The notes under the pieces are model-generated. The model was given only the letters and a program-made list of their open reading frames with translations. It had not been told where the DNA came from and made no database searches. A stretch of DNA of 43,759 nucleotides from Lactobacillales bacterium. Lineage in GTDB: Bacteria; Bacillota; Bacilli; Lactobacillales; Vagococcaceae. Location of the stretch: NCBI GenBank assembly GCA_015654945.1, contig JAATGB010000201.1, positions 1 through 43,759 of the forward strand. Direction: 5' to 3'. Positions 1 to 43,759 of the stretch are shown one piece after another. The translations under genes were made by a program, and so were the position numbers. How positions within the stretch are numbered: the stretch's first letter is position 1; every line of letters starts with the position of its first letter.

Positions 1-192
1 CATTACAACAATACTGCCGATAAAAAGAATTTGATGCAAGAAAGATCGTTTCTTTTTTCTTAATTCCAAAATAAAAATCATGACTGAAATTACGATGCCA
101 AAAAGTGTTTCGCTATCAGTAAAGATTTGTCCCAAAAATGCCATCACGAGTAGAACTTCGATAATCACGAAAAATTTCCATGATCTTCTCAT
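1..192 (-). CDS. liaF: LiaF-like membrane protein, N-terminal part (runs off the window)
   Basis: The first 64 codons of a leftward gene are visible and its 3' part lies outside the window. The protein starts MRRSWKFF and contains two hydrophobic stretches (about residues 7-20 and 27-42), then a basic segment (RKKKR) and another hydrophobic stretch, so it looks like a small polytopic membrane protein. LiaF proteins, which inhibit the cell-envelope stress histidine kinase LiaS, begin in this way, and in E. faecalis liaFSR lies next to greA as far as I recall. The gene name rests on this start and on the greA neighbour, not on a full-length match. I chose ATG at 192; an in-frame GTG at 201 is closer to the purine-rich AGAGAGGAA and cannot be excluded. 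Confidence 0.55.
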   Translation of the reverse strand, partial: MRRSWKFFVIIEVLLVMAFLGQIFTDSETLFGIVISVMIFILELRKKKRSFLHQILFIGSIVVM

Positions 193-229
193 TACTGACA
201 CACTTCCTCTCTCTTCCTTATTCCCTTCC

Positions 230-294
230 ATTATACCCTGTTTACACGCATCTGTAGAGGTCTCTTAAGACTTATGCGTATCTAGGACTTTAGA
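230..294 (-). promoter_or_regulatory. Promoter of the liaF-like gene with upstream inverted repeats
   Basis: On the minus strand a perfect -10 box TATAAT (235-230) is preceded after 17 bases by TCTACA (258-253), a 4/6 match to -35. Directly upstream lie two short inverted repeats, TCTTAAGA (263-270) and TCTA-6-TAGA (281-294). They are well placed for a response-regulator activator such as LiaR, but I cannot match them to a verified LiaR consensus. Confidence 0.5.
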
Positions 295-297
295 CCG

Positions 298-327
298 AGA
301 AAAAAAGCTATGTACATGACATAGCTT
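298..327 (-). terminator. Rho-independent terminator of greA
   Basis: The minus strand forms a hairpin of AAGCTATGT paired with ACATAGCTT (327-305), followed by seven T. It begins within the greA stop codon and ends the greA transcript before the liaF-like promoter. Confidence 0.85.
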
Positions 328-799
328 AATAAACTTTCACTATTTTTACTTGCATATCTCCACCAGGAGTTGCAATTGAGACTTCATCTTTTATATGCTT
401 CCCAATTAAGGCCTTTGCAATTGGCGAATCATTGGAAATTTTACCTGAAAAAGGATCTGCCTCCGCGCTACCGACAATCGTGTATTCTTCTTCTTCGCCA
501 TCAGGAAGCTCAGCAAACACCACGGTTTTACCAATTGAAACTTCATCTGAAGCAACATCATTACTGTCAATAATTTGTGCAAAACGGATCATATTTTCTA
601 ACGTAGTGATTCGGCCTTCAACGAAAGCTTGTTCGTCTTTTGCCGATTCATATTCAGAATTCTCCGAAAGATCGCCAAAACCACGAGCAATTTTAATCCG
701 CTCCACAATCTCTCGTCGCTTAACTGTTTTTAATTGTTCTAATTCTTCCTCTAATTTTGCTTTACCTTCTATGGTCATTGGGTAAATTTTTTCTACCAT
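326..799 (-). CDS. greA: Transcription elongation factor GreA
   Basis: GreA binds the RNA polymerase secondary channel and stimulates cleavage of backtracked transcripts. The 157-residue length is standard for the family. The N-terminal coiled coil is visible at about residues 10-75 and contains the tip acidic motif in [18 protein letters not shown], where the Asp and Glu residues help coordinate the catalytic magnesium. The C-terminal FKBP-like domain follows (about 80-157) and contains [13 protein letters not shown] near the end. The start ATG is preceded by AGGAGAATTAAT. The gene lies downstream of mltG in the same direction, an order also found in enterococci and streptococci, and has its own likely promoter and terminator. 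Confidence 0.97.
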
Positions 800-841
800 A
801 TTAATTCTCCTCTTTATTGTAAATTAACAAAATAAATGAAT

Positions 842-872
842 AGCCTTTCCAGTTAGCCTAACTGAAAAAGCT
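842..872 (-). other. Long hairpin in the mltG-greA spacer
   Basis: AGC-TTTTTCAGTTAG pairs imperfectly with CTAACTGGAAAGGCT on the minus strand (872-842). The T-tract after it is poor (ATTCATTT). It may be a weak terminator for mltG. It also lies about 20 bases downstream of the likely greA promoter, so it would be in the greA 5' leader. Confidence 0.4.
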
Positions 873-891
873 TTCATCATCAATAATCAAA

Positions 892-920
892 AGATTACCA
901 TTTCTTTTGCAAAAAGTAAA
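892..920 (-). promoter_or_regulatory. Likely greA promoter
   Basis: On the minus strand TTTACT (920-915), a 17-base spacer and TAATCT (897-892) preceded by TGG, an extended -10. It lies in the gap between mltG and greA. Confidence 0.5.
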
Positions 921-933
921 TACTTATACTCGT

Positions 934-2358
934 TTATTTTTCTTTGTCATCAATATGTTCTTTTTTTAGCTTTAAATGCTCTTCATATGTTTTGGCAAAA
1001 TAGACTTTGCCCGTTTCGACATCGGCTAAAAAGTAAAGATCAGAAACATTGATATCTGGGTTAACTACCGCATTAATTGCCTTTTCACTTGGATTGTTAA
1101 ATGGACCCGGCCCATAGCCCTTATTCGTATATAAATTATACGGTGAATCGACTTGTGTATCTTTATCAGAAAGATGTTCTTTGTGCTCGTCTAACGCATA
1201 TAAAACAGAGATATCCGATTGTAGCGGCATTGCTTGAGCTAAGCGATTAAAGAATACTTGGGCTATTTTTTGACGATCGCTATCCGTGACCCCCTCTTTT
1301 TCAACTAAAGAAGCTAAGGTCAGAACTTGATGTACAGTCAACTTTTCTTCGGTAATTTTTTGATAATAACTACTCATGACATCATCTGAAGCCTTGACCA
1401 TTTGTTAAATCAATTTTTCAAGGCTATTTTTCTTATAATAGTTGTACGTTGCGGGGAATAGATAGCCTTCCAAGCGATAGCGAACATTGGTTGCTTTAGA
1501 TGCGCTTGTTAGCAACTCTGGATACTTCGCCAATAATTTATTAAAAAATGTTTGATCTTGCAACAAGTCTATTACTTCTTGTTTTTTAAATTTCGTGTTT
1601 TTTTCAATCAAAGTAGCAATTTGATCAGCTGAATACCCCTCTGGAATGCGGATTTTTGCTGTAGCCAAGGCTTCTGGTTCTGCTGTGCCACCTTCCTTTA
1701 ATAGATTCGTAATTTCACTCAGTGTCATGTTTGGCGACATTTGATAAAAACCACCTTGAAAATCAGTGATGCTATTTTTTTTGACATAATAAGTAAAAAC
1801 AACACCACTTTTAATTACTTTGTCTTTTTCTAAAATGTTCCCAATTTCTTTGCTAGAAGTCCCAATTGGGATTTCGATCTGGACTAATTTTTTGTCATTT
1901 TTATTTAAAGGCTGTAATCCAGCTTTGAAATACGAGTAAAAGGAAAAACCAGCTACAATAATACAAACAATCAACGCCATTAATACCACTCGAACAATAC
2001 GTTTGACCATCTTATCTTCTTTTTTACGATTCTCAAATCCATCTAGATTGTTTCCTTTTGTTTTTCTAGAAGCTGATTCCTCTGGAAGTGCTTCATCCTG
2101 TAACGGTGTCTCCTCCGCTGAGGAAATAGGATGCTCTTCTACTTGTTCCTCTTTTTTAGAAGAGGTCGCTGCTGTTTTATTCGTTAAATTTTCTTTTTCA
2201 TTTTTTGTTTCGTTTCTATCTTCTTGTTCTTCTCGATAGGAAAAAGAACCAAGCACTTGTTTTCTTAGCTCACTGATCGAGCTTGTCTTTTCAGTTGTGT
2301 CTTGTTCTTGCTTTTTTGTTTCTTCATCTTGGCGATGATCATTACGATTTCCTTCCAA
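934..2358 (-). pseudogene. mltG: mltG, endolytic murein transglycosylase, interrupted by an in-frame stop
   Basis: MltG is a membrane-bound lytic transglycosylase that cuts nascent glycan strands. Two open stretches in the same frame, 2358-1405 (317 residues) and 1401-934 (155 residues), together make a full YceG/MltG protein. They are separated only by TAA at 1407-1405, in the context LEKLI-stop-QMVKASDD. The first part has an acidic, charged cytoplasmic segment (1-120), a membrane helix at about residues 120-142 and the LysM-like region. The second carries the catalytic domain, including the conserved Glu in LASLVEKEGV. Its Met two codons after the stop has no clear ribosome binding site, so the membrane anchor and active site are probably not made as one chain unless the stop is read through or suppressed. 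The gene starts at TTG 2358, with AAGGAGG eight bases upstream. A sequencing error is possible. Confidence 0.85.
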
Positions 2359-2399
2359 AACGAAACCTCCTTATTCAGTACATCTACGCGACTTCATTC

Positions 2400-2405
2400 A
2401 TTATA
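2400..2405 (-). promoter_or_regulatory. Likely -10 box of mltG
   Basis: A perfect TATAAT on the minus strand, about 40 bases upstream of the mltG TTG start. No good -35 hexamer is seen at 16-18 bases, only an AT-rich TTAATT-like stretch. Confidence 0.5.
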
Positions 2406-2533
2406 CCTGAAATAATGAGAAAATTAAAATTTTTTTTTAGTTAGTAATCGTTGTTCATTTAAAAAAGCTTAAACAGCAGCTTTTATCCGTAAAAATTTTG
2501 GATAATAAAAAAACAATTTATACTTTATCAAAC

Positions 2534-2575
2534 AAAAAAACAGCCACGACCTATCTTTAAGCTCAGTGGCGGCTG
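2534..2575 (-). terminator. Terminator of the amino-acid ABC transporter operon
   Basis: On the minus strand CAGCC (2575-2571) pairs with GGCTG (2545-2541) around an imperfect inner stem and a larger loop, followed by a run of seven T. It lies just after the binding-protein gene. Confidence 0.75.
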
Positions 2576-2592
2576 CTTTGTTTCGCTGTTTT

Positions 2593-3435
2593 TTATTTTT
2601 GTGGTAATATTTTATCACTACCAAACCATTTTTCGCTAATTTTTTGCGCTTCGCCTGAATCATACAGTTTCTTCAAGCCTTTATTAATTACCTTAGCTGT
2701 TGCGGTATCTCCTTTTCTGACACCAACTGCAAATTTTTCTTTGCCAAACGGTCCCTCAATAATGGAATAGTCGGACGAATTTTTTTCATGTGAAATGTAA
2801 TATTCTGCATAAACACGATCAATCAAAATCCCCTTAATTCTACCTGCATTTAAATCAATAAAGGATTCGGCAAACGAACCGTAAAGAACCGCATCTTGAT
2901 CCTTAATCAAATCGTTCAATTTTTCTGGTTCATTTTCTAATGATTCTGCACCACTCGATCCCTCTTGCGCCCCTAATGCTTGATCCTTCAAATCAGAAAC
3001 TTTTTTAATATTGTCTTTTTTCAAGCTGACAATTGCCTGCTCATTTGTCAAATAGGGATTACTAAACGTAACTTGTTTCTTGCGGTCATTCGTCACTGTA
3101 TAGCCATTCCAAATGGCATCAATGCTGCCATTTTTTAGCTCTGTTTCTTTCATCGACCAATCAATTGGTTGGAACTTAACTTTAATTCCGGCTTCCTTAA
3201 ACACTGCTGTTGCTAAATCAATATCAAAGCCAACTAGCTTATCGTTCTCGTCCCGAAAGCCCATCGGTACAAAAGTATCATCTAATCCGACGACAATTGT
3301 TCCTTTTTCTTTAATATCTTGCCATGTCTTCGCATCTTTTGTTGCTGCTTTTTTACTGCTGCCACACCCTGCTATTAGAAACAGTACACCGATTGTTAGT
3401 AGTCCTAGAGAGATCATTTTACCAAGCTTTTTCAT
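2593..3435 (-). CDS. Amino-acid ABC transporter substrate-binding lipoprotein
   Basis: This is an extracellular family 3 solute-binding protein that captures a polar amino acid outside the membrane. It has a lipoprotein signal peptide with lipobox LIAGC, which places the lipid-modified Cys at residue 24. The SBP_bac_3 signatures follow: GTIVVGLDDTFVPMGFRDENDKLVGFDIDLA is cut here to its landmarks GTIVVGLDDTF and LVGFDIDLA. The later IDAIWNGYTVTNDRKK and ends near WFGSDK also fit. The gene is third in an operon after the permease and ATPase genes, 12 bases behind the ATPase stop. The T-box leader upstream reads as His-specific, so histidine is the best guess for the substrate. The protein alone does not distinguish histidine from glutamine, arginine or cystine. 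Confidence 0.93.
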   Translation of the reverse strand: MKKLGKMISLGLLTIGVLFLIAGCGSSKKAATKDAKTWQDIKEKGTIVVGLDDTFVPMGFRDENDKLVGFDIDLATAVFKEAGIKVKFQPIDWSMKETELKNGSIDAIWNGYTVTNDRKKQVTFSNPYLTNEQAIVSLKKDNIKKVSDLKDQALGAQEGSSGAESLENEPEKLNDLIKDQDAVLYGSFAESFIDLNAGRIKGILIDRVYAEYYISHEKNSSDYSIIEGPFGKEKFAVGVRKGDTATAKVINKGLKKLYDSGEAQKISEKWFGSDKILPQK

Positions 3436-3447
3436 TTTTCATTCCTC

Positions 3448-4083
3448 CTATTGAATAGATGCAACTTCGATGAGCTGATCAGCGATTTTTTTGGCAAATT
3501 CGTGATCATGTGTCACCACAATTTGGGTCATTCCTTCGTCTTTTAGTTCTAAAATGGTCTTGGCGATGCTGTCTCTTAAATCTGGATCAAGAGCGCTGGT
3601 CGGCTCATCGTAGCAAAGAACTTTGGGATGCATGACCAGTGCTCGTGCAATCGCGACTCGCTGCTTTTGACCACCAGATAATTCAAATGGATATTGCTTT
3701 TCTTTGCCTTTTAACCCTAGCTTTGCCAAAATTTGATTCGCAGTTATTTCGACATCCTCCTTTGCTTTTTTGGTAACCAGTGTCGGTGCCAACATTAAAT
3801 TTTCTAAAACTGTCAAATGAGGAAAGAGATTAAACTCTTGAAAAACAACCCCAATTTGGCTAGTAGCTTCTTGATGCTTTGTTGGATCAACTTGTTGTTC
3901 GTCAATCCAAATTTCACCAGAATCCATTGTCTCTAACCCACTAATGCACCGAAGAAGTGTTGTTTTTCCGCCACCAGAAGGACCGACAATTGATAACACC
4001 TGTCCTTTTTCCAAGGAGATGTTCATGTTATCCAAGATTTTTTTACCGGAAAATGCTTTGGATAAATTTTTTATTTGAATCAT
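3448..4083 (-). CDS. Amino-acid ABC transporter ATP-binding protein
   Basis: This is the cytoplasmic ATPase that powers the polar amino-acid importer. Walker A is GPSGGGKTT, the Q-loop lies in VFQEFNLFPHLT, the ABC signature is LSGGQKQR, Walker B is VLCYDEPTSALD and the H-loop is VVTHDHEF. About 211 residues is slightly short for GlnQ/HisP-type ATPases, which usually have 240, because the C-terminus ends soon after the H-loop. I set the start at ATG 4083 (MIQIKNLSKAF), which matches the family. An ATG five codons earlier (4098) would add MGCGK, which is not a family feature. The gene follows the permease gene closely and precedes the binding protein. Confidence 0.93.
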   Translation of the reverse strand: MIQIKNLSKAFSGKKILDNMNISLEKGQVLSIVGPSGGGKTTLLRCISGLETMDSGEIWIDEQQVDPTKHQEATSQIGVVFQEFNLFPHLTVLENLMLAPTLVTKKAKEDVEITANQILAKLGLKGKEKQYPFELSGGQKQRVAIARALVMHPKVLCYDEPTSALDPDLRDSIAKTILELKDEGMTQIVVTHDHEFAKKIADQLIEVASIQ

Positions 4084-4101
4084 TTTTCCACACCCCATTT
4101 C

Positions 4102-4749
4102 TTATTTATAATAGTTAAACCGTTTTTCAATTACTTTCAATACGATGGTAACAATTCCCGTCAAAGCAAGATAAATTACTGCAACAACAACCAGTGGTAT
4201 AATGTTTAACTCTCGTTGTAAGGCAATTCGACCGGCTTTCATGAGATCACTTAGCCCTACCACGTACACGAGCGATGTATCTTTGACCAACGTGATAATT
4301 TCATTACCAATCGAAGGCATCACTGTTTTTACCACTTGTGGAATTACAATTTTTCGTGCGGTTTGCCATTTGCTTAAGCCTAAAACTTTCGCTCCCTCGT
4401 ATTGTCCTTTGGAAATTGATTGAATTCCACCTCTGAAAATTTCAGCAAAATAGGCCGTGTAGTTAATAACAAAAGCAATGACCACAGAGGGCATGCGATC
4501 AATCACAAATTGTTCTGATAAAACAGGCAACCCATAAAAAATGAAAAAGATTTGTAAAAGTAACGGTGTTCCTCTAATTACCCAAATATACAAATGAATA
4601 AGTGCTTTGATTGGTTGGATTTTTGTTGTGGATACGACACCTACGAATAAGCCTAATGGTAGAGACAAAATAAGTGTCAAACCAAACAATAATAAAGTGG
4701 TTTTGGTTCCTTCTAAAAGTGCGGGTAGAACTTTGATTGCAATTTCCAT
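4102..4749 (-). CDS. Amino-acid ABC transporter permease
   Basis: This is the membrane component of the importer, of the HisM/GlnP family (215 residues). Several hydrophobic helices are visible (about 15-38, 55-80, 85-105 and 180-207). The cytoplasmic EAA-like loop that contacts the ATPase reads as GAKVLGLSKWQTARKIVIPQV. It is the first gene of the operon and lies directly behind the T-box terminator. Members of this family work as homo- or heterodimers. Only one permease gene is present, so a homodimer is likely. Confidence 0.93.
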   Translation of the reverse strand: MEIAIKVLPALLEGTKTTLLLFGLTLILSLPLGLFVGVVSTTKIQPIKALIHLYIWVIRGTPLLLQIFFIFYGLPVLSEQFVIDRMPSVVIAFVINYTAYFAEIFRGGIQSISKGQYEGAKVLGLSKWQTARKIVIPQVVKTVMPSIGNEIITLVKDTSLVYVVGLSDLMKAGRIALQRELNIIPLVVVAVIYLALTGIVTIVLKVIEKRFNYYK

Positions 4750-4857
4750 AACTTTCTCCTATTTTCCGAATGATTTCTCTATTATTTCGACAATTTTAGC
4801 TATGCGGATACATCTGTTCTATTTTTATTGCACGATACACCTTCTTTTCAAAAGAAT

Positions 4858-5164
4858 AAAAAAAGTCCTCTTAACCTAATTAGGTTAAGAGGACGAATTA
4901 ACTACACTTACGTGGTTCCACCTCTGTTCACTTTTACTTCACAGTAAAAGCCTCAGAAAGTCTTTACAGACTCACAGAGATAACGGCTCCACCGATTTAG
5001 TCTACTCAAACAAGCAAATAACTTTGTCTGTATTTTCGAAAAAATTGCTCCTAGGTGTGTTCAATGGATTGTGTATGCCTTATTTCCAGCAACAAAGGCT
5101 CTCTCTAAAATTGACAAACCATCTACTTGTCCTACTCCAAGCGATTTTTTATTCTCATGTATTT
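4858..5164 (-). promoter_or_regulatory. T-box riboswitch leader, probably His-specific
   Basis: On the minus strand the leader carries the T-box core AGGTGGAACCACG (4923-4911), a strong terminator (GTCCTCTTAACC / GGTTAAGAGGAC, 4894-4865, then seven T) and a Stem I region at about 5140-5040. At the base of Stem I, GCT/AGC and TAGG/CCTA pair. The specifier bulge has an AGTA-type motif on the 5' side and GAACACA on the 3' side. The triplet after GAA and before A is CAC, a His codon. Uncharged tRNA pairing there and at the T-box would open the terminator and turn on the downstream amino-acid transporter genes. The element type is certain; the His assignment is inferred from reading the loop. Confidence 0.88.
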
Positions 5165-5170
5165 TTAATG

Positions 5171-5199
5171 ACTTTAGCACAAAATCAGAAATTCGTCAA
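5171..5199 (-). promoter_or_regulatory. Promoter of the T-box operon
   Basis: On the minus strand TTGACG (5199-5194), a 17-base spacer and TAAAGT (5176-5171), immediately upstream of the T-box leader and downstream of the pepC stop codon. Confidence 0.75.
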
Positions 5200-5234
5200 C
5201 AATAAACTTAACGAAAATAACAATAATTTTTTGA

Positions 5235-6566
5235 CTAAGCAAGTGCGCCCATCGGATCCCAAGGCGCAACTACAGTTATATCCCCAGTTAACGCTGTTTG
5301 CAATTCTGGTGTTAAGAATTCTTTATGGATCACGATTTGATACGTATATTCATCCATCCATTCGTCGCTCATAACAAAATAGCCTTTTGTACCGACTTTT
5401 TCACCCCAGCTATTTTCAACTTTCCATTTTGTTGATTCGCCATCAACGATATCGACACCTGTAAGTACCATTGCATGCGTCATTAAGCTTTCACCATAAT
5501 CTAGGCGTTCGGCTTTCGTCATCGCATAATCCACATTTAAAGCAGCTGGAACATCGTACATGTCTAAGGCCATAATTCCCGCATCACGATTTGAAGATTG
5601 ACCCACATCACAACCAAACCACACAGATTCACCTGATGATAATTGGGCGATCGCTAATTTTTTAAAAGTTGCCATATCCACATTTAAGTGCCGAACTTCT
5701 TTACCGCCGACTACATTCCCAAGCATTTCAACTGTGTAAAGTTGATTGAATGGCTTGTCTGCCGTTGGTGAATTGATGACACTCACGTATTCACTTAAAT
5801 CGACCCCAATGTATTTTTCATAGAAACTTTGAGGAGTCATATTACGATCAATTTGATAATTTTTATCTTCATCGCGGTATTCAAAATCAAAAGAAGTCGG
5901 TGGTACACCTAGAGAAGTTGCTAAAACTGAATAAATTTCTGTTAGCATGCCTTCTTTGGCAGTCGCAATTTCTGTTTCAGAAGCATTTTTTTCAACCAAA
6001 GTCCGCAAGGTGACTGCATCTTTTCTAAGCTTCTTGTTTAAAATATCATTTAATTCACGTGATGCTGAGCTACTCTTACTTTCTGGCATAATTTCTTTCG
6101 GAACAATGCCATATTTTTGAATCAACGCAACCAACATATCCCATTGACCACCATCTTGTTGCGGAGTTTGTAATAAAAAAGCAACTTTGCGGCTGGTTAA
6201 AGGATCTTTAGCCGTTTTTAAAATGTTTTCGTAAAAATAGTTTGCTTTTTCAAACTTATCCCAGAAGAACGTATAGTTTTGTGATAATTCAAAATCTTTC
6301 AGTTTAAAATTATTTGCAATACGATGTCTAAAGGTATTTAACGCTGCAAACATCCAGCATCTACCGCTTTGTAACTGATTTGCTACTTTTCCTGTATCTA
6401 AATCGATTGAAAAAACCGGTGTATTCGTGACATGTGCTGCTTGGTTTTCTGCTGAAGACAAAATTCCATTTTTAATCACTGCTTTTTGAATCGCACGTTG
6501 TTTTTGGTCTTTTTGAAAATCTTGTTCTAGTCTTGCTATTTTTTTTAGCTCAATTGCTTTTGTCAT
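5235..6566 (-). CDS. pepC: Aminopeptidase C (bleomycin hydrolase family)
   Basis: PepC is a cytoplasmic cysteine aminopeptidase (peptidase family C1B) that forms hexamers and trims peptides in lactic acid bacteria and enterococci. The 443-residue length is typical. The catalytic Cys is residue 70 in SGRCWMFAALN, the His is residue 364 in LMTHAMVLTG, and the Asn is residue 385 in VENSWGEKVG. The C-terminus ends in APWDPMGALA, as in the family, where the tail reaches into the active site. The start ATG has AAAGGATGGGAATAA upstream. The gene appears monocistronic: it has its own promoter and is followed by the T-box promoter. Confidence 0.97.
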   Translation of the reverse strand: MTKAIELKKIARLEQDFQKDQKQRAIQKAVIKNGILSSAENQAAHVTNTPVFSIDLDTGKVANQLQSGRCWMFAALNTFRHRIANNFKLKDFELSQNYTFFWDKFEKANYFYENILKTAKDPLTSRKVAFLLQTPQQDGGQWDMLVALIQKYGIVPKEIMPESKSSSASRELNDILNKKLRKDAVTLRTLVEKNASETEIATAKEGMLTEIYSVLATSLGVPPTSFDFEYRDEDKNYQIDRNMTPQSFYEKYIGVDLSEYVSVINSPTADKPFNQLYTVEMLGNVVGGKEVRHLNVDMATFKKLAIAQLSSGESVWFGCDVGQSSNRDAGIMALDMYDVPAALNVDYAMTKAERLDYGESLMTHAMVLTGVDIVDGESTKWKVENSWGEKVGTKGYFVMSDEWMDEYTYQIVIHKEFLTPELQTALTGDITVVAPWDPMGALA

Positions 6567-6592
6567 TTATTCCCATCCTTTCGTCTATTTTC

Positions 6593-6621
6593 ATCTTACT
6601 ACTCAAATCCGATTCTGCCAA
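6593..6621 (-). promoter_or_regulatory. pepC promoter
   Basis: On the minus strand TTGGCA (6621-6616), a 17-base spacer and TAAGAT (6598-6593), placed about 27 bases before the pepC start codon. Confidence 0.7.
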
Positions 6622-6706
6622 TTATTTTATGATGAAAAAGAAATTTTTTTATATATAAAGCAATCTCTAAGCTCTTTTTTAAGAAAAATTCACTTAATAT
6701 AAATGA

Positions 6707-6734
6707 AAGAGGCTGAGATTTTTCTCAGCCTCTT
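6707..6734 (-). terminator. Terminator-like hairpin between the mevalonate cluster and pepC
   Basis: An 11-bp perfect stem AAGAGGCTGAG / CTCAGCCTCTT with a six-base loop. On the minus strand it is followed by TCATTTATATT, which is only moderately T-rich. It probably ends the leftward transcript that comes from the mvaE genes. Confidence 0.65.
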
Positions 6735-6743
6735 CAGGGGGAT

Positions 6744-6766
6744 GAAACTTACCTTCATTGTAAGTT
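6744..6766. repeat. Small inverted repeat
   Basis: AAACTTAC and GTAAGTTT form an 8-bp stem with a seven-base loop just beyond the terminator hairpin. No T-tract follows on either strand and the function is unknown. The rest of 6767-6869 shows nothing recognisable. Confidence 0.4.
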
Positions 6767-6869
6767 TTCAATATGAATTTTGCGTGTTAAATGCTCAACA
6801 AATGTGTAAAAATTATTACAAAAAGGTGTATACATCACTTAAAACCATTTTTGCTTCTGAATTTTACGG

Positions 6870-7109
6870 TTAATTGAGCTTAAAATCGGGTTCTTTTTTA
6901 GCTAAAAAGGCAGTCACCGATTCTTCTAAGTCAATGTCGCTCCGTTCTGCAATGACCGCTAACCACCACATGGATTCTGCAATTTTATAGGCCAAGTTAG
7001 CTTCCGCATTGCTTTCAGCTGGCCATGATATTTGACTTCTAATGTATGATACGCTCTTCTGATTTCATTACTTCTGAGTATAAAATCTCTGATTTCCCTC
7101 TATTAACTT
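6870..7109 (-). pseudogene. Decayed MazG-like protein remnant
   Basis: No intact gene exists in this 380-base stretch, but one minus-strand frame ending at TAA 6872-6870 reads about 58 residues without a start codon, through AYKIAESMWWLAVIAERSDI and on to LEESVTAFLAKK. This pattern (an ELADxxWWL-like helix, then DIDLEE and a basic end) resembles the C-terminal part of MazG-type nucleotide pyrophosphohydrolases. Upstream pieces lie in other frames and contain stops (around 7020-7060). A good ribosome binding site (AAAGGAG, near 7108) precedes an ATA where a start would be expected. I read it as a frameshifted relic. The family call rests on visual similarity only. Confidence 0.4.
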
Positions 7110-7114
7110 CTCCT

Positions 7115-7477
7115 TTATTGAGTAAATAACAAAATAAGTGCGAAAAATGCTGGTAAAAATTGAATAAAAAAGATTTTTTTGGTCACAGTGAACGTGCCAA
7201 ATAAGGAAACGACACAGATAAAAATCATCAATAACAATATGACTTGATTCAAGATGGCACCTGAAAAAATAAATACTGCTAATACGATGGTTAGTGCTAG
7301 CATTGCATTATAAATACCTTGGTTACTTAAGGCAACCTTTGCTTCCTTTCGTTCAACAAAATCGAGGGGCATCACAAACGCTTTCGCTTGTTGTACTGGA
7401 TTGCCAAATATTTCAACATAGGCGATCACAAAATGCTCGACTGCTACTAGTAGAGCTAACATAATTCCAATTGTCAT
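7115..7477 (-). CDS. DUF1304 family membrane protein
   Basis: This 120-residue protein has four hydrophobic segments (about 2-22, 54-72, 76-97 and 102-118). It carries the landmarks of the DUF1304 family: an early EHFVIAYVEIFG motif and the central NQGIYNAMLA. The family's biochemical role is unknown. The start ATG has GGAGG nine bases upstream. It lies 69 bases downstream of the HMG-CoA reductase gene in the same direction and could be co-transcribed with it. Nothing in the sequence links it functionally to isoprenoid synthesis. Confidence 0.85.
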   Translation of the reverse strand: MTIGIMLALLVAVEHFVIAYVEIFGNPVQQAKAFVMPLDFVERKEAKVALSNQGIYNAMLALTIVLAVFIFSGAILNQVILLLMIFICVVSLFGTFTVTKKIFFIQFLPAFFALILLFTQ

Positions 7478-7546
7478 CTCATTTATCCTCCATTTTCATG
7501 TAATTTTGTGGCTAGACCTATTTTCCGAAAACTACGTCAAAGTAAC

Positions 7547-8839
7547 TTAGCTTTGGTTGTTTTCCATCCGTAATTCCTGTAAAAGTAGTTGAGCCACTTC
7601 TTGATTCATAGTTGGTTTTTCCTTCATTTTTGCAATCAGCTTGGGAACTTCAATATCTGTGGCTCCCACAGTTGCAGCCAAAGTCTTTGCTTGTAAATTC
7701 ATATGTCCTTTTTGAATTCCTTCGGAAACCAAAGCGCGTAACGCAGCGAGATTTTGTGCCAAGCCAACTGCAACAATCATTTTTGCCAAATCACTGGCAC
7801 TCTCACTTTGACTAATTTTTTGGGTAAACGTAGCTTGTGGCAAAATACTGGTTGCTCCACCTACAATGGCAATGAGCATTGGTACCGTCAGTTCCCCGAT
7901 TAGAGTCTCTGCTTCTTCGTTCAAGGTCCATTGTGTGAGTGCTTGATAGGTTCCCTTGCGACTGGCATAAGCGTGACAACCGGCTTCAATCGCGCGAAAA
8001 TCATTGCCTGTTGCTAAAACAACTGCATCAATTCCATTCATAATGCCTTTGTTATGAGTGGTAGCTCGATAAATATCGAGATTTGCATAGTCCGTTGCCG
8101 CGACAATTCTTCGCGCTATTTTGTTGCCCTCACCTGCGATTCCACGCGCTAAATCGCGCGTATGAACCTTACAGGTTGCGGTCACTAACGAATGATCCGC
8201 ATAATTACTCAAAATTTTAAGCAAAACTTCCTCGTTTACCTTTGTTTGCAAATAAGCGCCTACACCTTCTAAAATCGCATTAACAATGTTAGCACCCATC
8301 GCATCCTTAACATCAATAAGAAGCTCCACCGTAACAAAAGAGGTACTTTGTGGATTCATTTGTTGCTTTTTATACTGCACAGATTGCGTACCGCCTCCTC
8401 TTTTCACAATCGAAGGATAGCTCTCATGTGCAACGCGCAAAATCGCTTGTTCTTCGTGAGCTAAGGTTTGCAATAATTTAGCTGGGTTTCCAACATCGTT
8501 GAACACAATTTGACCAATCATCAAACGTTCAGTACTTTTTGTTTGAAAACCACCGGCTTGTTGAATTAACTTTGCACCAAAGCTACATGCCGCAATTACT
8601 GAGGGCTCCTCAGTTGCCATTGGCACGATTCTTGCTCGACCATCTATCACAAAATTAAAAGCCAAACCTAAAGGCAAATGGACTTGTGCAACTTGATTTT
8701 CAATCAAATGGTTGGCATATTCATCACTTAGCGGGAAATTTTTTTGGAGTAATTCCTGTTCAGCTGCTGTGATTAGTCCTTGCTCTGCTAAATAAACGAG
8801 TCGTTCTTGTCTCGTTTGTTCATAAAATCTTTTTGGCAT
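7547..8839 (-). CDS. mvaE: Class II HMG-CoA reductase (C-terminal half of MvaE as a separate gene)
   Basis: The enzyme reduces HMG-CoA to mevalonate, the committed step of the mevalonate pathway. The class II landmarks are present: the substrate-site MATEEPSVIAA, the VKDAMGANIVNA motif, the catalytic Lys in TTHNKGIMNGID, the nucleotide-site GNDFRA, and the C-terminal catalytic His in IQKGHMNLQAK. I set the start at ATG 8839 (MPKRFYEQ), which aligns with the domain start in the fused E. faecalis enzyme (NSRFYQMSPEERL). A GTG at 8860 is possible but has no ribosome binding site. AAGGAG lies 12 bases before the ATG, inside the end of the thiolase gene. Only seven bases separate the two genes, so translation is probably coupled. 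In enterococcal MvaE this domain is the C-terminal half of one polypeptide. Confidence 0.93.
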   Translation of the reverse strand: MPKRFYEQTRQERLVYLAEQGLITAAEQELLQKNFPLSDEYANHLIENQVAQVHLPLGLAFNFVIDGRARIVPMATEEPSVIAACSFGAKLIQQAGGFQTKSTERLMIGQIVFNDVGNPAKLLQTLAHEEQAILRVAHESYPSIVKRGGGTQSVQYKKQQMNPQSTSFVTVELLIDVKDAMGANIVNAILEGVGAYLQTKVNEEVLLKILSNYADHSLVTATCKVHTRDLARGIAGEGNKIARRIVAATDYANLDIYRATTHNKGIMNGIDAVVLATGNDFRAIEAGCHAYASRKGTYQALTQWTLNEEAETLIGELTVPMLIAIVGGATSILPQATFTQKISQSESASDLAKMIVAVGLAQNLAALRALVSEGIQKGHMNLQAKTLAATVGATDIEVPKLIAKMKEKPTMNQEVAQLLLQELRMENNQS

Positions 8840-8846
8840 TCCTGAC

Positions 8847-10025
8847 TCACTCTCCTTCACGCTTGATCATCAACGCGACTCCTAATCCTCCACCAATACA
8901 AAGAGAAGCCACACCATACTGTTTTTTTTCTTGTAACAATTCATGAACCAATGAAACTAAAATACGTGCGCCGGAAGCGCCAATCGGATGGCCCAATGCA
9001 ATCGCACCTCCGTGGATATTTATTTTCCCCTCAGGGATTTCTAGCTGTTCACGTACCGCCAAAGATTGGGCAGCAAAGGCTTCATTAATTTCAAAAAGAT
9101 CGACCTCATCTAACGTAATTTTTTCTTTTTTTATCAGCTCTTTAATGGCCGTATAAGGTGAATAGCCCATTAGGATTGGATCAATCCCAACTTCTGCATA
9201 GGCACCTAAAACAGCGAGATAGGGCAGGTGATTTTTTTCCGCATAGCTTTGTGACATGAGGACAATTGCCGCTGCTCCATCATTGATTGAAGAGGCATTA
9301 CCAGCGGTTACTGTCCCATTTTCTTTAAAAATGGTTCGGAGACCGTTCAGCTTTTCAATTGATGTATTGCTACGAATATTTTCATCCTGATTTAAATAGC
9401 AGACTTCTCCAACGATTACAGGAACGACTTCTTCTTGAAACAATCCTTTATTTTGCGCTTCTGCCGCACGTTTTTGCGAAAGAAAAGCAAAGGCATCTTG
9501 TGCTTCTCGTGAAATCCCAAATTTTTCTGAAACTGCCTCCGCCGTCATCCCCATTGGAACATCATAAAAAGCGTCATGCAAACCATCATGAAATAAGCTG
9601 TCAACAAGTTCCGGTTTTTCCGGCTTTTCTTCTTTTTCTGTTTTTGCAAGTAAATATGGCGCTCGTGACATATTCTCGGTGCCACCAACAACGACGACAT
9701 CTGCTTCTCCTAACTGAATCGCCTGTTTGCCAAGAATAACTGCTTTTAAGCCAGAGCCACAAACCTCATTAATCGTCATCGCCGGCGTTTCATAGGGAAT
9801 ACCAGCACGTAAGGCCACTTGCCGCGCGACATTCTGCCCAAGACCAGCAGATAAAACATTGCCAAAAATTACCTGTTGAACTGTTTCTGGTCGAATGTTG
9901 CCTTTTTCTAAGGCACCCATTACCGCAATTTTCCCTAATTCAACAGCTGAAACATCTTTCAAGCTTCCTTTATATTTGCCAATCGGAGTTCTAGCAACAC
10001 TGGCGATCACTACATTTTCCAACAT
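8847..10025 (-). CDS. mvaE: Acetyl-CoA acetyltransferase (N-terminal half of MvaE as a separate gene)
   Basis: This thiolase II condenses two acetyl-CoA into acetoacetyl-CoA, the first step of the mevalonate pathway. At 392 residues it is a complete thiolase. The acyl-accepting Cys is in MTINEVCGSGLKAV (about residue 89), the GNASSINDGAAA and NEAFAAQ motifs are present, the His is in GGAIALGHPIGASG, and the second catalytic Cys is in ASLCIGGGLG. The reading frame ends MIKREGE at 8847, exactly where the E. faecalis fusion continues through a short linker into HMG-CoA reductase. The reductase frame here is shifted by one base relative to this gene. The start has AGGAGGGAACAGATAA upstream. It is divergent from mvaS. 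Confidence 0.95.
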   Translation of the reverse strand: MLENVVIASVARTPIGKYKGSLKDVSAVELGKIAVMGALEKGNIRPETVQQVIFGNVLSAGLGQNVARQVALRAGIPYETPAMTINEVCGSGLKAVILGKQAIQLGEADVVVVGGTENMSRAPYLLAKTEKEEKPEKPELVDSLFHDGLHDAFYDVPMGMTAEAVSEKFGISREAQDAFAFLSQKRAAEAQNKGLFQEEVVPVIVGEVCYLNQDENIRSNTSIEKLNGLRTIFKENGTVTAGNASSINDGAAAIVLMSQSYAEKNHLPYLAVLGAYAEVGIDPILMGYSPYTAIKELIKKEKITLDEVDLFEINEAFAAQSLAVREQLEIPEGKINIHGGAIALGHPIGASGARILVSLVHELLQEKKQYGVASLCIGGGLGVALMIKREGE

Positions 10026-10141
10026 TTATCTGTTCCCTCCTACTAAATTTTCATTTGTCATGCATTAATTTAACACATTTATCGAAATAACCCTAGAAAA
10101 AAAGCGGCAAATTTCATTTTTTTAAAGGAATCTATAAATTT

Positions 10142-10183
10142 CTCAATTGAGACTAGTATTTCCCACCCATTTATCGCTATAAT
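10142..10183 (+). promoter_or_regulatory. mvaS promoter region
   Basis: A perfect TATAAT (10178-10183) lies 24 bases before the mvaS ATG. The best -35 at 17-18 bases is weak (TAGTAT). A 10-bp palindrome CTCAATTGAG (10142-10151) lies just upstream. The rest of the divergent spacer (10026-10141) shows no -35/-10 pair for mvaE that I can assign with confidence. Confidence 0.5.
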
Positions 10184-10206
10184 ATGTTAGGAAAGAGGTG
10201 GCAATC

Positions 10207-11376
10207 ATGAAAGTGGGTATTGATAAATTATCCTTTTATGTTCCGACATTTTTTGTTAGCTTAACAGAGCTGGCAGCAAAACGGCACGTAGATCCGAATA
10301 AATATACAATTGGTATTGGACAAGAAAAAATGAGCGTTCTGCCATTATTTGAAGATATCGTCACAATGGGGGCCAACGCGGCCAATAAGATCCTAACAAA
10401 AACAGATAAAGAAACGATTGATATGGTGCTTGTCGGAACCGAATCAGGCTTGGATTTTTCAAAAGCTAGTGCGGTTTCAATTCACCAATTACTTGGAATT
10501 CAACCTTTCGCACGTTGCTTGGAGGTCAAAGAAGCCTGTTATGGTGCAACTGCGGCCCTCGCAATCGCAAAAGACTATGTTACGGCTCATCCTGAACGAA
10601 AAGTTCTGGTTATTGCTTCAGATGTTGCACGATATGGGTTGCTTTCCGCTGGCGAGCCTACACAAGGAGCAGGCGCAGTCGCAATGCTGATTAGTAGCCA
10701 GCCCAGTATCTTGTCTTTTAATGAAGATAATCTCTTCCATACAAAAGATATTATGGATTTTTGGCGCCCTTCTTACTGTGAAAATGCACTAGTCGATGGT
10801 CATTTATCGAATCAAGCCTATCTTGATTCTTTTCAAACCATTTGGTCTCACTATACTCAGAAGCAGCAAAAATCACTTGCCGACTTTGATGCCTTGTGTT
10901 TTCATATTCCCTATACCAAAATGGGAAAAAAAGCCTTAGCAACGGTACTTGATACTACCGATGAAAAGACTCAAGAAAAATTACTGCAACATTACAATCA
11001 AAGTATTCTGTATAGCAAACAAATCGGAAATATCTACACCGGTTCGCTTTACCTTGGCTTTATTTCTTTATTAGAAAATAGCTCAGACTTACAGCCGGGT
11101 GCAAACATTGGTTTATTTAGTTATGGTTCTGGTGCTGTTGCAGAATTTTTTAGCGGTACCTTAGAAAAAAATTTCCGGCAACAGTTAGCAATTGAGCAGC
11201 ACCAACAATTATTTGCTGAACGTCAAGAGCTATCCGTTGAAGAGTATGAAAAAGTCTTTTTACAAAAAATTGATCCAGAAAAAGACTGGCACGTGTCAGA
11301 TACACATGCTTCTCTACCTAAGGGGTTTTATTTGGAATCGGTTGTTCAACATGTTCGTGCTTATAAACAAGCGTAG
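10207..11376 (+). CDS. mvaS: HMG-CoA synthase
   Basis: MvaS condenses acetoacetyl-CoA with acetyl-CoA to give HMG-CoA, between the thiolase and reductase steps encoded on the other side of the divergent promoter. I chose ATG 10207 (MKVGIDKLSFYVP), with GAGGTG six bases upstream, over an in-frame GTG at 10198. With this start the catalytic Cys of EACYGATAAL is residue 111, the same number as in the E. faecalis enzyme, which supports the choice. The catalytic Glu is in ERKVLV-type context upstream of SDVARYG, and the His is in LCFHIPYTKMGKKA. The protein has 389 residues, the usual bacterial length. It is the only mevalonate gene on the plus strand here. Confidence 0.96.
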   Translation: MKVGIDKLSFYVPTFFVSLTELAAKRHVDPNKYTIGIGQEKMSVLPLFEDIVTMGANAANKILTKTDKETIDMVLVGTESGLDFSKASAVSIHQLLGIQPFARCLEVKEACYGATAALAIAKDYVTAHPERKVLVIASDVARYGLLSAGEPTQGAGAVAMLISSQPSILSFNEDNLFHTKDIMDFWRPSYCENALVDGHLSNQAYLDSFQTIWSHYTQKQQKSLADFDALCFHIPYTKMGKKALATVLDTTDEKTQEKLLQHYNQSILYSKQIGNIYTGSLYLGFISLLENSSDLQPGANIGLFSYGSGAVAEFFSGTLEKNFRQQLAIEQHQQLFAERQELSVEEYEKVFLQKIDPEKDWHVSDTHASLPKGFYLESVVQHVRAYKQA

Positions 11377-11380
11377 AAAC

Positions 11381-11400
11381 GATTTCTGCTAGCAGAAATC
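11381..11400 (+). terminator. Palindromic hairpin after mvaS
   Basis: A perfect 20-base palindrome (GATTTCTGCT / AGCAGAAATC) starts five bases after the mvaS stop codon and is followed by ATTTATAT. The T-tract is weak, so termination is probable but not certain. Confidence 0.5.
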
Positions 11401-11441
11401 ATTTATATCTCGGCAATAGCTCATTTTGATAACAAAATTAA

Positions 11442-11489
11442 AAATAAACGGGTAGCTTGCTTCTATTAGGGAGAGTTACCCGCTTATTT
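11442..11489 (-). terminator. Terminator of the glucan operon
   Basis: On the minus strand AAATAAGCGGGTA pairs with TACCCGTTTATTT around a loop of about 22 bases, followed by a T-rich TTAATTTTG. It faces the end of mvaS and closes the long leftward operon. Confidence 0.7.
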
Positions 11490-11543
11490 GATTAGCGTTT
11501 CGGCACTCATTATTATGCCCAAGGTCGCCCTTTTGAAAGCTTC

Positions 11544-12308
11544 TCAAAAAGAAATTGTCGCTTCTATTGGAAAATGATCTGATAATTGACGTTCACTTTT
11601 CTGCCAAGTAAGCGTCTGTGCTGTGCAGACGTTGAGCGTTTTCGAAATAAAAATATAATCAATTTTTATTGTTTGCTTGGCCCGAAAATAATCATGAAAT
11701 GTTGAATCACTGCCTTGATACTTGCGATAATTTTTCTTTTCAATCGATACGAAATCTTGTTCTAACTGTTTGATTGCTCGTTCAGATGGTTCTGCATTAA
11801 AGTCTCCCGTCAAAATAAGCGGTGTTGCTAATTTTTTGACGGAATGTTGAATTTGTTGTGCTGAGTAATAACGTGCAACTTCGCTGTCATTGTCAAAATG
11901 AGTATTAATAAAAGAAAAGTAGCTTCCTGTATCTTTTCGCTTAAAAATGCCCCACGTCACAATTCTCAAGTAGCTAGCATCCCATGACTTAATTGGCCGA
12001 TCTGGCATTTCTGCAAGCCATTTTGTTTCGGAATTTAGAAGTTCCAAGTCTTTTTTTTTGTAGAATATCGGATTGTATTCGCCTGATTCGGGACTATTTT
12101 CACGACTACTTCCGCAAAATTGCCATTCTGGCAAGCCGTGGACCAAGTCTTTTAATTGCAAAGGCGTCACTTCTTGAAGACCAAAGATTTGCCAATCCTT
12201 TTCTTTAATAAATTGGAGCACTGCGGCTTTACGCTGCGACCAGCGATTCGGACCATCACTCACTGTATCACACCGAATATTAAATGTTGCAATGCGTAAT
12301 TTCTGCAT
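11544..12308 (-). CDS. Endonuclease/exonuclease/phosphatase (EEP) family protein
   Basis: This 254-residue protein has the EEP (DNase I-like) fold, which cleaves phosphodiester or phosphomonoester bonds with a divalent metal. The landmarks in order are the metal-binding Asn in IATFNIRCDT, the Glu in FGLQEV (about residue 46), the TGDFNAEP motif, and C-terminal KIDYIF and SDHFPIEA with the catalytic Asp-His pair. There is no signal peptide, so it is cytoplasmic. It is the last gene of the glucan operon, 47 bases behind the esterase. Its substrate is unknown. Proteins of this type occur now and then in polysaccharide loci, and its position suggests a role with phosphorylated or substituted sugars, which is inference only. 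Confidence 0.85.
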   Translation of the reverse strand: MQKLRIATFNIRCDTVSDGPNRWSQRKAAVLQFIKEKDWQIFGLQEVTPLQLKDLVHGLPEWQFCGSSRENSPESGEYNPIFYKKKDLELLNSETKWLAEMPDRPIKSWDASYLRIVTWGIFKRKDTGSYFSFINTHFDNDSEVARYYSAQQIQHSVKKLATPLILTGDFNAEPSERAIKQLEQDFVSIEKKNYRKYQGSDSTFHDYFRAKQTIKIDYIFISKTLNVCTAQTLTWQKSERQLSDHFPIEATISF

Positions 12309-12355
12309 ATCTGTTCCTCTTTTCGTTCTGAAGCGATATCAGCTTGCTTCTCTGG

Positions 12356-13330
12356 TTACTCTTGTTGGATGATTTTTTGCAGCAGCTGCAATTTTTTGCG
12401 GCAATGAGCGTTGCCTCCGCCATCATGATAATTGTACGGATAAAAAGACAGATATTTTTCACCAGGTAACCGATTATAGAGAGCAAAAAAATTATGTGCG
12501 GGACAAATTGGATCCTTACCGCCAACAGAAGCATAGACCGGAGCTAAAATTTGTGCTGCAAAGTTTTTCAAATCGAAATAACTTTGGTTTTTGAGTATTT
12601 CGGCTTCTAAATCCGGATATTTTCGTAAAAAATGAGCAATTTCTTGATAACTTCCCGTTTCGGCAGCAATTCGGTTCTCAATATCGCAATTACTTGGCAC
12701 ATCGGCCATAACCATTGCGATTTTTTCATTACTTAAAGCCGCTGCCGCTAAAGATAAAGCCCCACCTTGGCTCGCACCACTTAAAATCAGTTTGCTTGAG
12801 TCTATTTCTGGCAATTGCTTGGCAACTTCAATGGCACGGACGCTATCGCAATAAATACGGCGCTGGTAGCCGTTCTCTTTTTGTAAAAGACCTTTCCCAA
12901 TTGGAAAATTCATTGTGGGCGCTGGATAGGGGGCTTGATCTGCTGTAGCGCCTCCTTGTCCACGAACATCAAAGACCAGTACTGCGACATCGAGCTGTGC
13001 CCACTGAAAGTATTGAAAAGGTTCACCACGATTTACCATATAGCCTAAATATTCAATCACACAAGGCATCGGATCCGTTCTTTTCGTTGGATAAATGTAC
13101 CAGCCCACAATTTTTTCCTGATATAAACTATCATAAGAGATCTCTTCAATCGTAAAATAACGTGATGGATATTCTTGTTTTTCTCTTTTGATGTTTAGCG
13201 GAATCGTCGCAAGCTCCCAAAGAGTCTGTTGCCAAAAAGCAGCAAAATCCGCTTGTTTTGTTTGCGGCGGTAAATAGGTTTGCTCTTCTTGAGGAACCCG
13301 CTCTGCAGGTAAATCTTTAAAAGTCTCCAA
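12356..13330 (-). CDS. Acetyl esterase of the CE7 (acetylxylan esterase / cephalosporin-C deacetylase) family
   Basis: CE7 enzymes are cytoplasmic alpha/beta hydrolases that remove acetyl groups from imported oligosaccharides. The family RGQGG motif is in VFDVRGQGG. The nucleophile Ser is residue 187 in SGASQGGALS, the Asp is residue 273 in GGKDPICP, and the His is residue 302 in YNYHDGGGNAH. The 324-residue length is normal. The start overlaps the end of the LacI-type regulator gene by 14 bases, which shows tight coupling in the operon. Its presence suggests that the imported glucan fragments can carry acetyl groups. Its actual ester substrate cannot be told from the sequence. Confidence 0.92.
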   Translation of the reverse strand: METFKDLPAERVPQEEQTYLPPQTKQADFAAFWQQTLWELATIPLNIKREKQEYPSRYFTIEEISYDSLYQEKIVGWYIYPTKRTDPMPCVIEYLGYMVNRGEPFQYFQWAQLDVAVLVFDVRGQGGATADQAPYPAPTMNFPIGKGLLQKENGYQRRIYCDSVRAIEVAKQLPEIDSSKLILSGASQGGALSLAAAALSNEKIAMVMADVPSNCDIENRIAAETGSYQEIAHFLRKYPDLEAEILKNQSYFDLKNFAAQILAPVYASVGGKDPICPAHNFFALYNRLPGEKYLSFYPYNYHDGGGNAHCRKKLQLLQKIIQQE

Positions 13331-14279
13331 TTGATTCCCCGCCTTTTAAATGAACGTCTATTAGTTCATCTGTTGTTGGTTCACCATTCATCATTGAAAA
13401 AAGCTTTTGCGCCGCTTTTTCTCCCCATTCGGTCTTTGAATAATCAATTGTGGCCAGTCGTGGTTTTAAATAATGACTCACTTCAATATTATCAAAGCCA
13501 ATAATCGAAATGTCTTTACCGATCTGCCAGGTTGATTTTTGAAAAACACTGTACATCCCAATAGCCATTTCGTCATTTAAACAAAAGACCCCACACATTT
13601 TTTCTTGTTTCGCTAGAATATACCGCGCAGCTGCACGACCACTTTTTTTCGAAAAATCACCCGCAATTATTTCGTATGGACTATTATTCTCAGTTAAATA
13701 ACGGATTGCCGCATGCAAACGCGCATTGCTATCATAGGTTTCGCTTGGTCCGCTAACCAAGTAAATTTTATGTGAATGGGCTTTGTTTAGTTGTGTCACT
13801 GCTTCTAGCGCTCCTTGTTGATTGTTTAAGCGTACTGAACAAATATTTTTTTGAGTTAATTCACGATCTAAGACCACCATCTGATGTCCTCGATTTGCGT
13901 ACTCGACAATGGTTTCCGTTGAAAAGGTACTATCTAAGATAATTGCGCCATCAATCATTTTTTCTGGGATAAAGACATGCGCACGCTCTCCTGAACAAAT
14001 AATGACATCATAGTGATGCTGGTGCAGAAACTCATGGATGCCACTGACAAGCTCTCCGTAAAAAGCACCGCCATAATTTGTCAAGTAGACTCCTACTAAA
14101 TTGGTTTTTTGTTTCTTCAAGATCCGCCCTGCCATATTGGGAATATAATTTAATTCCGCGGCAATTGCCAAAATTCTGTTTCTTGTCTCTGGTTTCACTT
14201 TGCTACTGCCATTCATTGCATAAGAAGCAGTAGAAATTGAGACATTTGCTCGCTTGGCAATTTCTCTAATTCCAACCAT
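13317..14279 (-). CDS. LacI-family transcriptional regulator
   Basis: The N-terminus is a LacI helix-turn-helix (GIREIAKRANVSISTASYAM, then a hinge helix around NRILAIAAELNYIP). The periplasmic-binding-protein-like sensor domain follows (about residues 60-320), containing GVFCLNDEMAIGMY and ISIIGFDNIEVSHYLKPRLATI. I set the start at ATG 14279 (MVGIREIA), which has GGGAG five bases upstream. An ATG at 14303 would add eight unusual residues. It lies inside the operon it probably controls. The likely operator is the perfect palindrome ATCGAAACGTTTCGAT at the operon promoter (24138-24153). The inducer is presumably an imported beta-glucan fragment. Confidence 0.93.
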   Translation of the reverse strand: MVGIREIAKRANVSISTASYAMNGSSKVKPETRNRILAIAAELNYIPNMAGRILKKQKTNLVGVYLTNYGGAFYGELVSGIHEFLHQHHYDVIICSGERAHVFIPEKMIDGAIILDSTFSTETIVEYANRGHQMVVLDRELTQKNICSVRLNNQQGALEAVTQLNKAHSHKIYLVSGPSETYDSNARLHAAIRYLTENNSPYEIIAGDFSKKSGRAAARYILAKQEKMCGVFCLNDEMAIGMYSVFQKSTWQIGKDISIIGFDNIEVSHYLKPRLATIDYSKTEWGEKAAQKLFSMMNGEPTTDELIDVHLKGGESIGDF

Positions 14280-14343
14280 CTTTTCTCCCACCTCTTTCCT
14301 CATTCGCTCTTCCGCTTATCTTCTACGTTTATACTAGCATCTT

Positions 14344-14946
14344 TCATGACATTTCGGCAAATGCTTTCACTATTTTCTTTAATTGCATCGACTGTAAACA
14401 AGCAACCCCACTACAGCCAAAAAGTAAAACAAAAGGAAAGAGTTGCGGCATAAAAATCGGGACAATGGCGCCAATCAACAACGCTTCACTAAACATCAGG
14501 ATTGATTCTGGTAAAAAGCGAAAGGTGCTATAAATGGAGCGACGCATAATTTGTTTTCCTGTAAGTGACTGACCACTAAAAACAAAAGGATAGATATTAA
14601 ATAGACACAACCACGCCAATACGATAAATAGCGGTAAGCTTAGTGCAACAAGATGATGCAGCGCCAAATAAACAAGAACACATAGACTGCCATTTAGCAG
14701 ACACATCGTCAAACCGACAAGTGTGCCTTTTTTCCATTGTTGCTTAAAGCAAGTTAGATAAGAGGTCACCACTGTTGCGTAGGGATCAGCTAGACTTGCC
14801 AAGCTTACTTGGTACAACGCAGTAAGCGCCGCACCAAGCGTCACAATTGGTAAACAACTAAGCAGAAAGAGACAATTCAAGAGAAAAAGATTCGCAATGC
14901 GATTCAAGGTTGTAAATAAAAAGCCATCTAACTTAAAAATACCCAT
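14344..14946 (-). CDS. YesL-like DUF624 membrane protein
   Basis: This 200-residue protein has about five hydrophobic segments and the DUF624 start pattern (FTTLNRIANLFLLN, then SCLPIVTLGAALTALY). DUF624/YesL proteins occur almost only beside oligosaccharide ABC transporters of the LplABC/YtcP type in Firmicutes, and their molecular role is not established. Here it follows the binding-protein gene by 22 bases. It could help assembly or control of the transporter, which is inference from location. Confidence 0.88.
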   Translation of the reverse strand: MGIFKLDGFLFTTLNRIANLFLLNCLFLLSCLPIVTLGAALTALYQVSLASLADPYATVVTSYLTCFKQQWKKGTLVGLTMCLLNGSLCVLVYLALHHLVALSLPLFIVLAWLCLFNIYPFVFSGQSLTGKQIMRRSIYSTFRFLPESILMFSEALLIGAIVPIFMPQLFPFVLLFGCSGVACLQSMQLKKIVKAFAEMS

Positions 14947-14968
14947 ATGCTTTCCTCTTTTCTCTGTT

Positions 14969-16618
14969 CTATTGGTCGTCTGTGCTTAAATCCAGACGTT
15001 TTTGGTTATCTTTCATTTTTTTATTTTGCTCCTTCACAATCGCTGACCAATCATTTTCTTTGCGGAACGATTGATAGTCTGCTAACGTTTGCTTAAATTC
15101 CGTATCATTTTTAGCGCGTAGCATGCTAATGAGTGAGGTTTGCCAATTTTTTTCAATTGCATCATAACTTCTTGCTTCAGAGGTTCCACTGTCTGGTTGA
15201 ATATTTTCAATGATATAATGCGGTTTTAATTTGCCTCTGCCCCATTCTTGCATCTTGGTTAAGGAGTTTTCTGGTTGAACAGCATAGGTATTGGTCCGAT
15301 CATGGGTAAAGAAAAGAATTTCACTTAACCGATATTTTTTACTATATTCGGTTGGATTTTCTGTTTGCAATTTGGTAATTGCAGGTAGCATCTCAATTTT
15401 GCCTTCCGCATTATATTGAAAAGTTTTGCCTTCTACACCGTAGCGTGTTAAGATTTGTCCTTGTTTATCCATTAAATAGGTAAACAGTTGGATCGCTTTT
15501 GCAGGATCTTTGGCATTATTTGTTACATAATTAATCATCCAGCCAGAAAGGCCCGTTTGATTCAAACCAATCGTCCGTCCCTCTGTGCTTTGGGGGCCAT
15601 CAAGTGGTACGTATGTTCCGTTGGGATTCGCATTTTTAAAGTTTTGTAAATGCGCTTGTGAGCCACTAATGCCATCAAATAAAATCGTCGCATACTTTCC
15701 TGATTCGACTTTTTCATCAAAAGTAGGACCATCATCGGCAAAACTGTCATCCGTTATATTGCCATCACGATAGACTTTATTTAAAGTTTTCACCCATGTT
15801 AAATAATCTGGATCTGTATCTCGGTCATAGAATTTTCCCTCCTTGGTTTCAAGTGGAACACCTAACCAATCTTGTAAAGGAGCGCCCAAAGAACCAGTTG
15901 TAGTGGTTACAGGGTTAAAACCAAAGGGCAAGAGATCTGGAAATTTTTGCTTGATTAATTTCATTGTTGCTTGAAAGTGTTCTGGTGTGTCAAACTTCGC
16001 ATCGTCGCCTAGTGCTTTTAAAACATCTTCCCGAATAATAAAGTTCGTATTAACTGGCATAATATTGTCCTTGTAATCTTGGGTTGTATTTGAAAAATTG
16101 GGATAACCATACGTTTTACCATCTTTTAACTGAAACCAATTCATCGTTTGTTCATTGGCAACTTTGTTAAAGTACGGATCATATTTATTTGCTAAAGTAG
16201 TTAATGGCTGCGCCCATTTATTTGCTGTTTTGGCTGCCGATGAATTAAAATCAGTCAGTGTAATAATATCCGGTAAGTCTCCCCCAGCAAACATCGTATT
16301 AAGTTTGGTGTCATCGCCTGTCACAATTTTCACATCAATATTCAAATCTTTTTTAATTTGTGCTGTAACTAAATCTTCACCAAAATTTAATTTTAACCAA
16401 TCGGCATTAATATACCACGTGAGTTTTGTGTTTTTTTTCTTGTCTAGCTTCCATGCAGGAGTCGTTTTACTTGGTGTATAGCGATCCTTAATCGAAAAGC
16501 TAGCAGCTGTTCCTTGACTATCGCTCTTACTGCTTTTCCCACACGCACTTAGGGCCACGACTGTCCCAACAATCAAAAACCCAATAATCGCTTTTCTCAT
16601 TCCTTTTGTCTTTTTCAT
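14969..16618 (-). CDS. Sugar ABC transporter solute-binding lipoprotein (probably beta-1,2-gluco-oligosaccharide)
   Basis: This extracellular family 1 solute-binding protein captures oligosaccharides at the cell surface. Its lipoprotein signal peptide ends in ALSAC, with the lipidated Cys at residue 26. At 549 residues it is of the large LplA-like size class, and typical features such as WYINADWLKLNFGED and NDTEFKQTLADY are visible. It lies downstream of the two permease genes. The Listeria innocua locus for 1,2-beta-oligoglucan phosphorylase has a binding protein specific for sophoro-oligosaccharides in the same context. I infer the same ligand here from the company of GH94 and GH3 genes. 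No ATPase gene is present, so a shared MsmK-type ATPase elsewhere is needed. Confidence 0.9.
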   Translation of the reverse strand: MKKTKGMRKAIIGFLIVGTVVALSACGKSSKSDSQGTAASFSIKDRYTPSKTTPAWKLDKKKNTKLTWYINADWLKLNFGEDLVTAQIKKDLNIDVKIVTGDDTKLNTMFAGGDLPDIITLTDFNSSAAKTANKWAQPLTTLANKYDPYFNKVANEQTMNWFQLKDGKTYGYPNFSNTTQDYKDNIMPVNTNFIIREDVLKALGDDAKFDTPEHFQATMKLIKQKFPDLLPFGFNPVTTTTGSLGAPLQDWLGVPLETKEGKFYDRDTDPDYLTWVKTLNKVYRDGNITDDSFADDGPTFDEKVESGKYATILFDGISGSQAHLQNFKNANPNGTYVPLDGPQSTEGRTIGLNQTGLSGWMINYVTNNAKDPAKAIQLFTYLMDKQGQILTRYGVEGKTFQYNAEGKIEMLPAITKLQTENPTEYSKKYRLSEILFFTHDRTNTYAVQPENSLTKMQEWGRGKLKPHYIIENIQPDSGTSEARSYDAIEKNWQTSLISMLRAKNDTEFKQTLADYQSFRKENDWSAIVKEQNKKMKDNQKRLDLSTDDQ

Positions 16619-16646
16619 TTTAGCTTTCCTTCTTTCTTCCTATCTC

Positions 16647-17537
16647 TTATTCTTTAACTGCACCAACCATCATCCCTGAAATAAAATAACGTTGTAGCAA
16701 GGGATAGATCACCAAAATCGGTACAGTTGTAACAATAATCGTTGCTAATTGGACTCCTTTGCTGCTGCTTTGAACCACTGAATTGGTCAATGCCGCATTA
16801 TCAAAACCTTTTGTCTGAGATTGCACAATAATTTCATAAATTTTCATTTGCAGCGGATACAAATTTTGATTGGTAATAAACATCTTTGCTGTCATAAAAT
16901 CATTCCACTGTGCCACACCATTAAATAAAGTAATCGTCGCAAGGGCTGGTTTAGAAAGTGGTAGAAATATTTTGGTGAAAATTGTCCAATCACTTGCACC
17001 ATCAATTTTCGCGGATTCTTCCAAAGAAGCAGGAACATCTCGGAAAAAATTCATCAGAATAATCACATCATAATAACTGAGCATGCCCGGAATGATGTAC
17101 ACCCAGAAGCTATCTAGTAAGCCAAGCGAACGAATCAATAAATAGTACGGAATCATGCCGCCACCAAAATACAAGGTGATCACACCAAATCTTGTATAAA
17201 AGCCCCGACCGACTAAATGCTTTTTACTCAAACCATAAGCGACCATGGCACAAAACAACACATGCGTGAAAGCGCCTACAACTGTTTTCGCAATTGAGAT
17301 GCCAAAGGCGCGCCAAATACTGGTATCCGCAAATACTTTTTGATAATTTTGTAAGGTGAAATCCTGTGACCAAAAAATGGAATGACCGTCTGCTAGCGCT
17401 GTACTCGACGTAAAGGAAGAAACGACCACGTTCCAGATCGGAACAATGACAATCAAAGTAAAGACAACTAACAAAGCAAGGTTCAAAAAATTGAACAGAC
17501 GATTTTCGCGGACCGTTTTACCCGTTTTCTGCTTCAT
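16647..17537 (-). CDS. Sugar ABC transporter permease (LplC/YtcP-like)
   Basis: This is the second membrane subunit of the oligosaccharide importer (296 residues, six predicted helices). The N-terminal helix follows a short basic cytoplasmic tail. The EAA loop that docks the ATPase is ESAKIDGASDWTIFTKIFLPLSKP, with core EESAKIDGAS at about residues 190-200. The C-terminus ends YFISGMMVGAVKE, which is characteristic of the LplC family. It lies 28 bases before the binding-protein gene and 14 bases after the first permease. Confidence 0.94.
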   Translation of the reverse strand: MKQKTGKTVRENRLFNFLNLALLVVFTLIVIVPIWNVVVSSFTSSTALADGHSIFWSQDFTLQNYQKVFADTSIWRAFGISIAKTVVGAFTHVLFCAMVAYGLSKKHLVGRGFYTRFGVITLYFGGGMIPYYLLIRSLGLLDSFWVYIIPGMLSYYDVIILMNFFRDVPASLEESAKIDGASDWTIFTKIFLPLSKPALATITLFNGVAQWNDFMTAKMFITNQNLYPLQMKIYEIIVQSQTKGFDNAALTNSVVQSSSKGVQLATIIVTTVPILVIYPLLQRYFISGMMVGAVKE

Positions 17538-17551
17538 GCTTTCCCTTCTTT

Positions 17552-18514
17552 CTAGAAAATAACGGATTCGCCGTCATTCATTTTTTTCGTAACTGTATTG
17601 GTAATCAGCAGCAAGACCATCGAAATAAGCGAAATTCCTAACCCCACTGCTGTCGCATAAGAAAAATCTCCTTGTGTTAATCCCATACGGTAAACATAGG
17701 AATTAATAACTTCTGATTTAGCCGAGTTTTGCGAATTCATCAGAACCAGTGTTTGATCTAAATTTGAGCCTAGCAAGTTGCTCACATTTAAAATTAAATT
17801 AAGTGAAATAATTGGTGTTAAAAACGGCAAGGTAATTTGGGTAATCTGCGTCCATTTTGTTGCCCCATCAATGCGTGCTGCTTCGTAATAAGTCGGATCA
17901 ATTTTTGCCATCGTCGCTAAATAAAGAATCGTACCCCAGCCTGCCTCTTTCCAAACATCGGAAAGAACGGCAATCAGCCAGTATTGGTTGGCCGCTAATA
18001 AATGGTTGTTTCCTTGTTTGATCAAACCAATCCCTAACAATAATTGATTAAGTAAACCACTAGTGGATAACCAAGAAATCAGCATGCCGCCAAGAATGAT
18101 CCACGACAAGAAATGGGGTAAATAAGAAATTGTTTGAACGATTTTTTTGAAGGGTCCGTCTTTTAACTCAAAAATCATAATCGCTAAAATCACAGGAATA
18201 AAGAACCCAACTGCTAATTTTAGCAAGCTAATACCTAGAGTATTGACCACCGCCTCCATAAAATAGCGATCACCGAGAATTACCTTGAAATTATCCAGGC
18301 CAACCCACGGGGCACCGGCAATTGTATCTGTGATTGTGTAGTGCTTAAAGGCAATAATGACCCCATATATGGGAATATAGGTAAAAATAAACATAAACGC
18401 AATTCCCGGTAACACCATTCCTTGTAATCGCCATTGTGCCATAAATTTTAGCGCTTTTTCCGTAAATTTTTGTTTCCACATTTTGGCGGGTCTTTTTACT
18501 CTCTCCGATTTCAT
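17552..18514 (-). CDS. Sugar ABC transporter permease (LplB-like)
   Basis: This is the first membrane subunit of the importer (320 residues). A basic N-terminal tail is followed by about six helices. The family landmarks GIAFMFIFTYIPIYGVIIAF and YLPHFLSWIILGGML are present, and the EAA loop reads YYEAARIDGATKWTQITQIT. The start ATG has AAAGGAGG nine bases upstream. It pairs with the next gene to form a heterodimeric channel. It follows the GH94 gene by 25 bases, so uptake and phosphorolysis are encoded together. Confidence 0.94.
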   Translation of the reverse strand: MKSERVKRPAKMWKQKFTEKALKFMAQWRLQGMVLPGIAFMFIFTYIPIYGVIIAFKHYTITDTIAGAPWVGLDNFKVILGDRYFMEAVVNTLGISLLKLAVGFFIPVILAIMIFELKDGPFKKIVQTISYLPHFLSWIILGGMLISWLSTSGLLNQLLLGIGLIKQGNNHLLAANQYWLIAVLSDVWKEAGWGTILYLATMAKIDPTYYEAARIDGATKWTQITQITLPFLTPIISLNLILNVSNLLGSNLDQTLVLMNSQNSAKSEVINSYVYRMGLTQGDFSYATAVGLGISLISMVLLLITNTVTKKMNDGESVIF

Positions 18515-18539
18515 ATTTTATTTCCTCCTTTATCACCAT

Positions 18540-21500
18540 CTATTTTTTGTCAGCACCGCCCTCACCAATTTGCTTTTCTTTTTCATAAACAAGAAAAATT
18601 TCCTTTTCTTTGCCAATTATTTTCTCCATTAGCGCTTTAGGTAAAATATACCCCCCACGTCGATACGGGTTTGGTTCCGTCTTAATTTTTTGCAAATCAA
18701 TGTGCGTTCCGTTGACGGTTAATTTTTCTTGCTTTCCTTGGCGAATTTCGAGCTTAAGTGGGATATCTAGATAGCTTAGCTGGCCGCCAAACATTTCAAA
18801 GCCAGTCGGAATTGTAGGATCAATCACCAAATTTTGGTTGCGAATTTTAATCCCTAAAAGATTGGTAATCAGTTGATTGAGATAAATTCCGGGACCACTT
18901 GAATACACACGCCACCCGCCCTTGACCTGTTTTTTACCTTCTTTAAGTAGGTGGAAGCCAGCTGCTGCTTCATAGCGCGTTTTAAAATCGCCGTCGGAAC
19001 TGCTGAAATAGGCATTACTTTGTCTGAGTGCTGCGTTTTTCACCACATGCTGAATCAAAATGGGATTAATCGTGCTCAAAGCTTGCCACAGATCATTTCC
19101 TCGACCCATTTTACTTAGAGATTCACTGTAACGAATATGGGCATGGACATACTGTAAACCAATTTCACGACCAAAATTAGCTGCTTGTTCTGCGCGCTTA
19201 AAATAGGTACTGATACCACCATCATAAGGAGCCGGTTTGTTCATTAGGTGAACACCATCCGGAAAGAGCAAGGTTTCTTTGATGACTTTCAGATAATCCT
19301 TGGCCTTTTGCTTTTCGCTTAATTCACTCGTAATGCTTTGAATCATCGGTAATAAGCGATAATGAATCCCGGTTTTCGTATCTGTTGGATGAATAATGTA
19401 TTCAAATTTCTGATTTTCATGTAAAACAAACCCTGGTAATACCTCTTTGTTTACCATATAGCGGTCATAGTCCCTGCGAATAGCTGCTGCTAATTCCTGC
19501 CACGCTCGACTTTCTTGTTCATATACCTCGGCAAGTGCTACTGCGAAGTTTTGAATGGCCGAATAAGTCAACGCAACTGTCCAAGTACTCGCCATATCTT
19601 TCTTCAAACGCTCATCTGCAGGCTGTAACGTATCATCCCAATCACCATCGCCATAGCAAGATAATTTGGTTCCCGCTAAAAAATGTTGTTGGATATAGGC
19701 GATTTCCCGTTTAATATGTTGGAATAAGGTTTCTTTTACTTCACTATATTGACCGGTTTGTTTCATCATGTAAGGAAGCTCTGTCTCTAAAATCGCAAAA
19801 TCATTTGTTGCCATTAAATAATCACCGATAACCTTCAGTGGCCAAACAATGATATCCCCGTGGCTTTCATTCGCCATTATTTCTTGATACTGATCAAACA
19901 TAAACCATTGCGGCCAATTGCCGTCTTCTTTAAATTGATGCGTAAATAAATGAAGTAAAATGGTACGGACAATCTCAAAATTCTGTGTCGCCATAAAAAA
20001 CTCAATTGGTCCTTGGCAAACATCGCGCGTTCCCCATGCAGCGCCACCAAACTGTTCTAACCCATGCGGTGAAAGATAATGAATGAGCATATCTAAGGTA
20101 TACCAATCGATAATCGTATTCATTCGTACCAGTTCTTCTGGTTGTGGCTCTTGGCTTGTCGTCAGTGCAAACTGATGCTGTAATGCATGAATATGTTGTT
20201 GAAAATCACGCTGTGCTTCTGCAGCTGTTTGTTGTGAGCAATGTGGAAATTCGGGTTCAAGTGTTGCTTGCGTCTTCACAGAAATCTTCTTTGCTCGTTT
20301 AAATTGTAACGTCAGTAAATTCAGCTCTGGTTCCTTCACTTCTGCTAAGGATTCAAACCAAAAATCATTTCCAATTATTTTTCCTTCTGCTCCTGACCAA
20401 TCTATTTTGTATTTTAAATCTGGACATTTTTTTTGTACGAGACTCCATTTTTCAGGAGCAAAGATCCGCTGATTTTTCTCTTTTATAGGCTGTTCTGCGG
20501 AAACATCTGTTAATAAAATCTCACTGGTAATCAGCCACTCATATTCGTTGCCCTGAAGAGACTCAATTGTCAACTCACTTTCTGGCCCATCGGTCTTCCC
20601 TTGAAGCGTCACCAGTAAATAATCTGCTTGATATTTATAGAGCCATTTTACGTTATTCAGTCCCATTTCATAGGCAGAAGGCAGACCTAAAATCGCATAA
20701 TTATCCTTCGATTCTTTGAGATAGATTCGTTGCCCGGTCGTTTTAAAAATATTTAAAGGATTCCGGACATTTGATAAGAAAGCATTCATCGAAGTATTGC
20801 CCAGTACAAGTTGTGATTGAAAGACACCATACATATAAGAAGTCACCGCCATCGTTGGTTGCAAAATATCAGTATGCTTCTCGGCTAAAATAATATGACC
20901 ATGCGAGCGTTCGGTTTTTTCTTCTTTTTCGCGTAACACCACATGCTGATTCTCTGATCCAAAAAAGGAGAGCAGCTGCCCATTTTCATCGTATTCCGGC
21001 AATTTTTTCTCCGGATAAAAAATAGCACGTTCTTTTTCGGTCAAATATTCACCATTCACTAAATTCGTTGTCGTTTTTTTTCGTTTTAGAATGGGCTGCG
21101 TTTTCCATTTTTCTGCTTGTACCTGTGCCTGAGATAAAAGCTGGTATTCGGTCGTAATTGTCGAAATGTCTTGTATTTTTTTGACCTTATCAGGGTAATT
21201 CGCTTGTGCCACTCCATAAAAAACCACTGATTGCGCTTCAGGTGTAAGCGTTAATTCATCGCTTTGTAGCGCAATATAGCCAAACTCATATTGATAAATT
21301 TCGCTTGCCAAATTGGGCTGACTTAACGCTGCTGCTTGATTTGTCCATTTATAAGAGGGACCAAAAAATTGATAGCCATCCGTTGAAAAATGAGTTGCAC
21401 CACTTAGCGTACCAATTTGCATGTACGGATTTTTTCCTTGTTGTGCTTGATTTTGCCTCGCAGTTACATGTGTCCCCGTTTTCTGGTCGGTAAAGACTTG

Positions 21501-21938
21501 ATAATCAACATATTGTGAGACATACGCCTCATTTGCTAAAAGCGTTTCTGGCAGCGCCAAACCCACATCTTGACCTAAAATGATATCAATTTTTTGCGGG
21601 ACTGTACCCGCTACACGAATAGTCCAAAACCACGTATTCGTTTTCCCTAACTGAAAAGTCACTTCGTAGCGAAACGTTTCGATTTTTCCCGACCAACGAA
21701 TCTGCTGGTCTCGAAAGCTGACTTGACTCGCCGATTGACTGCCGATAAGCGGATAACTTCGAATTTGATTTTGCTCGGTTTTAACTCGTAGATATAAATT
21801 ACTTAGTGATCCATCAAATGAATTTCCAGTCAGTTGGTTGAGCTGCATCCCGTTAACGCAGAAGCTTTCAAGTGCTCCTGTACTTAAAAAAATGGCGTCA
21901 AGTGCTTGATTTTTTATTGTTAGTTTTCCGTTTTCCAT
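18540..21938 (-). CDS. GH94 phosphorylase, probably 1,2-beta-oligoglucan (sophorose-type) phosphorylase
   Basis: GH94 enzymes cleave beta-glucosides with inorganic phosphate, giving alpha-glucose-1-phosphate. This 1132-residue protein has an N-terminal beta-sandwich region (about 1-600) and a C-terminal (alpha/alpha)6 barrel. The barrel contains GGAAWGTRDVCQGP, GNWPQWFMFD and CYGDGDWDDTL, whose second Asp of the DD pair (about residue 769) corresponds by position to the family general acid. The length exceeds cellobiose and chitobiose phosphorylases (about 800 residues) and fits the Listeria innocua Lin1839 type, which acts on sophorotriose and longer chains. A GH3 beta-glucosidase, permeases and binding protein flank that gene, as here. 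The substrate is inferred from this match in length and context. A 13-base copy of the operator core lies in its 5' coding part. Confidence 0.85.
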   Translation of the reverse strand: MENGKLTIKNQALDAIFLSTGALESFCVNGMQLNQLTGNSFDGSLSNLYLRVKTEQNQIRSYPLIGSQSASQVSFRDQQIRWSGKIETFRYEVTFQLGKTNTWFWTIRVAGTVPQKIDIILGQDVGLALPETLLANEAYVSQYVDYQVFTDQKTGTHVTARQNQAQQGKNPYMQIGTLSGATHFSTDGYQFFGPSYKWTNQAAALSQPNLASEIYQYEFGYIALQSDELTLTPEAQSVVFYGVAQANYPDKVKKIQDISTITTEYQLLSQAQVQAEKWKTQPILKRKKTTTNLVNGEYLTEKERAIFYPEKKLPEYDENGQLLSFFGSENQHVVLREKEEKTERSHGHIILAEKHTDILQPTMAVTSYMYGVFQSQLVLGNTSMNAFLSNVRNPLNIFKTTGQRIYLKESKDNYAILGLPSAYEMGLNNVKWLYKYQADYLLVTLQGKTDGPESELTIESLQGNEYEWLITSEILLTDVSAEQPIKEKNQRIFAPEKWSLVQKKCPDLKYKIDWSGAEGKIIGNDFWFESLAEVKEPELNLLTLQFKRAKKISVKTQATLEPEFPHCSQQTAAEAQRDFQQHIHALQHQFALTTSQEPQPEELVRMNTIIDWYTLDMLIHYLSPHGLEQFGGAAWGTRDVCQGPIEFFMATQNFEIVRTILLHLFTHQFKEDGNWPQWFMFDQYQEIMANESHGDIIVWPLKVIGDYLMATNDFAILETELPYMMKQTGQYSEVKETLFQHIKREIAYIQQHFLAGTKLSCYGDGDWDDTLQPADERLKKDMASTWTVALTYSAIQNFAVALAEVYEQESRAWQELAAAIRRDYDRYMVNKEVLPGFVLHENQKFEYIIHPTDTKTGIHYRLLPMIQSITSELSEKQKAKDYLKVIKETLLFPDGVHLMNKPAPYDGGISTYFKRAEQAANFGREIGLQYVHAHIRYSESLSKMGRGNDLWQALSTINPILIQHVVKNAALRQSNAYFSSSDGDFKTRYEAAAGFHLLKEGKKQVKGGWRVYSSGPGIYLNQLITNLLGIKIRNQNLVIDPTIPTGFEMFGGQLSYLDIPLKLEIRQGKQEKLTVNGTHIDLQKIKTEPNPYRRGGYILPKALMEKIIGKEKEIFLVYEKEKQIGEGGADKK
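21670..21684. promoter_or_regulatory. Second copy of the operator-like palindrome inside the GH94 gene
   Basis: CGAAACGTTTCGATT is identical over 15 bases to the sequence at the operon promoter (24139-24153). It lies about 255 bases inside the GH94 coding region, encoding IETF. LacI-type proteins often use paired operators for looping, so this may be a real auxiliary site, but a coding coincidence cannot be excluded. Confidence 0.45.
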
Positions 21939-21957
21939 AATTCACTTCCTACCTAAT

Positions 21958-24111
21958 TTAAATGGTTAGATTTACTGCAAGAACGGCTTCACTATTACCG
22001 CCTACCATGAACACAAATTCGCCTGTATCCCAACTCCTAGTGAGGTTTGTGTGGACATAAGCCAGTTCGGATAAATCAAATTCATGTTGAATCGTCTGTG
22101 CCCTTCCTTTTTCAAGAAATACACGATCAAAACCTTTCAGCTCTTGCAGCGGACGCACCACCTGTCCCATTTTGTCTCGCACGTACCACTGAACAATTTC
22201 CGTGCCTGCACGTTTCCCAGTATTTTCAACCGTAACTTTGCAAAGAATCTTATTATTTACAGTTTTTTCCACCTGTAAATCTTTATACGCAAAGGTCGTA
22301 TAGCTTAAACCATAGCCAAAAGGATACAGGGGTGTGTTTTCCACATCCAAATATTTTGAGACATATTTATTTTCAAGATTGTTGTGATCAATCGGGCGTC
22401 CTGTATTAAAATGATTGTAATATAGGGGAACTTGTCCAACATTTCGCGGAAAACTCATCGTTATTTTTCCTTGAGGCATTGCCTTTCCATAGAGAATATT
22501 CACAATTGCTTCGGCACCACCAGTTCCCGGGAACCAAGCTTCCACCAATCCTTGTACATCTCGACTGACTTCCTCCAGTGCCAAAGGACGACCGTTAAAG
22601 AGAACCAAAACAATTCGCGGATTGACCGCACGTAAGCGTGACACGAGTTCACGTTGGGCTTTGGGTAAGCGAATGTCACTGCGACTGCTTGCCTCTCCAC
22701 TCATATCCACGGTTTCTCCTGTTAAAATCACCACTTTATCCGCATGTTTTGCCAGTTCTAGTGCTTTTTCCAGCTCGGTTTCTGTTACAACAAAAGGCGA
22801 AGCAATTTCACAGATTTGCGTTTGCTCAATTGCTTGCTTTGCTTTTAAAATCTCCGCAACTGTTTTCGTTTCCTCAGGATTCCCTTTCCAGCTCCATGTG
22901 CCTAATATCTCGGAACTATTTACATGGGATCCGATGAATAGAACGTTTTCATTTTTATTTAAAGGTAAGATTTCTTCCTTATTTTCTAGTAAAACAATGG
23001 ATTCTGCTGCTGCTTTCCGTGCAATTTCCTGATGCTTCGTTGAAAAGACCACTTCTTTTTCTTTTTTTTCATCGGCAAAACGATCTGGATTTTCAAATAA
23101 ACCCAATTCATTTTTTAATGTCAAAATGCGTAGAACAGCTTCGTCTAGTAATTCTTCCGATAACATTCCTTCTTCAAGTAAGTGATTAAGCTCATTATGA
23201 TAGCAAAAGCTCATCATTTCAATATCCACACCTGCTTCCAGTGAAAGCTGCGCGACATCTCGTTCATCTGCTGCTACACCATGATGAATCACTTCTTTCA
23301 TCGCACTCCAATCCGAAATAAGTACCCCGTCAAATCCCCAATCTTTACGCAGAATTTCACGATTTAGCTGCTTGTTAACGGTTGCGGGAATACCATCCAC
23401 TGTATTAAAGGATGTCATCACCAATTTTACCCCTGCATCTAGAGCTGCTTTATACGCAGGTAAATAATTTTCATGTAGCTCTCGTTCGGACATATTAACA
23501 GTATTGTATTCACGTCCACCTTCCGGCGCGCCATAAGCGGCAAAATGTTTGACACAAGCGGCTAGCGTCCCATATTCTTGCAAAGCAGTTTTTTGCTCCC
23601 CTTGGTAACCCTCAACCATGCTTTTCGCATAAAGTGCATTTAGATAAGGATCTTCTCCGGTTGATTCCAACACTCTGCCCCAACGTGGATCTCGCACTAA
23701 GTCAACCATTGGCGAAAAGGTCACATGAATACCTGAAACCGCTGACTCTTCTGCCGCAATTCTGGCTGTTTCTTTGACCAACTCTGGCTGCCAGCTCGCT
23801 GCTAATCCTAACGGAATGGGAAAAATAGTTCGATAACCATGAATGATATCTGCCATTAATAGTAAAGGAATTTTTAAGCGACTTTTAGCCAAATATTCTC
23901 TTTGAACTTTTTTTGCTGCCGCTGCCCCGGACAAGCTCAGTACAGAACCAACCGTTACAAGATCTTCCTCCGTTAAATTATTGCCGCTGAGCGGACCTGT
24001 CGCTTCCGTTAATTCGTCACTGAAAAAATCTCCTGTTACTTGCTGCAACTGACCGAGTTTTTCGTTGCGTGTCATTTCTCGTAATAATTGCGTAAGTTGT
24101 TCCTTTTCCAT
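21958..24111 (-). CDS. GH3 beta-glucosidase (probably acting on sophorose and beta-1,2-glucans)
   Basis: GH3 enzymes release glucose from the non-reducing end of beta-glucosides with retention. The order is an N-terminal TIM barrel (FSPMVDLVRDPRWGRVLEST, KHFAAYG), the catalytic nucleophile Asp at residue 267 in GVLISDWSAM, a C-terminal alpha/beta sandwich (about 370-580, ESIVLLEN, SSRSDIRLP) and a fibronectin type III-like domain at the end (VENTGKRAGTEIVQ). The 717-residue length matches multi-domain GH3 enzymes. There is no signal peptide, so it acts inside the cell. It is the first gene of the operon, behind the promoter and operator. A Listeria innocua homologue beside the 1,2-beta-oligoglucan phosphorylase acts on sophorose, which supports the proposed role. 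Confidence 0.93.
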   Translation of the reverse strand: MEKEQLTQLLREMTRNEKLGQLQQVTGDFFSDELTEATGPLSGNNLTEEDLVTVGSVLSLSGAAAAKKVQREYLAKSRLKIPLLLMADIIHGYRTIFPIPLGLAASWQPELVKETARIAAEESAVSGIHVTFSPMVDLVRDPRWGRVLESTGEDPYLNALYAKSMVEGYQGEQKTALQEYGTLAACVKHFAAYGAPEGGREYNTVNMSERELHENYLPAYKAALDAGVKLVMTSFNTVDGIPATVNKQLNREILRKDWGFDGVLISDWSAMKEVIHHGVAADERDVAQLSLEAGVDIEMMSFCYHNELNHLLEEGMLSEELLDEAVLRILTLKNELGLFENPDRFADEKKEKEVVFSTKHQEIARKAAAESIVLLENKEEILPLNKNENVLFIGSHVNSSEILGTWSWKGNPEETKTVAEILKAKQAIEQTQICEIASPFVVTETELEKALELAKHADKVVILTGETVDMSGEASSRSDIRLPKAQRELVSRLRAVNPRIVLVLFNGRPLALEEVSRDVQGLVEAWFPGTGGAEAIVNILYGKAMPQGKITMSFPRNVGQVPLYYNHFNTGRPIDHNNLENKYVSKYLDVENTPLYPFGYGLSYTTFAYKDLQVEKTVNNKILCKVTVENTGKRAGTEIVQWYVRDKMGQVVRPLQELKGFDRVFLEKGRAQTIQHEFDLSELAYVHTNLTRSWDTGEFVFMVGGNSEAVLAVNLTI

Positions 24112-24137
24112 CCGTCACAATCCTTTCATTTCTATTT

Positions 24138-24192
24138 ATCGAAACGTTTCGATTAAAGTTTACCATTTCAATTTAAATTTGTAAACGTTTTC
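24138..24192 (-). promoter_or_regulatory. Promoter, LacI operator and possible cre site of the glucan operon
   Basis: On the minus strand TTTACA (24185-24180), a 17-base spacer and TAAACT (24162-24157) form the promoter. A perfect 16-base palindrome ATCGAAACGTTTCGAT (24138-24153) covers the expected transcription start, the classical place for a LacI-type repressor. TGTAAACGTTTTC (24179-24191) overlaps the -35 box and differs little from the CcpA cre consensus, so catabolite repression is likely as well. Confidence 0.75.
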
Positions 24193-24278
24193 TTCGTTTT
24201 TTATTAAATTTATTTGGTAAAAAATTCTGAAAGTTATTTCATAAAATACCTACCGCTTACGCTTAAGTAAACAAAAAA

Positions 24279-24302
24279 GTCCATCTCATTTCTGAGATAG
24301 AC
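24279..24302 (-). terminator. Terminator-like hairpin upstream of the glucan operon
   Basis: On the minus strand GTC-ATCTCA pairs with TGAGAT-GAC and is followed by six T, then GTTTAC. No convincing gene ends here. The 24193-24598 spacer otherwise holds only a short plus-strand frame of 14 codons (24318-24362) with a good ribosome binding site, of unknown meaning. Confidence 0.5.
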
Positions 24303-24598
24303 TAAAAGGAGTTAAAAATGAAAAAGTGTTTGGGTTGTTTTGTTGGTATATGTACATACTAGTCCGGAGATGTGAATTTTTTGTGATTGAATTTTTATTT
24401 CTTCATGAACTATTTTTCGATAAACATTCCTTAGTAGAGAATCACAAAAAGATAGGTCTTTGTTCACAAAAATATCATAGTAGTCGTATGAATTTTCATT
24501 TTTCTTCAACTATTTACGTTACGCTATTCTAAAAAAAGAATACACACTTACTTTTTATGTAATTACTATTATTTCGTAAATAGAATTCAGGTGGAAAA

Positions 24599-25555
24599 AT
24601 GAGGAAAATTAAAAAAAAATGGCTTATTTTGATGTTAGTCGTTTGCTTGATGTACATATTTTTAGGTGAAAAATTATATGCACTTACAGATGCTACAGAT
24701 GGTCAAAAAACAGCAAAAACGCAGGTACTAAAACAAACACAGGTACAAAAAAAAGCGCAGCAAAAGAAAAAACAAAAACAAATTAAAGCAAAACAAACAA
24801 AAATAGTCAATAACTTACGCACTTATCTCAACTCAGTGACTTCTGATGGCACTGTTAGTGTTAGTTTTTATAACTTAGATCCAGTTTCAGCTAGTAAAGC
24901 GGCAAAAAGTGAGGATGCACGTGTTTATCAAGCTGGCGCCTTAGCAGTTTCTGCTAACGCAGATACCGTAGAAACATCTGCTAGTACTTATAAATTGTTT
25001 ATTATCGCTTTTTTAATGAATCAAAAAAAGCAAGGAAATTTTACTTGGACAGATACAAACACCGTGGGCTTTAAAAATATGATTTTATACAGTCAAAATG
25101 AGTACGCAGAAAGCCAATTAGTCGCTTATGGTCGTGATCTAATCAATCAGTTTATTGAGGATCAAGGTTGGTATTCTCCCGTTTTTAGCGCGACAGACTA
25201 TTCAAAAACAACGGCATTAAGCTTGACGAAGCTTCTATGTGATTTAGCAGATGGAACAGGAATTTTTAGTAATGAGTCTGACCGCGAATTTATTTTAGAG
25301 CTGATGCGCACACAAGTCTATCGCGACGGGATTCCTGCTGGCGCTGCTGACGCGCTATCGGGAACGACGGTTGCTGATAAAGTTGGGTTCCTTAATGACG
25401 TGAATAATGATGCTGGGATTGTGACTCTCCCAAATGGTCAAAGGTATATTTTAGTCGTGATGACGCATGGGCATAATCAAAGCGGCTTTAGTGGTTTCCC
25501 TAAAATAGCGACAATTACCAAAAAAGTCCAACAAATTGTCTATGATGGAAAATGA
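24599..25555 (+). CDS. Membrane-anchored serine hydrolase of the class A beta-lactamase fold
   Basis: The 318-residue protein has a basic N-terminus and one membrane helix (about 8-28), then a Lys/Gln-rich segment (about 45-72) that resembles a coiled coil or wall-spanning linker. The extracellular domain carries the three active-site motifs of penicilloyl-serine proteins: SxxK as STYK (Ser129, Lys132), SxN as SQN (165-167) and a KTG variant, KVG (261-263). The omega-loop Glu needed for beta-lactamase deacylation (ExxLN) is not seen, so resistance is not implied. Such proteins are widespread in enterococci and of unknown function, perhaps acting on peptidoglycan. The start has CAGGTGG six bases upstream. 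It appears monocistronic. Confidence 0.85.
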   Translation: MRKIKKKWLILMLVVCLMYIFLGEKLYALTDATDGQKTAKTQVLKQTQVQKKAQQKKKQKQIKAKQTKIVNNLRTYLNSVTSDGTVSVSFYNLDPVSASKAAKSEDARVYQAGALAVSANADTVETSASTYKLFIIAFLMNQKKQGNFTWTDTNTVGFKNMILYSQNEYAESQLVAYGRDLINQFIEDQGWYSPVFSATDYSKTTALSLTKLLCDLADGTGIFSNESDREFILELMRTQVYRDGIPAGAADALSGTTVADKVGFLNDVNNDAGIVTLPNGQRYILVVMTHGHNQSGFSGFPKIATITKKVQQIVYDGK

Positions 25556-25633
25556 AGCATCTTGCTAGCTTCCTTTCTGAATTTTTATTGATCATAGTAG
25601 GAAAAACTAGCTTGTTTATTTTAAAATTAAAAA

Positions 25634-25665
25634 AAGCTCCCCTCTCAGTTCAGATGGCGAAGCTT
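25634..25665 (-). terminator. Terminator of tRNA-Ser
   Basis: On the minus strand AAGCTTC pairs with GGGAGCTT around a large loop, followed by TTTTTAATTTT. It lies about 30 bases after the tRNA 3' end. Confidence 0.6.
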
Positions 25666-25696
25666 GTCTTTAATTTATAAACTATATGAATACAAA

Positions 25697-25784
25697 GGAA
25701 AGTACGGGATTTGAACCCGTGCACGAGGTCAACCCCCGCTCGGCGGATTTCGAGTCCGCTGCATTACCACTCTGCCAACTTTCC
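25697..25784 (-). tRNA. tRNA-Ser (anticodon CGA)
   Basis: An 88-base cloverleaf with acceptor stem GGAAAGT / ACTTTCC, a D-arm (GGCAGAGTGGTAATGC), the anticodon loop CTCGAAA in stem GCGGA / TCCGC, the long variable arm of serine tRNAs, and the T-arm GGGTTCAAATCCC. The anticodon CGA reads UCG codons. No CCA is encoded. The base after the acceptor stem is T, whereas G is common at this position in Ser tRNAs. Confidence 0.96.
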
Positions 25785-25808
25785 GAAAAAGTCATCAAAG
25801 ACATATCT

Positions 25809-25837
25809 AGTGTACCGTTATTAGTGGGAAAATTCAA
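25809..25837 (-). promoter_or_regulatory. tRNA-Ser promoter
   Basis: On the minus strand TTGAAT (25837-25832), a 17-base spacer and TACACT (25814-25809), about 25 bases upstream of the tRNA 5' end. Confidence 0.65.
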
Positions 25838-25862
25838 GTAGAAAAAGAAAATTAGTGTATTG

Positions 25863-26441
25863 TTATTTCTGCCTTATATTTTTCTTTTTTTTGTTGCCTA
25901 TTATTTTTTTAACTTCTTGCGACTTCAATAATCTTTTCATTTCAGCATGACTTTTTATCACGATAACTTTGTGACACGAATCCGTTATTTTTTTTAAATA
26001 TACTGCTTTTTCTCGTTGATATTTTTTTTGCCAACGAAACATCTTTTTTAGCATTTCGATTGTCGGTGAATACGAACTTGCCTCAATATGGAGATTTTGT
26101 TTCAGCCATCTCGTAACAATTCGATAGTTGATTTGCCAAGCAGGAAGATCAAGCACATAGACACAGTTTGCCTGCTTAAGTAAGGTCGTGCGCTCCACGA
26201 GTTCAAATTGCGCACCTTCAATAATCCATTCTGGTTGATGGCAGACTTCTTCAATTAGTTTAATCCGCTCTTCTCTGCTTCTTTTAGGTTCATTTTTTTT
26301 TCTTTTTCCCCAAATTAAATGATCTAGTCCATAGACAGGCAACGCATATCTTTCTGCTAGTTTTTGCGAATAGGTTGATTTACCACTACCTACGGAACCA
26401 AAGACATAAATTCGATTGATTTTTTTTCTGTGACGCTTCAT
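25863..26441 (-). CDS. P-loop NTPase, adenylate-kinase-like (FlaR / topology-modulation type)
   Basis: This 192-residue protein has a Walker A motif GSVGSGKST near its N-terminus (about residues 15-23), followed by LAERYALPVYGLDHLIW, the pattern of the AAA_17 family of small kinase-like proteins often labelled DNA topology modulation protein. The lid region is basic (KRSREERIKLIEE), followed by the conserved WIIEGAQF. The C-terminus is Lys-rich. The substrate is unknown and the topology label is historical. It lies upstream of tRNA-Ser on the same strand but has no obvious functional link to it. Confidence 0.8.
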   Translation of the reverse strand: MKRHRKKINRIYVFGSVGSGKSTYSQKLAERYALPVYGLDHLIWGKRKKNEPKRSREERIKLIEEVCHQPEWIIEGAQFELVERTTLLKQANCVYVLDLPAWQINYRIVTRWLKQNLHIEASSYSPTIEMLKKMFRWQKKYQREKAVYLKKITDSCHKVIVIKSHAEMKRLLKSQEVKKIIGNKKKKNIRQK

Positions 26442-26568
26442 CCTTTTATTCCTTTTCCAACTATCCTAGGCGATCATAAATTGGACAGTTTACGAATTTC
26501 TGACAGAAAACTATTTCTGTTCTTTTCTAGTATCATACCATAGTTTTTTATTGGATAGAAGCAAAGAA

Positions 26569-26611
26569 AAGAGTCTAAAATAACATTCAATGAATGCCAT
26601 TTTAGACTCTT
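26569..26611 (-). terminator. Terminator of the adhesin gene
   Basis: On the minus strand a 13-bp stem AAGAGTCTAAAAT / ATTTTAGACTCTT with a 17-base loop, followed by TTC. It is placed 40 bases downstream of the adhesin stop codon. Confidence 0.8.
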
Positions 26612-26651
26612 AAAATGTAAGTGGCTGCTTCTACCTTTTCACTATACTAGT

Positions 26652-29600
26652 TTAGTCGAGTTGTTTTTTTCGTAAATGATAAATCAATCCGGATGACAAT
26701 CCAATTAACCCGATGCCCAGCAAGAACAGCCATTTACTCGTATCACGTTCATTCGTCGCCGGTAAACCGTCTTGCGTATTTCCTTGGCTTCCTCCCGAAC
26801 CAGTTTGGCTCTTATTCGAAGTAGTTGGCACTTTTCCGTTTTCAGCAATAAGTGTCACTTTATCTGGTGCCCCAATTTCGCTATCTTTGATGGTGAATTT
26901 ATATTTTTGTGGATTCAATTGATAACTTGTCGGTGCTTGCGTTTCAACAAAGTAGTAGCTGCCAGGAGCTAATTGGCTTACAGTAATTTTACCTGAACGA
27001 TTCGTCGTCAATTTTTGCTTCAACGCTTTGCCTTGGCTATTATACAACGTAAATTCCGCTCCTTGTAAAACAGTTGTTTTATCTGCTTTATCAACCTTGG
27101 TTAGTTCCACTGAGCCTTGATAATTTGCATAGTCTGCTAATTCTAAAGGTGTAACCGTCCCTGCTACAGTAGCACTAATTGTAAAGTTAATTGGTGTTGT
27201 ATTCTTGATATAACCTGTCGGTGCTTTGGTTTCAAGTAATTGATAATCGCCTGGAGCCAAATTACTCAATTTCACCGTTCCATCCTTTGCTGATATACCA
27301 GTAATTTCCTTACCATTTTTATCTTTAACCGGTGTCGTTCTCTCTTTTTCATAAAGAGTGAATTCTGCTCCTGCTAATCCCTTTCCATTACTATCTACTT
27401 TCGTAAATTGGATACTTCCTTGTTCATTGACTAGATCATCCAAAACTTTGGTTTCAGGTTCCCCTTGTGCGGCATCAATTTCAAAGGTAACGGGCTCCGT
27501 ATTTAAAATGTACCCAGTAGGCGCTTGCGTTTCAATTATTTGATAGGTTCCTTGTGCTAACCCATCATATGTCACTTTGCCATCTGAGCCAGAAGTAAGA
27601 TTTTCAACAATCGTTTCTGGTGTTGCAAAAGTGCCAGTATCATCCGCGGTTTGTACAATTTTAAATTGGGCACCTGCTAATGGATTACCGTCAGAATCTA
27701 CTTTTGAAAACTCAATTGGTGTTTTATAGTTATCAAATTCAAATGTATCTGTTACATCTGCATTCTCCGCTTCAATGACAAAATAAATTGGATTTTGATT
27801 AATTGTATAGCCATCTGGCGCTTCTGTTTCAACTAATTTATAGGTTCCCACTTCTAATTCGCCATAATTTACTTCTCCATTTGCATCACTTTCTATGTCT
27901 GATGCAACTAGCTCTTCCTCTGCCGTTCCTTCACTTATTACGCCACTTGCTTTGTACAAATCAAATGATGCGCCTGCAAGAAAGTTTCCTGTTTCTCCAT
28001 CTGCTTTTAATAAGCGTAATTTCCCTCTGAAGTTTTGGAAATCGCCTAAATCTTTTATCGGTACTTCTCCAGCACTACTTTCAGAAATAGTAAAGTTAAC
28101 TGGATAACTATTGATGATATAACTTTGTCCATTTTCTTGAAGAGGTGCTTTGGTTTCGGTCAGTGAATAGTTTCCTGGTGCTAAGTTTTCTATTTCAACC
28201 ATACCAGCACCATTGGATGTATAAATGCCTAATGCATTACCCCCATTATCATATAACGTAAATTCAGCTCCTGCCAAGCCTTCATTGGAGCTATTAACTT
28301 TATGCAGTTTGACACTTCCTTGATAGTTAATAAAATTATCCAATTGTTTGGTTGTTGGTACCCCATTTGCTGAAGCATCAATCGTGAACGGAATTGGATC
28401 AGTATTAATGATGTAACCTGTTGGTGCTTGGGTTTCTACCAAATTATAGGAACCTGGTGCTAAACCATCGACTGTTATTTCCCCATTTTCACCACTTGTA
28501 ATATCCGTTTTAACCACATTTCCTTCACTATCTTCTAATTGGAAGACTGCGCCCGCTAATCCGGTTCCCGTACTATCTGTTTTCTGTAATTCAATGCTTC
28601 CTTGATAATCAATCAAAGTTCCAGCAGCCACCGTTGCTGGCTGCGCCGCTGCTGAATTAGCAATCTCAAAGGTGATTTTTTCAGTGTTGATCAAATAACC
28701 ATCTGGCGCTTGTGTTTCAGTTACTTCGTACGATCCAGGCGCTAATCCCGTCAAGGCGACCTTGCCATTTTCATCAGAAGTTGCAGTAGTGTTGACCGTT
28801 TCATTTACCGAATTTCCTTGCGCATCCTTGACACGCTTCACTTCGAAGATTGCGCCACTCAGTGGGTTTCCGTCTGTATCTGTCTTCGTAAATTCTGCAG
28901 ATCCTAGATAATTAACATAGGGTCCAACTTCAACAGAAGGAATTTGACCATTTTCATTTTGAACAACATCAAACTCAATCGGTTCTGTATTTTGAATATA
29001 TTCAATTGGTGTTGTCGGTGCTTTGGTTTCTGTTAAACGGTAATGTCCTGGCGTTAAGCCTAGAATTGCTATTTGTCCATTACTATCTGTAATAAAGGCT
29101 TCTCCCGTACGGATAGGTGTCCATGTTTCACCCATTTCTGCTTCAAGAGAGAATTCAGCTCCTACAAGTTTAGTGCCGTCCTCACTCTCTTTAGTTAAGA
29201 CAACTTGTGTTTCGGCATCTTCCACATTTATTGGTACATCCGCAGTGGAGGTTTCGGCAGATATGGTTACCTTTCGACCTGCAACAAGATCATCTGGAAT
29301 TGTATAGCCATCTGGCGCTTTTGTTTCCTTCAACAAGTAGCTACCATAAGGAATACTGCCAAACGTAATATCCCCAGAAGCATCAATGGTTCCGCTTCTA
29401 AGAACTTGTTGATTTTTTGCATCCCACAGTTCAAAGGTTGCACCGGTTAATGCCTGTCCTGCTTCATCTGTTTTTTGTAGCGTGACTTTCCCTAATGTAC
29501 CAACAGCTGTGCCATCTCCATCAGAGGTATGAATATCGACATCCGCGCTATCTTCACCATCAATTGTCTCCACATTATCCCCTTTAATAGTCAAATCATT

Positions 29601-32600
29601 GCTCACCGATCCAGAAGTGGTTCCTTCATCCAAGAAAACCATTGATTTGTATTCCAAAATATAGGCAGTCTCTAATTGTTCATTAAAAGTAACTGTTAAA
29701 TGTTGTTCCCCAGTTTCATTATCCGTTGTCACCTCTGCGGTATAAAAGTTGGGAGATACTAGCTCACCTTTCGTAATCTTTCCAGCTGTATCAACTGTTG
29801 TTGCATAGACAGCAATGGAAGCAGGATCAATCACTTGATTAGTCGAAGGGTTATCTTTCACAACAACATTGTTAATCGTTGATTGACTTGGATTGACAGT
29901 AACACTCCAATCTACATAGCCATCATCGTCTTGCACGCCTTCTTTTTGTGCATAGCTGCCACCATTTTCGATTGATACTTGGCCTTTAATCGTATAATCA
30001 ACATGAGAATCTCCCGTCACATTTGCATGGTTTTCATAACTTCCTTGCTCATGAATGACTTCCCCTACTAAACTCGTTTGATATTCAAACATATACCGAT
30101 TGTTGGTTGCATCCTCCGCACTATCTGGTAGGTTGATTGTCAATGTTTGATTATTGCTTTCCGACGGTTCATTTACTTCAAATGCTGTTTTTTCAGTCCC
30201 AGTAATCTCCGCTCCCTTGATATGATTTCCGTCTTGATCCACTGTATACTGGTAAATCTTTAAACTATCAGGTACATACTTTTGGTTATCGGTGATTGGA
30301 TCTGTAATGGTTTCATTTTCTAAAGGATCATTTTCAAAATTGGTGCCCAAGGTCCACGTGATCAGCTTACTTACTGCATTATAATCACCTGATTTGAAAC
30401 CATTTGCTGAAGCCGCTGGATTGGGTTTGAAATCCGCATCAGAAGAGGGATTTTTCTTTGTGTTATCGGTGGTGCTTGTCCAATCTGCACTTGCATCATT
30501 CGAGAATTGTGGCATATCGGTTGATAGATAAGCCGCATCATACCCCGTCCAATAATCAATCAAAAATGAATCGGAGGTTTCAACATAGCTCCCGATAAAT
30601 TCCACATTAAAAGTTTGTGTATCTGCATTATATTCTAAAGTATAATCGGTTCCCTCTTGTAGTGCGGTATTCGTTGTCGTATCTGTAATAGTAAATTGAT
30701 CAGTTAACAATGTCAGACCTTCACTAAACGTATCCGTTAATTTCCAATTTTCCATCGAATAATTATTTTTATTGACCGCAATTTTCCACTCTACTTGTTT
30801 ATTTGTGTAATCCACATCGCCTTTTTCTTTAACCAGTCCTTGCTGTTTGGCGTGCCCTGATTCAGAATCTTGATTCCCGCTACCATCTTCGACAGAGTTG
30901 GTAAAATCGGTATCACTGTCAATTTCATCTGTAACTTGGGTTGTATAGTGAACATTCACTGCGTAATCTACATCTGTCAAAAATTTGACATCAAATCCAG
31001 ACCCATCTGATTTTGGTGTTAATTCATAATCGGTTCCTTCGACAAGAGGTGTACCACTTTCTACGGGATTTCCTTTGTCATCAAAGGTAACTTTATACAA
31101 CTTAACAGAATCGTTTTCAAGAACCATACCACTACCAATCGAATCAGTGATAGAAGCTTGGGTTTGTTTGATATTTTTTTCATTAAAATTATAATTTATC
31201 GTCCAGTCAAAGGTTTGGTCCGTTGCATTGTAATTCGGCTGACCTTTTACCAAAGCGGGTTTATAATCCGCCACGACGGACGCTTCTGCTGGAATTGTTG
31301 CAGTATCATCGCCACCAAAATCAGCGGTATTTTTAAAGTTAACTGTTCCGCCTTCATCGCCTGGTTTGACATCATCATCAATTGACGTCGTGTATTCCAC
31401 ACGATACGCACTACTAATCGAATTCGTAAAGGTAATGTTTCCGGTCGAATCAACCGTGTACTCACTGGCTGGCACTTCCGTTTCGGAACCATCGATCACA
31501 TTCCCATCAAAATCAACATCTACTTTATAGACTTTGACACTTTCATACGTTAAACCATCTGGAAAATGTTCCGTAACAGTCGCACCATCCACAGTATCCA
31601 TTGCCTTATTAACGTCCACGTTCCAGATCACTTCTGAAGGATTTGGTGTTCGATTAAAGTGTCCTTCTTTCGAAATGGTCGTATCGACATCTGGTTTGAT
31701 AATAATAGAGGTTCCTGGATCGCCGTCAACAAATGGCGTATCAACGTCAATTGGACCTGGCGCTGGAATCTCAGTTTCAACCGCTTTTCCACCCGCTTCA
31801 AAAGAACCACTAATATTAGAAGCGTTTTGGACATCATCAGTAAAAACAATTTTCACATGGCCATTTACATCGACCTCTACATTGGCATATGTAATGCCAT
31901 TTTCATCTGTTAAAGGAATCGTTTTATTTTGGCTAAACGTGAATTCTTTTGGTAAATCAAATTCATAATAGTCGCCACCTTTCATTTGTGCTCTGACTTC
32001 TTCTGGTAAATCAAAGCCAAAGTAAAATTCGATGTAGTCATCTACCTTCATTGATTCTATCGGATTTCCGTTTTCGTCTTGAATTTCAAAAGCTGTCACC
32101 ATTGATGTTCTTCCATCAGTGGTTGGAAAAAGCGTGCTAATATCAATTGGCTCATCTGATTCTGCTCTACTAGCTGCTTTGGCACTCGTACTTGAAGAAG
32201 TGGCGCTTGTACTTGAATCACTTCCTGAATTCGAACTTTCAACTCCACTTTCGGATTCAGTCGTTGTACTTGTAGGACTCATTGCATCGTTCAGAGTAAG
32301 CTCTTGCGTAACTTTTTTACCATAGCTATCTGTAAAAGAAATCATTTGATTGTTTTCTACTCCAGTCACTTCGGTTAAGGTAGCAGTTACGCTAAAAGAA
32401 ATTGCAGCTGATGCAGTAGGAAGCTCCTCAATTTTTAAGGTATGCTCATTTACAACTGTTGCCTTTCCAATCTGCTCCCCATTAGAATTGACAACAGTAA
32501 CCACTTGATTTGCATCTAATGTAACGTTTTCGGAAGCGCTTACTTCATAAGAATTAGAGGACACATTTGTCTGAAAAATATAATTTCCTTTCAAATCAAT

Positions 32601-32768
32601 TGTCACACTGTTTTCATTTTTATTAACATTGATTGAACTAAAAGATATACCGCCGCTTTCATCTGTAGCATTTACAACTGTTTCGGCAACCGTTTGTAAA
32701 GGTGTCAGATACTGAATGAGAATAACAAGAATTGCCACAAACTCCCAGAATTTTTTCATAGTGTTCAC
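26652..32768 (-). CDS. Giant LPXTG-like cell-wall-anchored adhesin with collagen-binding-like and SpaA repeats
   Basis: This 2038-residue surface protein starts with a Sec signal peptide (about 1-29). An N-terminal beta-rich region (30-165) follows, then a Ser/Thr-rich linker (165-205) and an MSCRAMM-type domain (about 208-350). Five collagen-binding-like beta repeats follow (about 360-1090), each ending in a VEYTTS- or FEYQTS-like strand. After these come nine SpaA/Cna-B repeats of about 95 residues (1092-1970), with paired landmarks K(V/T)D and ETxAPxGY that supply the Lys and Glu of isopeptide bonds. The wall-sorting signal begins at about residue 2002: LPATN, a hydrophobic helix and a KKQLD tail. 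LPATN differs from canonical LPXTG at the last position. No sortase gene is in the window. The start has AGGGGTG six bases upstream. Ligand unknown. Confidence 0.9.
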   Translation of the reverse strand: MNTMKKFWEFVAILVILIQYLTPLQTVAETVVNATDESGGISFSSINVNKNENSVTIDLKGNYIFQTNVSSNSYEVSASENVTLDANQVVTVVNSNGEQIGKATVVNEHTLKIEELPTASAAISFSVTATLTEVTGVENNQMISFTDSYGKKVTQELTLNDAMSPTSTTTESESGVESSNSGSDSSTSATSSSTSAKAASRAESDEPIDISTLFPTTDGRTSMVTAFEIQDENGNPIESMKVDDYIEFYFGFDLPEEVRAQMKGGDYYEFDLPKEFTFSQNKTIPLTDENGITYANVEVDVNGHVKIVFTDDVQNASNISGSFEAGGKAVETEIPAPGPIDVDTPFVDGDPGTSIIIKPDVDTTISKEGHFNRTPNPSEVIWNVDVNKAMDTVDGATVTEHFPDGLTYESVKVYKVDVDFDGNVIDGSETEVPASEYTVDSTGNITFTNSISSAYRVEYTTSIDDDVKPGDEGGTVNFKNTADFGGDDTATIPAEASVVADYKPALVKGQPNYNATDQTFDWTINYNFNEKNIKQTQASITDSIGSGMVLENDSVKLYKVTFDDKGNPVESGTPLVEGTDYELTPKSDGSGFDVKFLTDVDYAVNVHYTTQVTDEIDSDTDFTNSVEDGSGNQDSESGHAKQQGLVKEKGDVDYTNKQVEWKIAVNKNNYSMENWKLTDTFSEGLTLLTDQFTITDTTTNTALQEGTDYTLEYNADTQTFNVEFIGSYVETSDSFLIDYWTGYDAAYLSTDMPQFSNDASADWTSTTDNTKKNPSSDADFKPNPAASANGFKSGDYNAVSKLITWTLGTNFENDPLENETITDPITDNQKYVPDSLKIYQYTVDQDGNHIKGAEITGTEKTAFEVNEPSESNNQTLTINLPDSAEDATNNRYMFEYQTSLVGEVIHEQGSYENHANVTGDSHVDYTIKGQVSIENGGSYAQKEGVQDDDGYVDWSVTVNPSQSTINNVVVKDNPSTNQVIDPASIAVYATTVDTAGKITKGELVSPNFYTAEVTTDNETGEQHLTVTFNEQLETAYILEYKSMVFLDEGTTSGSVSNDLTIKGDNVETIDGEDSADVDIHTSDGDGTAVGTLGKVTLQKTDEAGQALTGATFELWDAKNQQVLRSGTIDASGDITFGSIPYGSYLLKETKAPDGYTIPDDLVAGRKVTISAETSTADVPINVEDAETQVVLTKESEDGTKLVGAEFSLEAEMGETWTPIRTGEAFITDSNGQIAILGLTPGHYRLTETKAPTTPIEYIQNTEPIEFDVVQNENGQIPSVEVGPYVNYLGSAEFTKTDTDGNPLSGAIFEVKRVKDAQGNSVNETVNTTATSDENGKVALTGLAPGSYEVTETQAPDGYLINTEKITFEIANSAAAQPATVAAGTLIDYQGSIELQKTDSTGTGLAGAVFQLEDSEGNVVKTDITSGENGEITVDGLAPGSYNLVETQAPTGYIINTDPIPFTIDASANGVPTTKQLDNFINYQGSVKLHKVNSSNEGLAGAEFTLYDNGGNALGIYTSNGAGMVEIENLAPGNYSLTETKAPLQENGQSYIINSYPVNFTISESSAGEVPIKDLGDFQNFRGKLRLLKADGETGNFLAGASFDLYKASGVISEGTAEEELVASDIESDANGEVNYGELEVGTYKLVETEAPDGYTINQNPIYFVIEAENADVTDTFEFDNYKTPIEFSKVDSDGNPLAGAQFKIVQTADDTGTFATPETIVENLTSGSDGKVTYDGLAQGTYQIIETQAPTGYILNTEPVTFEIDAAQGEPETKVLDDLVNEQGSIQFTKVDSNGKGLAGAEFTLYEKERTTPVKDKNGKEITGISAKDGTVKLSNLAPGDYQLLETKAPTGYIKNTTPINFTISATVAGTVTPLELADYANYQGSVELTKVDKADKTTVLQGAEFTLYNSQGKALKQKLTTNRSGKITVSQLAPGSYYFVETQAPTSYQLNPQKYKFTIKDSEIGAPDKVTLIAENGKVPTTSNKSQTGSGGSQGNTQDGLPATNERDTSKWLFLLGIGLIGLSSGLIYHLRKKQLD

Positions 32769-32837
32769 CCCTAATAAATTAATACGTTAAGAATACAATA
32801 TTTTAGTTTATATGTATAACAATAAGCCTTTTATTTT

Positions 32838-32870
32838 GTCCGTAAAATAATATTGGTCCGTTATTTGTCA
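32838..32870. repeat. Direct repeats upstream of the adhesin gene
   Basis: GTCCGT occurs twice, 18 bases apart, in similar AT-rich context (TTTTGTCCGTAA and TTGGTCCGTTA), about 70-100 bases before the adhesin start. They could be regulator sites. No promoter could be assigned with confidence. The rest of 32871-33140 is AT-rich without recognisable features. Confidence 0.3.
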
Positions 32871-33147
32871 TACGCTAATAAATTTATCATTACTTTTCTT
32901 TCCAAACTAAATAATTTCTTGATTTATTCGTTTTTGTTGCTCTTTATCTTTTCATGATAATTTAATCAGCTCGCCTATTTCAACCAAGACAGTAATTGGA
33001 TAATCAAAAAATAAAATAACAATTAATTATTTACTATTCATTTTATTTTACGTTTAAAATGTTATTTATTCTCCACTGACTAGTGTTCTTGTCTGGTTCA
33101 AATTCAAATTATCCTTTCCGTTACTTAATTTTCTTGGTTTATGATAA

Positions 33148-33174
33148 GATAAGAATAATTAGAAGATTCTTATC
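33148..33174. repeat. Inverted repeat upstream of the serine recombinase
   Basis: GATAAGAAT and ATTCTTATC form a perfect 9-bp inverted repeat with nine bases between. It lies about 75 bases before the recombinase start, where resolvases and invertases often have a binding site that also controls their own gene. It may instead be a simple operator. Confidence 0.5.
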
Positions 33175-33249
33175 CATTTATTTCATGGTTTTGTTTTGCT
33201 TTTTAATCGGTTACAAACTCTTATTGATTCACAAAAAGGAGGAAAGAAA

Positions 33250-33807
33250 TTGGCAACGATCGGATATGCTCGTGTTAGTACTACTTATCAACGTTTTGAT
33301 TCTCAGATCTCTAAGTTAAAGGCCCATGGATGCGATTTTATTTTTCGTGAAAGAGAAAGTGGGACTCTCTCCAAAAGGCCGATTTTAGATAAAGCAATTA
33401 AGCAGCTAAAGCCTGGTGATATTTTTGTTATCTATCGGTTGGATCGACTTTCAAGAGGAACGCGATATTTGCTGGAATTAATGGAATTTTTTGAAAAAAA
33501 CGGCATTCATTTTATTAGTCTTCAAGACAGTATTGATACCACGACTCCTATGGGAAAATGTTTTTTTACTATTATGGGCGCTTTTGCAGAAATGGAAGCT
33601 GGATTGATTAGAGAACGCGTCCTTGCTGGATTAGCAGCCACAAAGGAAAATGGCGTGATTCTAGGCAGACCAATTAATGTTAACAACAAAGAAAAAGTGA
33701 TTTCTTTACATGAAGAAGGTCTTTCCATTGCTCATATTGCACGCGAAGTTAACTGTTCCCGTTCAACTGTTTACCGCTATTTAAAAAAAGAAACAGAAAA
33801 TGCTTAA
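33250..33807 (+). CDS. Small serine recombinase (resolvase/invertase family)
   Basis: These enzymes cut and rejoin DNA at two sites through a covalent phosphoserine. The catalytic Ser is residue 10 in ATIGYARVST. Further active-site residues are in YRLDRLSRGTR, the E-helix follows (IMGAFAEMEAGLIRERVLAG), and the C-terminus is a Hin-like helix-turn-helix (LSIAHIAREVNCSRSTVYRYL). The 185-residue length is normal. The start is TTG at 33250, with AAAAAGGAGG eight bases upstream; a longer reading frame from 33196 would add residues not found in the family. It is transcribed away from the adhesin gene. No transposase is nearby, so it is not part of a complete Tn3-type element here. Confidence 0.93.
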   Translation: MATIGYARVSTTYQRFDSQISKLKAHGCDFIFRERESGTLSKRPILDKAIKQLKPGDIFVIYRLDRLSRGTRYLLELMEFFEKNGIHFISLQDSIDTTTPMGKCFFTIMGAFAEMEAGLIRERVLAGLAATKENGVILGRPINVNNKEKVISLHEEGLSIAHIAREVNCSRSTVYRYLKKETENA

Positions 33808-33864
33808 CCCAAAGCAATAATTATAGACTTAAAGCTTAATGGACAATAAGGAATGAAAAAGTGT

Positions 33865-33911
33865 GGTGGCCCCTAAATGCTAGATTATTAGTCTAACATT
33901 TGGGGGCCACC
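33865..33911. terminator. Bidirectional terminator between recombinase and bglA
   Basis: A long stem GGTGGCCCC / GGGGGCCACC, continuing through AAATG / CATTT and TAGA / TCTA, lies between two convergent genes. On the minus strand it is followed after ACAC by TTTTT, and on the plus strand by a more distant TTTTTTT. Confidence 0.75.
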
Positions 33912-33945
33912 TTAAAATTACTGCTTTTTTTAGTTATTTTTTTCT

Positions 33946-35427
<1,482 letters not shown>

Positions 35428-35437
35428 CTATTTTTCT

Positions 35438-37291
35438 TTATTTATTTAAAGCCAAGATGGTTTCACCATATTGGATAGATCCCTTATTTTTTAAAATAGT
35501 AATATTTTTAAATTCTTGCGTATTTGTCACTATCACCATTGATGTTAAATCATATTGTTGATTAGCCAATAGTTCTGGATCAACCTCTACTAAGGTGTCG
35601 CCGCTTTTCACTTCTTGACCGACTTTCACTGAAATATGAAATCCATTGCCATTCAACTTTACTGTGTCAATGCCTAAATGAATTAATAATTCAATTCCAT
35701 CTGCAGAAACTAAACCCAATGCATGCTTTGTTTCTGCTATCATTAAAACTTTTCCGGCAAAAGGAGCTTTTATCTTGCCTTCTTCTGGAAATATCGCAAA
35801 GCCTTTGCCCATAATTCCTGAAGAAAATGTCGCATCGTTTACTTGATCTAAGGGAATATAGGCACCTTTAAATGGGCTATTGACATGTAACATGGAACTT
35901 TCATCTTTCGTTGCTGTTACTTCTTGCTCTTCTGAATGGCTTTCTTTTAAGAAAATAGTTGTGAGTATCATTGCTGTTAAGAACGCAATGACTAATCCGA
36001 TTAAAATAACAAATAAATTTCCATTTCCTTTCCCCGTCTCAATATAGGCTGGTATCCCCGTAATCCCTGGCATGACAAAAGAAAAGCATTTTACTTTTAA
36101 AAAAGTAGCCACACAACTTCCAATCCCACTTGCCACAAGGGAACAATAGAATGGAATTTTTAATTTTAAATTCACTCCATACATTGCTGGCTCTGTAATC
36201 CCAAAAATAGCTGAAAACCCAGTCGATAATGCTAAAGATTTCATTTCTTTATCTTTTGATTTGAAAAAAACACCAAATGTAGCTCCAGCTTGGGATAGAT
36301 TGGATATAAAGAAAAGTGGTGCGACAAAATCATAACCAAGCTTGCTTAAATTATTAAAAACAATTGGATTCACGGCATAATGCATACCTGTCATAACAAT
36401 AATCGGGATCAATGCACCAAATACTAGACCTGCAACTGGTCCTGAAAAATTAAAGACTGCGAGCATTGCATCACTTACATAATTACTTGTATAAAATCCT
36501 AAAGGACCAATGAGTATTAAACCAATTGGGATAGTTATTAGCAAAGTGAGCGTTGGAGAAAGTAAAATTTTAAATGTATTCGGTATAATTTGATCAATTT
36601 TAGGATAGAGATAACTCATCAAACACACCACTAAGATAATCGGCATTACCGAAGAAGCATAGTTAATCATAGGGACATTCACTAGTCCAAACAATTTCAT
36701 TGTTGCTCCTGTTTCGAATGCTTTAATAATATCTGGGTACATCATTGCACCTGCAACAGTTAAAGCTAAATATTCATTTGTTTTGAATTTTTTAGCCGTT
36801 GAAACAGCAAGTAAAAAGGGCAAGAAGTAAAATGCCGCATCTGCAATAATGTTTAATAAATGAAAAATCGAATCAGTAGTATCTATCCAATGGAAAGCTT
36901 GTAATAATGCGATAATTGATTTTATAATTCCTGCTCCTGTTATGGCAGGTAAAATGGGAACAAAAACACCTGACAGAATATCCATTGCTTGATTGACAAT
37001 ATTTTCTTTTTCTTTCTGCTCTTTTGTCTCATTCTGATTTCCCGCTAAATGCAGAAGCGGCAACAGCTCTTCATAGACCTCTTTCACTTTATTTCCTATG
37101 ATAATTTGAAATTCTTGCCCTTGAAATTGAGCACCTACAACTCCAGAAATTTTTTTCAACGCTTCCACATCTAGTTTATCTTTGTTGACAATTCTAAAAC
37201 GCAAACGCGTTATACAATGATATAGGTGGCTTACATTCTCTTCGCCACCTACATAACGAATAATTCCTTGAACCAATTCTTTGTTTTTCAT
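35438..37291 (-). CDS. bglP: PTS beta-glucoside-specific EIIBCA
   Basis: This is the membrane permease that imports and phosphorylates beta-glucosides such as cellobiose, salicin or arbutin. The 617 residues are organised as EIIB (about 1-85), with the phosphorylated Cys26 in HLYHCITRLRF; EIIC (about 110-455, ten or so helices, GITEPAMYG motif); and EIIA (about 480-617), with the phospho-accepting His538 in ELLIHLGIDTVKLNG. All three domains are intact. It lies between the antiterminator and 6-phospho-beta-glucosidase genes, and expression is controlled by the RAT/terminator directly upstream. The exact sugar cannot be decided from sequence. Confidence 0.95.
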   Translation of the reverse strand: MKNKELVQGIIRYVGGEENVSHLYHCITRLRFRIVNKDKLDVEALKKISGVVGAQFQGQEFQIIIGNKVKEVYEELLPLLHLAGNQNETKEQKEKENIVNQAMDILSGVFVPILPAITGAGIIKSIIALLQAFHWIDTTDSIFHLLNIIADAAFYFLPFLLAVSTAKKFKTNEYLALTVAGAMMYPDIIKAFETGATMKLFGLVNVPMINYASSVMPIILVVCLMSYLYPKIDQIIPNTFKILLSPTLTLLITIPIGLILIGPLGFYTSNYVSDAMLAVFNFSGPVAGLVFGALIPIIVMTGMHYAVNPIVFNNLSKLGYDFVAPLFFISNLSQAGATFGVFFKSKDKEMKSLALSTGFSAIFGITEPAMYGVNLKLKIPFYCSLVASGIGSCVATFLKVKCFSFVMPGITGIPAYIETGKGNGNLFVILIGLVIAFLTAMILTTIFLKESHSEEQEVTATKDESSMLHVNSPFKGAYIPLDQVNDATFSSGIMGKGFAIFPEEGKIKAPFAGKVLMIAETKHALGLVSADGIELLIHLGIDTVKLNGNGFHISVKVGQEVKSGDTLVEVDPELLANQQYDLTSMVIVTNTQEFKNITILKNKGSIQYGETILALNK

Positions 37292-37312
37292 CTCTTTCTT
37301 CCTTTCATCAAT

Positions 37313-37377
37313 AAAAAAATACCTAAATTACCCCTATTATGGGTAATTTAGGTAAAGCCTGCAGTCAGTAACTCCCT
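37313..37377 (-). promoter_or_regulatory. RAT antiterminator and terminator before bglP
   Basis: On the minus strand GGGAGTTACTGACTGCAGGC (37376-37357), followed by TTTACC, matches the LicT/BglG RNA antiterminator (RAT) pattern. It overlaps the bglG stop codon and the 5' arm of a terminator (ACCTAAATTACCC / GGGTAATTTAGGT, then a seven-T run). Antiterminator binding to the RAT would prevent termination and express bglP and bglA. Confidence 0.85.
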
Positions 37378-38212
37378 AAGTTTTATGAATTAATTTATTT
37401 ACATGTAAGACGAGATATCCCTTTTCTGCTTTACTTAGGGGGATACTAAATTTTTCAAACAATAATTCACTGATTTTTTCAACACACAATTGTTCTTTCG
37501 GATGGTTTTGTGAAAGAAAATTATACAGTTCTTCAGAAGTTTTTTCCTCGGGAAAAATTTCTTTTTCTACTAATCGATTAAGCAAAAATTGTAAATGTGT
37601 AATAAATCGTAAATAAGCATTTTCTGATTTCACAAGTGACACTTGATAAAAATATTCGATAAACGAAACAATTCGGTTACTCATTTCAGTGAAACTCATG
37701 GTCGTATTCATATTTTTTTCTTTCGTTTGTGCATTAACAAAGTGAAGCGCTATGCTGATAATTTCATTGTCTGGTGGTAAATAATTAAGTTGGTCCGCAA
37801 TCATTTGCACCGCTTTTTGACCAATTTTATATTCACGTTGATATAGACGAATGATCATCCATTTCAAAGGATGCTCTTCTGGCTTTCTCTGGTACTTTAT
37901 TACCATATGGATATGATCCGCTAAAGCAATCAGCAATGCCGTTGAAAACTTTATTGAAAACTCTTTTTCACCAAATTTAACAATTTCTGTAGCCGTATTT
38001 ATAACCGCTATAGGAATGGAGGAGAGCAAATGGATCAGAGCCATTTCTTGTTCATTACTTTCTAGGTAAAAAATCTTTTCTATTTTACCTCGCTCTAAAT
38101 GATCGCCGTTTTTTTTATTAAACCCAATTCCTGTACCAATTACGATGACTTCTTTATTTTTTTCATTTTTTGCCAAGGCAATATTATTATTAAAGCTTTT
38201 GATAATTTGCAT
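37376..38212 (-). CDS. bglG: BglG/LicT-family transcriptional antiterminator
   Basis: This RNA-binding regulator prevents early termination when its PTS substrate is available. The N-terminal CAT RNA-binding domain (about 1-55: MQIIKSFNNNIALAKNEKNK, then VIGTGIGFNKKNGD) is followed by two PTS regulation domains, PRD1 (about 65-170, ADHIHMVIK) and PRD2 (about 175-278, ending YLVLHVNKL), whose His residues are phosphorylated by PTS proteins. I set the start at ATG 38212, with GGGGAGG five bases upstream, rather than GTG 38218. There is a RAT/terminator both before and after the gene, so it controls its own expression and that of bglPA. Confidence 0.94.
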   Translation of the reverse strand: MQIIKSFNNNIALAKNEKNKEVIVIGTGIGFNKKNGDHLERGKIEKIFYLESNEQEMALIHLLSSIPIAVINTATEIVKFGEKEFSIKFSTALLIALADHIHMVIKYQRKPEEHPLKWMIIRLYQREYKIGQKAVQMIADQLNYLPPDNEIISIALHFVNAQTKEKNMNTTMSFTEMSNRIVSFIEYFYQVSLVKSENAYLRFITHLQFLLNRLVEKEIFPEEKTSEELYNFLSQNHPKEQLCVEKISELLFEKFSIPLSKAEKGYLVLHVNKLIHKT

Positions 38213-38231
38213 CTTCACCTCCCCTTTCCAA

Positions 38232-38302
38232 TAAAAAAACCGACAAGAATCCTTATGAAAGAATCCTTACCGGTAATGCCTTCTTAATGGAAGTAACACC
38301 CC
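38232..38302 (-). promoter_or_regulatory. RAT antiterminator and terminator before bglG
   Basis: On the minus strand GGGGTGTTACTTCCATTAAG (38302-38283), then AAGGCATTACC, matches the RAT pattern. Its 3' end overlaps the first arm of an imperfect terminator (ACCG ... CGGT, 38274-38239), followed by seven T. It is the leader of the whole operon. Confidence 0.88.
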
Positions 38303-38321
38303 AACTATTAATTTCATACAA

Positions 38322-38350
38322 AGTATACCACAAAAAGAAAGCGTAGCCAA
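38322..38350 (-). promoter_or_regulatory. Promoter of the beta-glucoside operon
   Basis: On the minus strand TTGGCT (38350-38345), a 17-base spacer and an extended -10, TGGTATACT (TATACT at 38327-38322). It lies about 20 bases upstream of the RAT. Confidence 0.8.
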
Positions 38351-38368
38351 CTTATTTTTGATATTTAT

Positions 38369-39232
38369 TTACTCTTCTTTTTTATTTCTAATTTTTTGGA
38401 CTGCAGCTTTTGTAATCTCAAGCTGACTAATTGTATTTGTATAGTCTCTCGAAGCATAAGCTGAAAAAAAGATATCGACTGTATATAATTGGCCTAAAAG
38501 AGAACTAGTCGCTGCACTTCTTAACGGTGCTTCACCACCACTGGCTGTTTGCAATAAAATATCTGCCATTTCTCCTAATGTTGAGAGCTCATTTTGAGTA
38601 ATAGCAATGAGTATCACTGCGATTTCTTTTGCTATTTTTGCCAACTTAACCAGCTCTTCTTTTTCTCCTGAATTTGAAACAGCAATCAACACATTTTTTT
38701 GATCAGGCTGTGTAACAATCGCTGTTGCTAATAAATGATAGTCCATTGAAAAGAAGACATTTTTCCCAATTCGAGTTAATTTTTGATAGATATCTTCTGC
38801 CACAAGACCAGATGCCCCGATTCCGCAAGTATAAATACGATCCGCTCCATGAATTTTTTGAATTGCCTGCTCTACCATCTCATCAGCAAGCTGCTCGTTG
38901 GTTTCTTCAAGTACATGGGCTACTTTAAGCGAGAGCTTCTTTTTAATTTGTGATACTTTTTCATTCTCGATAATCTCGGTATACAATTCTTCTTCAATTT
39001 GCGGTAAATTAGTTGAAATGCTTAATTTCAAATCAATAAAACCTTCTAGACCTAGCGAACGACAAAAGCGCACAATCGTTGCTGGACTCGAAACAGCTAG
39101 CAAAGAAAGCTCCTTCACACTAAGGTGAATGACTTCTGATAGATGCTGCAGAATCCACTCAGCCAATTTTTTTTCGGCCTTTGGTAGGGACTCTTTCTTT
39201 TCTTGAATGGTTAAAATAATATTTTTTTGCAT
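38369..39232 (-). CDS. murR: RpiR/MurR-family regulator
   Basis: This regulator has an N-terminal HTH_6 domain (about 1-75, KAEKKLAEWILQHLSEVIHLS and SSPATIVRFCRSLG) and a C-terminal SIS sugar-isomerase domain (about 120-250, YTCGIGASGLVAEDIYQKL and NVLIAVSNSGEKEEL) that binds a sugar phosphate. It lies behind a MurNAc operon, so MurNAc-6-phosphate is the likely effector, as for MurR. I set the start at ATG 39232, with AAAGGTG six bases upstream; a GTG at 39241 is less likely. An extended -10 (TGGTATGAT, 39258-39253) lies just after a terminator, so the gene may be transcribed on its own. The gene name is inferred from context. Confidence 0.87.
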   Translation of the reverse strand: MQKNIILTIQEKKESLPKAEKKLAEWILQHLSEVIHLSVKELSLLAVSSPATIVRFCRSLGLEGFIDLKLSISTNLPQIEEELYTEIIENEKVSQIKKKLSLKVAHVLEETNEQLADEMVEQAIQKIHGADRIYTCGIGASGLVAEDIYQKLTRIGKNVFFSMDYHLLATAIVTQPDQKNVLIAVSNSGEKEELVKLAKIAKEIAVILIAITQNELSTLGEMADILLQTASGGEAPLRSAATSSLLGQLYTVDIFFSAYASRDYTNTISQLEITKAAVQKIRNKKEE

Positions 39233-39265
39233 AGTGATCACCTTTCTTCTCTATCATACCAAAAA

Positions 39266-39307
39266 ATAAAAGAGACAGCCATTTTTCTTTTTGAGAAATG
39301 GCTGCCT
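39266..39307 (-). terminator. Terminator after the HAD phosphatase gene
   Basis: On the minus strand AGGCAGCCATTTCT pairs with AAAATGGCTGTCT around a short A-rich loop, followed by CTTTTATTTTTT. It separates the MurNAc operon from the RpiR regulator gene. Confidence 0.75.
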
Positions 39308-39315
39308 GCTTTATT

Positions 39316-39948
39316 TTAAAGATATTCGATGACCTGCTTTAAATCGTCCAAGCATGCATCCGCATATTTGGTGACACCGCCATTTTGATTTGTTGGATCA
39401 AATCCCAAAACTTTAATCTGCGCGCCTTTAGCAGCTTGAATGCCGTAGTACGAGTCTTCCACGGCAATGGCTTCATCTGAATTTAACGCCATTCTTTTCA
39501 ATGTTTCTCTGTAAATCTTTGGATCTGGCTTTGAGCGTTCAAACTCTTCCCCTGAAACCAGTAAGTCAAAATACGAAGTAATTTGATTAACAGAAAGCAC
39601 CTCTTTGACCGCACTAAGTGTGGAGGAAGAAGCGACCGCAACTGTTAATTGTCGCTTCTTTAAAATTTTTAACACTTCTTTGATTGAAGGATTTAGTAGT
39701 TCCTGATAATTAATTTTATAGTTCAACTTAAAAATTTCATAATCCGCTTGGAATTTTTTTTGTTTTTTGCGATCCTCTGGAAAAAGGAATGCCATCATAT
39801 CTCGCGGATTGGAACCAATTAGCTTTACTTGCATTTCCTTGCTGATTTCTACGTGGTTTTCTTTAAAAAAGTTGGCCCTTCTCTTTTGATACACAGGTTC
39901 TGAATCGACAATCACGCCATCCATATCAAAAATCACTGCTTTTATCAT
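39316..39948 (-). CDS. HAD-family phosphatase (beta-phosphoglucomutase-like)
   Basis: This 210-residue HAD superfamily I enzyme carries motif I FDMDGVIVDSEP (nucleophile Asp near residue 8), motif II in VAVASSSTLSAV, motif III Lys in GEEFERSKPDPKIY and motif IV EDSYYGIQAAKGA. The cap domain is alpha-helical, of the phosphoglucomutase/phosphatase type. It is placed after murP in the MurNAc operon, 51 bases behind it. It may dephosphorylate a sugar phosphate or other intermediate from MurNAc breakdown. This is inferred from position and the substrate is unknown. Confidence 0.88.
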   Translation of the reverse strand: MIKAVIFDMDGVIVDSEPVYQKRRANFFKENHVEISKEMQVKLIGSNPRDMMAFLFPEDRKKQKKFQADYEIFKLNYKINYQELLNPSIKEVLKILKKRQLTVAVASSSTLSAVKEVLSVNQITSYFDLLVSGEEFERSKPDPKIYRETLKRMALNSDEAIAVEDSYYGIQAAKGAQIKVLGFDPTNQNGGVTKYADACLDDLKQVIEYL

Positions 39949-39999
39949 GTTTCTAGCCTCCTTTATCAGTCTACCTTAATCATAGCATACAAATAAAGA

Positions 40000-41445
40000 T
40001 TATTGTTCCTTTTGCGCCTCTGCTGGCACACCAAAGAAATAAGTGACAATAAAGCCACCGATATAAGCAGCGACTAAACCAATGACATAGCCCCACCATC
40101 TACCGTCCGCAATTAGTGGAATTAAAGCAACTCCACTAGGACCAATCGAAGTCGCACCAATATTTCCTAATAATCCAAGGACAGCTCCACCAATTCCACC
40201 GACAATACAAGCCGTAATAAATGGTTTTCCTAAAGGAAGTGTTACTCCGTAAATCAAAGGCTCTTCGATTCCCAAAACACCAACTGGTAAAGCACCCTTA
40301 ATCATTTCAACTAGCTTTTTGTTTTTCCGACAGCGGATCCACAAGGCCATTGCCGCGCCTACTTGACCAGCCCCCGCCATTGCAAGAATGGGTAGTAGTA
40401 ATGTTTTTCCTGTTTGATCAATCATTTCCAAATGAATCGGCGTTAATATTTGATGCAAGCCAAACATCACCATCGGCAAGAAGGTTGCGCCTAACACAAA
40501 GCCTGAGAAAGCACCACCGACATTTAATACCCAGTTAATAATTCCAACTAAGCCGCCAGAAATGACTCCTGCAATGGGCATAATTAAGAAAATCGTTAGT
40601 AGCCCCATTACGAGTAGCGTAATGGTTGGGGTCACAATAATATCAATCGAATCTGGAATCACTTTATGCAATTGTTTTTCCAACTGAGCCATTAAGAATA
40701 CGGCAATAATCACGCCGATGATTCCCCCTTGACCTGCTGAAAGTGCATCCCCTGAAAAAATATTTGGTAATGGCTTTTCAAGATTCATCCCTGTCAGCAT
40801 CGTAATTCCACCGATGACACCACCTAAACTAGGAGAAGCTCCGAATTCAGAAGCGCTGTTAATCCCAACATAAATAACAAGATACGAGAAGACCCCATTT
40901 TTAATAATGTTCATAACTGCGACAATATTTTCAATCGAAGCACCAGAAAGATCCCCTGCTGTGATCATGTTGCCTAAGACAGATGCAATTCCGCCAATAA
41001 TACCGGCTCCAACAAATGCGGGAATTAAAGGAACAAAAATATTTGCAATCGATTTTAATGCTTTAGACCAAGGCTTTTGATTTTTCTTTTTTACTTCTGC
41101 TTTCACTTGTGCCGCTTTTGCTTCGACTTTTTCACGATCGGATAGATCTGAATTTTCGGCTTGCGTATCGGTAATGGTATCCCCTAATTTTACACCCGCC
41201 ATATCGGCCATTTTTTGTGCAACCTTGTTTACCGTTCCTGGTCCAATCACGACTTGTAGCGTATCGTCTTCAACTACACCTAGAACGCCATCAATGTCCT
41301 TCAGCTCGGCTAAATTGACTTTTGTATCATCGTTAATTCCCATACGAACACGTGTCATACAATGAACAATTTTATTTACATTTCCCATTCCACCTACTTG
41401 CTCATATATTTCTCGTGCCAAACGTTCTTCTTTTAACTCAGCCAT
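40000..41445 (-). CDS. murP: PTS EIIBC, N-acetylmuramic acid-specific type
   Basis: This permease imports and phosphorylates MurNAc (or a MurNAc-containing disaccharide) to the 6-phosphate. The 481 residues comprise EIIB (about 1-90), with the phosphorylated Cys29 in KIVHCMTRVRM, and EIIC (about 125-480, GIEEPLIYGVTLPLGKP). There is no EIIA domain, so a glucose-type EIIA from elsewhere is needed, as known for MurP. Its specificity is assigned from the directly adjacent murQ and mupG genes. It starts 13 bases behind murQ. Confidence 0.93.
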   Translation of the reverse strand: MAELKEERLAREIYEQVGGMGNVNKIVHCMTRVRMGINDDTKVNLAELKDIDGVLGVVEDDTLQVVIGPGTVNKVAQKMADMAGVKLGDTITDTQAENSDLSDREKVEAKAAQVKAEVKKKNQKPWSKALKSIANIFVPLIPAFVGAGIIGGIASVLGNMITAGDLSGASIENIVAVMNIIKNGVFSYLVIYVGINSASEFGASPSLGGVIGGITMLTGMNLEKPLPNIFSGDALSAGQGGIIGVIIAVFLMAQLEKQLHKVIPDSIDIIVTPTITLLVMGLLTIFLIMPIAGVISGGLVGIINWVLNVGGAFSGFVLGATFLPMVMFGLHQILTPIHLEMIDQTGKTLLLPILAMAGAGQVGAAMALWIRCRKNKKLVEMIKGALPVGVLGIEEPLIYGVTLPLGKPFITACIVGGIGGAVLGLLGNIGATSIGPSGVALIPLIADGRWWGYVIGLVAAYIGGFIVTYFFGVPAEAQKEQ

Positions 41446-41457
41446 TTTATTTCCCCC

Positions 41458-42348
41458 TTATTTTACTGTTTTTCTGACAAAGCCTTCTGTTTCTTTTAAA
41501 CTAGCTTCAGCTTCTGTTTTCGTTACACCCGTTAAAATCATGACAATTGCCAGCTTAACATTTTGCTCTGCTTCCACAAATTTTAGAGTAGCAACCTCTC
41601 GACTGCAATCCGTTGCTTGCATGATAATTCTTTTTGCGCGTTCTACGAGCTTTTCATTTGTTGGCTTCACGTCAACCATTAGATTTTTATAGACTTTGCC
41701 CGAGCCAATCATCGAAACAGTCGATAACATATTTAATACCAATTTTTGCGCCGTCCCAGCTTTTAATCGTGTTGAACCTGTTAAAATTTCTGGACCGACT
41801 TCGACCTCAATCGGATAAGTGGCATACTCACTAATGACTGCATTTGTGTTACAAGCTAAACTAACTGTCGTTGCGCCGACTTCTTTGGCATACGTTAAAC
41901 CACCAATCACATAAGGTGTTCGTCCACTTGCAGCGATGCCAACAACGGTATCTTTCGCGGTTAATTGAATAGCAGCTAGATCTTCCTTCGCTAAAGTTTC
42001 TGAATCCTCTGCGCCTTCAACAGCAACTGTCATAGCAGGCATTCCACCTGCAATCAAGCCTTGCACTTGTTCGGGATCCGTTCCAAATGTAGGCACACAT
42101 TCTGCCGCATCTAAAACGCCTAAACGCCCACTTGTTCCTGCGCCCATATAAATCAACCGCCCGCCATTTTGAAAGCTTTGAACAATTTGCTCAACGACTT
42201 TTTCAATTGCCGGAAGTGCTTTTTCAATCGCTAGTGGAACTTTGGCATCTTCTTGGTTCATGGTTACTAAAATTTCTTTGGTAGTCATTAAATCTAGGTT
42301 CATGGTTTTTTGATTTCTGGTCTCGGTTGTGAGTGCATCTAACTTCAT
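41458..42348 (-). CDS. murQ: N-acetylmuramic acid 6-phosphate etherase
   Basis: MurQ removes the lactyl ether from MurNAc-6-phosphate to give GlcNAc-6-phosphate and D-lactate. The 296-residue length is normal. The SIS domain contains [20 protein letters not shown] and AASGRTPYV, and the family [13 protein letters not shown] segment carries a catalytic Glu. Its ATG overlaps the stop codon of mupG by one base (TAATG), so the two are translationally coupled. GlcNAc-6-phosphate then enters amino-sugar metabolism encoded elsewhere. Confidence 0.97.
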
Positions 42349-43415
42349 TACTCTTTTCTCTCCATTTCGACTAATTGATATTTTTGACCTGCTTTAATCC
42401 AGGGAATCAATGGTTTATCCTTGCCCATTATTTGACCAACGACATTAACTTTTTTATCTTGCGGTAAATTGCACTTTACGAGTTGGAACTCTCCCATATA
42501 GCGACCATAATTTTTATTATCTAACGTAACAGAACCCGTTAAACGTGCCACGGTATTCTCTGGTTCAATAGTGGGAATTGTGCGAAAACGAGAACGTGCA
42601 CAACGAATAACATCGCGGGCCTCATCCATTCGATTCTCATGCTCTACTAAAATAAGTTCATGGTAATTTTTGGTAAATAATTGCAGACGTAAAAGCACGA
42701 TATTTTGCATAAAATATTTCTGAAATTGGATCATCGTATCCTTTTGAATACTGCTATCGCCAATATACACTTCATCTACAGCGGTTTCTGACAGTAATTC
42801 GATTGCCGCTGCCAACGGATGCTGTTGCCGATGTTTTTCAAGTGTTGGTAGTGTCTCAAACAGCGGTCCTCTTAAGGTCCCATCACCTGGTACAAACGCG
42901 ATAACTTTCATTCCTAAAGATTGTAGCCACTGGTTTTTCTTTGTAAACGCTGTTTTTTCTAAACCGGTTTCTGGTCGTGGATAATAATTATGCCACAACT
43001 CCATATTTTTGAAATTCGCATTAAATTTTTGCATTTCTGCGACTATTTCTTCTGAAAGCGTGCTTGCATTCAACCCAACTGTCATCGTTTGTGAAACTGC
43101 TGCTATCTTTTCTGATTCAACGCCATAATCCATCCGAATTCCAGTAATGCCTAATTCTTTTAATGCGATTGTGTTCATTAAAGACAAGCCAATCGCTTCT
43201 AGCGCTTGTTCCGAAATATCAACCATCAGGAACATTTTGAGCTTTTTCGTCAAGCTTCCAAGCCTTTGCAAACGCTGAAGATACATACTTTTATCATCCT
43301 CAGGAATATGTAACGATGTAAAAACTCCTGAAAAACCATGCTTCGACATTTCAGTTAATTGTTTTTCCGTTGCTTCATCAATTCCTTCACCTAAAAAAAT
43401 GGAACATCCAGTCAT
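42348..43415 (-). CDS. mupG: 6-phospho-N-acetylmuramidase (DUF871, MupG type)
   Basis: This 355-residue DUF871 protein belongs to the family of Staphylococcus aureus MupG, a cytoplasmic hydrolase (GH170) that cleaves MurNAc-6-phosphate-GlcNAc. The N-terminal TIM-barrel part is visible ([34 protein letters not shown]), including [18 protein letters not shown], and a C-terminal beta-rich domain from about residue 240 ([20 protein letters not shown]). It is the first gene of the MurNAc operon and precedes murQ and murP, as in S. aureus. This indicates that the operon recycles cell-wall disaccharides, not only free MurNAc. Confidence 0.93.
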
Positions 43416-43448
43416 TCAAGCTCTCTCCTTTCTCTATTAATCGATTTC

Positions 43449-43477
43449 AGTATAGCTTATAAGAAATAATATTTCAA
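43449..43477 (-). promoter_or_regulatory. MurNAc operon promoter with candidate RpiR operator
   Basis: On the minus strand TTGAAA (43477-43472), a 17-base spacer and TATACT (43454-43449) form a strong promoter. An inverted repeat GAAATA-A-TATTTC (43463-43475) overlaps the -35 box and spacer. It fits the TGAAA-N-TTTCA type of site used by many RpiR/MurR regulators and would block the promoter when bound. Confidence 0.75.
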
Positions 43478-43654
43478 CATATTTATATACTATTGCGTAA
43501 AAAGGGAATATTATTACAAAAAAATAACATTCCTTCGGCTCAATGAATTGTCACAACCTTTCTTCTGAATGTTACCTTGAAAAATCGTTGCCCTCGTTTT
43601 ATTTCTCCCAGCTCAACTATAAGATAAAATTTTTTTCTTTCTATATAATAAATG

Positions 43655-43693
43655 AAAAGATTCGGAAAGTTTTCACTTTTCGAATCTTTTTTT
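43655..43693. terminator. Terminator hairpin near the right edge
   Basis: AAAAGATTCG pairs with CGAATCTTTT around an inner AAAG/CTTT stem. A seven-T run follows on the plus strand, and TTTT on the minus strand. No plus-strand gene ends here in the window, so it more likely ends a leftward gene that lies beyond 43759. The region 43478-43654 is AT-rich with no gene seen. Confidence 0.6.
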
Positions 43694-43759
43694 GTTCGAA
43701 TAACGCGCTACTATCCACTAGTCAAGTAGCCCTAATAGATCAATCTACACGCTTCTTGC

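Follow-up and report, generated by a model that had tools for sequence, protein, structure and literature searches.

A nine-gene β-1,2-gluco-oligosaccharide operon with candidate esterase and phosphatase genes in a Lactobacillales bacterium

The window analyzed here, a 43,759-nucleotide stretch of DNA from a member of the Vagococcaceae, contains nine minus-strand open reading frames that occupy exactly positions 11544-24111 (Table 1). Read from 24111 to 11544, they encode a GH3 enzyme, a GH94 enzyme, two permeases, a solute-binding lipoprotein (SBP), a YesL protein, a LacI-family regulator, a CE7 esterase-family enzyme and an EEP-family enzyme. The intergenic gaps measure 15-48 bp, with a single 14-bp overlap, and the TTG start of the CE7 gene overlaps the LacI stop. 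The nine genes are predicted to form one operon, as a preliminary description had proposed; all of its ORFs are present, and the Pfam families agree with those it listed, YesL, LacI, esterase and EEP included.

Table 1. Genes and candidate regulatory elements of the operon, in window coordinates.
Feature	Position	Strand	Basis or remark
LacI operator ATCGAAACGTTTCGAT	24138..24153	.	16-bp perfect palindrome, at promoter
Possible second LacI operator, inside GH94 gene	21669..21682	.	sole other genome site with at most 1 mismatch
Promoter-like TTTACA-17-TAAACT, extended -10	24157..24185	-	consensus match only
cre-like site	24180-24193		overlaps -35 box of promoter-like site; consensus match only
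GH3 β-glucosidase, Lin1840-like (sophorose-type)	21958..24111	-	PF00933/PF01915; PDB Lin1840 4zoa, E 2.7e-200
GH94 1,2-β-oligoglucan phosphorylase (SOGP)	18540..21938	-	SOGP_N 2e-86, SOGP_2nd 6.9e-66; LpSOGP 5h3z, 5e-227
ABC permease 1 (LplB/UgpA-like)	17552..18514	-	BPD_transp_1 3.6e-13
ABC permease 2	16647..17537	-	BPD_transp_1 1.7e-8
Solute-binding lipoprotein, AlgQ2/LplA type	14969..16618	-	lipobox LSAC; PDB 5gx8, 5gub and AlgQ2 matches
YesL/DUF624 membrane protein	14344..14946	-	DUF624 1.6e-11
LacI-family regulator	13317..14303	-	LacI 5.8e-17, Peripla_BP_3 6e-19
CE7 acetyl-esterase-family enzyme	12356..13330	-	AXE1 5.4e-72; TM0077-type 1vlq/5gma, about 2e-61
EEP-family phosphatase/phosphodiesterase	11544..12308	-	Exo_endo_phos 2.6e-16; 3g6s 3.4e-50; 4c1r 4.5e-38
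Terminator-like hairpin, T-rich tail, 3' of EEP	11434..11490	-	stem from fold of 11375-11520

The inner 14-bp palindrome of the operator has its sole exact genome match at the operon site, and in 23 of 23 type-A loci the operator core GAAACGTTTC precedes the first gene for GH3 or the transporter, or falls at its start. Loci of both transporter types share this core. The second candidate operator has an almost identical position in genome G028. Promoter-like and cre-like consensus matches occur in the region in counts not clearly above those of shuffled sequences, and the fold that contains the terminator-like hairpin has z = -3.5, a value for the whole folded stretch.

Use of β-1,2-gluco-oligosaccharides by the core of the operon is well supported by the conserved GH94 and GH3 residues, which bear out what had been proposed. 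The GH94 enzyme carries PF21958, PF21250 and PF17167, each above cut-off, and the first two are SOGP-specific domains. All 14 residues checked from subsites -1, +1 and +2 of LpSOGP (PMC5309861), the catalytic acid position among them, are identical in the window enzyme, in a comparison that left out Y1004, S1005 and S1006. The GH3 enzyme likewise conserves nine of nine Lin1840 residues (D91, R149, K191, H192, D270, W271, E473, R572 and Y583; PMC4757417), and thus keeps the D270/E473 catalytic pair along with R572, W271 and Y583 at the +1 subsite.

The preliminary description had also matched the whole core to the Listeria innocua locus, which holds for GH94 and GH3 but not for the binding protein and permeases. 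In the PDB search the window SBP had no match to Lin1841 at E≤0.01, which rules out an L. innocua-type importer; for comparison, the Lin1841-type SBP of Enterococcus dispar matches Lin1841 (5ysb) at 5e-172. The window SBP has no Pfam match; its PDB matches are AlgQ2-type binding proteins and others of family 1. Its YesL/DUF624 neighbor, which scores 67 bits against the MusI family (under the curated cut-off of 160), is probably a transporter accessory.

The CE7 signature has an HE motif at the catalytic histidine, which is not invariant. In the window enzyme, the S187, D273 and H302 triad is conserved, with RGQ at 123 and GASQGG at 185, and no signal peptide is evident in the translation. It shares family and triad with the Thermotoga maritima CE7 esterase (1vlq, E 4e-61), but HD replaces HE and the window gene is operon-bound; in the SOGP-linked clade this motif varies between HE, HG and HD, and among ordinary CE7 enzymes between HE and HD. 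In an order-level sample of 396 genomes, CE7 matches of at least 186 bits adjoin SOGP in 21 of 21 genomes, and the linkage is therefore far more than chance. The next match after these 21, at 132 bits, is unlinked to SOGP, and the SOGP-linked CE7 proteins form one clade in the tree.

The EEP enzyme conserves N10, E46, H137, D139, D169, N171, D217, D244 and H245, with its SDH motif at S243-D244-H245, and its translation also has no evident signal peptide. Its closest named relative is mannosyl-6-phosphatase (4c1r, E 4.5e-38), an EEP-family enzyme that acts on a sugar phosphate, and the window enzyme may itself be a sugar phosphatase and not a diesterase. The substrate of 4c1r is yeast mannan phosphate, whereas the window EEP is linked to β-1,2-glucan genes. 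In the same sample, EEP adjoins SOGP in 21 of the 40 genomes that carry it, and SOGP is present in 35 of these 40, compared to 86 of 396 overall, a comparison that ignores shared ancestry. The EEP gene overlaps the CE7 gene in five loci of the sample.

At SOGP loci with another transporter, a CE1-like esterase is found in 34 of 77, a count that leaves out two very weak matches (33-35 bits, L040 and L053), compared to none of 44 control loci. These controls, which include the sister SBP loci with their GH1 and GH3 enzymes, have neither CE7 nor CE1 (0/44). In two Listeria-family genomes (G048 and G123), a divergent CE1-EEP pair adjoins Lin1841-type loci, and the EEP of these pairs groups with congeneric unlinked EEPs (100/100), evidently a separate recruitment. 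A single origin of all SOGP-linked EEP genes is ruled out (AU p 1.9e-37). A clade uniting the EEPs of the window and G028 with those of Vagococcus and Enterococcus was also rejected (p 0.0016), but with four unlinked EEPs added it was not (p 0.06), so the separate recruitment of the window/G028 EEP is only likely. With CE7 in some loci, CE1-like esterases in others and EEP genes recruited separately, esterase and phosphatase have thus entered β-1,2-glucan operons on more than one occasion, via different genes. This repeated, convergent joining of esterase (CE7 or CE1-like) and EEP to SOGP loci supports the earlier suggestion of a substituted glucan as natural substrate, but does not extend to its further points: the identity of the group removed, including a phosphodiester as the target of EEP, and a Gram-negative periplasmic glucan as the source.

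The sequence itself shows which genes are present, their catalytic and substrate residues, the operator and the conserved linkage; what CE7, EEP and the importer act on, how the steps follow one another, which substituents are carried and where the glucan comes from are inferences. It is somewhat probable, in our judgment, that the operon serves to take up and break down substituted β-1,2-gluco-oligosaccharides whose acyl and phosphate groups are stripped inside the cell. The AlgQ2/LplB-type ABC importer, with an ATPase provided from elsewhere in the genome, would take up the oligosaccharide, perhaps substituents included. Once inside the cell, the oligosaccharide would lose its O-acyl groups (acetyl or succinyl) to the CE7 enzyme and a phosphate or phosphoester group to the EEP enzyme. 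The chain, now bare, would be shortened by SOGP to glucose 1-phosphate and sophorose, which GH3 would cleave to glucose. LacI, bound at the palindromic operator, would repress the operon until a glucan-derived inducer appears. Succinyl, acetyl, phosphoglycerol and phosphoethanolamine groups are known on β-1,2-glucans (PMC11842490). Several findings count against this model: CE7 and EEP are both promiscuous families, EEP is missing from 4 of 23 type-A loci, and many EEP genes in Listeria are distant from SOGP. In Vagococcus allomyrinae, the operon combines this core and transporter but lacks CE7 and EEP, and a search for the GH144 family found no such endo-glucanase in the 82%-complete genome that holds the window.

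The two added enzymes could instead serve general clean-up, with CE7 deacetylating waste-acetylated sugars, much as LacA of the lac system but in the reverse sense, and EEP hydrolyzing sugar phosphate from glucose 1-phosphate overflow. CE7 enzymes deacetylate many small acetylated compounds (cephalosporin C, for example, by their PDB names), mannosyl-6-phosphatase is the EEP enzyme's relative, and glucose 1-phosphate is a product of SOGP, but this leaves unexplained why esterases recur at SOGP loci and are absent from the control loci, and we regard it as unlikely. A still less probable substrate would be acylated plant-type sophorosides or sophorolipids, the esterase deacylating sophorose and the EEP enzyme having an unrelated role. 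Sophorosides occur naturally, and acetylated sophorose is known from sophorolipids. Sophorosides are also named, and “(alkylated) Sopns” speculated on, by the authors of the Streptomyces griseus study (PMC12369401). However, SOGP needs chains at least three glucoses long (PMC5309861), so a sophorose-only substrate would not require it, and EEP would be left unexplained, since sophorosides are phosphate-free.

The importer may also take a different substrate, such as β-1,3- or β-1,6-gluco-oligosaccharides, with GH94 and GH3 forming a single branch within a mixed β-glucan pathway. At about 47-50% identity, sister SBPs have GH3, LacI, GH1-like and ROK kinase genes as neighbors (the latter two judged by the start of the sequence) and no SOGP, and Lin1840 also cleaves laminaribiose (PMC4757417). 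The SBPs adjoining SOGP nevertheless form a clade of their own (support 99), and all checked +1 and +2 residues of SOGP are kept; we give this reading little credence.

Returning to substituted glucans, a broader proposal, tentative and a little short of an even chance, is that a dedicated Gram-positive pathway harvests the decorated β-1,2-glucans of other bacteria. CE7 or CE1-like enzymes would strip acyl groups and EEP phosphate-linked groups inside the cell, and this stripping step would have been put together on several separate occasions, alongside two unrelated transporters. Some Gram-positive bacteria would then feed on decorated periplasmic glucans, which matter in symbiosis and infection. 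The enzyme studies found in our literature search used bare β-1,2-glucan chains, and the modified positions of linear periplasmic glucans are not identified, according to a 2025 review (PMC11842490). The operon type names CE7, CE1-like and EEP enzymes as candidates for removing substituents, which, if the proposal is true, would be tools for mapping these decorations.

Among known systems, the L. innocua lin1838-lin1843 cluster likewise has SOGP (Lin1839), GH3 (Lin1840), LacI and a binding-protein-dependent ABC importer (PMC3960220), and the LacI operator core is common to related loci. The window differs in its AlgQ2/LplB-type rather than Lin1841-type importer, and adds CE7, EEP and YesL. The literature searched, which excluded most subscription papers, held one precedent for an esterase beside such genes: in S. 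griseus SGR_2422-2427, a β-1,2-gluco-oligosaccharide importer and a β-glucosidase lie beside a predicted acetyl-esterase (PMC12369401). That locus has GH1 and GH193 enzymes where the window has GH3 and SOGP, its SBP is of the Lin1841 type, and no EEP is reported there.

The core enzymes of the operon closely resemble characterized proteins. The GH94 enzyme contains both N-terminal domains specific to 1,2-β-oligoglucan phosphorylase (SOGP) and is closest to the reference enzyme LpSOGP, whose subsites -1, +1 and +2 comprise N138, Y141, Q621, G623, A626, R630, D631, W758, D760, R907, R916, E917, Y922 and H924 (PMC5309861). In our alignment all 14 residues are identical. The GH3 enzyme is closest to Listeria innocua Lin1840 and keeps nine of its active-site residues, including R572, the determinant of sophorose preference (PMC4757417). 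These identities bear out the preliminary description of a core of β-1,2-gluco-oligosaccharide type. By eye, only the binding protein carries a signal sequence (lipobox); as the GH3, GH94, CE7 and EEP enzymes have none, they should act in the cytoplasm. Two SOGP operons elsewhere include or adjoin GH13 (alpha-amylase family) genes which, if they encode α-1,6-glucosidases, would suit α-1,6-cyclised β-1,2-glucans of the Xanthomonas or Ralstonia type.

The importer had also been likened to that of the L. innocua sophoro-oligosaccharide locus, permeases included, but this likeness does not hold. The solute-binding protein (SBP) there is Lin1841, whereas the window's SBP matches AlgQ2-like binding proteins and not Lin1841. 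The SBP of the Enterococcus dispar SOGP locus, in contrast, matches Lin1841 (5e-172), and two kinds of SOGP locus can thus be distinguished here: 23 type-A loci share the window's importer, and 77 named type-B loci use one of the Lin1841 type or another. SOGP-adjoining SBPs of the window's kind form one clade (support 99), with sister SBPs from loci without SOGP falling outside. The operon contains no importer ATPase gene. In G028, a close relative, a gene for an MsiK-type ATPase lies between CE7 and EEP, and another contig of the window's genome carries a gene 81% identical to it. A further importer of this type is also encoded in this genome, next to a ROK kinase; the two SBPs are about 50% identical.

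The CE7 gene lies within the operon in 22 of 23 type-A loci, the exception being Vagococcus allomyrinae, a member of the Vagococcaceae like the window's own genome. Across an order-level sample of 396 genomes, each of the 21 best CE7 matches (186-745 bits) is no more than 13 kb from SOGP, while the next match (132 bits) is not SOGP-linked; the linked genes form one clade (SH-aLRT 88). The window's CE7 has an intact catalytic triad and HD at the HE motif position, which varies across this clade. An unrelated CE1-like esterase (PF00756) occurs near SOGP in 34/77 type-B loci and in 0/44 control loci without SOGP, a rough comparison given that the controls are Lactobacillales and the other loci mostly Bacillales. 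A published Streptomyces griseus cluster likewise combines a predicted acetyl-esterase with a Lin1841 homologue (PMC12369401).

The EEP gene is within the operon in 19/23 type-A loci. In the same sample it has matches in 40 genomes, adjoining SOGP in 21, and SOGP is present in 35 of these 40 compared to 86/396 overall (Fisher odds ratio 42, p 3e-21, uncorrected for shared ancestry). In two genomes of one genus, presumed Listeria (G048 and G123), a SOGP locus of the Lin1841 type has a divergent CE1-EEP pair next to it. This EEP groups at 100/100 with unlinked EEPs of its own genus. A tree test rejected the placing of all SOGP-linked EEPs in one clade, and EEP was thus recruited to SOGP loci at least twice. 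The EEP of the window and G028 is likely, though not firmly, a further separate recruitment. A Halobacillus SOGP gene run encodes a sulfatase/phosphodiesterase-type enzyme (PF00884) along with EEP, possibly providing a further phosphate- or sulfate-removing step.

Bacterial β-1,2-glucans can carry succinyl, acetyl, phosphoglycerol and phosphoethanolamine substituents (PMC11842490). The same phosphorylase pathway has recruited an esterase more than once, drawing on two unrelated families, and likewise a phosphoester enzyme. This is the pattern expected for a substituted natural substrate, and we infer that the glucan is probably substituted. The decorated substrate proposed earlier thus gains support from this recurrence; its details do not, as sequence is compatible with more than one acyl group for CE7 and with diester or monoester cleavage by EEP, whose nearest named relative is a sugar phosphatase. 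A GH144 enzyme, a candidate for the endo-enzyme that would cut the glucan, was not found in the window's genome (82% complete).

Coordinates of the operon, its predicted operators and other genes discussed
Feature	Position	Direction	Content
Operon	24111-11544	minus	GH3, GH94, two ABC permeases, solute-binding lipoprotein, YesL (DUF624), LacI, CE7, EEP enzyme
Predicted LacI operator	24138-24153	 	16-base palindrome ATCGAAACGTTTCGAT, upstream of operon
Second putative operator	21669-21682	 	near-perfect copy inside GH94 coding region, 258 bases past its start
mvaS	10198-11376	opposite to operon	
β-lactamase family	24599-25555	divergent	PF13354
Surface protein	26652-32768	 	2038 aa
Second sugar region	33946-43415	 	GH1, two PTS permeases, 6-phospho-N-acetylmuramidase (MupG)
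L057 (Halobacillus)	15905-17374	 	PF00884 enzyme
L158 (G000:C109, window's genome)	2247-3899	 	second importer
L074	13389-15050	 	GH13
L181	4832-6475	 	GH13

The nine genes are spaced by 15-48 bases, with one overlap. Downstream of EEP lies a hairpin whose tail is rich in T, and the opposite orientation of mvaS places the operon's end at 11544, as first described. The palindrome accompanies a promoter-like site, whose -35 box is overlapped by a cre-like site, and its inner 14 bases have their sole exact match in the window's genome here. In all 23 type-A loci the operator core GAAACGTTTC is located ahead of whichever GH3 or transporter gene comes first, or at its start; among the other 77 SOGP loci, 65 have it close to a locus gene. 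The site inside GH94, nearly identically placed in G028, may allow repression by looping. The β-lactamase-family gene adjoins the operon promoter; farther upstream, the surface protein is a likely adhesin containing collagen-binding and SpaA-type repeat domains, and the second sugar region suggests β-glucoside and MurNAc use.
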